64,000 bases of DNA, taken from positions 2,728,001-2,792,000 of the forward strand of contig NZ_CP146373.1 in NCBI RefSeq assembly GCF_037055325.1, written 5' to 3'. The translations under genes and the position numbers were made by a program. Shown here piece after piece: positions 1 through 64,000 of this stretch. Numbering within the stretch: the stretch's first letter is position 1; each line of letters opens with the position of its first letter. This DNA is from Arachnia propionica (lineage in GTDB: Bacteria; Actinomycetota; Actinomycetes; Propionibacteriales; Propionibacteriaceae). The notes beneath the pieces were generated by a model. That model worked only from the letters and a program-made list of their open reading frames with translations, was not told the DNA's origin and ran no database searches.

Positions 1-2156
1 CGAAACCCAGGCCCTTGCCGCCACCGAGGTGGATGGCAAGGTCACCTTTGACGGTGATACCGGCACGTTCTGCGAGTTCCTGGGGTTCCAGCGCGAACAT
101 GAGGAACCCGAGCTGGCAGGCGTCGATGTTCTCGAAGTGGATCCGTCCCTTCAGGACGGGGGTTCCCTCGGTGATCCAGCGCCTGGTCTCCTGGCAGTCG
201 GGGGCGCCTTCCTTCGGGTAGTGAGCACGACGCACCTGGCGGGGCGTGAGGCTCGTGCCCTCGGGCTCCTGGCCGTGCCAGTAGAACTTGCGGCCAGCGA
301 TCCTCCGCATCCCGGAGCGGCTCCGCAGACCGCCCCAGTGGGACGCCGGTTTCCCTCGCTCGGCCACACCCGCCTCCCGGTTCTCACCCTCCGCTGTGGG
401 GTGTTCCAGGTAGAACGCCCCGGCGCTCGGGCGCGGGGAACGGGTCGGCGGGGGCAGCACCAGCCGCAGCGACACCGGCGCGTCGGTTTCGAAGGCCCCG
501 AACCGCAGATGGGAGGCGTAGGCGTTGTGTTCCGCCTGGTCGCCTCGCTGACCCTCGGTGCGGGCCTCGATGAAACCGAAGGTCGCGCAGGCCGGGCACA
601 GCTCATCCGGATCTCGGCACGGCAGCAGGGACTCGTCGGGAAGCCGCTCGCGGATCGGGCCCTCCCCGAGCTTCCGCCAGCTCGACGACATCGTGAGCCC
701 GGTGACCACACTCTCGCCACCCTTGCTCATGGTGATCCACACCGAATCGCCCGGGGCCAGGGCGCCGTCGCTCCTGCGTCGTTTCCCGATCGTGGTGCCG
801 TTCTTGTGCTTGACCAGCACCTCCGGCCAGTCCTTTGCATCCCATGCGGGCGCCTTGGGGGCGAGCTCACCGCCGGTGACGTCCACCGAGCGCCTGCACA
901 GCTCCCGGTAGCCCTCCCAGGTCCTCTCGCCCAGCCTGACCGGGGTGGTTTCGAGTTTCCCCGCGGCCACATAGATGTGGTCGGCGGGATGGCTGCTCTT
1001 CGCCCCGGCGTCGGCGACGTGCACCACCCAGTCGCCGCCCTTCGTGAGCGTGGATTCCCCCTTTGATGTGAGCTGGTCACGAGTTACCTGGTTCGCTTCG
1101 TTACCGAAGTTCACTTTGTTACCGCAGCTACGCGGACAGGTGCATTTTTTATCAAAATCATCAAAGGAGATCCGCACCCCGGAGCGCAGCCCCTCCGCCC
1201 CGCCGAACAGGCGCCACAGCGCCTTGGCTCGGATCCACACCACCTTGCTGGTGGGCAGTACCGAGATCACTTTCCCGTCGGAATCGACCTCGTCCACCAC
1301 AGCCAACTGTTTTTCGAGGTGCATGCCCAGGTGTTCTCGATGCACTGGTAGGTAGTCGGGGTCGAGTATGGACAGGCAGCTGCTGCTGATCACCTCGAAC
1401 AGCGACCGGACGGCGCCTCGCACGGAGGATCCCGGCACGGTGACGCATTCCTCGATCCGGGTGTCGGTGGCGGTTTTCCAGTCCACCGGCATCATGAGCG
1501 GGGAACGGAAAGCGAACTCCACATCGAGATATCCGGTCAGCCCGCCCTCGACGGCATTCGCGTGGCCGCGGGGTTTGTCCCGTTTCACTGTGTCGGGCAG
1601 CGGAACGAAGGTGTAGGGATTGATGAAGGCGTTTCCACCATCGTGGAACTCGTCCAGTCTCTCCTGAATCTTTCGCTCTTTTTTTCTCGGCCTCTCTGCG
1701 CTCCTTTTTGGCCTTTCTGCATTGGCTCTCCTCCGTGGCTGCCTTGACCCAGGCTCGTACACCCTCTTTGCCCCAGCACAACCGCTCCGGATCGGTCCCC
1801 AGGATCTCGAATTCGCGCCCGTAGGCCATGTCGCGGAGGCTTTGCGTCCACTCTTTCCCCTTGGGTATCTCCAGTTCGCGTTCCCGGATCCGGCGTTTCT
1901 TGTTGGGTTTCGCGATGTCCACGGAGATCCGTTCACCGAGCTGACACATCTCGAGCGATTCGCCTTTGACGATATCGACCAGGCGGTAATACCCCGGATT
2001 TCCGGGTTCGTAATCGACACAGGCATCGGGTTCGAACGTAAAAACATTCTGCCTCGTCAGAACCGGTTTTCCATCCCACGTGAGTTCCGAGTCGACCAGC
2101 GGCCACACCCGGACGTGGTCCTCGTCGATCTCCTCGACATAGGCGTAGTCATTCAC
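1..2156 (-). CDS. TIGR03986-type CRISPR-associated RAMP protein; frameshifted; C-terminus beyond window
   Basis: Cas7-like RAMP protein expected to bind crRNA in a type III-like effector complex. It reads leftwards off the window start. Two successive frames form one protein. Frame 1 starts at the GTG at 2156 (AGGAGG seven bases upstream, overlapping the cas6 stop by 8 nt) and runs to a seven-A run at 1679-1685. The next frame then continues open to base 1. Signatures in the second part are FINPYTFVPL (about 1596-1628), PGSSVRGAVRSLFE (about 1390-1440), a Cys cluster CTCPRSC (about 1120-1145) and a Gly-rich HLGGGKGLGF at the window edge. Removing one A restores the frame, giving ...EKKERKIQERLDEF... 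. This could be a real mutation, transcriptional slippage or a sequencing error. The family call comes from remembered consensus motifs, not a search. Confidence 0.75.
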
Positions 2157-3096
2157 TGCCAAACCTCCTATCCCGCGACCCGCCTGGCCGCTCGTCGTCG
2201 AACCCCCACTCCCCAGTCTCCACACACCGTGGGGACGGGGTTCTTCGGGCTTCACCACTTCCTGACGGACGAGACGGGCCACGCCGGGGATGGCGTTTGT
2301 TGCCCGCGGCGATCGCGCGCATCGGGATCCGGTCCGCGATCTCCACCACACCGGTTCCCCAGGCCGTTCTCGCCCCGACGCCGATCAGTTCCCCCACCTG
2401 GAGAAGCCGGTCGATCTGGCTCGACGAGGCCGCGTCGCCGGTGCAGAGCCAGTCGACCTCCCCGATCGCGACACGGACGTCAAGAAGGCTGGCCCGCCGA
2501 GAATCTCCCTCGCTCCATCGCACGGACTGAAGCTCCACCTGCGTGGGAAACACCGACGCCATCACCTCCCGCGGCAGCCGCTCGCCGCGGCCCCGACCGC
2601 AGATCAGCGCAAGTCGCCGCTGAATGCTGCCCAGCAGCAGATACGGATCGGGCCAGGGCATGAAAAAGTCGCCGCGTTTGAAGGTGACGCCCTCGGGGAA
2701 TCGCAGCCGCCACCCCTTCAACGGCCTGCCCGTGATCTCGGCGAGGTTCGCCGAGGCCACCTCCTGGATCCCCTCGACCCGCAGCGTCACCATGCCGAGC
2801 CGCTCCCGTTTCCCGAAGGCGACGCGGTCCACTAGCAACGGGGTCAGGACGTCGTCGAACAGCCGCAGCTCCACGAGCACAACGAACTCGCTGACCTGCC
2901 GCCACCGCACCGCGTACCGGTGTTCTTCGGAATGCGACTCCCCACCGCCGCTGCCCGGCGACCGGTGCAGCCACGACGAGACCATCGCGTGGATTCCCGA
3001 GGGTGTGGGGGCCAGGTGATGGTCCCCCGTCTCCATCCGCAGTAGAACCTGCCAGGTCCTGACCCGCACCGCGGGAAAGGATCTCGGTGACTCCAC
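2149..3096 (-). CDS. cas6: CRISPR pre-crRNA endoribonuclease Cas6
   Basis: Predicted RAMP-fold RNase that cuts pre-crRNA in the repeat. The 315-residue product has two Cas6 hallmarks: a central segment FPEGVTFKRGDFFMPWPDP followed by LLLGSIQRRL, and the C-terminal Gly-rich loop GVGARTAWGTG at about residues 239-249. I chose the GTG at 3096. It lies two bases after the stop of the TIR-SAVED gene, has AGGA 8 nt upstream, and begins directly at the first beta strand (VRVRTWQVLLRM). The last ~57 residues are polar, Arg-rich and probably disordered. The stop overlaps the start of the downstream RAMP gene, so the three genes look translationally coupled. No CRISPR array lies in this window, so its substrate must be elsewhere. 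Confidence 0.75.
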   Translation of the reverse strand: MESPRSFPAVRVRTWQVLLRMETGDHHLAPTPSGIHAMVSSWLHRSPGSGGGESHSEEHRYAVRWRQVSEFVVLVELRLFDDVLTPLLVDRVAFGKRERLGMVTLRVEGIQEVASANLAEITGRPLKGWRLRFPEGVTFKRGDFFMPWPDPYLLLGSIQRRLALICGRGRGERLPREVMASVFPTQVELQSVRWSEGDSRRASLLDVRVAIGEVDWLCTGDAASSSQIDRLLQVGELIGVGARTAWGTGVVEIADRIPMRAIAAGNKRHPRRGPSRPSGSGEARRTPSPRCVETGEWGFDDERPGGSRDRRFGSE

Positions 3097-3098
3097 GT

Positions 3099-4916
3099 TC
3101 AGTCCTGTGGGATGGGATCGAGGAATTCGAGGTAGGGCAGCACCTTGTTCGAGACCGCCTCGAAACATCCGAGTCTGCGACATCCGATGATGCTGCCGCC
3201 TTGGCCGCGGACCTCGCCGTGCGGGAAGAAGAAATCGGGTCTGCGGGCCATCTCGGCGCTGATCCGCGGCACGATGTATCCGACCCCCGACACCGGATCC
3301 GGCTTCGGGGCGATGTCTCCCTGCCGGATCCTCGTCACCGGGATCTCGCGTCCCTGCACCCGGAGCGACGGCAGTTCTTCAGACTGCTCCTGGCGTCGCA
3401 CCCACTGGTCGGAGCCCTCGGGGGCCGCCCACGTGAACGGTTCCCCCGCCTCGGGATAGTAGGTGACGTCGTGCGGGGTGAGGTTGACGAGTTTCTTCAC
3501 CTCGTCCACCTGGGGCATGCCCTGGGGAAAGACTCCCGTGATGGGGGAACTGTTCCCGGATTCGGTGCGCAACACCCGGATGTATTCGCGAACACCCATG
3601 CCGGTGTTGCCGAGTTCGTAGAAATCGATCGTCAGGGTGTTGCACCAGCGGGCCGTCAGGGCCGCCATGGCCACGGGTGCGCTGACCGCGAGATGCAGAG
3701 TGGTGGCGAGGTCCGCGAGGCTCCGGAGGATTCCGCCCACGCGCCTGGCCAGCTCGTTCCCTTCCGTGTGGTCCATCCATTTCTTGACACCATCGGCGGA
3801 GGGGGTGTGGAGGTTGATGACCAGCACCGGCGCGTCATCCAGCTTCTTGGCCAGAGCGAGCAGGGGCGAGGGACGCAGGTCGTCGGCGGCCAACAGCACG
3901 ACGAGGTTCTTTGCGGGTGCATTCCCCCAGAGGGCCCGTTGCAGCTCGGCGCTGGAGGGCATCTCGTCGGGGGCGAACCCGAGGGGGCATCTGGTCCCGT
4001 CGGGGTTCAGGGTTTCCAGGCAGATACTGGTGCTGCATTCCGCGGGTTCGTCCGTGGAGGTCCACTCCTTGCCGTAGGTGTCGCGCCAGGTGAAGCGTTC
4101 GATCTCACGGGCGTGCGGTAGCGCAGAACCGAGCGCCCATGCCAGGCTCGGGTGGCAGCCTCCCCGGAAGAGGAGGCGCCTGATCCGGGCCGCGTCGAGT
4201 GCGTCGATGAGAACCGGCAGCGCCTGCTGCAGGCAGCGGTAGTCGAGTTCCTCCGGGATCTGCGTGGCGGAATCCTGCCGGAGCCGAATGTGGAGGTCGG
4301 CCTCCGGGACGGTGCGGCTGTCCGCGGGCAGGTGGTTGGGTTCGGGCCGGGTCTGAAGACCAATCTCGATCTCCCCGTCGCCGAGCTCCGGTCGGCGCAC
4401 CTTGAGGCGGTTGCGCAGTAGGCTGCCAAGGACCTGATTCAGTTCGCTGACCGTTGTGCCACCCTCGTCATCGGAGCGCAGCAGCCGCCACTGGAGATGG
4501 TCTCTGAGCTGTTCCGCTTCCGGGTATTTCGCCCCTAGCTGTTTGCTGGGAGCATCGATGTCGCATTCGTCCGGGGAACCGGGTTTCCGGAAGGTGTTGA
4601 TGATGTGCAGCTGGAAACCCTCCGGGTCTTTCTTCTGGACCTCGACCAGCAGCGGCACCTCGGTCTCGGGCACGAAACAACTCTTGGAGATACCGCTGGA
4701 GAGCAGCAGAATCCCACCGCTCAGCCCCTCCCCGAAGGCCTGGGTGACGTTGCGTTCGACCGTTCCGGTCTCGAGGTCACGGATGTCACGCCACGGCACG
4801 ATCCCCCCGACGCGCAGATAGGTTTCGATGAACTCGGCATCGACGGTCCCGCTCCCCTGATGGTAGGAAATGAAAACGGGGCCGGTGCCCCGCACCGGGG
4901 GTCGTGATGACGTCAT
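3099..4916 (-). CDS. TIR-SAVED effector with C-terminal NLTPH-type domain
   Basis: Predicted cyclic-oligonucleotide-activated NADase of antiphage defence. Residues ~13-145 form a TIR domain (PVFISYHQ; LLLSSGISKSCFVPETEVP, with E84/E86 as candidate catalytic Glu). Residues ~200-460 resemble a SAVED ligand-binding domain (LHLAVSAPVAMAAL from ~407, then DFYELGN and YIRVLRTE). From ~474 there is an additional ~120-residue domain beginning VNLTPHDVTYY and ending GGSIIGCRRLGCFEAV. This resembles a small free-standing actinobacterial/phage family whose function I do not know. Known TIR-SAVED proteins lack this tail, as far as I recall. ATG at 4916 has AGGAG upstream. It is followed directly by cas6 and the RAMP gene, so it likely responds to a type III-like signal rather than a CBASS cyclase. 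No cyclase gene is visible. Confidence 0.72.
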   Translation of the reverse strand: MTSSRPPVRGTGPVFISYHQGSGTVDAEFIETYLRVGGIVPWRDIRDLETGTVERNVTQAFGEGLSGGILLLSSGISKSCFVPETEVPLLVEVQKKDPEGFQLHIINTFRKPGSPDECDIDAPSKQLGAKYPEAEQLRDHLQWRLLRSDDEGGTTVSELNQVLGSLLRNRLKVRRPELGDGEIEIGLQTRPEPNHLPADSRTVPEADLHIRLRQDSATQIPEELDYRCLQQALPVLIDALDAARIRRLLFRGGCHPSLAWALGSALPHAREIERFTWRDTYGKEWTSTDEPAECSTSICLETLNPDGTRCPLGFAPDEMPSSAELQRALWGNAPAKNLVVLLAADDLRPSPLLALAKKLDDAPVLVINLHTPSADGVKKWMDHTEGNELARRVGGILRSLADLATTLHLAVSAPVAMAALTARWCNTLTIDFYELGNTGMGVREYIRVLRTESGNSSPITGVFPQGMPQVDEVKKLVNLTPHDVTYYPEAGEPFTWAAPEGSDQWVRRQEQSEELPSLRVQGREIPVTRIRQGDIAPKPDPVSGVGYIVPRISAEMARRPDFFFPHGEVRGQGGSIIGCRRLGCFEAVSNKVLPYLEFLDPIPQD

Positions 4917-4955
4917 TGCGGTTCTCCTTTCGTGGCCTCACTCATCACTGACGGA

Positions 4956-4974
4956 CGAGGCAGCCGTTGCCTCG
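4956..4974. other. Short inverted repeat upstream of the TIR-SAVED gene
   Basis: CGAGGCA and TGCCTCG form a perfect 7-bp stem around a 5-base loop, 40 bases before the TIR-SAVED start codon. It may be an operator or an RNA hairpin in the 5' leader. Confidence 0.4.
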
Positions 4975-5097
4975 CCACTGGTGGGGAGTTTCCTTCCCGT
5001 TCGGGAGCGCAATCGAAGCCTGGGCGACATCACCACACCCCTGGATCCGTATGTGCTGTGAGGGATGGTCCCTCAGCTTCACAGAAGGAGGTGCACC

Positions 5098-5115
5098 ATG
5101 CTGTGGCGTTGGTGA
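5098..5115 (+). CDS. Mini-ORF 1, peptide MLWRW
   Basis: Five codons (ATG CTG TGG CGT TGG) and TGA, preceded by a strong ribosome binding site (AAGGAGGT at 5085-5092, 5 nt from the ATG). It is too short for ordinary gene callers. A near copy lies at 5267. Two hairpins follow immediately: GCAGCC/GGCTGC at 5124-5137 and a 13-bp perfect stem at 5157-5186. An imperfect hairpin around 5056-5084 precedes it. It is transcribed opposite to the surrounding defence genes. Leader peptide, RNA toxin of CreT type or another small regulatory unit are all possible; the function is unknown. Confidence 0.55.
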   Translation: MLWRW

Positions 5116-5156
5116 CATGACGAGCAGCCGAGGCTGCGAACCGCAATCTCATCGTT

Positions 5157-5186
5157 CGTGGGGCGAACCTCAGGGTTCGCCCCACG
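5157..5186 (+). terminator. Hairpin of mini-ORF unit 1
   Basis: A perfect 13-bp inverted repeat (CGTGGGGCGAACC and its complement) encloses a TCAG loop. There is no T-tract, as is common in high-GC actinobacterial terminators. It closes the first mini-ORF unit. Confidence 0.55.
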
Positions 5187-5266
5187 ACCACATTCCCGGG
5201 TGCCGCTGGATCCGAAAGTCGGGTGGCGGGAAAGCCCCGTCCTCAGGATTCAGGAGGTGAAAGCTC

Positions 5267-5284
5267 ATGTTGTGGAGTTGGTGA
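5267..5284 (+). CDS. Mini-ORF 2, peptide MLWSW
   Basis: Five codons (ATG TTG TGG AGT TGG) and TGA with AGGAGGT at 5252-5258. The order of parts matches mini-ORF 1: ribosome site, mini-ORF, small hairpin (ACGGCC/GGCCGT at 5293-5306), larger hairpin (5321-5345). Leu-Trp-x-Trp is conserved while the Leu codon changes (CTG to TTG) and the third position differs (R/S). That suggests selection on the peptide or on translation of this motif. Confidence 0.55.
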   Translation: MLWSW

Positions 5285-5320
5285 TGAGCCGAACGGCCCG
5301 GGCCGTGGCATCAACAAACC

Positions 5321-5345
5321 GCGGGGTGCGCGATGCGCACCCCGC
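5321..5345. terminator. Hairpin of mini-ORF unit 2, shared with the convergent gene
   Basis: GCGGGGTGCGC and its complement form a perfect 11-bp stem with a GAT loop. It lies 10 bases beyond the stop of the leftward 454-residue gene, so it may terminate transcription from both sides. Confidence 0.6.
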
Positions 5346-5355
5346 CTTCACGTTC

Positions 5356-6720
5356 TCACGACCTCGGGTGGAGCAGCCATCGTTCGGCGACGGTGAGGCC
5401 CACCCAGTTCTTCCACTCGTCCGACCCCACCGTGCGCAGCAGACCACGGCAGGCCTCGGCGTCGCGTTTCCGTCCGGCCACCTCCCAGCACGCAATCGCC
5501 TCCGTCAGGGCCGCGACCGCTCCGGCACGCAGATCCAGGTCGTCGGCAGCGGTCAGGAGCCTCAGGGCGCTCACCCCCCGCACCGACCAGCGGCGCGCTA
5601 CCGCCGCCGGTTCCGGAATGTCCCGCCGGGTCGTGTCGTGGCACACCCGAAGCGACATCCCGGCGTCCGCGTCGCGGTCCCGTTGCAACCTGGCCGTTTG
5701 CGCCACCGTCCCGGTCACCGACCCACCCCAGCTGCGGGCCTGTGGGTCGTAGTCGAGCTGGCCGCTCAGCACCGGTTCGGGGATCGCTCCGGACAGCAGG
5801 TCGAAACCGAGCCGGTCGCCCTCACCCGGTTCCCTCCCCCAGGGCAACCCACCGAACCAGCGCACCTCCTGCGGCCCGTCCACCGCGACCGCGCAGTGGG
5901 CCGCACCGTCGACGTCGAGGTCCAGCACCCATCGAGCGTTGTTCTCGTCCGTTCCCACCCAGCCGCGCGGCACCTGCTCCCAGTCGACGGTCACGGATTC
6001 GACGAGCGCTCCCCATTCCTCTGCGCCCGCCGCCAGGGCAAATTCGGGCCTGAACCTGTCAATGAGTTCAGCGTCCAGCCGCCCGGGTGGCGCGGTTTCC
6101 CCCCCGACGGGCCAGGTGGCCAGCAGTTGGCGCGCCCAGTCACCCGAGTCCCCGGTCATCGGGGGCTGGTTCGCGACCTGCTCCAGCGCGTCCCCGAGCA
6201 GCCCGACCAGGGGCGTGAAATCGTCCTCGTCACGGTGGTTGTGGAAGTACCTGCACAGCTCCGCCAGTTCGGGCAGCGGGTCGGGTTCGTCCACGAGATG
6301 CCCGCTGAGCGAGGCCACCAGCGTCAGTTCCTCCAGCCGCAGCAGCCGCCAGTCGAGCGGCAGCGGCGACCATTCCTGCAGCCACCGCACCACCCCGAGC
6401 CGCACCACCGCCTCGGACATGTCCTCGTCGTCGGGTACGAGAGGCAGTTTTCCGACCCGCCCCGGCCCGTCCCACCCGGCTGCCTGCGACGCGAGCCCGG
6501 CCACCGCATTTCCGTAGAGATCGGCCAGCTCCTCACGGGACACCTCGACGTCGGCCACCAGGCAGCAGGGCGCCTCTTCGGGTTCGGCGGGGTTCACCGC
6601 GACGACGACGGTTTCCAGGGGCAGCGTGACATTTCCCGCCGGCGCCGGTCCTCCTGCTCCTATCTGCACCGGGCCACCACCGAGCGCCTCGATGACGATC
6701 TGTTTGTCGGTTCCACTCAT
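5356..6720 (-). CDS. Unrecognised protein of the defence locus (454 aa)
   Basis: I do not recognise a family. The ATG at 6720 (MSGTDKQIVIEAL) overlaps the stop of the upstream gene as ATGA, so the two are coupled. The protein is acidic and soluble, with no membrane segment. Its N-terminal part contains beta-rich stretches (VTLPLETVVVAV, CCLVADVEVS), the middle is helical with many Leu/Glu/Asp, and a further beta-rich part starts near ARWVLDLDVDGAAHCAVAVDG. No catalytic motif stands out. Position ahead of TIR-SAVED, cas6 and the RAMP gene suggests an accessory or sensor role, but the ~440-nt gap with the mini-ORFs separates it from them. Confidence 0.7.
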   Translation of the reverse strand: MSGTDKQIVIEALGGGPVQIGAGGPAPAGNVTLPLETVVVAVNPAEPEEAPCCLVADVEVSREELADLYGNAVAGLASQAAGWDGPGRVGKLPLVPDDEDMSEAVVRLGVVRWLQEWSPLPLDWRLLRLEELTLVASLSGHLVDEPDPLPELAELCRYFHNHRDEDDFTPLVGLLGDALEQVANQPPMTGDSGDWARQLLATWPVGGETAPPGRLDAELIDRFRPEFALAAGAEEWGALVESVTVDWEQVPRGWVGTDENNARWVLDLDVDGAAHCAVAVDGPQEVRWFGGLPWGREPGEGDRLGFDLLSGAIPEPVLSGQLDYDPQARSWGGSVTGTVAQTARLQRDRDADAGMSLRVCHDTTRRDIPEPAAVARRWSVRGVSALRLLTAADDLDLRAGAVAALTEAIACWEVAGRKRDAEACRGLLRTVGSDEWKNWVGLTVAERWLLHPRS

Positions 6721-8114
6721 TGTTTCCAGTCCTGGTCCATGTGATGGCACACCTCGTCGATGCTCGGAAGCCCCAGCTCGGAGGCGGCGCGCGCATACTC
6801 AGCGGTCGCGTCCTCCTCGCCCCGGACAACCGCCAGGGCGCGTTCCTCGTTGGCGCGCAGCCATTCGAGGGCGCGCCCGAACATCACCAGCCGGTCGGGT
6901 TCCACCATCCCGCCTGTTTCCTCCGGCGGGGTTTCGTCCTGGTGGACGCCCGTCAACCGACGAAAATCCCTGCGTTGTTTCTGGCCACTCGGGATGCCCC
7001 CGTAGATGGCCCACCTGACGATTTTCGACGCCTTCGCCTCGGTGACGGGCCTGCCGGCCATGTCCAGCCGGAAACACTCGTGCCAGGCGCGGCGCATGGC
7101 ATCCTGGTGGGCCTCCTCCATCTTTTCGGCCCATTTCAGGTGCTGCCCCTGAAGGGTCCGACCTGCGAAGGTAGCGATCATCGCCTGGGCCAGCGCCGCA
7201 AGTCCGGCATGAATCCCCTCCCATTCCAGGGAGGGATCGCCCTGCGGATCGGCTTCCTCCCCGAGCGGCAGAAGATCGTCGTCCCAGGCGCGTTTCCCGG
7301 GTGTGGTACCCAGGGGCTTCCATCCGGGACACGACGGCCCATTCACCAATCCGACGTACAGGCTTCTCAGCACAATCCTGGCCGATTCGTCGATCAGCCC
7401 AAGCCTGGCGCAGGCCCGGGAAACTTCGCGTCGCGCAATCTCATCGGCATTCCCCTTCACATACGGTTCTCGCGCCGCGAGCGAAAACCGAGAAAAGACC
7501 GAGCGTTGCAGACCGAGGAAGATGTTCTCCCTCTCCTCGACCACCAACGGCGGGCGTTCATTCTCACCCAGCCCGTAGCGCCCGTAGGGTTCGGCGGCCA
7601 GGCTGGCGTGTCCCTCGTCCTCCCAAAGCAGATCGTAGAGTCCCTGGTATCCGGCAAACTCGTGCCTGCCCATCCGCCTGCCCAACGGGACGCTGTTGCA
7701 CAGGAAGGCCTCCCACACCGACTCGACCTCCATGTCGGTGAGCACCACGTCCTGCCTCCACGTCGATCCGATGGCGACGGCCAGCGCCTCGGCGATCCGA
7801 CTGACGGTCACATCCAGCTTCTGCTGGCGCGCCCGAGCCATGGCGTCATCGACTCCGCTCCTCAGCAGGGCCAGCAGTTTCTCCACGACCTCACGTCGCA
7901 CCTCGAGCCATGACAACAGCTCCCGGCCACGTTCGTCGTCGATTCTCTCCCCCCGACCCACACCAACCCACGCGGGTTCATTGGCGATGCGGGGGTGCAA
8001 CAGGCGTTTGACAACGAGGTTCACGGTCACGCCACACCCCCTGGGGGCGTACCGTGGCCATGTCGGCAGCCGCTCCAGCCACTGCCCGCACCACTGCGCA
8101 AAGGACTTGGACAT
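6717..8114 (-). CDS. Unrecognised protein, first gene of the leftward defence group (465 aa)
   Basis: No family recognised. I chose the ATG at 8114 (MSKSFAQW) because GGAAGGAG lies just upstream. The product is Arg/Glu-rich, helical and soluble. Its last ~60 residues (ALEWLRANEERALAVVRGEED... ELGLPSIDEV) loosely recall a sigma-factor region 4 or other HTH, but without convincing residues. It overlaps the next gene by 4 nt. Its start faces the divergent HTH gene at 8225, leaving a ~110-bp shared promoter region. Confidence 0.7.
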   Translation of the reverse strand: MSKSFAQWCGQWLERLPTWPRYAPRGCGVTVNLVVKRLLHPRIANEPAWVGVGRGERIDDERGRELLSWLEVRREVVEKLLALLRSGVDDAMARARQQKLDVTVSRIAEALAVAIGSTWRQDVVLTDMEVESVWEAFLCNSVPLGRRMGRHEFAGYQGLYDLLWEDEGHASLAAEPYGRYGLGENERPPLVVEERENIFLGLQRSVFSRFSLAAREPYVKGNADEIARREVSRACARLGLIDESARIVLRSLYVGLVNGPSCPGWKPLGTTPGKRAWDDDLLPLGEEADPQGDPSLEWEGIHAGLAALAQAMIATFAGRTLQGQHLKWAEKMEEAHQDAMRRAWHECFRLDMAGRPVTEAKASKIVRWAIYGGIPSGQKQRRDFRRLTGVHQDETPPEETGGMVEPDRLVMFGRALEWLRANEERALAVVRGEEDATAEYARAASELGLPSIDEVCHHMDQDWKQ

Positions 8115-8189
8115 CAGTCTCCTTCCGTCACCATCCATTGACGGACATTACCCCGGAGACGGTCGGGACAACGGATTCTTCTCCACGCG

Positions 8190-8218
8190 TTCAGAAGTCT
8201 GATGACCAAAGCTAATAT
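8190..8218 (+). promoter_or_regulatory. Probable promoter of the HTH gene, leaderless
   Basis: TTCAGA (8190-8195), a 17-base spacer and TAATAT (8213-8218) place the transcription start at or next to the ATG at 8225. There is no ribosome site, so the message is probably leaderless. Confidence 0.5.
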
Positions 8219-8224
8219 CTCGCC

Positions 8225-9172
8225 ATGGACAGCTCAGAAAAGGATGCTGCCTCCACGAAACATCCGGAGGCCTTGGCCAGCGAACTGTTCAATGCCGTCA
8301 AGAAACTACGCTCCGATGGGATCCAGAACCCCGATCTCCAGATACCCGAACCCTTGCTGACGACGCTGGGACTCACCCCGGGCTCCCCCTTCGCCAGGCA
8401 CCTGGTCTCCAAGGCACTGTTGTCGTGCGCCGCGCACCTGGAGGAGAGCACCCGGAGCGCGTTCCTGTTCGCCGCCGGGTTCTGCAGAAACATCACCGGC
8501 TCCCCCGGGGAGCGGGTGAATCACTCCGCCACCGCATTGAACATAGGGCGCCGCACCCTGTACCGCCACATCGAGAAAGCCGCCCACGAGATCACCCACC
8601 TGTTGCTCGCCAGCGACCACGCCCCCGCTCTGGAGAACATCGACTTCATCACGACGAGCACCCACTGCCGGCTGGATCTTCGCGACGACTCGCCCGCCAT
8701 CCTGCTGAATCGCACGGTGATGGCCCTCCGCGACGGTATCAATGCCCTCGACGAGCACCTGTTCCTGCCACTGCTGCGCGATCCCGAGCTGAAGTACTAC
8801 GCCCTCGAGGGCTGCAAGCTGTCAGATGTTCGGGAAAACGGCGACTCATGGACCGTTCAGCTGCGGCTCCCCCGCCGCCTGAACGTCGGGGAATCCCACA
8901 CCTTCTCGGTGTCCGTGCGTCTGCCCGACCACGACTGCCTGGAGCCGGTCTTCGGCTTGGCGCCCGTCACATCCATGCACGCCGCAAGAATCGAACTGCA
9001 CTTCGAGGCGCGCCTCCCACGACTCGTCGAGCGCATCGACCGCGCCTGGCCCGCCCAAATAATGTCCCCCACTCTTTCCGGTCATCCCGTCGAGGTGATG
9101 CACAACAAGGCCGTCGCCACCTTCAGGAACATGCAGCCCGGATGGGGCTACGGGGTTCGTTGGGCCTGGTGA
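8225..9172 (+). CDS. HTH-containing putative regulator divergent from the defence operon (315 aa)
   Basis: Not assigned to a named family. Residues ~90-125 contain a helix-turn-helix-like segment (ATALNIGRRTLYRHIEKA) inside a helical N-terminal half. The C-terminal half (~150-315) is beta-rich (WTVQLRLPRRLNVGESHTFSVSVRLP) and could be a ligand-sensing or oligomerisation domain. It lies divergently from the 465-residue gene, so control of the defence genes is plausible. Its stop codon is itself part of the first TGAGTAC repeat downstream. Confidence 0.7.
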   Translation: MDSSEKDAASTKHPEALASELFNAVKKLRSDGIQNPDLQIPEPLLTTLGLTPGSPFARHLVSKALLSCAAHLEESTRSAFLFAAGFCRNITGSPGERVNHSATALNIGRRTLYRHIEKAAHEITHLLLASDHAPALENIDFITTSTHCRLDLRDDSPAILLNRTVMALRDGINALDEHLFLPLLRDPELKYYALEGCKLSDVRENGDSWTVQLRLPRRLNVGESHTFSVSVRLPDHDCLEPVFGLAPVTSMHAARIELHFEARLPRLVERIDRAWPAQIMSPTLSGHPVEVMHNKAVATFRNMQPGWGYGVRWAW

Positions 9173-9350
9173 GTACCCCTCCCACTCTCCGGAAAATCCC
9201 TGAGTACTCATACCGCCCCGGTAGGTAACCCCTGAGTACCCACCCATGATTCGCGACTAGGGGTTTTGGCCGAAAGTACGACAAATTGTTCACGCAAACC
9301 TCAGTCAGCGCGGGTTTGCGAAAGCAATTTTTCTGAGTAGGAATACTCAG
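9170..9350. promoter_or_regulatory. Cluster of TGAGTAC repeats and a palindrome upstream of the WhiB-like gene
   Basis: TGAGTAC occurs at 9170, 9201 and 9233, spaced 31-32 bp (three helical turns), with wider agreement CCCTGAGTAC(C/T)CA between the last two. At 9333-9350 CTGAGTA and TACTCAG form a perfect inverted repeat with a GGAA spacer. This looks like a multi-site operator for a dimeric or cooperatively binding protein controlling the gene at 9489. The 316-bp gap holds no other gene. Confidence 0.5.
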
Positions 9351-9488
9351 CCGCCTGCAAGCCGGATACCTACAAAAGTCAGGTAGCTCCCCTTACCAAA
9401 AGCGCTTATCAGCTTCTGGAAGATCCGCCACTCTGGTGTGACAGGCATCAAGAAGACCCCCATCCACAGGGCAAGGAGGACCCACACC

Positions 9489-10037
9489 GTGACCATCGCT
9501 CTCGACAACGCCACCCCTTGCGTCAAGTTCGCCTCACTCTTCCAGAATCCTCTCCTGGAGGACGAGACCAGCGTCGAGACCGCCGCCGACATCCGCACCC
9601 AGGCGGCTCTCGCCGCCCACGCCGCGAAGCTCTGCGGGGAATGCCCTCTGCGCGCCCAGTGCCTCACCGACGCGGTGGTCTCCTACGACGTCGCAGGTTT
9701 CGTGGCCGGCACCACCGAAACCCAGCGTCGCGAGATCCGCGCACGCCTCGACGTCACCGTCGAGCCGGAAGACCTGGACAGCTTCGCCGGAGTCTGTTCA
9801 GGCCGCAGTTTCGACCACGAGGAAATCCACCGGCTGCGGCAGGCCAACCCCACCCAGCCGCTGTCCGCCATCGCTGCGCGAGTCGGCTGCTCCATCTCGA
9901 CGGTCAAACGCCACCTCAGGCGGGCCGAAGCGCGCAGCGGGGTCGTGAAGTCCATTGCCAAGAAGCGCAAGCCCAGCAAGTGTGAGGTGCTAGAGGCCGC
10001 CGTCGAGGTCCTGAGCCCCGCCTCCTCTGTCGCCTGA
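9489..10037 (+). CDS. WhiB-family iron-sulfur regulator with an HTH tail
   Basis: WhiB-like transcription factors bind a 4Fe-4S cluster through four Cys. Here they are C11, then C-x2-C-x5-C (LCGECPLRAQC), with an unusually long gap of 37 residues between the first and second Cys. The family turn motif is degenerate (AGFVAGT, no Trp). The C-terminal part adds a helix-turn-helix-like segment (LSAIAARVGCSISTVKRHLRRAE) and a basic tail, making 182 residues against about 80-130 for typical family members. I chose the GTG at 9489 because AAGGAGG lies 8 nt upstream. The TGAGTAC operator-like cluster precedes it. Confidence 0.8.
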   Translation: MTIALDNATPCVKFASLFQNPLLEDETSVETAADIRTQAALAAHAAKLCGECPLRAQCLTDAVVSYDVAGFVAGTTETQRREIRARLDVTVEPEDLDSFAGVCSGRSFDHEEIHRLRQANPTQPLSAIAARVGCSISTVKRHLRRAEARSGVVKSIAKKRKPSKCEVLEAAVEVLSPASSVA

Positions 10038-10055
10038 TCCCCTCCCACACGAACC

Positions 10056-10118
10056 GCCGCCGAACCGGATTCACAGGACATCTTCCCCTCACCGTCCTGC
10101 TCGTCCCGGTTCGGCGGC
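10056..10118. terminator. Bidirectional terminator between the whiB-like and HAD genes
   Basis: Two arms of a perfect 13-bp inverted repeat (GCCGCCGAACCGG and complement) at 10056-10068 and 10106-10118. The loop contains a smaller CAGGAC/GTCCTG stem. It sits exactly between convergent genes. Confidence 0.65.
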
Positions 10119-10121
10119 GCT

Positions 10122-10901
10122 CTAGAACCAGCGTTCCAACTCCTGGACGGTCCCACCGGATTCGAAGTCGCCGGTGACGTGATCTGCTGCGGCCCTCACA
10201 TCATGAGGGGCGTCGCCCATCGCAACCCCACGACCGGCCCACCGGATCATCTCGATGTCGTTGTAGCCGTCGCCGAGAGCCAACACGTCGGCGGCGGCGA
10301 CACCGAGTTCCCCGCACACCTGCTCCAAGCCCCGGGCCTTGTCAACGTCCTTGGGGACGATGTCCACCCACGACGACCAGCCCATGTAGTACGACACCTC
10401 CCGCAACCCCAGCGCCTCGACCATCTCGGTGAAGACGTCGTCGTCGGTTTCCGGATCGTGCACCACGATGCGGGAAACCGGGCGCGAGGCCAGCTCCTCA
10501 ACGCTCTCCACGACGAAGTCGCCGTTCAATTCCCCCTCGGGAAAGGGTGTCGAGACCCGCCACAGCATGCCATCGGTGACCGCGATCGCCGCGTTCGGGG
10601 CCAGTCTAGCCACCCGGGAGATGGAATCGGCGGGATCGAAACGGGCCTCGTGAAGCACCTCGACGGGCGGATAGTTCACGATCATCGCACCGTTCGCGCA
10701 CACCGACGGACCGGGCGGCAGACCAAGGGCATCGAAAATCTTCTGCGTTCCGGCCCAGGCCCGTCCCGTCGTGAGTACCACCGGCACCCCAGCGGCGACG
10801 ACGCGCCGCACCGCATCGTGCACGTCACCGGGCAGGTCGCCGTTGACGCTGACGATGGTGCCGTCGATGTCGAGGGCAACCAGGGCGGGTGTGAAGGTCA
10901 T
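10122..10901 (-). CDS. HAD-superfamily (Cof-type) phosphatase
   Basis: Cof/HAD IIB hydrolase acting on small phosphorylated metabolites; the substrate cannot be read from sequence. HAD motif I is LDIDGTIV (nucleophile and acid/base Asp) near the N-terminus, a Thr-containing motif II is VVLTTGRAW, and motif III/IV is LALGDGYNDIEMI. The cap domain lies between. The length of 259 residues is normal. ATG at 10901 has AGGAG five bases upstream. It lies downstream of serS on the same strand, with a ~75-bp gap. Confidence 0.88.
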   Translation of the reverse strand: MTFTPALVALDIDGTIVSVNGDLPGDVHDAVRRVVAAGVPVVLTTGRAWAGTQKIFDALGLPPGPSVCANGAMIVNYPPVEVLHEARFDPADSISRVARLAPNAAIAVTDGMLWRVSTPFPEGELNGDFVVESVEELASRPVSRIVVHDPETDDDVFTEMVEALGLREVSYYMGWSSWVDIVPKDVDKARGLEQVCGELGVAAADVLALGDGYNDIEMIRWAGRGVAMGDAPHDVRAAADHVTGDFESGGTVQELERWF

Positions 10902-10977
10902 CGTTTCTCCTGGGTTCGTGGGGTCACTGACCCGACCAGCGCAAGGCACCCCCGGAAATGGCTCGCGGGCTGGAAGA

Positions 10978-12249
10978 TCAGCCCGCCGTGAGCATCTCCA
11001 GGCCGCCGAGATGGGGGCGCAGCGCCTCGGGGACGCGCACCGACCCGTCGGCCTGCTGATGGTTTTCGAGCAGCATGATGATGATCCGGGTCATGGCGCA
11101 CAGCGTGCCGTTGAGGGTGGCGACGTGCTCGGTTCCCTTCTCCGTGCGGTACCGGATCCCAAGGCGGCGGGCCTGGAACTGGGTGCAGTTGGAGGTGGAG
11201 GTCACCTCGCGGTAGCGCTGCTGGGTTGGCAGCCAAGCGTAGCAGTCGTACTTGCGGGCAGCGCTAAGACCGAGGTCCCCGGAGGCGACATCGAGCACCT
11301 GGAAGGGAATCTCCAGTGCCTCGAGGAACTCCTTCTCGAAACCGAGGAGCCGCTGGTGCCACTCCTCGGCGTCCTCGGGCAGGCAGTGGATGAACATCTC
11401 GACCTTGTCGAACCAGTGAACCCGGAAGATACCGCGGGTGTCCTTGCCGTAGGAGCCGGCCTCGCGGCGGAAGCAGGGGCTGAACGCGGCGTACTGGCGC
11501 GGCAGGGAATCGGCGTCGAGGATCTCGTCGCTGTGGAAGGCCGCCAGGGCGACCTCGGAGGTGCCGACGAGGTAAAGATCATCGGTGGGGAGGTGGTAGA
11601 CGTCCTTGGCGGCCTGACCGAGGAAACCGGTGCCAGCCATCGCCTCGGGTTTCACCAGCGCCGGGGGGATCATGGCGGTGAATCCCCACTCGACGGCCTT
11701 GGTCATGGCCAGGTTCAGCAGCGCGAACTCCAGGCGCGCGCCGAGGCCGGTGAGCACGTAGAACCGCGACCCGGAGATCTTCGTGCCGCGTTCCATGTCG
11801 ATGGCGCCCAGCGCCTCGCCGAGCTCCAGATGGTCCTTGGGTTCGAAACCCTCGGCGGCAAAGTCGCGGGGGACGCCGACGGTCTCGATCACGACGCCGT
11901 CGTCCTCACCGCCGCGCGGCACACCATCGATGACGATGTTGCCGAGCTGCATGATCAGCTCGTTGAACCGGTCCCCGGCGGCCTCCGACTGCTCCTGCGC
12001 GGCCTTCACCTCGGCTGCAAGCTGCTTGGTGCGGGCCAGCAGTGCGGCCTTCTCCTCGCCCTGAGCCTTGGGGATGAGCCTGCCGAGTTCCTTCTGCTCG
12101 GCGCGCAGCCTGTCGAAGGTCGCGATCCCCGAGCGGCGTGCCTCATCAGCCGAGACCAGTTCGTCGACGAGTTCGACGGAATCCCCGCGGACCTCCTGCG
12201 AACGTCGGACGAGGTCGGGGTCGGTGCGCAGCAGCTTGGGATCGATCAT
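10978..12249 (-). CDS. serS: Seryl-tRNA synthetase
   Basis: Charges tRNA-Ser with serine. The 423 residues are full length: an N-terminal coiled-coil arm (about residues 30-100, [26 protein letters not shown]) and a class II catalytic core with [16 protein letters not shown], motif 2 ([20 protein letters not shown]) and motif 3 region ([16 protein letters not shown]). Start at ATG 12249 (MIDPKLL) agrees with the family. TAGAGT (complement of 12257-12262) ends 7 nt before the ATG and there is no ribosome site, so it is likely leaderless. Confidence 0.96.
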
Positions 12250-12353
12250 GGGATGAACTCTACGCGGGTGTCGTGCGAAACCCGGTCGCAGGACCACGAT
12301 TCCCAGCCCCACCTTCCCACACCGGCTCATCCGGCTCGCGTCAACGGAGCACC

Positions 12354-13259
12354 TCAGGTGGCATCGAGCGACCGCAACCACTCGGAGGCCTCCTCGAACG
12401 CCTCGTCGTCGAAGCCTCGGCGCACGTCGGCTGGTTGGGCGTCGGCGCGCGGGTAGGAGCCGAGGAAAAGCACGTCACGACAGATCCGCCGCAACCCGAG
12501 GAGGGCCTCGGCGAGGCGGCGATCACCCAGGTGGCCCTCCGCGTCGATGGCGAAGCAGTAACTGCCGAGGATGGTCTTGGTGGGGCGCGACTCGATGCGA
12601 CACAGGTTCACCCCGCGCACCGCGAACTGTTGCAGGATCTCCAGCAGGGCTCCCGGGTGGTCCTGGTGCATGTAGGCCACCAGGGTGGTCTTGTCCGCGC
12701 CGGTGCGTTCCGGCACCCGACCCGGACGGGAAACCACGACGAAACGGGTCACCGCTCCCGGATTGTCCTCGATGGAATGGGCCAGCTCCTCGAGCCCGTA
12801 GAGCCGGCCCGCGACCCGCGCACAAATCGCAGCGTCGTAACGGGAAGCCGGGTCCGCGACCTCCTTGGCCGCGCCCGCCGTGGAACCGGCCTCCGTCACC
12901 TGCGCGCCGGGGAGCATCGTGGCCAGCCAGTCGCGGCACTGCGCTGCCGCGTGTCCGTGGGTGAGCACCGAGGTGACGTCGTCGAGGGTGGTGCCGGGGC
13001 GCACGTAGATCCCGAATTCGACGGGGATCACCACCTCACCGGTGATCGCGAGGGGATCGCCGTCGACGAGCTTGTCGAGGGTGGCGGAGACCCCGCCCTC
13101 CACGGAGTTCTCGATCGGCACCACGACACCATCGACCTGCCCCTGCCTGACGGCATCCAGAGCCTCGCCGACGCTGGCGAAGGGAACCCCATCGGACTCA
13201 TCAATGCCGAGCAAGGCCTGATGAGTGAACGTCCCTGCGGGTCCGAAATATCCGAGCAC
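12354..13259 (-). CDS. pheA: Prephenate dehydratase with ACT domain
   Basis: Converts prephenate to phenylpyruvate in phenylalanine synthesis. The N-terminal catalytic domain starts [15 protein letters not shown] and contains [16 protein letters not shown]. The regulatory ACT domain includes the Phe-binding ESRPTK segment preceded by [12 protein letters not shown]. It is a stand-alone actinobacterial form without a chorismate mutase domain. The start is uncertain. GTG 13259 fits the family and lies 6 nt after a TACCCT box (complement of 13266-13271). GTG 13265 and ATG 13301 are in-frame alternatives. Confidence 0.94.
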
Positions 13260-13365
13260 CCGCACAGGGTATCGCCGTGTGACCCGCCGTGGCTGCGACA
13301 TCCCTTCGATGACCCCTCCCGGGAATATGGTCGTTTTTAACAAAACCCGACCGGAAGAGAACACC

Positions 13366-13944
13366 ATGGTCACCGAGCACGCGGACAACCCCGTGATGGC
13401 ACAGGCCGCTGGACAGGTCGAGACGAAACACCAGCAGATCCACGACCTTCAGATCCGGCTGCAGAAACAACTCCCCGTGCTCGCCGCACACTGGGACGCG
13501 GACGAGTTCACCGTGTTCCAGCACGACTACAGCCGTTTCGACTCCGAGTGCGAACGCGTGAAACAGGGCCTCGACATGGTGCATGCCAGCCTGACGGGAC
13601 AAACAGAGGTGCCCATCCCTCCCGCACGTCGCACACCCACCCGGGACCGCCGGAGAAGCCCCGCGAGCCCCCGGCGTGGTCGCACCACGGCAGTACTCCC
13701 CGAGGGCATCGCGGGGCTGGTCGAGGCCAACGCCGAGCTGAGCACCCTCCTGGCGAGGTTGCAGGGCGAGTTGGCTAGCTCCATGGCGCAGTGGGATGAC
13801 ACCGCCCGGCGCGCCTGGACCACGGCACAGACCTCGTGGGACGAATCGAGTCGTCACCGGCAGGACATCGTGGCAGGCCTGCCCGAAACCATGACCCGGA
13901 CCCACACGAACGCCCGGTTCTCCGCCATACCGATCGCCAGCTAA
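13366..13944 (+). CDS. Helical protein with two WXG100-like segments
   Basis: Probably related to ESAT-6/WXG100 fold proteins, though not certain. Two helical hairpin-like parts are visible. Residues ~1-85 contain LPVLAAHWDADEFTVFQHDYSRF. Residues ~110-180 contain LASSMAQWDDTARRAWTTAQTSW. They are joined by a Pro/Arg-rich linker (PPARRTPTRDRRRSPASPRRGR). There is no signal peptide or membrane span. ATG 13366 has GGAAGAG upstream. It is divergent from pheA. No secretion genes are nearby; the type VII-like genes lie at 60-64 kb. Confidence 0.65.
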   Translation: MVTEHADNPVMAQAAGQVETKHQQIHDLQIRLQKQLPVLAAHWDADEFTVFQHDYSRFDSECERVKQGLDMVHASLTGQTEVPIPPARRTPTRDRRRSPASPRRGRTTAVLPEGIAGLVEANAELSTLLARLQGELASSMAQWDDTARRAWTTAQTSWDESSRHRQDIVAGLPETMTRTHTNARFSAIPIAS

Positions 13945-14051
13945 ACCACACCCCCACATCACCCCCGAGCGCATCGGGCCAACCGTGCACGCGACCGAAG
14001 AAGCAGATTCACCCACCGTGCGACGTGCTCTCGGAGGAGGCAGGCAGCGCC

Positions 14052-14747
14052 TCAGGCGTGGGCCGCCAGCAGCTGTCGGGAATCCCACCGTTGAGCTTTC
14101 GCCCACGTGTTGCGATGCTCTCCTTCCAGGGCAATGTCCAGCCGGGCCAGGTAGTCGGCGCGGGACAGTTCGATCACTCCGAGACTCGCCAAATGTGGCG
14201 TCAGCCACTGCACGTCCAGCAGATCGACGCGGGCCCGGGCGAGTTCTGCCACCAGCCTCAGCAACGCCACCTTAGATGCGTCGCGGCCCAGTTCGGAATG
14301 GTGGAACATGGATTCCCCCGCGAACAGCCCTCCCTGATGCACCCCGTAGAGCCCCCCGACCAGCCGACCGTCGGCATCCCAGGTCTCGACGCTGTGAGCG
14401 TATCCGGCCTGATGGAGGGCAGTGTAGGCGAAGGCGATGCGGTCATCGATCCACCCGTCAGGACGTTTCGGGTCGGCGCAGGCGGCCAGCACGTCGGGAA
14501 AGGCGCGGTCGACGGTGGTGGTGTAACGTGCCGCCATCTTGCGCAGCGACCGGGTGATGCGCAACCCCCCGGGGGGCAGCACGGCACGTCGCAGGGGCGA
14601 CCACCACCCCATCCACTTTTCTATGGGCATGGGGAACACCCCGCAGCGGTAGGCAACCAGCGCCAAGGCGGGGTCGAACTCGTCGCTGTACCCGATCAGG
14701 TCGGAGTCCGGCCAGGCATCGGGTGAGCCGAAGACGTTGTCGAGCAC
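14052..14747 (-). CDS. aat: Leucyl/phenylalanyl-tRNA--protein transferase
   Basis: Transfers Leu or Phe from tRNA to N-terminal Lys or Arg of proteins in the N-degron pathway. Family features are AYRCGVFPMPI ... GWWSPLRRAVLPPGGLRITRSL, SVETWDADGRLVGGLYGVHQGGLFAGESMFH, and DASKVALLRL. The GTG at 14747 gives 231 residues, the usual size. An in-frame ATG at 14810 would add 21 residues that do not resemble the family. The frame is open further upstream to 15524, but that part is a shadow of the EcsC gene. Confidence 0.9.
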   Translation of the reverse strand: MLDNVFGSPDAWPDSDLIGYSDEFDPALALVAYRCGVFPMPIEKWMGWWSPLRRAVLPPGGLRITRSLRKMAARYTTTVDRAFPDVLAACADPKRPDGWIDDRIAFAYTALHQAGYAHSVETWDADGRLVGGLYGVHQGGLFAGESMFHHSELGRDASKVALLRLVAELARARVDLLDVQWLTPHLASLGVIELSRADYLARLDIALEGEHRNTWAKAQRWDSRQLLAAHA

Positions 14748-14897
14748 GGGTCCCAGTCTTACAGGATTACGGGGTCTCCCGCTGGCCTGGGGGCCATTTG
14801 ATGATTTCATCGACCACGGTGAAGATTTTGGTTGGTACACGCAGCAAAATCTTTCACAATGACATAATGCGGGTTGGGGTAGAAGGACGGTGAGAGG

Positions 14898-15593
14898 ATG
14901 AGCGACGCCAAAGACACCAACAACAAGATGGTTGCGACGACCGAAGGCCTGACCTCGGACGCCTTCCACCGCCTCCTGGATCTCGCCATCACGGGTCGCG
15001 GAAAACTCCTGGGAGCCCGTGCCATCGCGAACAACCAGCTGCGCCACCAGCAGAACCACGAGAACGCCATCCGCGGGCTGTCGAATCAGCACATCGCACT
15101 GGCCGGCGGCCAAGGATTCGCGACGAACTGGGGTGGTTTCCTGCTGTCGTTGGTGACCATTCCCGCGAACATGGCCGCAGCCGCCTTCATCCAGGCGCGT
15201 GCTGTCGCTGGCATCGCACACCTGCGCGGCTACGAACTGGACGATCCCCGGGTCCGCACCGCGATCCTCGTGGTCATGCTCGGCCCGCGCGGATCCGCGG
15301 CTCTCATCGCAGCAGGTGACCTGCCCAGTTCCGCAGCCGCCGTCGCCACCGCCCCCGCCTTCGACCCGCGACTCGACGCCCGCGTGTCCCGGGCTCTCCT
15401 GGAGCAGTCGATGAACCACATCGGGGGCAAACGGCTTGGTGTTTTCCTGGCCAAAAAGATCCCCCTGGTCGGCGGCGGGGTGGGTGCAGTGGTGGATGGC
15501 TGGTCGACGCGCTCCATCATCCAATACGCCCAGGAGCAGTTCATCTCCCGGCGCCCCCGATCCGCGGGCTACGCGGTCATCGTGGAGGACTGA
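14898..15593 (+). CDS. EcsC-family protein
   Basis: EcsC proteins are membrane-associated proteins of poorly known function, named after the Bacillus ecs locus. Here 231 residues include a Gly/Ala-rich amphipathic stretch (NWGGFLLSLVTIPANMAAAAFIQARAVAGIAHLRGYELDDPRVRTAIL) characteristic of the family. A second is KRLGVFLAKKIPLVGGGVGAVVDGW. GAGAGG lies just upstream of the ATG. A CACAAT-type -10 with TTGGTA 17 bases upstream (about 14832-14860) may be the promoter. It is divergent from aat. Confidence 0.8.
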   Translation: MSDAKDTNNKMVATTEGLTSDAFHRLLDLAITGRGKLLGARAIANNQLRHQQNHENAIRGLSNQHIALAGGQGFATNWGGFLLSLVTIPANMAAAAFIQARAVAGIAHLRGYELDDPRVRTAILVVMLGPRGSAALIAAGDLPSSAAAVATAPAFDPRLDARVSRALLEQSMNHIGGKRLGVFLAKKIPLVGGGVGAVVDGWSTRSIIQYAQEQFISRRPRSAGYAVIVED

Positions 15594-15721
15594 GCGTCCC
15601 CCGCTCCTGCATCATCACGGGTCGTCCCGGACCCGGAGCAGCCACGGGAGCTGCAGAAGAACGCGGCGACGTGTCCCCGTGAAGAGTGCGGATCCCGTCT
15701 CCGACGAGCACAATTGGGGCC

Positions 15722-16990
15722 GTGACTGTGCTTTCCGATCTGGCTGCCCTCATTCCCGACGCCCGCGACCGACTGAAAGGGGTGGCCCGCATCACCCCCG
15801 TAGAACTGAACCAGCGGCTCACGGAGGCCACCGGCTCCGAGGTGTGGTTGAAACGTGAGGATCTCCAGCCCGTTCGTTCCTACAAGCTGCGAGGCGCCTA
15901 CAACCTGATCTCGCAACTCCCACCCGAGGCACGGGAAGCCGGTGTGGTGTGCGCGTCCGCCGGCAACCACGGACAGGGGGTCGCATTCGCAGCGGCGACG
16001 CTGGGCATCGGCGCGGTGGTGTACGTTCCCACCACCACGCCCCGGCAGAAACGCGACCGCATCCAGGCCTTGGGACGCGGTCACGTCGAGCTCGTCATGG
16101 AGGGCTCCACCTACGACCAGGCCTCCCGGGCCGCGGCACAGTTCGCGGAGCACAACGGACGCATCCTCGTGCCCGCCTTCAACGACCCGCGCACCGCCGC
16201 CGGGCAGGGCACCGCCATCGCGGAGGCCGTCGAACAGCTCGGGTTCGTGCCGGATGTCGTCATCCTGCCCGTCGGTGGCGGCGGTTTGATGTCGGGTGCC
16301 GCGGCCTGGTTGCGCACCCACCACCCGCAGGTGCGAATCGTCGGGGTGGAACCGGACGGGGCGCCGTGCGTGGCGGCCGCGATCTCCGCGGGACGCCCGT
16401 TCCCGCTGAACAACATCGACACCTTCGTCGACGGTGCCGCGGTCAGTCTCGTCGGTGACTACACCTTCGGCGTCATCAACGAGGCGAAGATCGAACTGAC
16501 CCGCATCCCCGAGGGGCAGGTGTGCTCCGAGATGCTCGCGATGTACCAGACCGACGGCATCATCGCCGAACCCGCCGGGGCCCTCGCAGCCGCCGCCCTG
16601 CCCACCGGCGGGGTGGGCACACGCATCCACATTCCCGGTGGGTCGCGAGTGCTGAGCATCGTCTCGGGTGGCAACAACGACGTCGCCCGCTACGCCGACG
16701 TCGTGGAGCGGTCGCTGCTGCACGAGGGTCGCAAGCACTACTTCCTGGTCAACTTCCCGCAGCAACCGGGCGCGTTGCGGCGTTTCCTCGACGAGGTGCT
16801 CGGCCCCGACGACGACATCACCTACTTCGAGTACGTGAAACGCTCCAGCCGTGAGGTCGGCCCGGCCCTGGTCGGCGTCGAACTCAGCAACCCCGGGGAC
16901 TACCGTTTCCTCCTGGCCCGCATCACCGAGTGCGGCATGGAGGTCAACGAGGTCGATTCCACCAGCCCCTACTTCCGTTTCCTCGTCTGA
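15722..16990 (+). CDS. ilvA: Threonine ammonia-lyase (biosynthetic threonine dehydratase)
   Basis: PLP enzyme deaminating threonine to 2-oxobutyrate, first step of isoleucine synthesis. The PLP lysine lies in RSYKLRGAYN and the substrate loop is SAGNHGQG. A Gly-rich phosphate cup is PVGGGGLMSG. A single C-terminal ACT-like domain (residues ~335-422, HYFLVNFPQQPGALRRFLDEVL) indicates Ile/Val-type allosteric control, as in the short corynebacterial form. GTG 15722 lies 7 nt after CACAAT without a ribosome site, so it may be leaderless. GTG 15686 is an in-frame alternative. Confidence 0.95.
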   Translation: MTVLSDLAALIPDARDRLKGVARITPVELNQRLTEATGSEVWLKREDLQPVRSYKLRGAYNLISQLPPEAREAGVVCASAGNHGQGVAFAAATLGIGAVVYVPTTTPRQKRDRIQALGRGHVELVMEGSTYDQASRAAAQFAEHNGRILVPAFNDPRTAAGQGTAIAEAVEQLGFVPDVVILPVGGGGLMSGAAAWLRTHHPQVRIVGVEPDGAPCVAAAISAGRPFPLNNIDTFVDGAAVSLVGDYTFGVINEAKIELTRIPEGQVCSEMLAMYQTDGIIAEPAGALAAAALPTGGVGTRIHIPGGSRVLSIVSGGNNDVARYADVVERSLLHEGRKHYFLVNFPQQPGALRRFLDEVLGPDDDITYFEYVKRSSREVGPALVGVELSNPGDYRFLLARITECGMEVNEVDSTSPYFRFLV

Positions 16991-17041
16991 CCGGTCCGAC
17001 CAGGCGGGGAGAACACGTCATCCAGCACGGATGTCCCGGCC

Positions 17042-18004
17042 TCAGACGGGGTCGTGTTCCTTGATGGCTCGGCGCAGCTCGGGCGGTAGGGCGAAGGTCA
17101 GGTTCTCCTCCATGAGGCTTTCCTCCTCGGCCTTCGGGAAACCTCGCTCCCTCAACAGTTCCAGCGCCCCCTGCACCAGTTCGTCGGGCACGGAGGCCCC
17201 CGAGGTCAGACCAATGGTGGAGACGCCGTCGAGCCAGGCGTCCTGAATCTCGTGGGGATAGTCGATGCGTTCGGAACGTTTCGCGCCGGCCTCGAGCGCG
17301 ACCTCCACCAGGCGCATCGAGTTCGACGAGTTCCGCGACCCGACCACGATCATCAGGTCGCAGTGGGGTGCGATCTGTTTGACCGCCTGCTGCCGGTTCT
17401 GGGTGGCGTAGCAGATGTCGTCGGTGGGTGGGCTCATCAGCAGCGGGAACTTCTGCTGCAGGCGGGTGACGGTCTCCATGGTCTCGTCGACACTGAGGGT
17501 GGTTTGCGACAACCAGACGAGGGGTTTGTCGGCGGGCATGTCGAGGCGGTCGACGTCGTCGGGACCTTCCAGGAGGGTGGTGCGGTCCGGGGCCTCCCCC
17601 ATGGTGCCCTCCACCTCCTCGTGCCCGGCGTGCCCGATCAGGAGGATGTCGGTGTCCTTGGCGGCGAACCTTTTCGCCTCGCGGTGCACCTTCGTCACGA
17701 GCGGGCAGGTGGCGTCGATGGTGCGCAGCTCGCGGCGGGCCGCTTCCTCACGCACCGCCGGGGAGACGCCGTGCGCGGAGAACACCACCAGGGCATCGGC
17801 GGGCACCTCGTCCAGTTCGTCGACGAAGATCACCCCCCGCTCCTCGAGGGTCGAGACGACGTGCTTGTTGTGCACGATCTGTTTGCGCACGTAGATGGGC
17901 GGGCCGTACCTCTCAAGGGCCTTCTCCACGGTGGTAACGGCGCGGTCCACGCCCGCGCAGTATCCACGTGGCGCAGCGACGATGACCCGCTTGCTGGTGC
18001 TCAT
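17042..18004 (-). CDS. ispH: 4-hydroxy-3-methylbut-2-enyl diphosphate reductase
   Basis: Final step of the MEP pathway, making IPP and DMAPP with an iron-sulfur cluster. Three conserved cluster Cys are visible: [25 protein letters not shown] and [12 protein letters not shown]. The catalytic Glu/His regions ([20 protein letters not shown]) are present. Length is 320 residues. TACACT (complement of 18012-18017) ends 7 nt before the ATG, so the message is probably leaderless. It provides substrate for the isoprenyl transferase at 22461. Confidence 0.96.
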
Positions 18005-18059
18005 GCGGGCCAGTGTACGGGGCGCACACCGTCCCCCGGTGTTTCCGACCGACCGTCGG

Positions 18060-18854
18060 TCAGGCGGTCAACGCCCCGGGAATCAGGATCGCCAGCAGCG
18101 CCGCGGTGGCGATCATCTCCGTGTAGCCGAGCTGTTTGGTGGTCACCTTGCGGCCCTTCATCACCCCCAGCGAGGGCACCAGCCACGCCCGCAGAGTGCA
18201 GGTGATGAAGAACGCCACCAGCCACCAGCGGGGCAGGTGGAAGTCGACGAGCGCGAACAGCACCGCGCAGGCCGCGTGCCAGGTAACGGAGTAGGCGATG
18301 TAGCTCACCCGACCGCGTTCCCGCACGTTGGTCTTGACGTAGAACACGGTGCCGAAGAAATACCCGAAACAGGCCAGCGACAGCCCCGCCAGCACCGGCA
18401 AACCATCGAGGTGAAGCGGCCCCTCTGAGCCAAGCACCAGGGGCAACGCAGCGGCAGCCAGCACCGTCACCAAACCCGACAGCAACGACCTCTCGCGGCG
18501 TTTCCACGCCAGCCACAACCCGACACCGGTCAGCGGCCCGAACACCAGCGCCCACGCCCACCACGCGGGTTTCAGCGCCAGCAGCAGGAGGCCGAGGACG
18601 GCTGTGATCGCACCGTAGGTGACCACGGCGCGGCGATACCGGGGTTTGAAGTTCGACTTCAGCCACGTCGCCGTCGCGAAAAAAGCGAAGTAGCCGATCA
18701 CCCACACCGGGGCCAGCAACACCAGCGGCCACGAGAACCGTCCGGCCCCGATGGCCCAGATCATCCCCATCACGTAGGGCATGATCACCATCGCCCAGGC
18801 CCCGTGATGGTTCGGCACCCAGCCCTGCGAATGTCCTCCGGGTTTCCGGGTCAT
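18060..18854 (-). CDS. YwiC-like family membrane protein
   Basis: Integral membrane protein of unknown function. About eight hydrophobic segments are visible, opening with the family signature [19 protein letters not shown] and containing [23 protein letters not shown] 18854 follows GGAGG directly, which is too close for a good ribosome site. A GTG at WVPNHH may be the true start, shortening the protein by about 11 residues. It is transcribed towards ispH on the same strand. Confidence 0.8.
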
Positions 18855-18956
18855 CCTCCTGCTGCTCACAGTACCGAATACTAAGAGGCCCACACCGGCG
18901 GTGTTTTCCGGGGACGGGAGTCGCAATCTGGCCGGGTTACTGCTGGTGGCTGGACG

Positions 18957-19340
18957 TCAGCTCGACGAGGGGTCGTTGAACTTGAAATTCCCCAGGGCGG
19001 CGGCGAAATTGATGCCGACGATCCCCGCCCAGATCACCATTCCCATGAGGGTACCGCCATATGCCAGCGCGATGGCTGTCAATGGGATGGCCAGAACCAT
19101 CGAGGTGATCGCCAACCCCATCGCACTGTAGGAACGGTTATGGCGCTGCACACGGCTCTGTCCGGCTGGAATGAGCGTCTGCGACATGCCCCCCGGGTTC
19201 ATCGCCTGCTGGCGCCTGATCTCAGCAACCACCTTCTCCGCGAACGATTCGACGAGCGCCGGTTCCATCTCCGGACCGAGGTCCTTGCGAGCTGAGAGCG
19301 CGGCTTCAAATTCGGATCTGTCGAGGGGTTGCTGACTCAT
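18957..19340 (-). CDS. Small membrane protein (127 aa)
   Basis: Not assigned to a family. An N-terminal acidic helical part (residues ~5-45, EFEAALSARKDLGPEMEPALVESFAEKVVAEIRRQ) is followed by two membrane segments (SYSAMGLAITSMVLAIPLTAIAL and TLMGMVIWAGIVGINFAAAL). TACGCT (complement of 19347-19352) lies 6 nt before the ATG at 19340, suggesting a leaderless start. An upstream in-frame ATG at 19373 is less likely. It is divergent from xseA. Confidence 0.75.
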   Translation of the reverse strand: MSQQPLDRSEFEAALSARKDLGPEMEPALVESFAEKVVAEIRRQQAMNPGGMSQTLIPAGQSRVQRHNRSYSAMGLAITSMVLAIPLTAIALAYGGTLMGMVIWAGIVGINFAAALGNFKFNDPSSS

Positions 19341-19392
19341 GATCCAAGCGTAGTCCGGGTACTCATCGGGATGCATGGGTAGGCTCCCTGAC

Positions 19393-20613
19393 ATGGCCCT
19401 AACCAGTTCTCTCGAACATCCGCAGCCGTTGGCGCGAGTCGTCGGCGCGGTCGCGGACTGGGTGGGCAGGCTCGGCGAGATCTGGGTGGAGGCGCAGGTC
19501 ATCGAAATCAAACGCCGCGCCGCACCCACCCAGTTCCTCACCTTGCGGGATCGGTTCGCCGACGTCTCCTGCTCGGTGACGACCACGGCTTTCGTGCTGG
19601 ATGCGGCGGGCCCGCTGCCGGAGGGGTCGCAGGTGGCGGTACGCCTGAAACCGCGGGTGTGGGAGCCCAATGCGTCGCTCAGTTTCGAATGCCTGGAGCT
19701 GCGGGTGGCGGGTGTTGGCAGGCTGTTGGCCGAATTGGATGCGCGGCGCCGCAAACTCCAGGCCGAGGGCCTGTTCGATCCCCACCGCAAACGCCCGCTA
19801 CCGCTGCTGCCCCGCCGCATCGGACTGATCACCGGCAAGGATTCCGACGCCGAACGCGACGTGCTGCGCAACGTGACCCGTCGCTGGCCGGCACGTTTCA
19901 CCGTCGCACATTCGCCGGTCCAGGGGCCGGGTGCTGCCGCATCGGTGATGCAGGCCCTCCAGGACCTCGACGAGGACCCGGAGGTCGATGTCATCGTCAT
20001 CGCCCGCGGCGGCGGGGCCCTGGAGGATCTGCTGCCGTTCTCCGACGAGGGCCTGGTGCGGGCAGTCGCAGCCTGCCGCACCCCTGTGGTCTCCGCCATC
20101 GGACACGAATCCGACACCCCGTTGCTGGATTTCGTCGCCGACCTGCGGGCCTCCACACCCACCGACGCGGCCTCACGCATCGTTCCGGAGTTCGCAGCCG
20201 AACTGGACCTCGTCGTCCTGGCCCGCACCCGGCTTCGGCAGGCCATCGAGGCGCGGATCGGACAGGCCGCGCAGGAACTCGCGGAGCTGCGACGCCGCCC
20301 CGTCCTCGCCAGTCCCGCCGCCGCTCTGGAGGGGCACCGCGACCGCCTCGCCCTGCTGCGTCACCGGCTCCGCACCGCCGTCGACCAGCAGCTCACCAGC
20401 AGACGAACCGACCTGGCTTCTCACCTGTCGGCGGTGCGGGCCCTGTCCCCGGCAGCCACCCTGCAACGCGGATACGCCTTGCTTGTCGACGAGGCACAGA
20501 AGGTCGTCTCCGGCGTCGCCGATGCCCCCGTCGGGGGAACGTTGACGGCCCATCTGGCCGATGGCGAACTCACCCTCACCACGCAGGACAGTCACCCGAA
20601 GGAGTCCCAATGA
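19393..20613 (+). CDS. xseA: Exodeoxyribonuclease VII large subunit
   Basis: Catalytic subunit of exonuclease VII, which degrades single-stranded DNA. N-terminal OB fold (residues ~10-105) is followed by the catalytic domain with RIGLITGKDSDAERDVLRNV, IARGGGALEDLLPFSDEGLVRAV and SAIGHESDTPLLDFVADLRASTPT. The C-terminal coiled coil ends in the membrane-proximal beta tail. ATG 19393 follows TAGGCT (19380-19385) by 7 nt, so it is probably leaderless. The stop overlaps xseB as ATGA. Confidence 0.95.
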   Translation: MALTSSLEHPQPLARVVGAVADWVGRLGEIWVEAQVIEIKRRAAPTQFLTLRDRFADVSCSVTTTAFVLDAAGPLPEGSQVAVRLKPRVWEPNASLSFECLELRVAGVGRLLAELDARRRKLQAEGLFDPHRKRPLPLLPRRIGLITGKDSDAERDVLRNVTRRWPARFTVAHSPVQGPGAAASVMQALQDLDEDPEVDVIVIARGGGALEDLLPFSDEGLVRAVAACRTPVVSAIGHESDTPLLDFVADLRASTPTDAASRIVPEFAAELDLVVLARTRLRQAIEARIGQAAQELAELRRRPVLASPAAALEGHRDRLALLRHRLRTAVDQQLTSRRTDLASHLSAVRALSPAATLQRGYALLVDEAQKVVSGVADAPVGGTLTAHLADGELTLTTQDSHPKESQ

Positions 20614-20807
20614 CCACACCCACGACGTTGTCCTACGAGGAGGCCCGCGACGAGCTGGTCAAGACCGTCGCCATGCTGGAGTCGGGTGGTACGACCCTGG
20701 CGGAGTCCATGGCGCTGTGGAAACGCGGCGAGGAACTGGCCACCATCTGCCAGGCCCACCTGGACGAGGCGAGGGCAGCCGTCGAGAAGCACACCGCTGA
20801 GCAGTGA
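20610..20807 (+). CDS. xseB: Exodeoxyribonuclease VII small subunit
   Basis: A 65-residue helical hairpin protein that coats the XseA coiled coil. Typical features are LSYEEARDELVKTVAMLESGGTTLAESMALWKRGEELATICQ. ATG overlaps the xseA stop, with AAGGAG upstream, so production of the subunits is coupled. Confidence 0.93.
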   Translation: MTTPTTLSYEEARDELVKTVAMLESGGTTLAESMALWKRGEELATICQAHLDEARAAVEKHTAEQ

Positions 20808-20901
20808 GGCACACGACCCTCCCCTGAAACCGGCTCAGCTGACCTGCGGAACCGGCGTGGAACCTGCGTCGATTCCCGGAGCGTTCCGCGACAATGGGGG
20901 C

Positions 20902-21543
20902 GTGGATTTCTTCGGATGGTTGACGACCATCTGGGATGTGGCCTCACTCCGGGTGATTGAGGACCCCTCCCTGGGGTTACCCAGTCTGCCCACCGCCGGG
21001 CTCATCGCGCTGGCGGCGGGGGTCTCCACCCTGCTCGGGCACTGCGCCGTGCTGTTCATCAACCGCGTCAGGGGCGTCCGGTTCCTGGCGATGCTGCTGG
21101 TCGGCGGGATCTTTCTCACCCTGCTGTACACCATCCAGGCGCTGATCCTGTGGGCCGTAGCCGGTCCCATCACTCAGCACGGCATGCACCTCACCGACCT
21201 GCTGGCGGTGACGTTGTCCTCCACCGCTCCCCTGGCCTACGGATTCCTGGTATTCATCCCCCACCTCGGTGTGCTGATCGGGCGCATCCAGCAGGGCTGG
21301 AGCGCGATCTGCCTGTGGCTGCTGGTGACAGCGGCCATGGAGACCAGCTGGTGGCAGGCCCTGATCGCCACCGGCCTGGCCTGGGGCATCATGCAGCTCG
21401 CCTCGCGGTTGCTCGGGCATCCCATCGCGTACCTCACCGGTCGCATCTGGACCTTGGTGACGGGCCGGCCTGCGATCCTGGGGCCTCGGGACATGCTGGC
21501 CGGAGCGCCGTTCATCCCCATCGAGGCGAAGGCGCTCCCATGA
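20902..21543 (+). CDS. Multi-pass membrane protein (213 aa)
   Basis: About five hydrophobic segments (LIALAAGVSTLLGHCAVLFI, FLAMLLVGGIFLTLLYTIQALILW, LLAVTLSSTAPLAYGFLVFIPHLGVLI, AICLWLLVTAAM, ALIATGLAWGIMQLAS) resemble Yip1-type or transporter-accessory proteins, but no family is certain. GTG 20902 lies 6 nt after GACAAT. The stop overlaps the hydrolase-like gene at 21540, implying a shared function. Confidence 0.75.
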   Translation: MDFFGWLTTIWDVASLRVIEDPSLGLPSLPTAGLIALAAGVSTLLGHCAVLFINRVRGVRFLAMLLVGGIFLTLLYTIQALILWAVAGPITQHGMHLTDLLAVTLSSTAPLAYGFLVFIPHLGVLIGRIQQGWSAICLWLLVTAAMETSWWQALIATGLAWGIMQLASRLLGHPIAYLTGRIWTLVTGRPAILGPRDMLAGAPFIPIEAKALP

Positions 21544-22451
21544 TCCGACCAATGATTCTCGTCCTGCTCGAGGTGACGCTGCTGGTGATCATCGTCCTGG
21601 CGCTGCTGGCTCCCCTCGAATCCCTCGAATGGTGGGCGCGACGTTACCCGACGCCCTCCCTTCCGGCCCCGAAACCCGCACCCGCCGCCGGCATCCGGCG
21701 GTTCGCGGTGTATCTGTCGGGCATCGCGGTGCTCGACGGAAGGTCGATATCGCGCCGCGAACACGCGGTGCTGGAGGAGGTACGCAACCAGCTTCCCGAC
21801 GTGATCATCACCGAGGACGTATTCCCCTACGCCATGGAGAATCGCGGCCTGCCACAGCGCGCCACCGCCTGGTTGTGGCGTCGCCTGGACTGGGTGCGAC
21901 GCCGGTTTCCCTGGTCGCCCCTGCCTTTCCTGATCAATCTGCGCAACGTCATGCAGGTGCTGGTCTCCGCCGATCCGCGCTACGGCGGCACCTACAACTT
22001 CGGGGTCGCGTGCGTGGTGTGGCGTTCCCTCCTGAACGCGGGCTACGACCCCGACGACCCGGCGCCGGTAACGCTGATCGGCTACTCCGGTGGTGCGCAG
22101 ATCGCCTGCGGGGTGGCCCGTTTCCTGGCCGCCCACGACGTGCGGGTCGACGTCGTCTCCATCGGCGGGGTCTATGCCGACGATCCGGGGCTGGATCACA
22201 TCGGTTCACTGACGCACCTCAAAGGCAGCCGCGACCACACCCAGTCGCTGGGCACCCTCGCCTTCCCCGGGCGCTGGTTCACAGCACCCCTGTCCCCCTA
22301 CGGTCGCGCCCTCAGGGATGGTCGTATCCACACCGTCAACATGGGACCGATCTCACACGCCAACTACTTTTCCCGCCACATCACCCTGGCCGACGGTCGT
22401 ACCCCGAAACAGGAGACCATCGAGCAGCTCGTCGAGGCGCTGCGTCACTGA
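21540..22451 (+). CDS. Membrane-anchored alpha/beta hydrolase-like protein (303 aa)
   Basis: An N-terminal membrane anchor (residues ~5-28, LVLLEVTLLVIIVLALLAPL) is followed by a domain with a nucleophile-elbow-like LIGYSGGAQIACGVARFL. This suggests a serine hydrolase fold, but I cannot identify the acid and His with confidence (His in MGPISHANYF is a candidate). ATG overlaps the upstream stop (ATGA). The two form an operon-like pair, possibly acting together at the membrane. Confidence 0.75.
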   Translation: MIRPMILVLLEVTLLVIIVLALLAPLESLEWWARRYPTPSLPAPKPAPAAGIRRFAVYLSGIAVLDGRSISRREHAVLEEVRNQLPDVIITEDVFPYAMENRGLPQRATAWLWRRLDWVRRRFPWSPLPFLINLRNVMQVLVSADPRYGGTYNFGVACVVWRSLLNAGYDPDDPAPVTLIGYSGGAQIACGVARFLAAHDVRVDVVSIGGVYADDPGLDHIGSLTHLKGSRDHTQSLGTLAFPGRWFTAPLSPYGRALRDGRIHTVNMGPISHANYFSRHITLADGRTPKQETIEQLVEALRH

Positions 22452-22460
22452 CCTCAGCGG

Positions 22461-23261
22461 CTACCGACCGAAACGGCGTTCCCGCTGGGTGTAGTTGCGC
22501 AGGGCACGCACGAAATCGACCTTGCGGAAGTCCGGCCACAGGGCCTCACAGAAGTAGAACTCACTGTGCGCCGACTGCCACAGCAGGAAACCGGACAGCC
22601 GCTGCTCCCCCGAGGTGCGGATGATCAGGTCCGGATCCGGCTGGCCCTTCGTGTACAGGTGCTCCGAGATCTCATCGATCTCAACGGTGGCCGCCACCTC
22701 CTCCAGGGTGCGCCCCTGGGCGGCCCGTTCCGCCAGCAGCGACCTGAAGGCGTCGCGCAGCTCGTGTCGGCCACCGTAGCTGACCGCGACGTTGATGTGC
22801 ATGCCCACCACCGCTTCGGTTCTGGCCGCCGACGCCCTGAGACTGGCGGCCCGCTCCGTGGGCAGCAGGTCGAGATCACCGACCGCCTGCACCCGCCACC
22901 GCCCCGTGTCGGCCAGCGCCACCACCAGTTCGTCGATGACCTCCAGCAGCGGTTCCAGCTCATCCGCGGCGGATCGGTCGAGGTTGTCGGTGCTCAACAC
23001 CCACAACGTGATGACAGGTATTCCGATGTCATCGCACCATTCGACGAACTGCTGCAGCTTCGCGGCCCCTGCGCGATACCCCGCGACAAGGGGCTGACCG
23101 GGTGCGTTGAGCCGTGCCCACCGACGGTTGCCGTCCGCCAGTACCGCGACGTGCCGTGGCATGGCGGAGCGATCCAGCCGTTTGATCACTTGGGCCTCGT
23201 ACGTGGAGTAGAGCCAGGCAGGAGGCCAGATGCGATCGATGAACCGGCTTGTCGCAGACAT
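22461..23261 (-). CDS. uppS: Cis-isoprenyl diphosphate synthase (UppS/Rv1086-like)
   Basis: Condenses IPP onto allylic diphosphates to make polyprenyl diphosphate lipid carriers. Motifs are HVAVLADGNRRWAR (catalytic Asp), GYRAGAAKLQQFVEWC, VAVSYGGRHELRDA and RTSGEQRLSGFLLWQSAHSEFYF. The 266 residues with an N-terminal extension could be either undecaprenyl or a short-chain actinobacterial Z-synthase. TACCCT (complement of 23268-23273) lies 6 nt before the ATG, suggesting a leaderless message. Confidence 0.92.
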   Translation of the reverse strand: MSATSRFIDRIWPPAWLYSTYEAQVIKRLDRSAMPRHVAVLADGNRRWARLNAPGQPLVAGYRAGAAKLQQFVEWCDDIGIPVITLWVLSTDNLDRSAADELEPLLEVIDELVVALADTGRWRVQAVGDLDLLPTERAASLRASAARTEAVVGMHINVAVSYGGRHELRDAFRSLLAERAAQGRTLEEVAATVEIDEISEHLYTKGQPDPDLIIRTSGEQRLSGFLLWQSAHSEFYFCEALWPDFRKVDFVRALRNYTQRERRFGR

Positions 23262-23320
23262 GTCCCAAGGGTAGACCCGGAGACACGGAACTCGTCCGTG
23301 CCCGTCGGCAATGCGCATTC

Positions 23321-24967
23321 TCAGCTGCAGGTCTTGCCGTCCTCGGGGAGGGTGCCCTCCTGAAGATAAGCGGTGATCGTCTCGTCGACACACGCGTTGC
23401 CCGCCGTCACGGCACCATGACCGGGACCGTCGTAGGTGAGCAGATGCCCGGATTCGAGCTGCTTCGCCATGCTGACGGCCAGCTGGTAGGGGGTCGCGGA
23501 ATCACCCGTCGACCCGACCACCAGAATCGGTGCCGCGCCCTTGCCGGTCAGTTTTAGGTTGGGTGCGGAATTGGCGGTCCAGCGTTCGCAGACCAGTTCC
23601 GAACTCATGTTGCTGCCGAACACCGGGGCTTTCTCGGCCACCTCTTTCCGCATGTCATCGGTGGCGGCCACCCCCGCGTCTGGATGGTCCACGCAGCGGA
23701 TGGCCGGGAAAGCGTAGGCGACGGTCTCCCATCCGTTGTCGGTGCGACCCGTCAGGAGGTCGGAGGCCTTGAGGATGCCCCTGCCGTCGCCGTTCAATGC
23801 CGCTTCCAGGAACTGGGTGATCCTCGGGTAGGCCTCCTTCCCTGAATAGAGGAACAAAGCGATGCCGTTCGCTCCCTGGCCCTGCGTCATCTGCCGGTCC
23901 CCGACCTTGAGCGGGTTGGCGTCGAGCCCGTGCAGGAAGGAGTTGATGCGGGAAGTCACCTCGTCGCGCGAGTTCCCGAGGGAGCAGGATTCCTCGCCCG
24001 CGCACCAGTCCGCATAGAGCCCGAGGGCCGTCTCGAAACCCTCGGCCTGGAACACCTCCCCCTCGTTGGTGATGTCGACAGCCGAATCCAGCACCAGGCG
24101 CCCCGTGTGCTCCGGGAACAGTTCCGCGTACATCGAACCGATGAAGGTGCCGTAGCTGACCCCCACGTAGTTGAGTTTCTCCGCCCCGGTCAGGAAACGC
24201 AGCAGATCGAGGTCGCGGACGTTCTCGATGGTGGTGAGGTGATCCAGAAGCTCACCGGAAGCTTCCCGGCATTCCCGGGCGAAAGCGGCCCAGGTGTCGT
24301 TGAGGGCGGTTTTCTCCGCCTCGTCGTCCGGGGTGCCGTCCGCGAAATAGGCCTTGTCCGTCTGCTCGGTGGTGCCGCACTGCACGTGGGTGGATTCCCC
24401 GGAACCACGCGGATCCCACGCGATGATGTCGTACCCCTTCCACCTGTCACGTCCCAGGGTCGTGGTGAACGATCCCGCCTCCACGCCGGGGCCACCGGGA
24501 TTGACGAACAACGGACCCTTCGTCGGGTTCTCGGAGGGCATCTTCGTGACCTTGATGTCCAGCGCCGCCTTGCCGGGGTTGTCCCAGTCCAGGGGCACTT
24601 TCATGGTGGCGCACAGGGTAGCACCGCAGGGCTGCCAACTCAGGGACTGCTGCCAGTAGGGGGTGAGGTCATCACCGAGGGCAGCGGGAAGCTGCACCGC
24701 GGGGTTGGACGCCTTGACGTCGAGCTGACGATCGGGGTTCTCGACCGGCTCCTGCGGCCATGTCTCGTGATCGGAGACAGGAATCGCGGGCACCCCGGGT
24801 TTCTGATCGCCGACAGCGGGAGCCGGCTGAGTTGACGACTCACCCGTCGGTTTCTCCCTCTCCTGCTGCTTTCCCGGGGACAGCATCCCGCTGGCGAAGA
24901 ACACCACCACGAGAACAATCGCGAGAAAGATCAGCATTCCCTGGAACCAGACAATCCCTCTGCGCAT
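23321..24967 (-). CDS. Secreted TAP-type alpha/beta hydrolase (tripeptidyl aminopeptidase-like)
   Basis: Exported serine hydrolase that likely removes N-terminal peptides. An N-terminal signal anchor (residues ~9-30, MLIFLAIVLVVVFFASGML) is followed by a Pro-rich linker. The hydrolase domain has oxyanion VNPGGPGVEAGS, nucleophile VGVSYGTFIG, acid region VVGSTGDSATPY and catalytic His GPGHGAV. The C-terminal TAP-like domain has the usual Cys (ACVDETITAYL... KTCS). It has 548 residues. AGGAGG precedes the ATG, which overlaps the stop of the PSP1 gene (TGATG). Confidence 0.9.
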   Translation of the reverse strand: MRRGIVWFQGMLIFLAIVLVVVFFASGMLSPGKQQEREKPTGESSTQPAPAVGDQKPGVPAIPVSDHETWPQEPVENPDRQLDVKASNPAVQLPAALGDDLTPYWQQSLSWQPCGATLCATMKVPLDWDNPGKAALDIKVTKMPSENPTKGPLFVNPGGPGVEAGSFTTTLGRDRWKGYDIIAWDPRGSGESTHVQCGTTEQTDKAYFADGTPDDEAEKTALNDTWAAFARECREASGELLDHLTTIENVRDLDLLRFLTGAEKLNYVGVSYGTFIGSMYAELFPEHTGRLVLDSAVDITNEGEVFQAEGFETALGLYADWCAGEESCSLGNSRDEVTSRINSFLHGLDANPLKVGDRQMTQGQGANGIALFLYSGKEAYPRITQFLEAALNGDGRGILKASDLLTGRTDNGWETVAYAFPAIRCVDHPDAGVAATDDMRKEVAEKAPVFGSNMSSELVCERWTANSAPNLKLTGKGAAPILVVGSTGDSATPYQLAVSMAKQLESGHLLTYDGPGHGAVTAGNACVDETITAYLQEGTLPEDGKTCS

Positions 24968-25809
24968 CAGCTTTCCTCCTCTGGGGCGACGTGGCGCGCC
25001 CCTCGGTTCTTTTTGCTGACACAGACATGCGCCAGCGGACAACGTCTCACACCATCGGTGGTCCGCACCGCCACCTCACCTGCAGGCACCACGTGCCCGA
25101 CCACCCGTCCCGGACCGTCCGGGATGGTGACCCGCGCACCGATCGGCGGCGCTTGGTTCAGAAAATCGACGTAGAGCGGATGCTCGAACGCGAGACAGCA
25201 CAACAGTTTCCCACAAACCCCCTGGATCTGAAGAGGGTTCGCCGTCAGGTTCTGGCTGCGCGCCAACCGCATGGACACGGGTTCCACATCGTCGAGGAAC
25301 AGGGTGCAGCACAGCTCCCGGCCACACATGCCAACGCCCCCGGCCAGTCTGGCGGTGTCGCGAGAGGCTATCTGCCGCAGGTCGATACGCGCCCCGACGG
25401 CACGGGCCAGGTCGCCGATCAGGGCCCGAAAATCCACCCTGCCCGGAGCGGTGAAGTAGATCACCGCCAGCTTGTCGTATTCCTTCGAGGAATCTATGTA
25501 GTCGGTCGCCATCACCTTCATGGGCAACCCGTGGGCGGCGATCCTCTCGACCGCGATCTCACGGATCCTGCGACGGTGTTCCCGGTTGGCCTCATCGCGT
25601 TCCAGATCAGCCTCGGTGGCACGTCCCGCGCATTTCGGCAGCGGCGCCTCCACCATCGTCTCCTCCGGAGCCCACACCACACAGGCCACCTCCACGCCGT
25701 CGTCGGTCGGGTAGAGCACCTGGTCACCGACGCGATAGTCACCACCGTCCGGATCGAGATAGTGCAGACGACCGTACTGCTCGAAGGTGACGGCCATGAC
25801 TCTGGGCAT
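24967..25809 (-). CDS. PSP1-domain protein (RicT/YaaT-like)
   Basis: PSP1 proteins such as Bacillus RicT take part in RNA processing and developmental control. Two diagnostic Cys motifs are present, MCGRELCCTLFLDD and GVCGKLLCCLAFEHPLY, in a 280-residue protein. TACTCT (complement of 25817-25822) ends 7 nt before the ATG at 25809, so a leaderless start is likely; ATG 25797 is an alternative. The neighbourhood with holB and tmk is common for PSP1 genes across bacteria. Confidence 0.9.
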   Translation of the reverse strand: MPRVMAVTFEQYGRLHYLDPDGGDYRVGDQVLYPTDDGVEVACVVWAPEETMVEAPLPKCAGRATEADLERDEANREHRRRIREIAVERIAAHGLPMKVMATDYIDSSKEYDKLAVIYFTAPGRVDFRALIGDLARAVGARIDLRQIASRDTARLAGGVGMCGRELCCTLFLDDVEPVSMRLARSQNLTANPLQIQGVCGKLLCCLAFEHPLYVDFLNQAPPIGARVTIPDGPGRVVGHVVPAGEVAVRTTDGVRRCPLAHVCVSKKNRGARHVAPEEES

Positions 25810-26033
25810 GACCACCAGAGTAACCGCAGACACCGACACGCCACACAACACCCACAGCCCTTCCCGCCCCGCTGAGAGTCAGGACCTGCTCACCGACCTC
25901 GTCAGATCCTTAACTTTTGGTCAGAGTTTCTCTTTGTTGTCTCCAGGTATTGGTGTGTGGTTCTAGTGTCAGTGGAATCCCGGGGCGGAGGGGCCGCTTT
26001 CGGGATTTGTGGCACCAATGGAGGTGTTGTGTG

Positions 26034-26663
26034 ATGAGTCGGATGGTGATGTGTCGCGTCGGTGTGGTTGCGGCGGTGATCTCGGTGCTGGTGTCGTGTA
26101 GCGGGGGGTCGTCTGCTCCGGGGGGTGGTGTGTCGGGGTCGGGGAGTCCTGTTTCCTCGTCGCCGTCTTCTGAGGTTTCGTCTTCGCGGCCGTCGAAGTC
26201 GGTGACGCCGTCGGGGCCGCAACCGTCGGAGACTTTCACCCCGGAGCAGCTGGAGGCAGCCAATACCGTCATTGAGTACGTCCGCATCTCTGACGAGGTG
26301 TTCGGTAATCCTGATGGTGATCCTCAGCCTTTGAAGGACATCACCACGGGACAGAGCCAAGAAATAGAAATAAATGTGCTGAACGACTATCGCCGGCAAG
26401 GGCATGTGCGAACAGGGGCCACGGTTGTTCACATCACGGGTGCGTCGGAGCCGGTCGAGGTTGATGGCGTGCGGACGGTGGATGTGCAGATGTGCACGGA
26501 CGTTGGGAAAACTGATGTGATCGATTTGGCGACCGGGAAATCGGTGGTCATTTCGTCGCAGCGACCGCGGTACCTGCAGTGGAATGTGACTGTGGTCAAA
26601 ACCGAGGAGGGATGGAAGTTCGGGGATGCCACGAACGACTCGGCTCCGGGGTGTCCGAAATGA
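26034..26663 (+). CDS. Lipoprotein of unknown function (209 aa)
   Basis: Signal peptide MSRMVMCRVGVVAAVISVLVSC with lipobox LVSC predicts a lipid-anchored surface protein. A Ser/Pro-rich linker of ~50 residues follows, then an alpha+beta domain with two Cys (MCTDVGKTD and the C-terminal APGCPK) that could pair. GGAGGTG lies 8 nt from the ATG. The stop overlaps the next gene (ATGA), so both are co-translated. Codon and base use is less GC-biased in parts of this pair than in neighbours. Confidence 0.8.
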   Translation: MSRMVMCRVGVVAAVISVLVSCSGGSSAPGGGVSGSGSPVSSSPSSEVSSSRPSKSVTPSGPQPSETFTPEQLEAANTVIEYVRISDEVFGNPDGDPQPLKDITTGQSQEIEINVLNDYRRQGHVRTGATVVHITGASEPVEVDGVRTVDVQMCTDVGKTDVIDLATGKSVVISSQRPRYLQWNVTVVKTEEGWKFGDATNDSAPGCPK

Positions 26664-27583
26664 AACGCCTCATGGTCATTGCTGTTGTTGTGGTGTGTCT
26701 GTTGGCAGAAGCCGGTCTGTCTCCACAGCTGGCCCATGCAGACGGCAATATTCGATGCGCACGCAGAGACAGGTACTCTGGCGCCTGTGTGTTTGAGGTG
26801 CGGGCTCCGGGGTCTGGTGGGCAGCCCGGGAAACCCGGTCGTCCTGGGAAACCCGCCCGTCCTGGGCGGGATTCGATCGGTCAACACCGTTCTTCGGACC
26901 AGTGCGGGCTCTACAAGCCTGATGGAACCTGCGCCAGATATTTTCCTGGTCTACCCACTCCTCCTAGTGATGAGCCTACTGTTCCCGCGGGTGCACCGGA
27001 GCCTGTGGTGTTGGCGAGGGTTGCGGTGGAGCGGATGGATCTTCACGCCCCAGACATCGGACTGTGGCCTGACCCGTTAGAAAAGCTGCCTACAGGGCAT
27101 AACTATGTCGGGTGGCACAACTGGATGTGGATCAGAGACCCAGGTCCTTCCACGTGGGGGCCGATCACCAAAACCGTGACCGAAGCAGGGTATGCGATCA
27201 CAGCCACCGCGGCGGTGACGAAGGTGACCTGGGAGATGGGCAACGGAGACACCAAAGTGTGCGACAAGGGAATGGAACACCTCCCTTGGCAGGAGGAGGA
27301 CAAGCCGTCGCCGACGTGCGGGTATGTCTATCATCAGCGCGGGGATTACACGATCACCGCGACCGCGCATTGGGTGATTGTGTGGAACGGCTTGGGGCAG
27401 CAAGGAACCATCGAAATGGATTTGTCGTCTCAGGTGCACACGAGTGTGATCGAGGCATTCGCGGTCAACATTCCCAACGGGAAACGACACAGTGCGCCCT
27501 CACCATCGCCGTCACCGAACCCGACCGGCACCCCAACCGCGCTAGCACCCTGCCCCACCAACCACAACAAACACGGCTGCTGA
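26660..27583 (+). CDS. Secreted protein with a PKD-like domain (307 aa)
   Basis: Signal peptide MKRLMVIAVVVVCLLAEAGLSPQLAHADG. A short Gly-Pro-rich stretch (GQPGKPGRPGKPARPGRD) follows. Residues ~150-260 look like a PKD/Ig-like domain: VTKVTWEMGNGDTKVC ... CGYVYHQRGDYTITATAHW. The Ser-Pro-rich C-terminus (SPSPSPNPTGTPT) has no LPXTG or membrane segment. It forms a coupled pair with the lipoprotein upstream; a cell-surface complex is a reasonable guess. Confidence 0.78.
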   Translation: MKRLMVIAVVVVCLLAEAGLSPQLAHADGNIRCARRDRYSGACVFEVRAPGSGGQPGKPGRPGKPARPGRDSIGQHRSSDQCGLYKPDGTCARYFPGLPTPPSDEPTVPAGAPEPVVLARVAVERMDLHAPDIGLWPDPLEKLPTGHNYVGWHNWMWIRDPGPSTWGPITKTVTEAGYAITATAAVTKVTWEMGNGDTKVCDKGMEHLPWQEEDKPSPTCGYVYHQRGDYTITATAHWVIVWNGLGQQGTIEMDLSSQVHTSVIEAFAVNIPNGKRHSAPSPSPSPNPTGTPTALAPCPTNHNKHGC

Positions 27584-27753
27584 GGCAGCCCCTCCGACCT
27601 GCTGATCAGATGGGCCGGACAGCGTCAGGGCCGGACAGCGACCACGTCTGCTGCCCGGCCCGCCCGGCAGGTTTCACCACGACCCGGTCACTGACGCTCG
27701 CAGGTCGACTGCAACCAGCTTCCACTTCTCCACCGCTGGATGCGGCCGAACCG

Positions 27754-29298
27754 CTACTGATCGACGGTTTCCTTCGCCGCCTCGCGGGAATGCCTGAACG
27801 CGGCATCAATGCCCCAGCCACCGCCGCCGAGACAGGTCAGCAACAATGCGACGGCCCCCAGCAGGAGGTCACGATCACCGAGGAACCCATCGAGCCCCGG
27901 CAGGAAAGGACTGAACGCGCCCCAGCGAATGAACGCCAGGGAGCAGATCGCCATCACCAACAGCAGAACCCCGACGACCCGCTGCAACAGGCCAATCACC
28001 AGCAGCAACGCCATGGCGGCCAACAGGAAGCCCCCGATCCACACCACCATTCGGGGTTCCGGAAGATGGGTGCGACCCAAGACCTCGGTGGCGCCGTCGA
28101 CGTTGGTGAGTCCCTGGTAGGCCAGGACCGTCAGGATCGCAGCGGTGATGAGGCGCAGGAAGAACAACCCGAGGCTGCCCAGCGGACCATCGGTCGTGCG
28201 TCGAGGTTTCTGTACGAGCGCCCGCGAGGCATTCTTCGGGGAGGTCTCGACCACCCCGAGCCTTTCGTTGCGGGCTGCGCGTTCTGCTTCCAGCTTCTCC
28301 TGGCGGCGACGTTCCTCCTCCTGCTCCGCGACGGGAATGGGTGTGGGAGCCGGGATCGGGGTGGGGACCTCCTGCGGGGGCGTCTGCATCACCGCGGTCG
28401 CCTCGGAGTGTGTGTCCGTTTCCTCGGTGGTGTCGGACTCACTGGACGCATCACCGCGGAACAATCCCGGGGACGTCGCCGAGGAAACCTCGTCAGGTTG
28501 AGACGCGACGGGTTCGGCGGCTGGCTGGGTGGGTTGCTCCTTCACACGCTCGAAACGCTGGGTGACGGCGGGGTCGGGATACTGCGGAGGAACCTGTTCC
28601 GGGCGGGGCCGCGGGGTTTCCACGGACTCCTCGGGAACCTCCCGCACGCTCTCTCCCCCGAGACGCTGCTCCAGCGTCAGTTCCCTCTTCTTCGGAGCAG
28701 GTTCCTCCTGTTCCTCGGGCATCTCGAGGGGCCATGCGTCGATGTTCAGCTGGTTCGAAACCGTCCCGGGTTGCTGCGACGTGATGGGTTCCACGCGCTG
28801 CGGGAAAGCCTGTTCCGGCTGCGGCACACCCAAGGGTCGCGCGAAGGTCTCCTCGTTCTCGGGGTCAGCGGGTTCCTGCGTCGAGATAAACGATGGAGCC
28901 GGCCTCGGATCCGGGTCCCGGGGCTCGGGCATCCTCAGCCCGGAAACCATCGTGGGTTCGTTGGCTTCTTCGTCCTCCGTGGGCGCGGGTGGTGTTGCAG
29001 CCTGGAAGGAGATGTCGGGGGCGTGTGATGCGATGGGCTCCGACCTGACAGCCTTCTCCCGCGCCTCAGGGGTCGTGGGTTGCGGCGTCGGTGTGCTGGC
29101 GAAATCCTGCGCTCCGGCAGCACGGGTGGCCGGGCGGGGCCTGGGGTTCGGGCTCTCGACGGGTACCGACTGCTCGGCGGCGTGATCGTCCCACTCGGCG
29201 GGATCCAAGGCGGTGCCGTACTCGCTCTGCTCATCCTCCCAGTCGGCGCCGCGGGGCGTGCCCTGCCGCACCCAGTCACCTGCGTCACGTGAAGACAT
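27754..29298 (-). CDS. Long disordered protein with a C-terminal DoxX-like membrane domain (514 aa)
   Basis: The first ~370 residues are Pro/Glu/Thr-rich and low in complexity (PTPIPAPTPIP, EEERRRQEKLEAERAARNERL), probably disordered and cytoplasmic. The last ~140 residues hold four membrane segments (GLFFLRLITAAILTVLAYQGL ... MVVWIGGFLLAAMALLLVIGLLQ ... LLLGAVALLLTCLGGGGW) in DoxX-like order. ATG 29298 is the best start. It lies downstream of holB on the same strand. Function unknown. Confidence 0.75.
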   Translation of the reverse strand: MSSRDAGDWVRQGTPRGADWEDEQSEYGTALDPAEWDDHAAEQSVPVESPNPRPRPATRAAGAQDFASTPTPQPTTPEAREKAVRSEPIASHAPDISFQAATPPAPTEDEEANEPTMVSGLRMPEPRDPDPRPAPSFISTQEPADPENEETFARPLGVPQPEQAFPQRVEPITSQQPGTVSNQLNIDAWPLEMPEEQEEPAPKKRELTLEQRLGGESVREVPEESVETPRPRPEQVPPQYPDPAVTQRFERVKEQPTQPAAEPVASQPDEVSSATSPGLFRGDASSESDTTEETDTHSEATAVMQTPPQEVPTPIPAPTPIPVAEQEEERRRQEKLEAERAARNERLGVVETSPKNASRALVQKPRRTTDGPLGSLGLFFLRLITAAILTVLAYQGLTNVDGATEVLGRTHLPEPRMVVWIGGFLLAAMALLLVIGLLQRVVGVLLLVMAICSLAFIRWGAFSPFLPGLDGFLGDRDLLLGAVALLLTCLGGGGWGIDAAFRHSREAAKETVDQ

Positions 29299-29396
29299 GA
29301 ACCCTCCTGAATCAGTCAACGCTTGAGCCCATGTTCTCACCGCACCCGGCGAGCGCAATTGAGGCGCGCCCGGTTTTGAACCTTCCCCGGCCCTTG

Positions 29397-30542
29397 TCAG
29401 CGATGTGAGGCCCGCCCCAGCCCCAGCAACATCGCTTCGAGGGCCAGCTGGGGCGCCACGTTGCCCTCGAGGGCCTTTCGGGCCTCCAGCAGGGCGTCGA
29501 GGGCGCGCACCGTTTGCTCCGGCCTGGTGCGTCTAGCAAAGGCCGTGATCTCCTCGGCGATGTCTGCGTTCACGAACGACACACCAGGGGCGGTCTGGCA
29601 GGCGAGAACGTCACGGTAGTAGCCGGTCAGTTCGGTGAGCACCCGGTCCAGGGCGTCGCGCTGGAAACGTTTCGCCCGGGCCTTCTGCTGGTCCTCCAGT
29701 TCCTTGATGGCTCCCTGAATCCCACGCGCCTTGACGCGTTTGGTGCCCATTCCCAACGCCGTTTGAAGCTCCGTCATCTCCCGGGCGTCGAGATCTGCGG
29801 TGAGCTGCCCGGCCTCCTCGGACGCGGATGCGACGAGGGATTCGGCTGCCGACAGACAATCGGTGAGGGTGTTGAGCCGGGCGGGCAGCGACAAGATCTC
29901 GTGACGCCGTTTCCTGGCCTCCTCGTTCAACGCCAAGGCCCGGGCGCGACCGACATGCCCCTGGGCGGCGCGGGCACAGTACTGGGCCATCACCTCGTCC
30001 ACGCCGTCACGGCGGACCAGCAGTTTCGCCACCTCCTCGATCGGTGGGGTGACCAGCCGCAGCTCCCGGCAACGGGAACGTATGGTGACGATCACATCGT
30101 CAGCGCTGGGGGCACACAGCAGCCACACGGTTTTCGGGGCGGGCTCCTCGAGGGCTTTCAGCAGCGCATCAGCGCCGCGTTCGGTGACGCGGTCCGCGTC
30201 CTCGATCACGACCACCTGCCAGCGGCGGTTCACGGGTGCGACATTGGCTCTGGAAACCAGCTGTCGCATCTCATCGACGCCGATGCTGAGCTGTTCGGTG
30301 CGCAGCAGGGTCACATCCGGATGGGCACCAGACAGCGATGTGCGGCAGTCGTTGCAGCGCCCGCAACCGCCGTCGCGGCACTGCAGGGCGGCTGCGAACG
30401 CCCGTGCCGCGTTGGAACGCCCCGACCCGGGCGGTCCGACGAACAACCACGCATGGGTCATGGCGTGTCTGCCACCCGCCACTGCACGTCGCAGCGTCTC
30501 AACGGCCCTGTCCTGACCCACGAGTTCGTCCCACACGCTCAC
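29397..30542 (-). CDS. holB: DNA polymerase III delta' subunit
   Basis: Clamp-loader subunit of the replicative polymerase. The N-terminus has AAA+ features: VWDELVGQDRAVETL, a Walker A-like GPPGSGRSNAARAFAAAL, and a zinc ribbon with four Cys (CRDGGCGRCNDC). VIEDADRVTERGADALLKALEEP is the Walker B/sensor region. It has 381 residues. I chose GTG 30542, with AGGA 8 nt upstream. It follows tmk on the same strand, the arrangement seen in many actinobacteria. Confidence 0.93.
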   Translation of the reverse strand: MSVWDELVGQDRAVETLRRAVAGGRHAMTHAWLFVGPPGSGRSNAARAFAAALQCRDGGCGRCNDCRTSLSGAHPDVTLLRTEQLSIGVDEMRQLVSRANVAPVNRRWQVVVIEDADRVTERGADALLKALEEPAPKTVWLLCAPSADDVIVTIRSRCRELRLVTPPIEEVAKLLVRRDGVDEVMAQYCARAAQGHVGRARALALNEEARKRRHEILSLPARLNTLTDCLSAAESLVASASEEAGQLTADLDAREMTELQTALGMGTKRVKARGIQGAIKELEDQQKARAKRFQRDALDRVLTELTGYYRDVLACQTAPGVSFVNADIAEEITAFARRTRPEQTVRALDALLEARKALEGNVAPQLALEAMLLGLGRASHR

Positions 30543-30626
30543 GTGCTCATCCTGCCATCCCCCACCGACGAAGAACCCCTTTTCCCATGCTGGTCGAGCC
30601 GGACCGCGAGAAACGAACAACCCAGT

Positions 30627-31256
30627 TCACCCGAGCAGAGCGAGCACCTTCTCCGCGACCTTTTCAGCGATGTTCTCCCGCGACTCGCGGGCGCCCAGCA
30701 CGAGGTAACGTTCCGGGTCCTCGCCGGCCAGCCGGAGGAAGTGTTCGCGGGCGCGACGGTGGAAGTCAAGGCCTGCGGCCTCCAGACGATCCTGTTGCCG
30801 GATATTCGCAACCGCCTCAGCGGGGTCGATGTCGAGCAGCACGGTCAGGTCTGGCCGCAGCCCGCCCGTCGCCCAGCGCGCCACCTGCTCCACCTCGGCG
30901 AGATCCAGCACCCGACCCGCCCCCTGGTAAGCGATCATCGAATCGACGTAGCGGTCGCACACCACCACCTTGCCGTATGCCAGGGCGGGGAGGATCACCT
31001 CCTCGACGTGCTGGGCCTTGTCAGCGGCATAGACCAGCGCCTCGGTGCGGGCGGTCAACTCCGGGTGGCCGGGGTCCAGCAGAAGTTCGCGCAGCTTCTC
31101 GCCGATCGGGGTGCCGCCCGGCTGCCGCGTCACGACGGGTTCGATGCGGCGGTTCCGAAGCCGGGAAACGAGTTCCACCACCTGGGTGGACTTGCCCACC
31201 CCGTCGCCGCCTTCGAAGACGACGAACAAACCGGGGGTGGTCGTGGAAGTGCTCAT
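30627..31256 (-). CDS. tmk: Thymidylate kinase
   Basis: Phosphorylates dTMP to dTDP. P-loop is FEGGDGVGKSTQ, the DR(Y/S) motif is VVCDRYVDSMIAYQGAG, and the LID region is RQQDRLEAAGLDFHRR. The length of 209 residues is normal. The ATG overlaps the stop of the upstream CYTH/CHAD-like gene, so it is the second gene of an operon reading towards holB. Confidence 0.95.
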   Translation of the reverse strand: MSTSTTTPGLFVVFEGGDGVGKSTQVVELVSRLRNRRIEPVVTRQPGGTPIGEKLRELLLDPGHPELTARTEALVYAADKAQHVEEVILPALAYGKVVVCDRYVDSMIAYQGAGRVLDLAEVEQVARWATGGLRPDLTVLLDIDPAEAVANIRQQDRLEAAGLDFHRRAREHFLRLAGEDPERYLVLGARESRENIAEKVAEKVLALLG

Positions 31257-32575
31257 CTGCGCACCTTAGCCAGTAGTTTGCGAACCTTGACGACCTGCTC
31301 GGGCCAATCGGCAACGAAACCGGCGCGGGCAGCGAGCACCCGCTGGTGGCATCGTTCCGCTTCCCGGCCTCGTTCGAAGGCCTCCGCCGGGGTGAGGCCC
31401 TCCAGATCCGGGGGGTCAACGTCCGCGACGCAGTCCCGCAGGTCGCGGGCAACCTGCGTGATAGTGTTCAGCAGCTTGGTTCCCGGTTTGCCGTGCAGCC
31501 GCACCGCCACCAACCCACAGGCGTGGATCTGCTCGGCCGCCGCCAGCGCGGCCTGCCAGTCGGAGTCGGGGGAGTCGGCGGTCAGCGACCGGCAGCGGTC
31601 GGCCAGGATGTAGGCCCCCTGCTGGGCGCGTTTCAGCAGCAGCATCGCCGCGGGTTCGGCGGAGACGTCGCCGAGCCGCGGAGCACGCACCGCAGTCACC
31701 AGCGGGTCCGTCACGTCGAGGGCCACCTGCCGGGGCGTGGCAGCCTTCTCGACGGCGGATTCCACGGCCTGCCGCCACTCGGGGTCGAGAACGTTCGCCA
31801 ACCCCCGCACGTGTCCCCGGAACTTCTGGAGGGCATCCGTGATGGCTTCCTCGTCGCGGTACTGCGCCCGGACGAGACCTTGCAGATCGGCGGCGAACAG
31901 CCCCGTCACGAACGCCTCCATGGTTGCTCCGCGATTCAGCGGACCGGGGGTCGGGAAGTCGGTGCCACCGGTGGCGGGCGGGCCGAGGCGCTGCTGAAGG
32001 CTTGGGAATTCGTCGACGGCGGTCGCGGAGACCGCGTCCAGCGCGGCCAGCACGTGCTCCAGCTGGTGTCTGCCGAGCAGGTCGGTGGGGGTGAGGGTGG
32101 CCTCCCGGTAGCGGGCCGTCGCCATACCTCCGCGACGCACCGTGACCCGTTCGTCGCGGATGCTTCCCAGGGGCCCGTCGGGTCCCCGCAGAAGGTATTC
32201 GACCCGCTGGCATTCCAGCGCGGCCACCGGTCCGAGCACGGCGCGGCGCACCAACGGTCGAGTGAGGTCGGCGAACTCCTGGGGCAGCTCAGCGGTGGCC
32301 CCCATGGGAACGATCCGTTCGGCGGGCAGATGCGGAGCCCATGCGGGTGCGGCGAGGTACCAGTCCCCCAGCCCGCCGAGCACCCGATGCGCCAGCACCA
32401 CCCCGGCGCGCAGCAACCGGTCGTCGGCGCTGTCCAACACGGTCACATCGATGCCGTGGCTGGCTGCGCGGCGCTCCATCAACCCGGTGATCCCGATGGC
32501 ATCCGACAACAGGGACGGGGCATCAGCCTGGAAGGGAAGGTCGAAACGCATCACCGCCGGTCGCTCGAAACCCAT
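31253..32575 (-). CDS. Degenerate CYTH-CHAD-like protein (440 aa)
   Basis: The N-terminal half resembles a CYTH triphosphate-tunnel domain in layout (VTVLDSADDRLLRAGVVLAHRVLGGLGDWYLA, then LECQRVEYLLRG, then DERVTVRR). It lacks several of the usual acidic and basic tunnel residues. The C-terminal half is all-helical, as in CHAD domains that bind polyphosphate, but the conserved His/Arg helices are weak. The assignment is tentative. It is the first gene of the leftward tmk-holB operon, with start at ATG 32575. The genomic island begins just upstream. Confidence 0.6.
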   Translation of the reverse strand: MGFERPAVMRFDLPFQADAPSLLSDAIGITGLMERRAASHGIDVTVLDSADDRLLRAGVVLAHRVLGGLGDWYLAAPAWAPHLPAERIVPMGATAELPQEFADLTRPLVRRAVLGPVAALECQRVEYLLRGPDGPLGSIRDERVTVRRGGMATARYREATLTPTDLLGRHQLEHVLAALDAVSATAVDEFPSLQQRLGPPATGGTDFPTPGPLNRGATMEAFVTGLFAADLQGLVRAQYRDEEAITDALQKFRGHVRGLANVLDPEWRQAVESAVEKAATPRQVALDVTDPLVTAVRAPRLGDVSAEPAAMLLLKRAQQGAYILADRCRSLTADSPDSDWQAALAAAEQIHACGLVAVRLHGKPGTKLLNTITQVARDLRDCVADVDPPDLEGLTPAEAFERGREAERCHQRVLAARAGFVADWPEQVVKVRKLLAKVRR

Positions 32576-32797
32576 GGCATCTACCTTCCCACAAGGCCCG
32601 AGGAAACCGGAGCGACGCTCGAGGTGACGACCTGGTTGGGCCAGACCCCTTCCCCAGGCTGGTTGATCCGGACCGCAACCCCTTGGGCGAGCAGTCCGTG
32701 TCGAGCCCACATGTCGCCTTCTGGAGGTTTTCTTCCGAAACTCCTCCATCCGGAGGGTCCTCCCGGGTAGTGTCAGCATCACCACACCCGGGAGGCA

Positions 32798-32947
32798 ATG
32801 ATGCACCACCGAACCACAATGACGGTCACCACCTTGATCCTGTGCGCCTGCCTGCTCCTGAGTGGCTGTTCAGCACGTGTCAGGCAGCGAGATCTCATAC
32901 GCAAGGACCCCATGAGGCTTATTCACAGACAGCGTGGCGGCCAGTAA
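32798..32947 (+). pseudogene. Lipoprotein gene fragment truncated by a mobile element
   Basis: GGAGG and tandem ATGs begin a lipoprotein signal (TLILCACLLLSGC, lipobox LSGC). The frame enters the 79-bp MITE at residue 39 and stops at 32947. The rest of the gene is absent, so this is the 5' stump left at the island border. Confidence 0.6.
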
Positions 32948-32992
32948 AACCCCTAGCCAGGGCGCACTTGAGGAAGGCTGTGAATAAGCCTC
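32914..32992. mobile_element. 79-bp MITE, copy 1
   Basis: Ends are perfect 15-bp inverted repeats (GAGGCTTATTCACAG and complement). The outer bases match the terminal repeats of the IS5-family element at 43142-44044 (GAGGCTTATTCAT). It has no coding capacity and is 79 bp long like copy 2, so it is probably mobilised by that transposase. Confidence 0.75.
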
Positions 32993-33543
32993 ATCATCGA
33001 TGGCACCCTTGATGTCCTGCTGGTCATGGTCGAAGCGTCCCGAACTGTACTCAGGCACACACCACACCACAGGAGTGAACCTGCAAGTGGCCTGCACCCT
33101 AGCCGGACACCTCGCCTGGATCTGCCCACCCCTGCCGGGTAGCGTGCATGACGCAAAGGCCATCAAGGAATCCGAATTCCTCACAACCCTCAATGGCCAA
33201 AGTCATATCGGAGACAAAAAGGCTTATTCACAGACGGCGCGCCAGCCAGAAAAACCCCTAGTCAGCGCACACTTGGGAAGGGCCGTGAATAGACCTCAAA
33301 GGCTACATCGGATTGGGAATGAGCACCCCCGCGAAGAAACCCGCCCATGGTGAACCCACCAACACCGACAGGAGAAACAACACGACCATCAACCGTGTCC
33401 GCTACCTCATCGAATGTGTCATCGCGAACCTCAAAACATGGCGTGTTCTCCACACCGATTACCGCCGCCCCTACAACACCTTCGAAACCACAATACAAGC
33501 CGTCACCGGACTCATCTTCGCCTACACCCCATGAATAAGCTTC
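32993..33543 (+). pseudogene. Remnant of an IS5-family transposase gene and its right end
   Basis: Translation from 32993 matches the second half of the transposase at 43151-43987, e.g. RPELYSG.HHTTGVNLQVACTLAG and VRYLIE.VIANLKTWRVLHTDYRRPYNTFET. The 5' half is missing, replaced by MITE copy 1. A second MITE splits the gene between GDK and GYIG. The element ends at the degenerate repeat ATGAATAAGCTTC (33531-33543). It is non-functional. Confidence 0.8.
33219..33297. mobile_element. 79-bp MITE, copy 2, inserted in the IS remnant
   Basis: Same length and ~80% similar to copy 1. The terminal repeats are slightly degenerate (AAGGCTTATTCACAG / C-GTGAATAGACCTC). It is flanked by AAA on both sides (33216-33218 and 33298-33300), a 3-bp target duplication. 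It interrupts the transposase remnant, so it arrived after that IS copy. Confidence 0.75.
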
Positions 33544-33939
33544 ATCGATTCGTGCTTCGATGCGGTCTGAGGCGATGACACTGGTACGTTCGAGGATTTC
33601 CTGGCCTGGCTGGCCGATGCTGACCAATCCACTATTACCAGTTCCGGAGGGTTTTGGTATTACGCGGTGGGCAATCTCGGAGAACCGGCGCGTCAGAAAG
33701 TCGGCGACCGCTCACCGTCCGATCACATCATTGGTCAGGTCAAGCAGGTAGCCTCGCCGTATCAGGGTCGAGGATAACTCGCATACGTGATGGTGGAACG
33801 TAGGGATCGACCTGAACGTGGCCAATAGCTAGTTGAATGCTACCGAGCTGGTAGGTGCCTGTGAGCTGTCTGTACGAGGCGCACCCCCGCTCATCGATGC
33901 CCATCGATTTGAGCGAGGGTACGCTCGAGAGCCCTGCGA
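33544..33939. other. Gene-free stretch in the island
   Basis: No supported gene. The short open frame at 33560-33751 lacks a ribosome site and similarity I recognise. It is probably decayed mobile DNA. Confidence 0.5.
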
Positions 33940-35148
33940 TTAGGCACGACCATCCTCGTTAACAGCAACGTTCTGGAGGCCGGGAAGCCTAGTGAGAGCT
34001 ACGCCGCCAAGTATTGAAAGCACGACAGCAGCAATTACCATAGCGGCGGTAAAGCCGGTCTGTTGGACACCAAACCCGGTCATTAGCGGCCCAACAGCCA
34101 AGCCTGCTGCGTACGCGAGGTTATAAAGCGCGAATGAACCGCCAAGCGTCGGAGGGGTCGATCGAAATCCTTGTTCGCTTATGAGCGTGGTGGCCGGGGC
34201 GAGCAGCATCGCCGACGAAAGTCCTAGAATGCCCATGCCAACACCGACCTGCCAGATGCTGGTCGACCAGCCGAGAACAAGCAGTGCGGCAACGACAGCC
34301 ACGATACCGATGCCGATAAGCACTCGAGGCGATGCTGAGGCGACGAATCTGCCCACGATTGGGTTCGCGATGATACTCACGAGCGCGGCGACGCCGAAGA
34401 GCACGCCGATCGTAGTGCTCGTCGCCTGTGCTCCCAGGTGGCCAGGAAGTACTGGTTGCACCGCAGCGAGGACCGCGGCCCCGATCGCGATCGCGGCAAC
34501 GATGGAGGCAGATCCCGGTACCCGAAGCACGGTGAAGGGCCCAGCTGTGTCATCGGTTTGTCGGGGCGACCCTGGAATGAAGGCTACTAGCAGGATGAGA
34601 TCAACGATGGCGACGACCGTTGCCACCAAGAATGGCGAGGCCGGCCCAAACGCGTCAACGAGGAAACCAGCCAACGGCGGACCGACAAGTACACCTAGAG
34701 TCACGGTGGACATTGCGATACCCATCATCTGACCACGTTTATCAAAACCTGTTGTGGCTGCAATGAGCGACAAGGCCGCGACCCATGCGACACCGCCAGC
34801 GATCCCCTGGACGAAGCGGGCGACCAAGAGGAGCCAATAGGGCCCGCCGGCGGCAAACAGTAGGGTCGCAATCGCTAGAACGATCAGACCAGTCACAAGC
34901 GGACCCTTCGGACCGCGGCGATCGACGAGGCGTCCAGCGAAGAGCGTGGCAACCACCATGGCTACCGCATACGAAGCGAAGAGGATACCGGTTGCGGCTG
35001 CACCTTGTTCGACGACTGCGGGTAACAGTGGAAGCACCGGGATGGCAAGTCCCTGGAGGAGCATATCGGTGAAGAGAATGGCTCCAGCCACGGCGGTGGC
35101 GCGGGCCGGAGTTGCACTCGCCGCGCGAGGGGTGGGGGTAGTAGTCAT
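33940..35148 (-). CDS. MFS efflux transporter
   Basis: Proton-driven drug/metabolite exporter with 12 predicted membrane helices in 402 residues. Motif A is present as FAGRLVDRRGPKGPLVTGL. The antiporter motif C region is GVLVGPPLAGFLVD. The N-terminus is Thr/Ala-rich. It lies 14 nt downstream of a TetR gene on the same strand, forming a typical self-regulated efflux operon. It might export the RiPP made nearby, which has no dedicated exporter, but nothing in sequence proves that. Codon use is less GC-rich than the core genome. Confidence 0.88.
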   Translation of the reverse strand: MTTTPTPRAASATPARATAVAGAILFTDMLLQGLAIPVLPLLPAVVEQGAAATGILFASYAVAMVVATLFAGRLVDRRGPKGPLVTGLIVLAIATLLFAAGGPYWLLLVARFVQGIAGGVAWVAALSLIAATTGFDKRGQMMGIAMSTVTLGVLVGPPLAGFLVDAFGPASPFLVATVVAIVDLILLVAFIPGSPRQTDDTAGPFTVLRVPGSASIVAAIAIGAAVLAAVQPVLPGHLGAQATSTTIGVLFGVAALVSIIANPIVGRFVASASPRVLIGIGIVAVVAALLVLGWSTSIWQVGVGMGILGLSSAMLLAPATTLISEQGFRSTPPTLGGSFALYNLAYAAGLAVGPLMTGFGVQQTGFTAAMVIAAVVLSILGGVALTRLPGLQNVAVNEDGRA

Positions 35149-35162
35149 CGTGAAGTGTGTCC

Positions 35163-35759
35163 TTAGATGTCGAGCAATCCCCTCACCAGCGCCGCGATAG
35201 CGGCATCAAGTTTGTCGGGTTGCGGAATGTCTTGCGGCCGAGTCACCGCAGTTACGGTGAACCCTTGAAGAAACGCGAGCACGAGGCTAGCGATTTCACC
35301 CGTTGCGGGGAGATCGCTGTCTCTCTCGGACTTGGAAATGAAGCCTTCGATGCGGTTGCGCCATTCGTCGAGGGCGCTGTTATGTTCGGAATACTCGAGG
35401 GCTTGCGGAGCAACGAGGACTGTCGTTGATACCAAGGAGCGGAATCGCGCGTCGCCGGCGAGGAGTCGAGTGAACTCAGTCAACAGTGCCTTCAAAGCAT
35501 CGTAGGCCGATGTTCCTGCCGCCTCGTTGTCTTGAACAAACAAGCGTTGCCCATAATCCCGCCAACCCCAATCAAGCGCCTCGGTCAGCAGGGCCTGCTT
35601 GTCGCGAAAATGGTGGTTCAACGCACCGCGTGTGACGCCTGCACGCTCCGCGACATACTCAAATGTTGCCCCCCTCCACCCCTTCTCCTCGAAGGACTTC
35701 AGCGCTGCTTCCAGCAGCGCAACGCGGGTTTTTGCCGCGTCTTCAGCAGTTCGTCTCAT
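35163..35759 (-). CDS. TetR-family repressor of the MFS gene
   Basis: N-terminal TetR HTH (residues ~12-58: LLEAALKSFEEKGWRGATFEYVAERAGVTRGALNHHFRDKQALLTEAL) and a C-terminal ligand domain, 198 residues. It is the first gene of the operon with the MFS transporter and probably represses both until a drug or signal binds. Confidence 0.9.
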   Translation of the reverse strand: MRRTAEDAAKTRVALLEAALKSFEEKGWRGATFEYVAERAGVTRGALNHHFRDKQALLTEALDWGWRDYGQRLFVQDNEAAGTSAYDALKALLTEFTRLLAGDARFRSLVSTTVLVAPQALEYSEHNSALDEWRNRIEGFISKSERDSDLPATGEIASLVLAFLQGFTVTAVTRPQDIPQPDKLDAAIAALVRGLLDI

Positions 35760-35989
35760 ACATACAAACTAGCACGTATCTTAATGGAGGTCAACAGCTC
35801 GAGTTGACTCTTCTCAAACCTTCGCCCAGACAGCTTCACTGCCTCACGCGATTTCCCCGACTACCGGGTTCATTGCCCCATGCGGGCCCCCGGCTAGACA
35901 TGACCGAGCATGGAGTTAACAATCAACCAACGGCAGACCGCGACAAAAAGGCGTTGACGTAACCGCAGTACTGATCGGACGAGCAAAAC

Positions 35990-36597
35990 CCGCACCTTAG
36001 ACGAGTTGGATGATCTGACCGGCTGGCACCATGACCACACCCGCACGGCACTGCATGAGGCACTGGCCATCAAACCGACCCAGCCCCGCCAGCCTCGACC
36101 CCAGGTCAACGGTGATGAGCTACTGCCTACCCTGGTCCAGTACTAGGTATCGCTGCGGGCCCCAACTAACAAGATCCTGACCCCCTCCATACCCGCGCTA
36201 GTGCCGTCGCTGCGAACCGAGGGCGAGATCACCGTAACCGATACCAAACCGAGCTGCTCACCCACGACGGCGGCCTCGCGACGGGCAAGTACTACTTGCA
36301 CGTTGACCATGACCGACATCGCCACCGGCTGAACCATCAACCAGTCGGTGCCCAACCGGGCCCGCAAGTGGGCCGTAGAAACCATCGGCCATGCCACCGG
36401 GCAGTACCCCGTTCCCGGTCAAGGGTATCGACTCCGACAACGGCAGCGAGTTCATCAACCACCACCTGCTCCACTACTGCGAAACCCACAAGATCACCTT
36501 CACCCGCGGCCGTTCGGACAAGAAGAACGACGGCTGCTACGTCGAGCAGAAGAACTAGGCACGCGTGAGAGACCTAGACGGCTACTACCGCTACAAC
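35990..36597 (+). pseudogene. Decayed integrase-core transposase
   Basis: Pieces of a DDE (rve-type) transposase are readable in shifting frames with several stops: RTLDELDDLTGWHHDHTRTALHEAL near 36000, SVPNRARKWAVETIGHATGQYPVPGQG near 36340-36425, then DSDNGSEFINHHLLHYCETHKITFTRGRSDKKNDGCYVEQKN to 36557. The DNGSEF and final E motifs of the catalytic core are recognisable. It is inactive. Confidence 0.7.
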
Positions 36598-36645
36598 TGA
36601 ACCGTCCTGGGTTTGGTTCCGATCTAGTTGAAGGAGAATTGGAAC

Positions 36646-36960
36646 ATGCCTAAGAAGTAACAGTCCAGAGTTGCGTGAGTGCGCGGTCCGATTGGTTCTA
36701 GAACGTCAAGCGGTCGAGGGAGGTCCGCGTTCGCGTTCGATCCGGGTCATCGCCCCGCAGGTCGGCGTTGGCGAGGAGACCTTGCGGTTGTAGTGCAACC
36801 GATACGGCCCCGAGGCAGAACCAAGGCCTGTGGCCGAGTCCTTGGAGGAACAGAACAAGCGCCTCAAGCGCGAGCTTGCCGAAGCCCGCCGCGCCAATGA
36901 GATCCTCAAGGCTGCGTCGGCTATTTTCGCCAGACAACTCGACCGCCCCACGACGAGATG
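36646..36960 (+). pseudogene. IS3 orfA remnant
   Basis: Starts ATG CCT AAG AAG then TAA. Further pieces of an IS3 OrfA HTH and leucine-zipper region (VAESLEEQNKRLKRELAEARRANEILKAAS near 36830-36915) appear in another frame. Stops and frameshifts inactivate it. Confidence 0.7.
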
Positions 36961-37872
36961 ATCCGGTTCATCGACGAACACCGTGACCGTTTCGGGATCG
37001 AGGCCATCTGCCGTACTCTGCGTGCGACCACGTGTGGGTTCATCACCTCCCGCGCCTATCGGGCCACCAAGACCCGCCCCGCCTCGGTGCGGGCCCTACG
37101 AGACGAGGTCCTGCTACCTGAGATCAAACGGATCCACCAGGAGAACTACAGCGTCTACAGGGTACGGAAGATGCACCACGCGATGCTGCGTTCCGGCTGG
37201 CAGATCGGTCGTGACCAGCTCGCCCGCCTGATGAGGATCGCCGGCCTCCAGGGCGTACGCCGCGACCGGAAACCACGTACCACACACCCTGCCGAACACC
37301 CCGATACCCGCCTCGATCTCGTCGAACGCCAGTTCACCGCCGAACGCCCGAACCAGCTGTGGGTTGCCGACATCACCTACGTGCGTGTCCTGACGGGATT
37401 GTGTTACGTCGCGTTCATCACCGACGTCTGCACCCGCCACATCGTGGGCTGGGCCGTCTCGGCAAGCCTGCACACCACAGGACTACCACTGCTGGCTCTC
37501 GAGCACGCCCTGCTGAGCACAAGCACCAGCCGCGGCCATGAAGGCCTGATCCACCACAGCAACAAAAGCTCCCAGTACGTCAGCCTGGCATACTCGGAGG
37601 CACTCACCACCGCAGGAGTAACAGCCTCCGTGGGCACCGTGGGCGACTCCTACGACAACGCCCTAGCCGAAACCGTCAACGGGCTCTACAAGACCGAACT
37701 CATCCATTCCAAACACCTGTAGGAGCCCATCGAGGCCGTCGAACTGGCCACAATGGAGTGGGTCCACTGCTGGAACACAGCCCGCCTGCACGAAGCCCTG
37801 GACTACCACACCCCCACGGAAGTCGAAGTCGCCTACACTCACCACCAGGACCCAACACCCGTTGCACCCTAA
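36958..37872 (+). pseudogene. IS3 orfB transposase, inactivated
   Basis: Encodes an IS3/IS150-type DDE transposase: FIDEHRDRFGIEAICRTL, PNQLWVADITYVRV (first Asp) and GDSYDNALAETVNGLYKTE (Glu). The normal HHSDRGSQY motif is HHSNKSSQY here, so the second catalytic Asp is lost. A TAG at 37720-37722 cuts the frame before the remaining 50 codons (EPIEAVELATMEWVHCWNTARLHEALDYHTP). Confidence 0.85.
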
Positions 37873-38067
37873 CCCCAGAAAAACTCAGGACGCTTCACCC
37901 TCTTCGCGATAGCCGCCCGGTCCCGTAACGTCAACACACGCCGCACCAACAACCCCTCCCTGACAAGCACTGGTGCTACGGCCCTTTGACACCACCCTCG
38001 GGGCTCTTTCTCGGTATGCCGCACTGCGGTTTTCCTCTTCTTTGCGCGTGAGTGTCGGTACATCTGG

Positions 38068-39300
38068 TTAGACCTGCAAGAACTCACGGATGTAGGACCA
38101 GATCGCAGTCTGGGCGAGACCGTTAATGCGAGCGGAGCTGTCGACATTATTAGCAGGTACCCCGGCAACAAACATGGCGTGACCACGACCCGGTACGATT
38201 TGGTGCTCAACCTGGGCGCCTGTCTCGGCCTGCTGTATCGCCGCAATGATTTCCTTCCCCATCAGCGACGCCGGCCAGAGCGTGTCGCTTTCCTGTGAGA
38301 TAAGGAGCGTGCGCGCTTTGATGCGCTCAACAGGCAGCCGCGCAGCCGTGTTGGGGGGAGCTTCCTGGACGGCTCTATCGTGGAACTTTTGTAGCAGTGT
38401 CTTGTCCAGAGTTTCATAGAACTCGTCGTCGGCGTCGAAGTGCAAGAACGGCAGAGGCTCACCGTGGAACGTCCAGGAAGAACGTGCCGGCGGCTTCCCG
38501 TTTTCCCGCACAGACTCCCACGTGTAGAGGGTGGGCGATAATGCGATAAGTTCATTGACACTCGAATCATGACTTGCCCACGCGAGCGCAAACTCGGCTC
38601 CTTTGGACATGCCGATCACACTCGTCCCTTTGGGGTCAATCCCTGACTCATTGTGCAAGCGTCTAGCGGCGTCCTGTGCGTATTCAAGCGGGATGTGCTC
38701 GATGGCCTTAGGGAGCCCATACTCTGCCCGCCAATCGAAGTAAGGTAATGCGAGCGCTGGCCTTCCTCGTGATGCGATGAGTGCTGCAATCTGGTTGCAC
38801 CAGTCGAATCCTCCCCAAGCACCTGGAAGGACGATGACGGCGCGGCTGTTACGTATATGAGTAGGCTTGTAGAGATTCGCTGTGGTCGTATTGGTACGCC
38901 ATTCGTGTCGAATAACGTCCGCGGTTGTGAAAGTTCGCACGAACTCGGTTGATGCGAGTGGGGCTCCTGTCGCGGGATCGCGCACGTTGATCAGAATGGT
39001 GAGTGGGTGCAGCGTGAACGAGATCTGATTCGTCCATCGGGCTGGTTCGTCAGGAGTGAGCTGATGAACAAGACCATGGGGGTCGTACCCGAGGCCGTCA
39101 TCGGCTTGTGAGGCCTGAGTGAGATCGATGCGGCCTGAGCTATCCGCGTGCACTTCGAGCGTACGAGACCATCGCCGTTGTTCGTGATCATTCGTCGAAA
39201 TCTCCACCGACAACGGCTGGTTGGGTGCGGCCCCTTGAAGGATAGCGGTGATGGGCTCGTCAACAAGGCCGTGAGGGGCGTGCGGGGCAAAGTTTACCAT
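38068..39300 (-). CDS. BAAT/acyl-CoA thioesterase-type hydrolase, last gene of the RiPP cluster
   Basis: Two-domain protein of 410 residues like bile-acid-CoA:amino acid N-acyltransferase and acyl-CoA thioesterases. The N-terminal beta domain (residues ~10-120, DEPITAILQGAAPNQPLSVEIST) precedes an alpha/beta hydrolase domain. That domain has VIVLPGAWGGFDW, nucleophile elbow VIGMSKGAEFAL (Ser), LLISQESDTLWPASL (Asp region) and PGRGHAMF (His). It lies 22 nt after the CPBP-like gene on the same strand, so it is likely in the operon. In a RiPP context it could acylate, hydrolyse or detoxify the product; that is inference. Confidence 0.82.
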   Translation of the reverse strand: MVNFAPHAPHGLVDEPITAILQGAAPNQPLSVEISTNDHEQRRWSRTLEVHADSSGRIDLTQASQADDGLGYDPHGLVHQLTPDEPARWTNQISFTLHPLTILINVRDPATGAPLASTEFVRTFTTADVIRHEWRTNTTTANLYKPTHIRNSRAVIVLPGAWGGFDWCNQIAALIASRGRPALALPYFDWRAEYGLPKAIEHIPLEYAQDAARRLHNESGIDPKGTSVIGMSKGAEFALAWASHDSSVNELIALSPTLYTWESVRENGKPPARSSWTFHGEPLPFLHFDADDEFYETLDKTLLQKFHDRAVQEAPPNTAARLPVERIKARTLLISQESDTLWPASLMGKEIIAAIQQAETGAQVEHQIVPGRGHAMFVAGVPANNVDSSARINGLAQTAIWSYIREFLQV

Positions 39301-39322
39301 AACAGAGGATTTTCTTTGACTT

Positions 39323-39955
39323 CTATAGGCGTTTTAGGACGAGGTATATAGTGGCAGCAGCGGTCACCACGGCGGGCAGGCTGCCGTTCATGACAAAGAC
39401 GAGAGCATGCACCAACCCGATGAGGGCGTTTTGAAACACGGCGAAGAGCGAGTGAAACCATGGTGCTCTCGGCGATATCACGAGAAATATTCCAAGTGCG
39501 ATGCTGACCCCGACACCTAGCAGCGGGTGGATGGGTGTCAGGCCGGTTTGAACTGCGCGCAGAAGAAGCTCCTGCCCCGTGACCACTACGAGGGCCAACA
39601 GAGTGCCGAGTTCGCCCTGCTGAAAGCGGCGCTGAGCGATGGTGAATGGGAGCGATGCTCCCTGGTAGGCGGCCCAGACCCATCCCGCAGTCCTCCTGGG
39701 GATCCGCGTTCCTCCCCAGCAGCGTGAGGCGGAAATCGTGCGGCCGAGCCATAGATACCCGTTGAGGAAAATCGTTGCCTCTGCGAGACCAAGACACAGA
39801 CCGGTAAGGACGGCTTCCGGCACAGAGACAGTCGACTGAGGCCAACCTACCGTAATTGACAGCGCAAGCCCGCCGATGAGGCCAACGCAGGCCACCGCGT
39901 ATGCTCGCCCGGATTCCCAGAGTAGCTGGCGACCGGACGTGTCTACGGTGGTCAT
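39323..39955 (-). CDS. CPBP-like membrane protein with degenerate motifs (210 aa)
   Basis: Six or so membrane segments. It resembles CPBP (Abi) intramembrane proteases but the first motif is GQELLLRA instead of EExxxR, so the catalytic Glu pair is reduced to one. LVHALVF could be the His motif. It overlaps the upstream intact CPBP gene by 4 nt. It may be a partner of that protease or an immunity protein. Confidence 0.65.
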   Translation of the reverse strand: MTTVDTSGRQLLWESGRAYAVACVGLIGGLALSITVGWPQSTVSVPEAVLTGLCLGLAEATIFLNGYLWLGRTISASRCWGGTRIPRRTAGWVWAAYQGASLPFTIAQRRFQQGELGTLLALVVVTGQELLLRAVQTGLTPIHPLLGVGVSIALGIFLVISPRAPWFHSLFAVFQNALIGLVHALVFVMNGSLPAVVTAAATIYLVLKRL

Positions 39956-40686
39956 CCGACCTCCTTCTGCGTTTCAACTGCCCGCATCCAACGCTGGTTC
40001 TGTGCCCACGAAAAGACGTTGATCACCAGATGGCCCACAATGGCAGGAAGCAGCGACCCAGTGAGCAGTGTGGCCCCTGTCAGCACGATGGCATATGTTG
40101 TCTTGAGGATAATCTGGTGCGTGCCGAAAGCATCATGTGATAGTCCGAAAAGCACCGCGGACACAACCAACAGCGAGATCGAAGTTGCCGGCACCCCAAT
40201 CCTGAGCGCCGCAAAGCTGACAATACCTCGATAGAGAATCTCCTCAAGGATCGCAACGAGACAGAGCTCCGGCAACGCCCATGGACGGGCGATGGCCAAC
40301 TTCTGCGGACTAGACCATTGGCAATAAATCTGGGCGATTCCGCCGGCTCTGGCAACCGGCGGATCGGTGTGTAGGCGCTCGTCAACGCTATTCGCCTTCC
40401 TCGCCGGTCGAGTCATTGGGTGCACGTACCGTGTCAGAGAGCACTCAGCTAGGACGAAGAGCCCTCCGAGCCCTAAGCCGATCAGCGCATGGACAGCGAC
40501 AGAGATGAACTCGTCGGGCACTAGGCGAATCGTGGCTCCAGCAACGATGCCTCCGAGGGCGATGGGCGTCATCGTGACAATGAAGACTACGCCGGGCCGC
40601 ACCAGCCGCCCTCGGCTGACGCACCAAGCGAGAACGTGCGCGCTTAGCGGTCGACCTGCCAAAGCAAGGGCTGTCAGAGCAATCAC
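39952..40686 (-). CDS. CPBP-family intramembrane metalloprotease
   Basis: Membrane protease with all three CPBP motifs: EEILYRG (residues ~165-171), FGLSHDAFG and HLVINVF. CPBP proteins accompany many bacteriocin clusters (SagE in streptolysin S) as leader peptidases or immunity proteins. It starts 16 nt after the YcaO gene ends and overlaps the next gene by 4 nt. The length of 244 residues is typical. Leader cleavage of the precursor at 45150 is the most likely job. Confidence 0.85.
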   Translation of the reverse strand: MIALTALALAGRPLSAHVLAWCVSRGRLVRPGVVFIVTMTPIALGGIVAGATIRLVPDEFISVAVHALIGLGLGGLFVLAECSLTRYVHPMTRPARKANSVDERLHTDPPVARAGGIAQIYCQWSSPQKLAIARPWALPELCLVAILEEILYRGIVSFAALRIGVPATSISLLVVSAVLFGLSHDAFGTHQIILKTTYAIVLTGATLLTGSLLPAIVGHLVINVFSWAQNQRWMRAVETQKEVG

Positions 40687-40701
40687 TCCTGCCTTCCAGC
40701 C

Positions 40702-42078
40702 TTATGCGTAGGGATGCGGAAGCATAGTTTCCGCGACCGGCCCATACGCCTGGAAGCGTGGGTGATTTAGCGGCGGGGCACTCGGCAAACACAGGCTCAT
40801 GGTGTCGGGAGACCAGACTCGAGGTACGTAGAAACCTAGCCTGCGAGCTTCAGGCGTGGTGCAGTCGGAGAACACGAGCTCTGCGCCGAGGCGTCTGTAG
40901 CCGTCGATCACTGCATCGATCTCAGAGCGAACGTCCAGCGCTCCATCAGCAGGTAGGTCATCGGCATCGATAGTTTGGTCTTCGGGGAACTTCTCATCGA
41001 GGATAGAGGCGCCATCAGGTCGCGCATAGTGGGCGACGTTAGCGTCGAGATCGAACATCTGTGTGATGTCCGTCGTGCGCGCGCCAACGGCGCCATCCAC
41101 AAGCTCGGGAGATATTCGCAACATCTTCGACAATTGGACCCCTGCTGCGGATTCGAGGAATGCCTTATAAAGCGATTCTTCGAGACTGGAGGCGATACCT
41201 AACCCAAGGTTATGTCCCCTTCCCGACCCCCGGCGGCAGCGCATCACACACGCAGTGACGTGAACGTTGAAGCCCGGCAATTCGAGGTAATGGAAGGTGG
41301 GTGTCACTTGCGAGCCAGCCAGATGCCGTTCAAGCAGCGCTTTAAGTGCCGTGGTGCGTTGACTGAAACGCACTCGGGGCGCAACACGGTCGGTGTACCA
41401 GTGACCCATCGCTGCGTCTCCGTGAATCAGTTCGTAGAGCGCCGAGCGGATCGCGAGTTCGGGCGAGGTGTGGGCCGCACTACCAGTCGTGACGGCAGAG
41501 TTTAGCCACGGCTCGCCCTCACGTTTACGGAGCTGGTACCCGATGTAGAGCAACTGTGCTGGCGCCCACCGTTTCTCGCCAGTGATAAGGGAACGAGTCG
41601 GTGTCCATGTTATGGGGGAATCCGGTTCGAGCGGGGAGTAGGCAAACTTCTCCTGCGTGTACTGTTCGTCGCGGAACGGGCGCGCGAAGGGCCCGACAAG
41701 AGTGGACCTGCCTGCTAAAGTCATCGAGGCCTGTGTTTCGAAGATGCTCTCGTAGTCGGCAGTAAGCGGTTTGACGACTTGGGCATAGCGTTCGACTGTC
41801 TCGCCCACGCTACGAATCAGGGCTTCTTCAGTATAAATACCGCATCCACCAATATGATAGGTGAGACCACTCTTGCGTCCAAGGAGGCACTCAACACCGG
41901 TCAGCTGTGCGCCGGAGACGATGATCCGTGGTTCGTCGCGGCCACGCATCATGAAACCCAGAGTGCGGCTGAGTCCGGTAAGTGGGCTGATGATTCGGCG
42001 AGCCAAACGGTCGAAGTCGGGTTTCAGCCGCGGGTGATGGTCCGTTGAGGACAGGTTGATGCTACTTGAAGTAGTCAT
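40702..42078 (-). CDS. YcaO cyclodehydratase of a TOMM RiPP cluster
   Basis: ATP-dependent enzyme that phosphorylates backbone amides and cyclises Cys/Ser/Thr to azolines. The 458 residues contain YcaO family stretches: GCGIYTEEALIRSVGETVERYA (ATP-site Glu residues), TTGSAAHTSPELAIRSALYELIHGDA, LGLGIASSLEESLYKAFLESA. The Pro-rich C-terminus (PPLNHPRFQAYGPVAETMLPHPYA) is characteristic of azoline-forming members. ATG overlaps the stop of the RRE gene by 4 nt, as expected for partner proteins of one complex. Confidence 0.92.
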   Translation of the reverse strand: MTTSSSINLSSTDHHPRLKPDFDRLARRIISPLTGLSRTLGFMMRGRDEPRIIVSGAQLTGVECLLGRKSGLTYHIGGCGIYTEEALIRSVGETVERYAQVVKPLTADYESIFETQASMTLAGRSTLVGPFARPFRDEQYTQEKFAYSPLEPDSPITWTPTRSLITGEKRWAPAQLLYIGYQLRKREGEPWLNSAVTTGSAAHTSPELAIRSALYELIHGDAAMGHWYTDRVAPRVRFSQRTTALKALLERHLAGSQVTPTFHYLELPGFNVHVTACVMRCRRGSGRGHNLGLGIASSLEESLYKAFLESAAGVQLSKMLRISPELVDGAVGARTTDITQMFDLDANVAHYARPDGASILDEKFPEDQTIDADDLPADGALDVRSEIDAVIDGYRRLGAELVFSDCTTPEARRLGFYVPRVWSPDTMSLCLPSAPPLNHPRFQAYGPVAETMLPHPYA

Positions 42079-43121
42079 TCCGCGATCTCCTCCAGTGTCC
42101 GTGTCCCGAAGTACAGCTCGAAGTCATCACGTTCTGCCACCGACATACCTACAGTACTATCAGGCAGTGGAAGGATTTCGTGAACAGCGAACTCTGAGGT
42201 TGGGGCAAAGAATGAGTAGGCGTGAAACATGGTTCCTGCCGTGCCTGTAGTCACCCATGAAACCGCTTCGGACAAGAGATGGGCAGAGAGAAGCTGAGCG
42301 AGCACCGGCTGCACCTCGAACGTCTTGTCCTGACTGACGCGGCCTTGCGCGAGAGCCTTCTTATAAGACTGATACGAGGAGCTTTCGCGAAGGTTCATCA
42401 GCATACGTGTTTCATAGGCGTCCCAAGATGGCGTGCGCCTCGGCACGGTCGTCGGACCCACGAGGACGAACGGGCCGTCAACGACACCATAGAGCCAAGG
42501 CACCTCAAAGTAGTCCATGATTCGATCCACGATTCTAGCCCTCACTGGATCAGCTACCGCCTCAGTGTAAATGACGAAGCTACCGCGCAGACTCTCGAAC
42601 CGCTGCATCTGGCGATGAAATTCCAAACCATCTTCCAACCAAACTGCATCGGCGTGGGTCAACGATGCCAAGGGGTGGCCCTCATTGGCGAGCGTAATCT
42701 CTAGTTCTGGCATTGTTTGCGCCAGCCCCATCTGCAAAGATTCAGAAATCTCGGCGGGGCCGACGATAACCACAGATTCGAAGTGTTTACGAAGAGGGGA
42801 ACGTCGACCTTGAATCAAGTCAACGTACTGGTCGAGGTAGTTATCTGCCTCCGCAGAGACAATTTCCTTCCCCTCGAGATACTCAACTACCGCGCAAACG
42901 TCCTCGCTCTCCTGACAGGTTTCCTTCGCAATCTGTTCAATAGTGTGCTCGCCGTCGAGTAATGCGATGGTGGACGCAAGCTTGCCTGACTCTGATTCGT
43001 CGCTCAGCGTCGTAGATGTCGGGTTCCATACTCCATAACGGAACTCCACGCGGTTGACATCATGCACAACGACTGAGTAGCGATTCTTCACACTATAAAG
43101 GCTATTCTTCTGCACGCTCAC
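42075..43121 (-). CDS. RRE-containing E1-like partner protein of the YcaO cyclodehydratase
   Basis: TOMM leader-peptide-binding protein (cyclodehydratase C protein). Residues ~10-85 form an RRE winged helix (VEFRYGVWNP ... STIALLDGEHTIEQIAKETCQESEDVCAVVEYLEGKEIVSA). The remainder is a ThiF/E1-like domain without a zinc tetrad that I can see. It presents the precursor to YcaO. The native start is GTG 43121 (GGAAGGA seven bases upstream). A longer frame from 43154 begins inside the inserted IS and is an artefact. 348 residues. Confidence 0.88.
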   Translation of the reverse strand: MSVQKNSLYSVKNRYSVVVHDVNRVEFRYGVWNPTSTTLSDESESGKLASTIALLDGEHTIEQIAKETCQESEDVCAVVEYLEGKEIVSAEADNYLDQYVDLIQGRRSPLRKHFESVVIVGPAEISESLQMGLAQTMPELEITLANEGHPLASLTHADAVWLEDGLEFHRQMQRFESLRGSFVIYTEAVADPVRARIVDRIMDYFEVPWLYGVVDGPFVLVGPTTVPRRTPSWDAYETRMLMNLRESSSYQSYKKALAQGRVSQDKTFEVQPVLAQLLSAHLLSEAVSWVTTGTAGTMFHAYSFFAPTSEFAVHEILPLPDSTVGMSVAERDDFELYFGTRTLEEIAE

Positions 43122-43141
43122 GAGATGTTCCTTCCAACAAT

Positions 43142-44044
43142 GAGGCTTATTCATGGGGTGTAGGCGAAGACGAGTCCCGTGACGGCTTGTATTGTGGTTT
43201 CGAAGGTGTTGTAAGGGCGACGGTAATCGGTGTGCAGGACACGCCAGGTTTTGAGGTTCGCGATGACACGTTCGATGAGGTAGCGGACGCGGTTGATGGT
43301 CGTGTTGTTTCTTTTATCGGTGTCGGTGAGTTCACCATGGGCGGGTTTCCGGGCGGGGGTGATCATTCCCAATCCGATGTAGCCCTTGTCCCCGATATGA
43401 TTGTGAGCATTGAGGGTTGTGAGGAATCCGGATTCTGTGATGGCCTTTGCATCATGCACACTACCTGGCAGGGGTGGGGAGATCCAGGCGAGCTGTCCGG
43501 TCAGGGTGCAGGCCACTTGCAGGTTCACCCCCGTCGTGTGGTGTTTGCCTGAGTACAGTTCGGGACGGTCGTGCCACGACCAGCAGGGCGCCAGAGTACC
43601 GTCGATGATGTACTGGCGGTCTGGGTCGAGGTCCCCCGTGCCGGGCACCCAGGCTTGGAGGGCCTCGGCGATCAAGGGAGTGTAGACCGCCACTACTCTC
43701 GAGATGGTGGCTTGGGAAACCGTGTGGATGTCGGCCAGTAACTCTTGGGTGAGGTTGTGTCTGAGTGTTAACACAGTGATTTGGATACAGCGGAACAAGC
43801 CTAGGGCACGGGATCCTGCTACAGGAAGGTTTCCGGAACGGGATGTGTGGATCAGTTCACACAGGTCAAGGATCTGATCACGCTCAAGGATCGTGGTAGT
43901 ATTCACGGCAGCGGCTTGTCTTTCATCTGAGAGTCTTTGTAGTAGAACACTTTGAATTGTCTCAGATCGGGCAAGCCGCCCCCACATCCCCCTCGGATAA
44001 AGCGTTAGTTGGAGAAAGCCAAAACACCCCTATGAATAAGCCTC
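43142..44044 (-). mobile_element. IS5-family insertion sequence, intact
   Basis: A 903-bp element with 13-bp inverted repeats GAGGCTTATTCAT and a 3-bp target duplication AAT (43139-43141 and 44045-44047). It carries one transposase gene in the direction of the RiPP operon. Relatives in the window are the remnant at 32993 and the two MITEs, all sharing the same end sequence. Confidence 0.88.
43151..43987 (-). CDS. IS5-family DDE transposase
   Basis: A 278-residue transposase of the DDE_Tnp_4/HARBI-like type. An N-terminal HTH-containing part (LTQELLADIHTVSQATISRVVAVYTPLIAEAL) precedes the catalytic core. That core holds YIIDGTLAPCW (first Asp), GSVHDAKAITESGFL (second Asp region), HIGDKGYIGLG and VRYLIERVIANLKTWRVL (Glu). 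The frame is complete, so the element may still be active and could supply transposase to the MITEs. Confidence 0.88.
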   Translation of the reverse strand: MWGRLARSETIQSVLLQRLSDERQAAAVNTTTILERDQILDLCELIHTSRSGNLPVAGSRALGLFRCIQITVLTLRHNLTQELLADIHTVSQATISRVVAVYTPLIAEALQAWVPGTGDLDPDRQYIIDGTLAPCWSWHDRPELYSGKHHTTGVNLQVACTLTGQLAWISPPLPGSVHDAKAITESGFLTTLNAHNHIGDKGYIGLGMITPARKPAHGELTDTDKRNNTTINRVRYLIERVIANLKTWRVLHTDYRRPYNTFETTIQAVTGLVFAYTP

Positions 44045-45007
44045 AATGACTGAATGAATGTAGGTTTCGAATAGCCCGTCGATTCCCAGAAGGTCATGCA
44101 CCTCGTCATCACACAGGCTTCCGCACTCCACTGCTCCCAGGTTGAGCGCAGATGCAGCCAATTCCATCAACGCGGCGATGTGACCGGCTTCGACGAATAG
44201 AAATCGCAGTCCTCGGGCTCCGTACTTCCGCATCGACCGCCACGGTCTACCGGCAAGGATGAAGACGACCGAGGACCGCGACATGTGCTCCTGGTCAGGC
44301 GGGGAAATACAGGTATCAACAATTTTTGTCGCATCGGCGGCATTGGGAGTGCGTATCAACGCATGACGTCGTTTGTCGTACCGGTGCACGACAGGGCAAA
44401 GCCCTTCGACCCGCAGGGGTAACACGTACGCGTCGAGCGGTCGCAGGCCCCCACCGTTCGCTGCTGCATAGAGCGGAAATTGAACTTCATCGCCACTGCT
44501 GAGTTCTACACGAGCCCGCCCCGTTTCAGCGAGGCTATGCCCAATGATATCGGTGAGTTGTTGTAAAGAAATCGCTTCTGATTCGAACGAACGGCGGCTA
44601 CGTCGTCCCATGATAGTCTCACCAAGACCAGCGTCGATAGTTCGTGGAATCGGAAGAGGGATTACGTCATCGGGGTGTGCGTCTTCCTGACCAATGAGCG
44701 AGACGGTCCGCAGGCCTTCATCGCTGAAGTAGGGGCGCGTGGAGACCTGAACTCTCACGTCACCTCGCGCCAAACGGGAAGCAAGGAGGTACTGTTCTGC
44801 GATTCGACTACTGGGCCCTTGCCCCAAGGTTCTGTGTGTCAGTTCGGATGAACGCAACCCGGTTGACCGGATGGACGGCTGCCAAGTTTTATATCCATTA
44901 TTGATGGCGAGATGCCTCAGCTCGGATGAGGACAGCAGGAAACCACTTTCTACTTCCTCGGCACCTAGTGGTTTGTGGTTGATTTTTCGAGCAGGTCGAT
45001 CCGACAC
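44030..45007 (-). CDS. SagB-type dehydrogenase of the RiPP cluster, C-terminus altered by IS
   Basis: FMN-dependent nitroreductase-fold enzyme that oxidises azolines to azoles. Residues ~120-325 carry the domain: GRRSRRSFESEAISLQQLTDII, YAAANGGGLRPLDAYVLPLRV, FLFVEAGHIAALMELAASALNLGAVECGSL. The GTG at 45007 has AGGAGG upstream. The last codons (EAYS) come from the IS end. Without the IS the frame would continue VGRNIS and stop in a GTGA overlap with the RRE gene. Only the extreme C-terminus is changed, so activity may persist. 325 residues. Confidence 0.87.
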   Translation of the reverse strand: MSDRPARKINHKPLGAEEVESGFLLSSSELRHLAINNGYKTWQPSIRSTGLRSSELTHRTLGQGPSSRIAEQYLLASRLARGDVRVQVSTRPYFSDEGLRTVSLIGQEDAHPDDVIPLPIPRTIDAGLGETIMGRRSRRSFESEAISLQQLTDIIGHSLAETGRARVELSSGDEVQFPLYAAANGGGLRPLDAYVLPLRVEGLCPVVHRYDKRRHALIRTPNAADATKIVDTCISPPDQEHMSRSSVVFILAGRPWRSMRKYGARGLRFLFVEAGHIAALMELAASALNLGAVECGSLCDDEVHDLLGIDGLFETYIHSVIEAYS

Positions 45008-45149
45008 ATGTCCTCCTCATATGTTCTTTTTCAAACTTCAGCAACACGTCTGCCGGGCGGAGTCGACCTCCGGGCGTTAATGGCGCACCCAGAGGCCAAC
45101 TACGTTAACCCGCTTGCAGAGTCGCGAGCCGGTCAATGGCGACGTCGAC

Positions 45150-45284
45150 TCACTCGTCGTCGACGGTAACGACCGCAGCCGTCGTGGTGCCAGTGGTCCC
45201 TGCCGGAACCACCATCTGTACACCAGCGTCGTCGTTATGCGCGAACGTCCGCTGCTCGGCTACTTCAGTGCTGTTGAGAAGCAT
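45150..45284 (-). CDS. Putative RiPP precursor peptide (44 aa), Thr-rich core
   Basis: Short gene immediately upstream of the dehydrogenase, with an excellent ribosome site (AAGGAGG, 7 nt from ATG). The leader (residues 1-29) starts MLLNSTEVAEQ and is acidic. The presumed core is TTGTTTAAVVTVDDE, with Thr at 30, 31, 33, 34, 35 and 40 and no Cys or Ser. YcaO substrates must be Cys, Ser or Thr, so only methyloxazol(in)es are possible here. The leader/core boundary is inferred from composition. Automated callers would probably miss the gene. Confidence 0.75.
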   Translation of the reverse strand: MLLNSTEVAEQRTFAHNDDAGVQMVVPAGTTGTTTAAVVTVDDE

Positions 45285-45623
45285 GACTCAACCTCCTTGA
45301 TTACTACTCCTCCGAACGCCTTTCGCTCGGAAACTCGGAGCTGCGATTCCTCGCATGCTCAAGTTAAGCGCGGAACGAAGCGCGTCTCTAGTCCGGAAAT
45401 ACACGGACAGGGTGGCGCTTGACGTCGATACGAGCTATCTTGTATGTATCCGGCTTGGAGGCAGAAGGCCTGCTGTTACCGACACGAGGGCGAAGGCACT
45501 GAACCCGCGAACCGCTATACCGCGGAGCGTGAAGGGCATGCGCCCAACTTGAACTAGGAGCGCAGGACCAACGCACGACTTCCTCCCGGGAGCATTGGGG
45601 TAGCAGCGGTTAAAGGGGTGACT
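45285..45623. promoter_or_regulatory. Divergent control region between precursor and LuxR gene
   Basis: 339 bp without a supported gene, separating the leftward RiPP operon from the rightward regulator. A possible rightward -35 TTGACG lies at about 45419. I see no convincing operator repeat. The open frame at 45355-45552 lacks a ribosome site and is probably chance. Confidence 0.4.
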
Positions 45624-46271
45624 GTGAAGAAGCGTTCTCTTCGAGCGGAGAGATCCGGAAGCCTTTCGGGGGTCAAGGGGCTTGTCAATCTAGATCCGTT
45701 TTGCGAAGCTCTTGAAGAGTGTACAAGACGAGGCGCTAGTGAAGAATTTGATGGTGTACGCTTTCGGATGCTGTTCGACTGTATGCATGAACGCATCAGT
45801 TGGGGCCTCAAACTGGTTGAAAATATTGGCGATCTGTCAGAAGATACTGTCGCAGTTACGATCGCTGCAACTCTTTCGGGTAGCCCCTTTCGGTTGACTG
45901 GGCTGCTACCACTCCTGACTTTCTCTAGGGAACGCGCACTCCAAGCACTGGTTGAACTCGAAGAACTCAAGGTTGTAGTCACACTCGAGGACCAGTACCG
46001 GACCTTCGTTTTTCTTCACCCAGAATCACGTTCTCCTGACGACAGTCAGGTTGGGGCGGCTTCCGACCCGAGCCCCCGAGAACAAGAAGTAGCCAAACTT
46101 ATCAGTCAAGGCCTAACCAACTACCAGATAGGGGTGCGACTTGGGGTGAGCCAGCGCACGGTCGAGACATACATTCAACGCCTCTTCAGAAAGCTCAACG
46201 TAAGTTCACGCTCCCAGATTGTGGCTTGGCATATATGTCAGGAGGCTGCACTTCGTTCCGCCGAGGGTTAA
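45624..46271 (+). CDS. LuxR-type HTH regulator of the RiPP cluster
   Basis: A C-terminal GerE/LuxR HTH (residues ~150-210, DPSPREQEVAKLISQGLTNYQIGVRLGVSQRTVETYIQRLFRKLNVSSRSQIV) is preceded by a ~140-residue N-terminal domain I do not recognise. It is divergent from the precursor gene, so probable activator of the operon. GTG 45624 has AAAGGGG five bases upstream; GTG 45618 is two codons earlier. 215 residues. Confidence 0.85.
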   Translation: MKKRSLRAERSGSLSGVKGLVNLDPFCEALEECTRRGASEEFDGVRFRMLFDCMHERISWGLKLVENIGDLSEDTVAVTIAATLSGSPFRLTGLLPLLTFSRERALQALVELEELKVVVTLEDQYRTFVFLHPESRSPDDSQVGAASDPSPREQEVAKLISQGLTNYQIGVRLGVSQRTVETYIQRLFRKLNVSSRSQIVAWHICQEAALRSAEG

Positions 46272-46288
46272 CGGCTCTCTTGGCCTTA

Positions 46289-46962
46289 AGGCGTTATTCA
46301 CGGGGTTGATTGTGGGCGTATGTTCTTAGGATTTCTAGGTTGGTGGCGAGGTGGATGATTCCGGGGAGTTCTTTGAGGCGTCCGCGGTAGCCGTGTGACA
46401 GGATTCTCCAGGTTTTCAGTTGTGCGATGCAGTGTTCGATGTTGACGCGGATTCGGGCGATGGCAGTGCTGAAGTCTTTGTCGTGGTTGGTGCGGGACTG
46501 GTTGGGCGGTTCCCGGTAGGGGGCATGGGTGCCGTCAGTGAGGATGAGGTGTCCTTGCTGGATCGCTTCGGCGAGTCCACCAGGGAGGAAGAGCAAGACT
46601 GTTTCGAGGAGGACAGTGATACGTCGCCAGGGTTCTGGAGATCGTGGGCTGACAGACTCCCAGGAGGTCGGCGACCACCATCTGGGGCAGGTTCTGGCGA
46701 AGGATCAGCAGGCAGGCCACCACCTGGTCCCGCAGGGAGATACGGCATGTGGATAGATTCTTCCCTCGACCTTCGATCACATCGGCGATACGGCAGGTGA
46801 TCTCGTCACTTGTTTCCTCGGAAAGCCCCGTTGCATGCTGGTAACGCATCGGCTGCTTTCGTGATTGGTTTATGTTGCAACTCAATCATTTCATGAAACA
46901 GTCGATGCTTTTTGTATTACTGGCGGCGTTTCATCGAGAAACAACCCTCGTGAATAACGCCT
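46289..46962 (-). mobile_element. Truncated IS5-like element with broken transposase
   Basis: Ends AGGCGTTATTCAC and its complement (46289-46301 and 46950-46962) enclose only ~670 bp. Two frames remain: the N-terminal part (46885 leftwards: LSEETSDEITCRIADVIEGRGKNL ... LLGVCQPTISRTLATYH) and the C-terminal part (46596-46294: LTDGTHAPYREPPNQSRTNHDKDFS ... RVNIEHCIAQLKTWRIL). They are frameshifted and shortened between the first Asp motif and the Glu region. It is non-functional and belongs to a different subgroup from the 43142 element. Confidence 0.78.
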
Positions 46963-47431
46963 AAAGAATCATGACAACAGCCGAACAAGAAAACTGGACA
47001 GAAGACGAACCAGCCTCCAGGTCAGGAACCAGCAAATAGGCCCAGAAGAGAACCCGAGGAGGAACAATGCTTCTACATGTTTCAATACTGGCAACAGGAT
47101 GCATGCAATACCCCGAAACAAACTTGATCATGCTCCTCGGAATTTCCACTGGTTAGCGACAGCGGTGGCGGCCCTTCCCGGAATTGTCTGCTCCGCTGTC
47201 AACCGTTTTTGGGCAGCGGATTGCAGGGGCCTCGGCGCCGGCTGCGGGAAACCCCCGGGGTGACGCATCCAGACTGCGAACGTAGCGGTGGTCAATTCCG
47301 CGGACCGAACCGATCGTCACCCGCGGGGAGCCTGCGCGGGCGGATGGTCGTGCAGGCGGAGAAACGGGACGAGACCCTGTCCGAGCCAGACGACCCGCTC
47401 AGTCAGCTGACGGAGAACACGCCGCCCCGGC
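46963..47431. other. Gene-free stretch at the right edge of the island
   Basis: 469 bp with no supported gene. The first ~190 bp is lower in GC like the island; from about 47190 the composition returns to that of the core genome before topA. The right island boundary is therefore near 47150-47200. No att repeat was recognised. Confidence 0.45.
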
Positions 47432-50122
47432 TCACTCGGCTTTGGGGGTGGCCTTCTTCCTCGTCGTGGTCTTCTTCGCTGCGGTTGTGGTCTTCTTCCT
47501 GGCGGTGGTCTTCCGGGCGGGTTTCTTCGCCGGACCCTTGGCGCGTTTCTCCGCGAGCAGTTCGAAAGCGCGTTCCGGGGTGATGGTCTCGGGTGAATCG
47601 TCGCGACGCAGGGTGGCGTTGGTTTCGCCATCGGTGACGTAGGGGCCGAACCGCCCCGACTTCAGCACGACGGGTTTACCGCTGGACGGGTCGACGCCGA
47701 ACTCCTTCAGCGGCGGGGCAGCAGCCGCTCGTCCACGAACCTTGGGGGCGGCGTAGATGGCGAGGGCCTCTTCGAGGGTGATGTCGAAGATCTGTTCCTC
47801 ACTGGTCAGCGACCTCGAATCGCTGCCCTTCTTCAGATACGGCCCGTAGCGACCGTTCTGCGCGGTGATCTCGACGCCTTCCGGGTCCTTGCCGACCACC
47901 CGGGGCAGGCTCATGAGGCGTTGCGCTGCGGCCAAGTCGATGCTGTCGAGAGACATCGACTTGAACAGCGACGCCGTCCGGGGTTTCACCGACTTCGGGG
48001 TACCCTCCGGCAGCACCTCGGTCACGTAGGGGCCGAATCGACCGTTCTTCGCCACCACCATGTGCCCGGAATCCGGGTCGACACCGAGCTCGCGTTCCTC
48101 GTCGAGGGGACGGCTGAGCAGCTCCTCGGCGACCTCCGCGGTCAACCCGTCGGGCGGAAGATCGTCGGGGACGTTAGCGCGACGCCCGTCGGCGGCCTCG
48201 ACGTAGGTGCCATAGCGTCCGACACGCACGTCGATACCAGAATCGCCAAGCGGGAAGGTCGACAGCCCCTTCGCGTCGATGTCACCGAGTTCGGTGACGA
48301 GCTTCTGCAGGCCCGTGGCGGTGTCCCCGTCGGGGCCGCGGTAGAAGTCGGTGAGGACCTTCAGTCGCTTGGCCCTGCCGCCCGCGATCTCGTCGAGCAG
48401 TTCCTCCAGGTGCGCGGTGAAGGTGTAGTCCACCAGTTCGGTGAAGTGCTCCTCCAACAACCGGGTGACGGCGAACGCCAGCCAGGTCGGCACCAGCGCG
48501 GAGCCTTTCTTGAACACGTAGTCGCGGGCGGTGATGGTGCGGATGATGGAGGCGTAGGTGGAGGGGCGCCCGATCTCCAGTTCCTCCAGTTTCGCCACGA
48601 GCGAGGGTTCGGTGTAGCGGGCCGGGGGTTTGGTCTCGTGCTCAGCCGCCTTCACCTTCTCGGCGGCGAGTTCCTGACCCGTGACGAGTTGCGGCAGCCG
48701 CGACTGCTTGTCGTCGCTGGTGGAGTCGTCGTCAGTTCCGGCGACGTAGGCCTTCAGGAAGCCGTAGAAAGAGATGGTGCGGCCCGATGCGGTCAGCTCG
48801 ACGCGTTCCACCACGCCCGCCCCCGCCTGAACCGACGCGGTGGGGGCGGCGGAGATGGCGACGCTGACCTGCTCCCCCTTCGCGTCGGCCATCTGGGAGG
48901 CGAGGGTGCGCATCCAGATCAGCTGGTAGAGGCGGTGGGCATCGCCGGACAGGCCGGTGGCGTCGGGATGGGTGAAGACGTCACCCGCGGGCCGGATGGC
49001 CTCGTGGGCCTCCTGAGCGTTTTTCACCTTCGAGGCATAGATGCGAGGTTTCGGAGGCAGGTAGCGGGCTCCAAACAGCTGCTCGACCTGGTCGCGGGCC
49101 GCTGCGATGGCGGAGTCCGCCAGGGTGACGGAGTCGGTTCGCATGTAGGTGATGAAGCCCTTCTCGTAGAGCTCCTGGGCCACCGACATGGTGCGTTGCG
49201 ACGTGAAGCCGAGTTTCCGGCCGGCCTCCTGCTGGAGGGTGGTGGTGCGGAACGGCTCGTAGGGACGGCGGGTGTAGGGCTTGGCCTCCACCTTGTCGAC
49301 ACGAAACACGGCAGCCTCGAGGGCCGCGGCGAGTGCGGTGGCGGTGGTCTCATCCAGGACTGCGACCGAGGCGCTGGTGGGCTGCCCGGTGGAGTCGAAG
49401 TCGCGGCCCTGGGCGACGCGCACCCCGTCGAGGGAGGTCAGGCGCGCCGGGAAGGTGCGGGGATCGGCTTCGGCGCCGCCGTCGAGGATCACGTCGAGGT
49501 CCCAGTAGCCGGCGGACACGAAAGCGATGCGTTCCCGTTCCCGATCGACGATGAGACGGGTGGCCACGGACTGAACGCGACCCGCCGACAGTTTCGGCAT
49601 GACCTTCTTCCACAACACCGGGGAGACCTCGTAGCCGTAGAGGCGGTCGAGGATGCGGCGGGTCTCCTGCGCGTCGACGAGGTCGGCATCGAGCTGGCGG
49701 GGGTTGGCGACCGCCTCGGCGATGGCCGTCGGCGTGATCTCGTGGAAGACCATGCGATGGGCGGGCACCTTGGGTTTGAGTTCCTCCAGCAGGTGCCACG
49801 CGATGGCCTCACCCTCGCGGTCACCATCGGTTGCCAGGAGAAGTTCGTCGGCGTCCTTGAGTTTCTGCTTCAGCTCCCGCAGCGTCGCCTTCTTGTCAAC
49901 GGCCACGACGTAGAGGGGGGCGAAGTTGTCGTCGATGTTGACGCCGGTGCGCGCCCATTTGAGGCCCTTGTACTTCGCGGGCACCTCAGCAGCGCCGGTT
50001 GGGAGGTCGCGGATGTGGCCGCGACTGGACTCCACCATGTAGCCGTCACCGAGGTAACCGGCAATTTTCGTCGCTTTCGTGGGTGATTCGACGATCACGA
50101 GTCGTTGCCGTTTGTCCGCCAT
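47432..50122 (-). CDS. topA: DNA topoisomerase I
   Basis: Type IA topoisomerase relaxing negative supercoils. TOPRIM domain at the N-terminus has LVIVESPTKATKIAGYL and TDGDREGEAIAWHL. The catalytic Tyr lies in KGFITYMRTDS. The C-terminal topo I repeats (e.g. KNGRFGPYVTE, QNGRYGPYLKKG, KSGRFGPYVTDG) replace zinc fingers, as in other actinobacteria. It ends in a Lys-rich tail (KKTTTAAKKTTTRKK). 896 residues; ATG 50122 is preceded by GGAGGCAGGAAC. tmk and holB, its usual neighbours, lie 15 kb away across the island. Confidence 0.97.
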   Translation of the reverse strand: MADKRQRLVIVESPTKATKIAGYLGDGYMVESSRGHIRDLPTGAAEVPAKYKGLKWARTGVNIDDNFAPLYVVAVDKKATLRELKQKLKDADELLLATDGDREGEAIAWHLLEELKPKVPAHRMVFHEITPTAIAEAVANPRQLDADLVDAQETRRILDRLYGYEVSPVLWKKVMPKLSAGRVQSVATRLIVDRERERIAFVSAGYWDLDVILDGGAEADPRTFPARLTSLDGVRVAQGRDFDSTGQPTSASVAVLDETTATALAAALEAAVFRVDKVEAKPYTRRPYEPFRTTTLQQEAGRKLGFTSQRTMSVAQELYEKGFITYMRTDSVTLADSAIAAARDQVEQLFGARYLPPKPRIYASKVKNAQEAHEAIRPAGDVFTHPDATGLSGDAHRLYQLIWMRTLASQMADAKGEQVSVAISAAPTASVQAGAGVVERVELTASGRTISFYGFLKAYVAGTDDDSTSDDKQSRLPQLVTGQELAAEKVKAAEHETKPPARYTEPSLVAKLEELEIGRPSTYASIIRTITARDYVFKKGSALVPTWLAFAVTRLLEEHFTELVDYTFTAHLEELLDEIAGGRAKRLKVLTDFYRGPDGDTATGLQKLVTELGDIDAKGLSTFPLGDSGIDVRVGRYGTYVEAADGRRANVPDDLPPDGLTAEVAEELLSRPLDEERELGVDPDSGHMVVAKNGRFGPYVTEVLPEGTPKSVKPRTASLFKSMSLDSIDLAAAQRLMSLPRVVGKDPEGVEITAQNGRYGPYLKKGSDSRSLTSEEQIFDITLEEALAIYAAPKVRGRAAAAPPLKEFGVDPSSGKPVVLKSGRFGPYVTDGETNATLRRDDSPETITPERAFELLAEKRAKGPAKKPARKTTARKKTTTAAKKTTTRKKATPKAE

Positions 50123-50257
50123 GTGTTCCTGCCTCCCGTCGTCCGCATGGGAACAATAGCCCACGGATCCATCCGGGCTGTGACAAACGACTCAAAAGGC
50201 AGATCGTGGGCACGTCGCGTTCCGGTGCAGTCCCCTCGGGGACGCGTTTTCCCGCGC

Positions 50258-51406
50258 TCAGGCGCTCTCGGAGCTCAGTGGCACATCGGTGATGCCGCGA
50301 GCCGGTTTCACCCTCACACCTTCCTGATAGCTGACGGAGCTCTCGAAGGTTTCCTGGTACCTGCTCTCGGCGGTCACCGTGGTGCCTACTGCTTGGAAGG
50401 ATGCGGTGTTGACGTAGGTGGTGGCCTTGTCGACGGTTTGGTTGTCGGCGAACACGGAGCGCAGTTTGACGTGATAGGTGCACCGGTTGCTCCACGGCCC
50501 GCTCATGGTGAGGGTTGTCTCCTGCTGGCCGACGGAGTCGACCTTCAGGTGGAATCCGTCCACACTCTTGCCGACTCCATCCGCAACGACACGAGAGAGA
50601 CTGGTGTTCGGGTTCCGCGGATCGCTGCACTCCTCGATCACACGGTTGTACACCCGGTCCGCGGCTTCGGCGGAGAACATTCCCGGGGCGGTGGTGTCCT
50701 TGATGACCACCTGGGCCCCAGAGGAGTGGTTCGCGTTGATCCATGTGCCGGGCGCCGTGACATCCCAGTTGATGCCTTTGGAGTTGGAGGTGAGCTGTTC
50801 GGCCTGGCCTGCCGGTTCGCTCGCGGGTTTCCAGGGTTCGACGGGTTTGACGACGATGGGTTTGTCGTAGGGCAGAGGAACGGTCTGGGTTTTTCCGCTG
50901 AGGCTGATGTCGGTGGTCGCGGTGGTGGTGGTCTCAGCGACCTGAAGGTTGACGCGGATGGATCCCTTGACCTCGTTTTTCCGGCGGATTGCTTCCTTGA
51001 AGACACAGCTGATGGTCGAGTTCGTGTCCGTGTTGTTGAGGACACACTCACCGGCCTTGGATCCGTCGGCGGTGGTCATCAGCCTGCGGGCGGCGGTGTC
51101 CTGGAGTTTGAGGAAAGCAGGTAGCTCGACCGTGAATTCATCACCAAAAGCCACTCGGGCGTTCGTTCCGTCGTAGTTGACACTGAATTCGAGGTTGTCG
51201 CCCTGCCAGACCTCCTGACGACCCGTGACCGGGGCACCCGAAGAGTCCACATGCTTGAAGGTGGCGTCGGTGAAGACGATGCCGGAATTGATCTTCGCCT
51301 GAGCCGGAGACTCCCCTGCGACGAGGAAGGTGGTAGACATCGCGAGGATGGCAGAAACCGCGGTCGCGACACGTCGTCGCGAAGTGCGCGCACGATGAAG
51401 ATTCAT
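50258..51406 (-). CDS. Secreted Ig-like surface protein without anchor (382 aa)
   Basis: A long actinobacterial signal peptide (RRRVATAVSAILAMSTTFLVAGESPAQA) precedes adhesin-type Ig folds. Residues ~35-150 read GIVFTDATFKHVDSSGAPVTG ... WQGDNLEFSVNYD ... FTVELPAFLKL, and ~185-330 read KGINWDVTAPGTWINAN ... VVIKDTTAPGMF. The order parallels the first two domains of the protein at 53168-55183, so the two are paralogues. It ends SSESA without LPXTG or a membrane segment. GGGAGGG precedes the ATG. Confidence 0.78.
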   Translation of the reverse strand: MNLHRARTSRRRVATAVSAILAMSTTFLVAGESPAQAKINSGIVFTDATFKHVDSSGAPVTGRQEVWQGDNLEFSVNYDGTNARVAFGDEFTVELPAFLKLQDTAARRLMTTADGSKAGECVLNNTDTNSTISCVFKEAIRRKNEVKGSIRVNLQVAETTTTATTDISLSGKTQTVPLPYDKPIVVKPVEPWKPASEPAGQAEQLTSNSKGINWDVTAPGTWINANHSSGAQVVIKDTTAPGMFSAEAADRVYNRVIEECSDPRNPNTSLSRVVADGVGKSVDGFHLKVDSVGQQETTLTMSGPWSNRCTYHVKLRSVFADNQTVDKATTYVNTASFQAVGTTVTAESRYQETFESSVSYQEGVRVKPARGITDVPLSSESA

Positions 51407-51586
51407 TTTTCCCTCCCGAGGTCTCAACGCCGGAGAGCCTGCAAGGGTTCCCGGAAGCGATGAACATCGCATGGCTGACCTTAACTCTTCGCGACGGTTT
51501 TCGGTAGTCCCGGAAGGCGATTGACGTGGCCCCACCAGGGGACACACGGACCCGACGGGCACAGTTTCGAGACCGTGGCCGGGTCT

Positions 51587-51640
51587 GCGCGAAGAGGCCT
51601 GCCCAGCTAATGGGGAGGAATAGGGCAGGCCTCCTCGCGC
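51587..51640. other. Long inverted repeat with 18-bp arms
   Basis: Arms at 51587-51604 and 51623-51640 pair over 18 bp with one mismatch (core GAGGCCTGCCC) around an 18-base loop containing TGGGGAGG. The same GGCAGGC/GCCTGCC core next to a GGGGAGG stretch recurs after the oleate hydratase gene at 58032-58077. It could be a terminator family or a small dispersed repeat. Confidence 0.5.
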
Positions 51641-52029
51641 GGGTTCGGGGCTGGGATTCACCCGGCCTCGAACCTTCTCGTCCTGCCCGACTCAGCCATT
51701 GTGGCCGGTCGTGGGCAGTCCGGTCTGATGGGTGCAGGCAGGCTCTGAGGGTCGATGCGGGCGGCACCTGCTACTGAATGCGACCTCACCGACTGCCCGC
51801 CGCAGAAGCGAACACGGGTACTTCATGGACACCTCTCACTGACGACACGACCAGGCGGAGCGGCCTTCCCCTGACACACCAAATCATTGAAAAACAAACT
51901 GTCATCGAAAGTATAGGCGCCTGTCGACCTTTCGGCCAATTTTCTCTTCGGAAGCGTTCCACGGGCGCCACACAGGGCTCCGCAGATAGTCGCCTTTCAG
52001 GAAATCGGTCGGTTCTGCCACACACGACA

Positions 52030-52061
52030 ATGCCGGCCTCTCCACCTGAGGAGGCCGGCAT
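52030..52061 (-). terminator. Terminator of the gene at 52079
   Basis: A perfect 11-bp stem ATGCCGGCCTC / GAGGCCGGCAT with a 10-base loop, 18 bases beyond the stop codon of the leftward gene. Confidence 0.65.
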
Positions 52062-52078
52062 CTTCGTACGGCTGGACG

Positions 52079-52975
52079 TCAGCCCTGGGGCCAGGACGGC
52101 ATGGAGAGCAGGGTGAAAACCGTCTGCACCTGGCTGGGGGCGACGATGGCGCTGTAAACCCCCGCCTCGATGCGCTGCATCCCACGTTCCTGTGCGGCGT
52201 GGGAGTCGTGCGCCAGAGACATGACCTCCCAGTGTTCACCGTCGTCGGTGATGCGCATGGCACGCACCGGGAAGCCGTCCCAGGTGCCATGGGTCTTGAC
52301 GATCCCGGCTTGGGCGATCTGGTCGAGTTCGATGACGATGCGTCGCTGGATACCGCTGTCGTCGCGGCGGAGCCCGATTACGTCGAGCAGCCTGCCGATG
52401 TCGTCAAAGTTGAACTGCCCTGGAGAGAAGGAGTCGGCTTCCTTGACCCGGAATGCTTGCATGCTGAGCGGGTCGGGCCGTCCGGGCGGAGTTTTCGTCC
52501 CATCGGATTTCTTCCAACCCATGAACAGGCCCCGGTAGGTCGCAAGGACCTCGGCAGGCGCTCCTCCGGACTCCCGCCTCAGGATCTGCGCGCCGGCACG
52601 CAGGATCGTCGGGTCGACGTAGAGATACGAGGCCTGGGGGTCGCTGGGAAGGTCGATGACACCGCTGCCGTTGAAGGGCGGGAATTCCAGGAAGTCCCCT
52701 CGAGCGACGGCGCGTTCCTCGTCGGTGGTGCCTCCCATGGCGGGGTAGACGGTATCTGTGGGCATCAACGGGAAACGCAGTGTGTGGATGACTTCCGCCC
52801 CGGCCAGGGGGCCTTCAGGGCCATCGAGGTCGAGCGCGGCGACGAGATCCTTGGCGGAGTCCTCGGAGCCGATTGAGTCCGCTGCCACGGCGTATCCGAA
52901 GTTGAACCCGTACCCGTGCTCGAGGTATGCCTCGAGCAGATCGGGGACGAGAAGCTTCTCGAGCCAAATCGTCAT
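52079..52975 (-). CDS. Unrecognised soluble protein (298 aa)
   Basis: No family recognised. No signal peptide or membrane span; acidic; alpha+beta composition (YAVAADSIGSEDSAKDLVAALDLDGPEG, SYLYVDPTILRAGAQIL, RRIVIELDQIAQAGIVKTHGTWDGFPVRAM). The start at 52975 has GGAGAGAG upstream. Hairpins flank the gene on both sides, so it is probably monocistronic. ESX-type accessory proteins in actinobacteria can look like this, but there is no direct support. Confidence 0.68.
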   Translation of the reverse strand: MTIWLEKLLVPDLLEAYLEHGYGFNFGYAVAADSIGSEDSAKDLVAALDLDGPEGPLAGAEVIHTLRFPLMPTDTVYPAMGGTTDEERAVARGDFLEFPPFNGSGVIDLPSDPQASYLYVDPTILRAGAQILRRESGGAPAEVLATYRGLFMGWKKSDGTKTPPGRPDPLSMQAFRVKEADSFSPGQFNFDDIGRLLDVIGLRRDDSGIQRRIVIELDQIAQAGIVKTHGTWDGFPVRAMRITDDGEHWEVMSLAHDSHAAQERGMQRIEAGVYSAIVAPSQVQTVFTLLSMPSWPQG

Positions 52976-53111
52976 CTGCTTCTCTCTCCGTCGCGGAAAC
53001 CTGCTACCAGGATCATGTCACTTCTTGGAGCCGCGTTCAGCGAACGAACATGTCGAACGAATGGACAACAACCCCTCCAAGTCAGGTTTCACGCGGCAGT
53101 AGGGAAATAAT

Positions 53112-53152
53112 AACGTCCGGGCCCGGGAAATGGTTCCCCGGGCCCGGACGTT
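53112..53152. terminator. Strong terminator downstream of the LPRTG protein
   Basis: A perfect 16-bp inverted repeat (AACGTCCGGGCCCGGG and complement) around a 9-base loop. It lies 15 bases beyond the stop at 53168 and is followed on the minus strand by ATTATTT. Confidence 0.8.
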
Positions 53153-53167
53153 CGTCGGGTCAGCGAC

Positions 53168-55183
53168 TCAGCTGCCGGTTCTCGGCAGGCCGGGCCTCAC
53201 GACCGGCTTCCTCGTTTCCTTCCCGGTGGGCGTCGGGACGCCGGGTGCGGTCGGTTCAATGGTGAGAGTGGGATCCACCGATGGGCTCGGTGCAGGCGAG
53301 GCACTTGGCGCATCGCTTTGAGACGGCGGAGCACTCGGCGAGGCGGAAGACGTGGGTGCAGGAGCGCCGGTCGGCCCAGGAGCCGGGACGGATTCCTTGG
53401 CGTAGGTGTTCGTCACATTCACCTTGACGGTGTCGTCCTTGACAACAGTCACCGACTGCCCCCTGTCAACACTCAACGAATAACCAGCCCGCGGGGCAGG
53501 AACCTCGGAAACCACCTCACACGTAGTTCCAACCGGGAACCTACCCACAACCTTCTCACCACCAGCAGTCACCGCGACGGTACCCGTGGCGGCAACAGCT
53601 CCCTCATCATTCTCGCCCGCGGCGGAGCACTTGTACTCAACACCGAAGCTATCGGTGCCCTCAGAACCACCATCAACAACAGTCTTGGAAATCGCAAAGG
53701 TTCCGCTGAGAGAGGCCTCGGTGGTGTTCATCAGCGAGACAGGAAGGGTCACCTGGTCCTCGATGGTGAAGGTGGCCTGGGTCTTGTCGCCATTGATGCT
53801 CACCTTTTTGTTGGCCGACGAGAACACCGGGGTGCCCCAGGCGATCCCGGGGGTCGCGGGGTCGGCGGAACCAGCTTCTTCACTGAGAGTGACCACGGTT
53901 CCCTTGGGGAATGTCGGCATGTACGGCGTGGTACTCCCAACCGTCACGGTCAGTTTCGTCGGGTTCTCAGGTGCATTCCAGCCGGGGTAGTCCGCTGCCG
54001 TGGTGCCTGCAGGCAGGGTGTAGTTGACGGTGACATCGAACTTCTGGCCCCGCGGCGGGATCACGTCACCCTGGATGTTCTTGCTCACCTCGAAGCCACC
54101 GAAACCCTGCTTGTAGGTGACGATCGCCTTAAACGACTCGAAATAGCTGCGAACAGCAGTGGGAGTGGTGTGACCCGCCTCGACGAAAGTCGCGGCATTG
54201 GTGTACTGGAATCCGGGAATCACCTTTTCGCCGCCGGTGAAGGGAGTGGTGAAGTCGACCCGGTAGTCCTTGTCCGCGGAAAGCGGCCCCTCGACCTTGA
54301 AGGTGACGGTTAGTCCCTCGAAGCTGGGGGTCACCTTGAAGCCGTCCAGCTCACCGGTACCATCCCCCTTGGCGACGACACGGTCAGTGGCCTTGCCGGT
54401 GACGGGATCGCCGTACACCTCGATGAGCTGCACCGTGGACGGGTCCGGCACCTCCATGCCTGCATTGATGGTGTCCTTGATAGTGACGGGTCCGCCGTTG
54501 GGATAGTTGTTCTTCAGCCAGGTGCCACCGAAGATGACGCGCCAGTTGATGGCCTTCGACCCGGAGCCGACTCCGGTGGCCCCCTTGACCGCCCTGGTGC
54601 CCGGGGTGAACGGCACGATCCTGGGCGCGACGATATCCTCACCCCAGGGGTGCTGGAGCACATGGTTCTGTCCGTTGATGACGAAGGTGCTGCTGGTCCT
54701 GGACGTGACCCCGTCCGCCACCAACTGCGCCCGGAGCGTCCCCAGGATGTCTGTGCGACCCCGCACCGCATCGTTCAGGGTACAGGTGATGAGGCTGGCC
54801 TTGATATTGCAGTCACCGACCCGGGTCGCACCGACCATGAGAGGCTTGATGACCTCTTGCCGAGAATTTCCCGCGTCGCGATTCACGAACGGCTCAGGCA
54901 TAGAAATGGAGAAGCTGTCCCCCGGTTGCGGGTTGGCTTTTGTGGCATCGAAGGAAACATCCAGGAAAAAGAAGTTTCCCCGCAGGAGTTGACGTCCGGG
55001 AGCTGGCACGGGGTCCCCGGTCTCGGTGACATGGGTGAGCGTCACCGGCCCGAATGAGATGGCGCTGTTCTCCTCGGCATGCGCTACTACACCTTGCACG
55101 TAGACACCCATCACGGCCAACACAAAAGCAGCCAGCACCGCAATGAAACGCCGCCACGGCGATACTTCTCGGACATCAGTCAT
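53168..55183 (-). CDS. Secreted multi-domain Ig-like surface protein ending in LPRTGS (671 aa)
   Basis: Signal peptide RRFIAVLAAFVLAVMGVYVQGVVAHA. Domains in order: two adhesin-type Ig folds (~30-160 and ~185-340), then DUF5979-like beta repeats (KNIQGDVIPPRGQKFDVTVNYTLPAG; FAISKTVVDGGSEGTDSFGVEYKCSA ... GTTCEVVSEVPAPRAGYSLS). A Ser/Pro/Ala linker and a terminal LPRTGS follow. A sortase substrate normally continues with a membrane helix and basic tail; here the stop follows directly and a terminator sits 15 bp on. AGGAGGGG precedes ATG 55183. Sortase attachment is therefore doubtful. Confidence 0.82.
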   Translation of the reverse strand: MTDVREVSPWRRFIAVLAAFVLAVMGVYVQGVVAHAEENSAISFGPVTLTHVTETGDPVPAPGRQLLRGNFFFLDVSFDATKANPQPGDSFSISMPEPFVNRDAGNSRQEVIKPLMVGATRVGDCNIKASLITCTLNDAVRGRTDILGTLRAQLVADGVTSRTSSTFVINGQNHVLQHPWGEDIVAPRIVPFTPGTRAVKGATGVGSGSKAINWRVIFGGTWLKNNYPNGGPVTIKDTINAGMEVPDPSTVQLIEVYGDPVTGKATDRVVAKGDGTGELDGFKVTPSFEGLTVTFKVEGPLSADKDYRVDFTTPFTGGEKVIPGFQYTNAATFVEAGHTTPTAVRSYFESFKAIVTYKQGFGGFEVSKNIQGDVIPPRGQKFDVTVNYTLPAGTTAADYPGWNAPENPTKLTVTVGSTTPYMPTFPKGTVVTLSEEAGSADPATPGIAWGTPVFSSANKKVSINGDKTQATFTIEDQVTLPVSLMNTTEASLSGTFAISKTVVDGGSEGTDSFGVEYKCSAAGENDEGAVAATGTVAVTAGGEKVVGRFPVGTTCEVVSEVPAPRAGYSLSVDRGQSVTVVKDDTVKVNVTNTYAKESVPAPGPTGAPAPTSSASPSAPPSQSDAPSASPAPSPSVDPTLTIEPTAPGVPTPTGKETRKPVVRPGLPRTGS

Positions 55184-55515
55184 GATTTCCCCTCCTGGAC
55201 CTGCAATCCCGGAAAACCTCCGGCGAAGCACAATCACTGGTCAGCATAGGGCAGTCCCCACGACCCGGAAAAAGCAGACGAAAATACCCTTCTTTCGTCA
55301 CAGAAAACGACCACTCAAACCCGGCCAAAGGAATATAACTTTTGGGCTTTGGGACAATTCTTTCTCGCCCTGGTCGAACCGAAATCACCATTGCAAAGCC
55401 GGTTGACCCGAAGCGCGAGCACCCTTCCCATCCGGAGCTGGCCGCACCGGTGTGAGCGCCAGAAAAAGCCGAGTCGAAACAATCCGGCAGCCGAAAACAA
55501 ACCCGGGCGGCGGAT
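55184..55515. other. Gene-free region upstream of the surface-protein gene
   Basis: 332 bp with no supported gene; AT-rich stretches near 55300-55350 may hold the leftward promoter. I see no repeat or RNA gene. Confidence 0.4.
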
Positions 55516-56157
55516 TCAGGTTTTGAGCAGCGCCCCGGTGAGGAAGTCGACGGAGCATCGTATCCGAGCGGGAAGGTCCACCTTGGCGCTGCGCCCGGTG
55601 ATGACCTTGACGATGTCGAGGTAGAGCACGGCATAGATGGTGTGAGCGATGTCCTCGAGATCAGCCGAGGGCTCTCGCGGTTCCGCCCGACGCAGCAGCA
55701 AGACCTGAAGAATGGCCTGTTCGACGCGCGAGACGCTGCTGGTGGCCTTTTCCCGGTGCTCGACGCTACCGAACAGAGCCTCACGCTCGTACGCGAGCAT
55801 GTTCTCGGGGTGGGTCATCGACTCCTCGACGAACGGGCGCAGGATGGTGACGATCGACTCGGCTGTCGTCTGGCCTTCCGCAGCCCCCGACAGACCGGCC
55901 TCAATTCCCTCGGCGAAGCGATTGTTCATCACCGCGACGAGCAGCTCGGCCTTGGATCCGGCATACCTGAACAAGGTCCCCACCCCCACATCTGCCGCCT
56001 CCGCGATCTCTGCTGTGGTCGCCGCCTCGTATCCCTTCTCGGCAAAGAGCCTGGTGGCGGCCTCCAGGATGCGTTCCTGCTTGGCCGTCTTTTTGCGCTC
56101 GCGCAGCGAGGTTCCCGGCGCCGGCTGCTGCATATTCATCCTCACCACCTGGCTCAT
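55516..56157 (-). CDS. TetR-family regulator divergent from oleate hydratase
   Basis: TetR HTH at residues ~28-75 (RILEAATRLFAEKGYEAATTAEIAEAADVGVGTLFRYAGSKAELLVAV) and a helical ligand domain, 213 residues (ATG 56157, or 56139 in frame). Its divergent position and the palindrome in the shared promoter point to repression of ohyA and of itself, relieved by fatty acids. The ligand is inferred from the neighbour. Confidence 0.88.
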   Translation of the reverse strand: MSQVVRMNMQQPAPGTSLRERKKTAKQERILEAATRLFAEKGYEAATTAEIAEAADVGVGTLFRYAGSKAELLVAVMNNRFAEGIEAGLSGAAEGQTTAESIVTILRPFVEESMTHPENMLAYEREALFGSVEHREKATSSVSRVEQAILQVLLLRRAEPREPSADLEDIAHTIYAVLYLDIVKVITGRSAKVDLPARIRCSVDFLTGALLKT

Positions 56158-56191
56158 GGGACGTCATTGGGACTGCTTTCACGATAGCATT

Positions 56192-56219
56192 TTGGAGCGC
56201 ACTCCGAACGGAGTACAAT
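56192..56219 (+). promoter_or_regulatory. ohyA promoter with TetR-type operator
   Basis: TTGGAG (56192-56197) and TACAAT (56214-56219) are spaced 16 bp. The palindrome ACTCCG-AA-CGGAGT (56201-56214) fills the spacer, so a bound repressor would block RNA polymerase. Confidence 0.6.
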
Positions 56220-56254
56220 CCGTTTTAGGGACGTCGCGGAGGGCGCGGCACCGG

Positions 56255-57946
56255 ATGGATGAAAGCGTGGGAGACATGACTCGCAGGGCATACATGATCG
56301 GCGCAGGGATCGGGAACCTCGCCGCCGCCATCTATCTGATCCGCGACGGCGGCTGGCGCGGCGACCAGATCACGATCCTGGGACTTGACACACACGGCGC
56401 GAACGACGGCGCTGCCGTCAAGGAATTCGAGGGTGAGTACGGGCACCACCCACTGAGCAATGCTGCGGGTTTCCTCAACCGAGGCGGGCGGATGCTCAAC
56501 GAGGAGACCTACGAGAACTTCTGGGATGTGATGGGCAGCGTGCCATCGCTGGACCAGCCGGGCAAGTCCGTCACACAGGAGATCCTCGACTTCGATCACG
56601 CGCACCCCACCAAGGACATCGGCAGGCTGATCGATTCCGAGGGCCTGCGCGTCTCGGGGCCGAAGGGGTACCGGCACATGCAGTTCACCAACAAGCAACG
56701 CCTGCTGTTGACCCGGTTGATGACGCTGCCGGAGTCGCGCGAGAGCGAACTCGACGACGTTTCGATTCGCGATTGGTTCGCCGAGACACCGGACTTCTTC
56801 ACGACGAACTTCTGGCGGATGTGGGAGACCACGTTCGCCTTCAAGGACGTCTCCTCCGCAGCCGAGCTGCGCCGCTACATGAATCGCATGATCCTCGAGT
56901 TCTCCCGGATCAACACCCTGGAGGGGGTCACCCGCACGCCGTACAACCAGTACGAGTCGGTCATCCTGCCGCTGCGCGCCCACCTACAGGGACAGGGCGT
57001 CACCTTCATCACCAACCGCAAGGTCACCGAGTTCGTCTTCGCGGATACCCCGTTGCGCGACGAGATCATCGTCACCGGCCTGAAGTACGAGGAGGTGGAC
57101 AACAACGACGCCGAAGGCCTGATCGAGGTGCATCCCGAGGATCTCGTGTTCGCCACCAATGGTTCCATCACGGACTCGACCTCGATCGGCGACCTAGACA
57201 CCGCGATCGTCGAGGACCACCGTTACGCGCCGTCGGCCCTGCTGTGGAAGCAGGCTGCGGGACGGTTCTACAACCTCGGCCATCCGGACAAGTTCTTCAA
57301 CGACCGTTCGCAGTCGGAGTGGACGAGTTTCACCGTCACCACCTCCGACCACAGCCTCATCAACGAGATCTCCCGGCTGACCCGTCAGCGGCCCGGAAAC
57401 GCGCTCAACACCTTCGTCGACTCCGGCCCGTTGATCTCCCTGGTGGTGCACCACCAGCCGCACTACCACGCCCAGACCCCCGAGCAGGGAGTCTTTTGGG
57501 GATATGCGCTCTATCCGCGCCGCCTGGGCGATTTCATCGCCAAACCGTTCATCGAGATGACGGGGCGAGAGATGCTGCTGGAGACGATCGGACACCTGGG
57601 TCGCATCGACACCACCGCGCACCCGATCCCGGATCGCGTCGACGAGTTGATGTCCACGGTGATCAACGTGGTTCCCGCTCACATGCCCTACGCGTCGGCT
57701 CTGTTCAACCGGCGCACCACGCTGGACCGTCCGAAGGTGGTGCCCGACGGGTCGAAGAACCTGGCGTTCATCAGCCAGTTCGCAGAAATGCCGTTCGACA
57801 TGGTTTTCACCGAGCAGTATTCGGTGCGGTGCGCACAGGTCGCCGTGTACACGCTGCTGGGCCTGGACAAGCCGTTGACGACACTGCACCACTACGAGCG
57901 AGATCCCCGCGTGCTCGCCAAAGCGGCCTGGGTGATGTTCCGCTAG
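56255..57946 (+). CDS. ohyA: Oleate hydratase
   Basis: FAD-dependent hydratase (myosin-cross-reactive antigen family) that adds water to the cis-9 double bond of oleate and related fatty acids, giving 10-hydroxy acids. FAD-binding motif is GAGIGNLAAAIYLIRDGGW near residue 15. Active-site segment HPLSNAAGFLNRGGRMLNEETYENFWDVM and later FATNGSITDSTSIGD and NLAFISQFAEMPFDMVFTEQYSVR are family-typical. 563 residues from ATG 56255; ATG 56276 is an alternative. In host-associated actinobacteria it detoxifies unsaturated fatty acids. Confidence 0.93.
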   Translation: MDESVGDMTRRAYMIGAGIGNLAAAIYLIRDGGWRGDQITILGLDTHGANDGAAVKEFEGEYGHHPLSNAAGFLNRGGRMLNEETYENFWDVMGSVPSLDQPGKSVTQEILDFDHAHPTKDIGRLIDSEGLRVSGPKGYRHMQFTNKQRLLLTRLMTLPESRESELDDVSIRDWFAETPDFFTTNFWRMWETTFAFKDVSSAAELRRYMNRMILEFSRINTLEGVTRTPYNQYESVILPLRAHLQGQGVTFITNRKVTEFVFADTPLRDEIIVTGLKYEEVDNNDAEGLIEVHPEDLVFATNGSITDSTSIGDLDTAIVEDHRYAPSALLWKQAAGRFYNLGHPDKFFNDRSQSEWTSFTVTTSDHSLINEISRLTRQRPGNALNTFVDSGPLISLVVHHQPHYHAQTPEQGVFWGYALYPRRLGDFIAKPFIEMTGREMLLETIGHLGRIDTTAHPIPDRVDELMSTVINVVPAHMPYASALFNRRTTLDRPKVVPDGSKNLAFISQFAEMPFDMVFTEQYSVRCAQVAVYTLLGLDKPLTTLHHYERDPRVLAKAAWVMFR

Positions 57947-57964
57947 GAGGCCGCCCGCGCTGGC

Positions 57965-58077
57965 CCCTCCCCCACGGACTCGCCTGCCTTGTTGCCATTC
58001 GCCTGCGCCGTGGCGCTGGCCTGTGTCGACAGGGCAGGCGTTCGCCCGCGAAGGCCTGCCCAACGGATGGGGGAGGG
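57965..58077. terminator. Structured region after ohyA
   Basis: Outer arms CCCTCCCCCA (57965-57974) and TGGGGGAGGG (58068-58077) pair perfectly and enclose an inner GGGCAGGC/GCCTGCCC stem (58032-58039, 58054-58061). It probably terminates ohyA ahead of the convergent tRNA gene. Confidence 0.5.
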
Positions 58078-58084
58078 AAAGCAA

Positions 58085-58158
58085 TGGAGCGGGCGACGGG
58101 AGTCGAACCCGCCTCTGAAGCTTGGGAAGCTTCCGTTCTACCGATGAACTACGCCCGC
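58085..58158 (-). tRNA. tRNA-Gly(CCC)
   Basis: Read on the minus strand, the acceptor stem is GCGGGCG/CGCCCGC and the T arm contains GGGTTCGACTCCC. The anticodon stem GAAGC/GCTTC holds loop TTCCCAA, giving anticodon CCC. The CCA end is encoded (58085-58087). Confidence 0.93.
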
Positions 58159-58254
58159 GCGTCGCTCAGGGACGGGCTCAGTCTAGCGGAGGAACACATC
58201 CGCTTGGCAAGCCGGGATGCCCCCGGGTAGGGCTGAACCCTTATGCTTGCCGGC

Positions 58255-59031
58255 ATGAACATCCTGGGCATTGACGTTGGCGGTTCCGGCATCAAGGGCG
58301 CCCCTGTTGACCTGGCGCTCGGAGACTTCGCTGAAGCCCGGGTGCGCATCCCCACCCCCTCGAAATCAAGCCCCAAGAACGTCGCGGCTGTGGTGGCGGA
58401 GATCATCGAGAACTTCAAGGAGCAGATTCCCGCCGACTCCCGCATCGGCTTGACCATTCCCGCCCCCGTCGTGCACGGGAAGGTGCCGTTCATGGCGAAC
58501 CTCCACAAGTCGTGGGCGGGACTCGAGGCCGCGACCTTCTTCGAGGATCATCTGGGACGTCCCGTCACCCTGGTCAACGACGCGGATGCCGCCGGACTGG
58601 CGGAGGTCCACTACGGCGCGGCAAAGGGCAACGACGGCCTGGTGATCATGACCACCCTGGGCACCGGAATCGGCAGCGCCATCATCCATCGCGGGGTCCT
58701 GGTGCCGAACGCCGAGCTGGGACACGTGGAACTCGACGGTTATGACGCGGAGACCCGGGCAGCCTCCTCCGTCAAGGACAAGGAGAAGCTCGGCTACAAG
58801 GCGTGGGCCGTACGTCTGCAGCGCTACTACAGCCACATCGAGATGCTGTTCTCCCCCGACCTGTTCGTCGTCGGCGGTGGGGTGTCGAAGGATTCGGAGA
58901 AGTTCCTGCCCCTGCTGAAGCTGCGCACCCCCATCGTCCCGGCGAAGATGCGCAACCGGGCGGGAATCATCGGCGCGGCGCTCGCAGCACAGGACGCAGA
59001 CCTGCGCCCCGATCCCTCCCAAGCTGGTTGA
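58255..59031 (+). CDS. ppgK: Polyphosphate glucokinase
   Basis: Phosphorylates glucose with polyphosphate (or ATP), a typical actinobacterial ROK-like enzyme. Phosphate-binding [18 protein letters not shown] opens the protein; glucose-site residues lie in [16 protein letters not shown], and the second phosphate loop is [27 protein letters not shown] carries the conserved Glu/His. 258 residues. TATGCT (58242-58247) ends 7 nt before ATG 58255, so the message is probably leaderless; ATG 58243 is in frame but overlaps the box. Confidence 0.94.
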
Positions 59032-59046
59032 CTCGGGGCGCTCAGC

Positions 59047-59886
59047 TCAGGCAGCGACGAGGCCGGCGAGGATCAGGGCGATGATGACTGCACCCAGGAT
59101 CACACGGTAGATGAGGAAGCTCGTGAACTTGTTGGAGGAGACGAACTTCAGCAGCCAGGCGATGGTCGCGTAGGCGACGACTCCGGAGACCACGGTGGCG
59201 ACGATCGTCGGTCCCCAGCCGATCGAGGCGTCGGCGATGTGCTTCCCGGCGGTGACGGCTTCCAGCCCACCGGCGGCAACGAGAGCGGGGATGCCCAGGA
59301 AGAAGGACAGCCTGGTGGCGGTCACCCGATCGAAACGCAGGAACAGACCCGCGGAGATGGTGGCGCCCGAACGTGAAATGCCTGGGAAGACCGGCGCGAG
59401 GGCCTGGAAGCAGCCGATGATCAGGGCGTCCTTGATGCTGACGTCGCGCATGCCCTTGGTGAGGTTCTGCTGACGGTCCGCCAGCCACATGGCCACGCTC
59501 CAGAGGATGAGCGCCCCGGCGATGACCCACATGGAGCGAACCGGGCCCTCGATGAAGTCTTTGAGCAACAGCCCGACCACGGCCACCGGGATAGACCCGA
59601 GGATCACACCCCAACCCAGGGTGTAGTCGGGGTCCTGCCGGGCTTCCTTGCTGGCCAGGCCCTTGCACCAGGCCACCACGATCCGGACGATGTCCTTCCA
59701 GAAGTAGATGATCGCGGCGAGGATGGCGCCCACCTGGATCACCGCCGTGAAGGCCGTCATGCCTTCCGAGCTGATCTCGTAGCCGAACAGCTTCTCGACG
59801 ATGTTGAGGTGTCCCGTGGAGGAGATGGGAAGGAATTCCGTGATCCCTTCGACGATGCCGAGGATGACGGCGTGCAGCCAGTTCAT
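59047..59886 (-). CDS. uppP: Undecaprenyl-diphosphatase
   Basis: BacA-type membrane phosphatase that recycles the undecaprenyl carrier for peptidoglycan synthesis and gives bacitracin resistance. Both family motifs are present: GIVEGITEFLPISSTGHLNIVE near the N-terminus and PGISRSGATISAGLFLRFDR at about residue 165. About eight membrane helices, 279 residues. AGGAG lies 4 nt before ATG 59886. It is convergent with ppgK. Confidence 0.95.
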   Translation of the reverse strand: MNWLHAVILGIVEGITEFLPISSTGHLNIVEKLFGYEISSEGMTAFTAVIQVGAILAAIIYFWKDIVRIVVAWCKGLASKEARQDPDYTLGWGVILGSIPVAVVGLLLKDFIEGPVRSMWVIAGALILWSVAMWLADRQQNLTKGMRDVSIKDALIIGCFQALAPVFPGISRSGATISAGLFLRFDRVTATRLSFFLGIPALVAAGGLEAVTAGKHIADASIGWGPTIVATVVSGVVAYATIAWLLKFVSSNKFTSFLIYRVILGAVIIALILAGLVAA

Positions 59887-60279
59887 GGGTCTCCTGATGG
59901 TTCTAGCGAACAGCGGCAGGGCCGAGGGTATCACCCGGGATGACCGGGCAGGAGCGGTGCCAGCATTGCGGAAAGGAGACGGTCCGATCCGCGACCCGAC
60001 GGCGCCTCCCCAGAGCGTCCACCGGCTTCGTGTCGGGTGGGTGGGCGTTAACCGTGTGTTATGCCTGAGTGGTTTCCGGTTGTCGTCCGTTTGGTGGACA
60101 TGGTGGCGTGTTGTGGGGTGTTGTCGCTTGTCGGGGGCGTGTGGGGTGGATCGGTGGCGGGCGGGTTGTATTTGATGTTTAAAGGGTGGTTGTGGGGTGG
60201 TGGTGGGGTGGGTGAGGGTATGGGGACCTCAAATTTTTTTGTGTGTGAGGAATTGTTTTTTCGGGAAGGGGTGTTTCGC
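59887..60279. other. Gene-free region before the type VII-type locus
   Basis: 393 bp with no supported gene. From ~60050 the plus strand becomes strongly G/T-rich (repeated GGTGGTGGGG and GTGTG tracts) up to the T-run at 60232-60240. This skew continues through the first two genes of the locus. Confidence 0.45.
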
Positions 60280-60624
60280 GTGAAGTTCGCGATGGAGAGT
60301 GACACGTTGGTGGTGTTGGGGCAGCGGTCTCAGACGGAGTCTGAGGATTTGGGGGTGTTGGTGAGGCGGTTGTTTGAGGCTGCTGAGCCGTTGTCGGGTC
60401 AGGTGAATGGTCCGGCGAGGGCTGCGTTTGACAAGTTCAAGGTGAGTGTGGATGAGATTTCTGCGTCGTTGAATTCTGCGTTGGCTGGGATTGTTGGTTC
60501 GATTTCGGGGCAGAATCGGGCGTTTGTGACGGCGGCTGAGGATGGTGCGTCGGTGCATGCGTCGGCGGAGGGTGCTGCTGATTTCAGTGCTGAGGGGTTT
60601 TTGTCGCGTATCGGTCCGCAGTAG
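60280..60624 (+). CDS. WXG100-like ESX protein (114 aa)
   Basis: Small all-helical protein with EAAEPLSGQVNGPARAAFDKFKVSVDEISASLNSALAGIVGSISG, resembling an ESAT-6/WXG100 helical hairpin whose turn is VNGPARAAF instead of WxG. GTG 60280 has GAAGGGG 8 nt upstream; ATG 60292 is in frame. No signal peptide. It is the first gene of a rightward operon and probably the secreted partner of the protein at 60701. Confidence 0.75.
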   Translation: MKFAMESDTLVVLGQRSQTESEDLGVLVRRLFEAAEPLSGQVNGPARAAFDKFKVSVDEISASLNSALAGIVGSISGQNRAFVTAAEDGASVHASAEGAADFSAEGFLSRIGPQ

Positions 60625-60700
60625 TTTTTGTTGGGGGGTTTTGCTTTTTTTGGGGGGTGTTTGTTTATTTTTCTGGTTTGTTGTGTTGGGAGTGTGTGTG

Positions 60701-61009
60701 ATGTCTGGTAATCAGATGGATCGTAATGATTACAGTGTGGGTGCGTCTCAGGCTGTGCAGGGGAATTTCGAGGCGGTGGCTTCGGAGTTGGAGGCTGCGT
60801 TGGATCGTCGGGATGCTGATGTGAAGCAGGCGATGAGTGCATATCAGGCTGATGGGGTCTCGGATGAGTATGCGCATCTGGAACAGCAGTGGAACATGGC
60901 GGGTCGTCAGGTACGTGAGGTGATTGGAGCGATCCGTCAATCATTGGCGGAGAACGATGACGTGGCCGCCAGGGCCCTGTCGACCGCACGCTCGGCCGTC
61001 CCCGAATGA
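60701..61009 (+). CDS. WXG100-like ESX protein (102 aa)
   Basis: Helical hairpin protein: DYSVGASQAVQGNFEAVASELEAALDRRDADVKQAMSAY, a turn with DGVSDEYAHLEQQWN, then VREVIGAIRQSLAEND. Lacks a strict WxG. Length fits the family. GGGAG lies 9 nt before the ATG; the stop overlaps the next gene (ATGA). Likely forms a heterodimer with the 60280 product for type VII export. Confidence 0.75.
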   Translation: MSGNQMDRNDYSVGASQAVQGNFEAVASELEAALDRRDADVKQAMSAYQADGVSDEYAHLEQQWNMAGRQVREVIGAIRQSLAENDDVAARALSTARSAVPE

Positions 61010-62091
61010 CGAAGGTCGCATTTTCTCCCTTCGCCGATGAGTGGGGCCAGGATTACCGGGCCTTGCTGTGTTCGAGTGAACGGGTCACGCTCACGGCTGC
61101 CGTTCGTGGATTCATCCGGGATGCCCGTGAGGGTCGGGTCAAACCGATCCTGGGCACTTCCACGGCAGCCCATCTTGGATGGTTCGTTGCCGACGAGCTG
61201 CGGTTCTCCGGCGGGTTGTGGGTCGTCCGGGGCGAGGACGGCGCCATCTACGACGGTCGGTCCGGGTATCGCCTCCAACGGCTTCAGGACCTGTGGGAGA
61301 AGTCCTTGGCGGGCCGGGAGAAGTTGTGGTCCTTCCGGGAGTTGGCCCCCACCGCCCAGGGGGCTTTCTTCTTCGACGTGTTCACCCGGGAGCGGGCCCA
61401 GGAAAGAACCCGGTGCGGAGCGGTGGCCGAGCACATGGTTGCGGGTCTGGGTGGCGGCAGGTTGGTGCGGTGGGGTGAGTGCGAACCACTGGCCAACGTG
61501 TGGAACAGGGATGATGTGACCTACTCGCTGCGGATGCAGATGCCCGTGTCACAACGTCATCTTGCCCGCGGCGAGAACGGAGAGCCGGTGAGCTTCCAGG
61601 TCTCCAGAACCAGAAACGGACTGCTGGAGCACACCCGAGGGTTGGTGCCAGCTGGCGAGTACGGGAAGCCGGCAGGCCTCCCGGAGGGGGCGCCGTTGGC
61701 GATGCATCCGGCGATCACCGAGACCCTCCAGGGTCTGGTTCAGGGGTTCCGTCCGAATCTGGCGATGGTCTCGTACAGCGAAGTGGTTGATCTGGACGGG
61801 TCGCTGGGACAGATCGTGTCCAGAAGAAGAATGGACGTGCCGTTGGCGGTGTTGATCGGGGCTCCGGCGGTACGGGACCTGCAGATCGATGTGGCGGCCC
61901 TGTCAGCGCATCACGACGTGACGCCGCTGGGTTTGAGGCGGGCACCGAGCTTGTTGGTGAGGTTCAGCGGCAGGGACGAGCTGTGGCATCAGCTGGTCGC
62001 GTTTGCCCACGACCTCGACCAGGAACGCCTGGCGGCTGCACTGGCTGTCGAGTTCGACGACCTGCCGCCCGGGAAAGAAACGAAAGGATGA
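61006..62091 (+). CDS. DUF6177-like protein of a type VII locus (361 aa)
   Basis: Resembles DUF6177 proteins that accompany actinobacterial WXG100 genes; role unknown, possibly a chaperone for effector export. Seen: VKPILGTSTAAHLGWFVADELRFSGGLWVVRGEDGAIYDGRSG, AVAEHMVAGLGGGRLVRWGECEPL, and NLAMVSYSEVVDLDGSLGQIVSRRRMDVPLAVLIGAPAVRDL. Soluble, no membrane span. ATG overlaps the upstream stop. Confidence 0.72.
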   Translation: MTKVAFSPFADEWGQDYRALLCSSERVTLTAAVRGFIRDAREGRVKPILGTSTAAHLGWFVADELRFSGGLWVVRGEDGAIYDGRSGYRLQRLQDLWEKSLAGREKLWSFRELAPTAQGAFFFDVFTRERAQERTRCGAVAEHMVAGLGGGRLVRWGECEPLANVWNRDDVTYSLRMQMPVSQRHLARGENGEPVSFQVSRTRNGLLEHTRGLVPAGEYGKPAGLPEGAPLAMHPAITETLQGLVQGFRPNLAMVSYSEVVDLDGSLGQIVSRRRMDVPLAVLIGAPAVRDLQIDVAALSAHHDVTPLGLRRAPSLLVRFSGRDELWHQLVAFAHDLDQERLAAALAVEFDDLPPGKETKG

Positions 62092-62095
62092 ACCG

Positions 62096-62431
62096 ATGGC
62101 CACGGAGCTGGTATTGCTCAGCGACGTCCCCCTCACTGAGGAGGTGCACCACCGCGCGTACAAGCGACTGGGAATAACGGGGGAAATGCTCGAATGGCTC
62201 GACGGCCAGGTCTGCACCCTGCACGACGAGACCGGACAACACATTCTCACGGTGCATGCCCCCATGGTGATCCACGATGCCCGGGAGGCAGCAGCTGCGC
62301 TGGTGGATCCACCGGAGGCATTCGGGCTGTGGAGCGACATCATGGTGCCTTTTGACAACACGGAAAAAGGCCGCACAGTGGCCGAGGCGATCGCCGCCGA
62401 GATCGGTGGCTTGATACGGGAAAGGATATGA
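62096..62431 (+). CDS. Small protein of the type VII locus (111 aa)
   Basis: No family recognised. Soluble alpha+beta protein (LDGQVCTLHDETGQHILTVHAPMVIHDAREAAAALV). It starts 4 nt after the upstream gene with GAAAGGA before it, and its stop overlaps the next start (ATGA). It is therefore firmly in the operon; an immunity or chaperone role is possible. Confidence 0.68.
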   Translation: MATELVLLSDVPLTEEVHHRAYKRLGITGEMLEWLDGQVCTLHDETGQHILTVHAPMVIHDAREAAAALVDPPEAFGLWSDIMVPFDNTEKGRTVAEAIAAEIGGLIRERI

Positions 62432-62808
62432 CTCTCATGACAAGTTGGAAGATTGATCCTGCTGGGGTGGAAAAGATCCTGACGGGCGTGGGAACCGAGC
62501 AGGAGGGCCTGATCGCGGCATTGGGCGATGGAGAGTTCGAGGCGATTTTCACTGGGATCAGTGAAGCCGGCGGCCTGATCGCGAAGGTACCCGAAGCGTT
62601 GCAGGCGTTGATGCAGAATCAGAAGTCGAATCTGCAAGCGGTCACGAACCGCGTCGCTGCCGGCGCGGCTGGGGTGAAGAACTCGGTTAAAGCCTACGCC
62701 CTTGGTCAGGATGACATGGTCGGCGAGTTCCAACGCCAGATGTCGGTGTCGGCGTCGAGCGGCGACTTCTCCTATTTCGAAACCCACGGCTACAAAGATG
62801 ACCAGTAA
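62428..62808 (+). CDS. DUF6507-like, WXG100-related protein (126 aa)
   Basis: SWKIDPAGVEKILTGVGTEQEGL at the start and a helical pattern with AVTNRVAAGAAGVKNSVKAYALGQDDMVGEFQRQM resemble DUF6507 and similar ESX-type proteins. 126 residues, no signal peptide. It precedes the large putative effector by 29 nt, the usual place for a secretion partner. Confidence 0.7.
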   Translation: MTLMTSWKIDPAGVEKILTGVGTEQEGLIAALGDGEFEAIFTGISEAGGLIAKVPEALQALMQNQKSNLQAVTNRVAAGAAGVKNSVKAYALGQDDMVGEFQRQMSVSASSGDFSYFETHGYKDDQ

Positions 62809-62837
62809 ATTCCAAAGCAAGAAGAAAGTGGTGCGTC

Positions 62838-64000
62838 ATGGGTGAGCAGCCGCAGTCGGGTGACGGGTTGGTGATACCGGAGGCATTTCCGTGCAAGAGT
62901 AAGGATATTAATGCGGAGAATGTGAGGGCCGCCTCCGGAAAACTGAAGTCCATGGGACAAACGATTGATTCCCGGATGGATGCGATCGTTGGGTTGTGGA
63001 ATGGTTTACCGGCTGTGTATGTGGCTCCGGAAGCGGAGCAGGCGTATGGGTTGATGGCTCCGGCGGCGACGGCGTCGGAGACGATTAAAACGAAGTTTGA
63101 GAAGGCTTCTAGTGCGTTGGATGATTTCGCCGGTGCGATAGAACCGGTCAAGAGTGAGCTTGCAACATTGGAGCAGGAGGCTGCTTCGTTTCGTAGCGCC
63201 ACGTTGTCGGAGTATGGGGACAAGTGGCGGGATCATCAGGAGGTAGTGGATCGTAACAACGCGTTGTTGGGGCGTTACGCGAAGGTGGTGGAGACTCTCA
63301 CCACAGCGGCTGCTGCGTGCGCGAATACGATTAATGGGTTGCTGGATGGGGTAGAGCTGCCCGCGGTGGAGGGGATCTCGGCGGATGCGCTCATGCAGTC
63401 CGGGGAGATGATGCCCTGGGGCGCGCCGGTGGAGAAGAACCGTACACTGTGCGGAATCGGTGGGTCACGGGGTGGGAAACTTCGCGAAGAACACCTGGGA
63501 CGGTTTCAAGGCCATGGCTGGGATCGGTGCGGATGGGTCGTGGTCGTGGGAGAACGCTAGTAACGCGTGGGTGGGGGTTGGGGATTTCGCGTTGTCGGTG
63601 TGGGTGGCGAAGAATCCTGTGGTCGCGGCTGGGGTGACGCTTCTTGGAGGTAAGGATGGGGCCCAGTGGGTGGCGGATCGTTACAAGGTCGTAGCGAAGG
63701 CTGTCTCGGGGATGGTGGGTTTTGATTTGGATGCTCACCTTGAGGGTAGAGACGGATTCCATAAGTGGAAGAAAGACGGTGCCGTGTCCGCCGTGACTGA
63801 GTCTGTGCTCAATATTGCTTCTGCTCGTATCCCTGGCGCCGGACCGGTCAAGGGTGTTATCGGTGGTACCAAACTGGGTGCTGCGGCACTCGCAACGTTG
63901 AACCTGGCCACGCGTGCCGCGGACTATGCACTTCCTGGTGGTGGCTGGCTGATCCGAGGTGGAGTCAAGGTTGTTGATCTGGGATTGGAGCAGATCCAGA
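62838..64000 (+). CDS. Putative type VII-secreted effector, frameshifted and cut by the window end
   Basis: The first frame (62838 to ~63450) encodes an LXG/WXG-like helical N-terminal domain: KDINAENVRAASGKLKSMGQTIDSRMDAIVGLWNGLPAVY ... RNNALLGRYAKVVETLTTAAAACANTINGLLDGVELPAVEG. It then degenerates after PWGAPVEKNR and stops at 63560. The +1 frame from ~63448 continues a sensible protein (CAESVGHGVGNFAKNTWDGFKAMAG ... NPVVAAGVTLLGG ... VLNIASARIPGAGPVKGVIGG) open to the window end. A C-terminal toxin domain, if any, lies outside. A single-base indel in 63431-63455 would explain this; no homopolymer is present there. Confidence 0.7.

Follow-up and report, generated by a model that had tools for sequence, protein, structure and literature searches.

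As set out in section 5 of PMC4603692, TOMM/LAP loci encode separate C and D proteins, a B dehydrogenase and a nearby short precursor, whose core consists of about 45-65% Gly/Cys/Ser/Thr. Section 8 of the same source defines the TOMM cytolysins by a Gly followed by at least 10 heterocyclisable residues, with ABC transporters, and gives them a CaaX-like protease, while its section 19 presents the propionisins, a predicted TOMM group of Propionibacterium with a discrete cyclodehydratase and multiple CaaX-like proteases. The locus analysed here lies in a stretch of 64,000 nt of Arachnia propionica DNA (GCF_037055325.1, NZ_CP146373.1, positions 2,728,001-2,792,000, forward strand), hereafter the window. 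It shares the separate C and D proteins, the B dehydrogenase and the adjacent short precursor with TOMM/LAP loci, the CaaX-like protease with the cytolysin group, and the SagB-C-D set plus CaaX/CPBP protease with streptolysin S and listeriolysin S. By contrast with TOMM/LAP loci, it combines a Thr-only core, an E1-like protein lacking the CxxC motifs that its relatives bear, a BAAT-type hydrolase and an MFS transporter, and a scan of the island ORFs, which took in only part of the short ones, revealed no ABC gene. Judged from sequence, it is a TOMM/LAP pathway of a known kind rather than a new class, and apparently an undescribed, unusual variant. A sequence-only reading had called the cluster apparently uncharacterised, which is fair for the cluster itself, literature searches having found no description of it, but not for the kind of system. 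The features are as follows, the cluster proper running from 45284 to 38068 on the minus strand.

32711..47425, no strand: genomic island with the cluster, between the tmk-side gene and topA
33940..35148, minus: MFS transporter, a candidate for export or self-resistance (PF07690, E 2.9e-43)
35163..35759, minus: TetR-family regulator adjoining the MFS gene (PF00440, E 2.4e-15)
36958..37722, plus: IS3-like transposase (rve, HTH_21; PF00665, E 1.2e-15), separating BAAT from the TetR/MFS pair
38068..39300, minus: two-domain BAAT/acyl-CoA thioesterase-type hydrolase (PF04775 and PF08840; GMSKG, Ser232)
39323..39955, minus: second CPBP-type protein, degenerate (alignment with relatives; hhalign)
39952..40686, minus: intact CPBP intramembrane protease (PF02517, E 2.1e-10; EEILYRG, FGLSH, GHLVIN)
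40702..42078, minus: YcaO cyclodehydratase, SagD type (PF02624, E 2.6e-39, over cut-off)
42075..43121, minus: E1-like/Ocin-ThiF leader-binding protein, 348 aa (weak TIGR03603/TIGR03882, fold match)
43142..44044, minus: IS5-family element, 903 bp, with inverted ends, between SagB and E1
44030..45007, minus: SagB-type FMN dehydrogenase (TIGR03605, E 5e-23, over cut-off; KYGARG at residues 261-266)
45150..45284, minus: precursor gene, 44 aa (ORF; VVPAG at residues 25-29, then the core)
45618..46271, plus: LuxR/GerE-type regulator, divergent from the precursor (PF00196, E 1.8e-17)

The gene order proposed by the sequence-only reading, including the divergent LuxR regulator, was thus recovered in full, except that the IS5-family element between SagB and E1 had been missed.

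The cluster is apparently a laterally acquired TOMM/LAP (azol(in)e RiPP) biosynthetic locus. The flanks of the island align at 78-92% to two close congeners and at 67-78% to two further ones; in these four genomes about 1-3.6 kb sits between the flanks, none of it aligning to the island, which is missing from all four by this comparison. The same genes were found in Brachybacterium timonense (L005) and Bowdeniella nasicola (L004, on a contig cut inside E1), at 74-80% DNA identity to the window. Gene order, TetR and MFS are kept in Brachybacterium, and in Bowdeniella to the end of the contig. These two copies, from Dermabacteraceae and Actinomycetaceae respectively, share 99.8% identity over 10.2 kb, which shows that such clusters have moved recently. 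The Bowdeniella contig begins within E1, and this copy is therefore missing from the comparisons of SagB, the E1 start and the precursor; when its genome was searched for SagB, the only match was 29% identical. In a plasmid collection, YcaO matched 24 records, each below 60% identity. An Rfam scan of 32000-48000 returned no matches.

The precursor core, TTGTTTAAVVTVDDE (TTGTTT, then AAVVTVDDE), contains Thr as its sole type of heterocyclisable residue, with no Cys or Ser, and Thr40 falls within its tail. Counted from after Gly29, 7 of its 15 residues (47%) are Gly, Cys, Ser or Thr, as in TOMM/LAP precursors. This short ORF appears to be a real gene, since the 17 differences from its Brachybacterium counterpart (91% identical) are distributed 2/2/13 by codon position, with a dN/dS of 0.08. 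Nucleotide identity between the two is 87%, versus about 73% in each flank, and an AGGAGG lies 7 nt upstream. The precursor also occupies the same side of SagB, with a similar (V/L)P-G/A junction, as in five distant relatives. None of eight precursors, the window's included, matched an NCBIfam family at E<0.01, and three weak matches among them (E 0.018-0.057) were dismissed as chance. A simple promoter/terminator scan of 44900-45700 found nothing, which says little about a promoter-like site, only 0.2 being expected by chance.

The three modification proteins anticipated by the sequence-only reading, YcaO, E1 and SagB, are indeed all present. The TIGR03605 match of SagB is in line with the FMN-dependent dehydrogenase that is frequent, without being obligatory, in TOMM/LAP loci, and its motifs are conserved in an alignment of eight sequences; it was compared with its Brachybacterium counterpart starting at the GTG in the window and, in Brachybacterium, one codon past the ATG, so that the first residues are approximate in this comparison. 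YcaO provides the D protein: its match to the SagD family TIGR03604 (E 1.1e-52, 179 bits) falls under the cut-off of 219, SVGETVERY starts at residue 90, and the C-terminal PHPYA and its relatives are kept in all ten aligned YcaOs. For the E1-like C protein, both profile matches are weak and under their cut-offs, and the fold supports the assignment, the AlphaFold model being nearest to TruD, LynD, MccB and the McbBCD complex (E 6e-15 to 2e-9), with low TM-scores, about 0.4 for these and 0.31-0.41 by query length among the best 50 matches listed. The E1 start that agrees with the relative is GTG 43121; the ATG 43154 given by the ORF finder falls inside the IS element.

From these elements, we consider it likely that E1, YcaO and SagB turn the Thr residues of the precursor into (methyl)oxazol(in)es, with leader removal by CPBP, export or protection by MFS, and tailoring or breakdown by BAAT. 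The E1-like protein would bind the 44-aa precursor through its leader and hand it to YcaO, which, with ATP, would cyclodehydrate the core Thr residues to methyloxazolines, some or all of which SagB would oxidise to methyloxazoles. The intact CPBP, the presumed leader peptidase, would then cut near VVPAG, perhaps with its degenerate partner; the MFS protein, controlled by TetR and LuxR, would export the product or protect the producer, and the BAAT hydrolase would tailor the peptide or break it down. The family matches, the E1 fold, the motifs of YcaO, SagB and CPBP (10, 8 and 8 sequences), the coding signal of the precursor, the genes shared with Brachybacterium, Bowdeniella and the distant relatives, and the lack of the island in four congeners argue for this pathway; the IS element between SagB and E1, the core without Cys or Ser, which abound in relatives' cores, the precursor blank in NCBIfam and the TIGR matches of YcaO and E1 under their cut-offs argue against it. 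That YcaO would instead perform another backbone modification, such as thioamide or amidine formation, chemistry which exists in other YcaO-containing RiPP pathways (PMC8120280, PMC8442711), seems to us hardly credible: an E1 partner with a SagB dehydrogenase is the azole set, the PHPYA-type C terminus is general among the aligned YcaOs, and no TfuA match was found among the ORFs scanned.

The muscoride pathway is another close system. The rings of muscoride derive from Thr, and MusD was the only PDB sequence matched by YcaO at E<=0.01 (E 8.4e-4). By contrast with the separate C and D proteins of the window, MusD is a single 784-aa chain. Muscoride A is a bis-5-methyloxazole (PMC7231064). Muscoride also carries a prenyl-like group, whereas no prenyltransferase was found among the window ORFs scanned.

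The SagB-E1-YcaO-CPBP set and the VVPAG ahead of the core could also suggest a streptolysin-type cytolysin as product. In a midpoint-rooted YcaO tree of 17 chosen rows, the side of the root that holds the window also holds the L. intestinalis row, from a record annotated as listeriolysin-S family, and L057, the nearest other YcaO found in 197 genomes of the family to which the window belongs (28-30% identical), whose locus has an ABC ATPase-like ORF assigned by eye. This placement lends little weight, since two of the seven long end branches of the tree, those of L057 and L. intestinalis, meet there; we therefore relied only on the three-member window clade, with support of 100/100. The tree omits most plasmid matches, the weaker family matches other than L057 and the one in G005, and L003, which is the third YcaO of the window's own genome. 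The core, with TTGTTT followed by AAVVTVDDE, has no run of at least 10 heterocyclisable residues and no ABC gene accompanies it among the scanned ORFs, at odds with the definition in section 8 of PMC4603692; membership of the cytolysins was rejected on these grounds, and a cytolysin product is very improbable.

Propionisin membership was considered because of their multiple CaaX-like proteases, and was likewise rejected. Propionisin loci carry ABC transporters and usually two or three precursors, with contiguous cores of the cytolysin kind followed by a Cys/Ser/Thr-free extension, unlike the window, where no ABC gene was found among the ORFs scanned and Thr40 lies in the tail. The L057 YcaO, taken as a proxy for a propionisin D protein, is 28-30% identical to that of the window. 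As for the proteases, the window has one intact CPBP, in which E148, E149, R153, H184, H219 and N223 are invariant across eight aligned sequences and which corresponds to the CaaX-like protease of TOMM cytolysins, and one degenerate CPBP assigned through relatives only. The latter carries QELLLR where CPBPs have EExxxR, identically in the window, Bowdeniella and Brachybacterium, and it matched neither Pfam nor NCBIfam. Its alignment with relatives, in which the L015 row begins at an arbitrary in-frame codon, matched the intact-CPBP alignment in hhalign (prob 89.9, E 1.7e-6), while the window/Brachybacterium pair alone gave a prob of only 7.7. The assignment rests on these links, as a fold search with its model, of pLDDT 75.6, returned nothing at E<=0.001. 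Paired CPBPs, which the sequence-only reading placed outside the SLS and thiopeptide sets it considered, have a precedent in the propionisins of PMC4603692 (section 19), and a second CPBP recurs in distant relatives L006, L008 and L015. The part of PMC10885120 consulted mentions none of SagE, CAAX or CPBP.

Seven distant relatives (L006-L010, L015, L016), for which literature searches found no published name, hold SagB, E1, YcaO and CPBP together, with YcaOs 29-44% identical to that of the window and, in L010, CPBP ahead of SagB. A precursor-like ORF was found in L007, L008, L010, L015 and L016 and not in L006: in five of the six precursor ends read, a small Cys/Ser/Thr-rich ORF with a (V/L)PG(A/G) junction lies to the same side of SagB as the precursor of the window. 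Their cores are Cys/Ser-rich (five with a recognised precursor), in contrast to the Thr-only core of the window. Unlike the window cluster, these loci have glyoxalase-like genes (L006, L007, L015), luciferase-like monooxygenases (L008, L015, L016) or neighbouring ABC transporter genes (L010, L015, L016), and in alignment their E1 proteins bear two CxxC motifs that the window clade lacks. The window clade is thus set apart by its Thr-only core, CxxC-free E1, co-conserved TetR-MFS pair, BAAT gene and lack of any ABC gene found. We tentatively propose, with slightly more doubt than conviction, that the window, Bowdeniella and Brachybacterium clusters may represent an undescribed TOMM family, making Thr-only poly-methyloxazole peptides exported by MFS and trimmed, acylated or inactivated by BAAT, with an E1 free of cysteine pairs, and carried as a mobile cassette across actinobacterial families. 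Such a RiPP subfamily would be useful for studying residue choice by YcaO/E1 pairs, on which the pairing of CxxC-bearing E1 with Cys/Ser-rich cores in the distant relatives also bears. It would moreover add MFS export and a BAAT-type hydrolase to a kind of pathway in which the cytolysins and propionisins, as described, have ABC transporters.

The part attributed to these accessory genes may be questioned, as BAAT, TetR and MFS could be mere neighbours: neither BAAT nor MFS was matched in any of the seven distant loci, within the stretches examined, and the IS3-like transposase gene parts BAAT from TetR/MFS in the window. This explanation is rather improbable given the conservation of the three genes. 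BAAT begins 22 nt beyond the stop codon of the second CPBP gene and shares 82% identity with its Brachybacterium counterpart (dN/dS 0.12). Its homologues are rare: at E<=1e-20 they occur in 2 of 295 other genomes of the class, in both cases with no YcaO match within about 9 kb. Both Pfam domains exceed their cut-offs and the nucleophile motif is present, in line with the BAAT/ACOT family; against human ACOT2 (3hlk, E 1.9e-20), GMSKG aligns with GISKG. TetR (78% identical) and MFS (90%, dN/dS 0.06) hold the same place in Brachybacterium, where no IS3-like transposase was found between BAAT and TetR. The earlier suggestion that MFS might replace the missing ABC exporter is strengthened, short of proof, by the fact that two other genera keep this gene next to the cluster, at 90% identity.

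The IS5-family insertion bears on the state of the cluster in this genome. Its transposase (43151-43987; PF13359, E 8e-25) belongs to an element of which the genome holds eight complete or almost complete copies, counting this one (84-100%), and AAT occurs on both sides (43139-43141 and 44045-44047), a 3-bp repeat short enough for chance. Further IS pieces lie in or near the cluster, at 32992-33543, 36958-37722 and 46294-46885. Since the element lies between SagB and E1, the operon is possibly not fully expressed here, and expression of E1 and everything downstream may be reduced or altered. The cluster may even be decaying, because the element supplies the final SagB codons and splits SagB from E1. 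That it is a decaying remnant, silenced by the element and without product, while relatives elsewhere may produce, is unlikely in our view, though deserving of attention: the multicopy element at the SagB/E1 junction and the other IS pieces favour it, as does the LuxR-type gene at the same spot in Brachybacterium, which is likewise interrupted. On the other hand, the compared frames are open except for the C-terminal tail of SagB, and dN/dS against Brachybacterium is 0.06-0.31 in nine of nine genes, a mark of purifying selection that mostly reflects the time before insertion. E1 moreover retains its own GTG start, and the IS transposase is oriented in the same way as the operon.

The azol(in)e RiPP cluster proposed by the sequence-only reading is real and was rightly recognised. 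The genes that it listed are indeed there, but its gene order overlooked an IS5-family element lying between SagB and E1, so that the region reads as follows:

45618-46271, divergent from the cluster: LuxR/GerE gene
45284-45150, minus: precursor ORF
45007-44030, minus: SagB
43142-44044, between SagB and E1: IS5-family element, 903 bp
43121-42075, minus: E1, the leader-binding C protein
42078-40702, minus: YcaO
40686-39952, minus: CPBP
39955-39323, minus: CPBP2, a second, degenerate CPBP-type protein
39300-38068, minus: BAAT
between BAAT and TetR, plus: IS3-like transposase gene
35759-35163, minus: TetR
35148-33940, minus: MFS

The IS5-family element has inverted ends GAGGCTTATTCAT with AAT outside on either side, three bases that may match by chance. 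It has 20 matches in the genome (3.31 Mb, one contig), eight of which, the present copy included, are full-length or nearly full-length at 84-100% identity. The SagB reading frame enters the element, so that the end of SagB is IS sequence, and the ATG at 43154, listed as the E1 start, falls inside it. The GTG at 43121 corresponds to the start in Brachybacterium, and the SagB/E1 junction of the Brachybacterium timonense locus (L005) carries no IS.

With regard to the precursor, 12 ORFs of at least 20 aa within 45008-45617 were compared with L005. The minus-strand 44-aa ORF is 91% identical and conserved end to end. Overlapping ORFs are also conserved, as overlap would produce: 92% over 51 aa for the plus-strand ORF 45136-45300, 62% over 96 aa for ORF 45114-45422 and 65% over 46 aa for the minus-strand ORF 45077-45223. 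Substitutions in the 44-aa frame number 2, 2 and 13 at codon positions 1, 2 and 3 (0, 0 and 4 from residue 29 onward), with a dN/dS of 0.08, and nucleotide identity is 87.4% in the ORF versus 72.5% and 73.4% in its flanks. At most six core Thr are able to form rings (T30, T31, T33-35, T40). The precursor end was read in six distant loci, five of which (L007, L008, L010 with two, L015 and L016) have, on the same side of SagB, a small ORF of the form M-(K/R)-(L/I)...(V/L)PG(A/G) followed by a Cys/Ser/Thr-rich core; in four of these five the form begins at a Met inside the ORF as listed. No precursor of this form was recognised in the sixth, L006; L009, whose sequence begins within SagB, is outside this count.

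In YcaO the motif SVGETVERY is retained, starting at residue 90, and the C terminus is PHPYA, in line with the PHPYA, PHPYP or PHPFP termini of 9/9 relatives. SagB carries RKYGx(R/K)G in 8/8 aligned sequences. The E1 model, built with nine sequences (pLDDT 78.0, pTM 0.60), has as nearest folds TruD (E 6e-15), LynD (4e-14), MccB (7e-10) and the McbBCD complex (2e-9), at TM-scores of only about 0.4. By alignment, two CxxC motifs are present in E1 of all seven distant relatives, and none in the window and L005; CxxC motifs of this kind may bind zinc. In CPBP, residues E148, E149, R153, H184, H219 and N223 are invariant across eight sequences. CPBP2 reads QELLLR in the window, L005 and the Bowdeniella nasicola locus (L004), and the second CPBP of L006, L008 and L015 retains the Glu pair, that of L008 being Rce1-like (E 4e-8). 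Profile comparison of CPBP2 with CPBP reached a probability of 89.9 when six sequences were used, but 7.7 when the profile was limited to the window/L005 pair. BAAT matches human ACOT2 (3hlk, E 1.9e-20) with the nucleophile region covered, GMSKG aligning with GISKG. In this family, Ser and Cys nucleophiles distinguish hydrolysis from N-acyl transfer, and the Ser of BAAT thus points to hydrolysis. Judging from homology, E1 would capture the precursor leader, YcaO would perform ATP-dependent cyclodehydration of Thr, SagB would then oxidise, CPBP would take off the leader and MFS would export the product, with B, C and D proteins acting as described (PMC4603692).

The 16S of the window's genome points to Actinobacteria, with Tsukamurella and Arthrobacter types (89%) as its top hits among plasmid-collection records. 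Searching genome contigs retained seven loci out of 19 candidate stretches. The YcaO proteins of L004 and L005 are 91% identical to that of the window, and these two loci share 99.8% identity across 10,227 bases, which must reflect recent transfer. Window DNA is about 80% identical over 38063-42906 (L004, whose sequence is cut inside E1) or 38063-43143 (L005), plus 33543-35794; L005 further matches at 74% over 44044-45949 and 77% over 45945-46243. The LuxR-type gene beside the B. timonense cluster (L005 3278-5570) is broken by an rve-type transposase gene (3652-4926). Distant YcaO identities are 44% in L006 (Chloroflexota), 39% in L007 (Oceanitalea), 36% in L008 and L009 (Chlamydiota MAGs), 29% in L010 (Dictyobacter), and 42 and 40% in L015 and L016, two further genomes of the window's class. 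Counting the window's own genome each time, frequencies were 1/146 among near relatives (E<=1e-25), 3/394 in the class sample and 1/396 in the phylum sample (both E<=1e-40), and 10/197 in the family (E<=1e-12), where the nine others are merely 25-34% identical.

Some distant loci carry additional genes. In the Parachlamydiaceae MAG, L008 5710-14338 is a TOMM-like (azol(in)e RiPP) cluster of a Cys/Ser-rich small ORF, SagB, E1, YcaO, two CPBPs and a luciferase-like monooxygenase, then TolC- and HlyD-like ORFs assigned by eye. A radical-SAM gene lies between SagB and E1 in L015 (5433-7016, PF04055 scan) and L016 (5827-7221, by likeness); in both clusters the upstream side holds a gene of glyoxalase type (by scan in L015) and the downstream side a luciferase-like monooxygenase (by scan in both).

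Two close congeners (L042, L043) match the window at 78-92% over 29-32.7 kb and 47.43-54 kb, and the 3.6 kb or 2.5 kb, respectively, that they have between these flanks does not align to the intervening window segment. In two congeners farther off (L044, L045; 67-78%), about 1-1.4 kb separates the last tmk-side match from topA. The segment 32.71-47.43 kb is thus an island acquired at a variable site. It contains IS remnants (32992-33543) and transposase pieces (46294-46885), and GC is 0.55-0.59 over 38-46 kb versus 0.59-0.69 in the remaining 2-kb steps of the window.

In line with the earlier claim that an ABC exporter is lacking, scans of most island ORFs (sets of ten, two and ten proteins, short of some small ORFs) turned up no ABC gene. 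L010, L015 and L016 each carry an ABC ATPase gene on the strand opposite to the precursor ORF and about 0.5 kb or less away from it. In the window, L004 and L005, BAAT is followed by TetR and MFS. All nine genes compared with L005, from precursor to MFS, show dN/dS of 0.06-0.31 (TetR 0.15 at 78% identity, MFS 0.06 at 90%). The place of MFS beside the cluster, suggested previously as a possible exporter, is kept, and the retention of TetR and MFS behind BAAT lends circumstantial support to a role in export or self-resistance. In L005, an ABC-class P-loop ATPase gene (14568-16280, PF09818), by its models not a transporter gene, overlaps the MFS end; window homology to it (33543-33940) ends at 33543, the start of an IS fragment.

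More than 20 TOMM families have been described (Cox et al., 2015; PMC4603692). Among them, propionisins have multiple CaaX-like proteases, yet also ABC transporters and cores resembling those of cytolysins; in cytolysin clusters, ABC transporters accompany a core of Gly then at least 10 heterocyclisable residues. The words thioesterase, hydrolase and luciferase are absent from that text. SLS-like clusters were noted in Mobiluncus and Propionibacterium (PMC4513790), and muscoride A is a bis-5-methyloxazole (PMC7231064). Among the papers listed by literature searches none is on this cluster, which is no proof that it is undescribed, and a search on Bowdeniella nasicola or Brachybacterium timonense with YcaO returned nothing. 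The chemistry class is standard azol(in)e RiPP; what is new is a core with Thr as its sole ring-forming residue, an E1 that lacks the cysteines, an MFS gene that moves with the cluster, the presence of BAAT and a transfer between families at 99.8% identity.

The same genome holds a second TOMM-like locus (L080:3781-10621, about 1.878-1.885 Mb of contig G000:C1), with a YcaO under cut-off (TIGR03604, E 2.4e-57), a SagB over cut-off (TIGR03605, E 2.1e-32), and an ABC ATPase gene with an adjacent membrane protein weakly matching YhgE/Pip. At L081:8600-14411 (about 2.996-3.001 Mb), a third match to YcaO, 35% over 143 residues, adjoins an ORF with weak likeness to SagB (E 7.7e-7, below the cut-off), with two CydCD/MsbA-like ABC exporter genes beside it.
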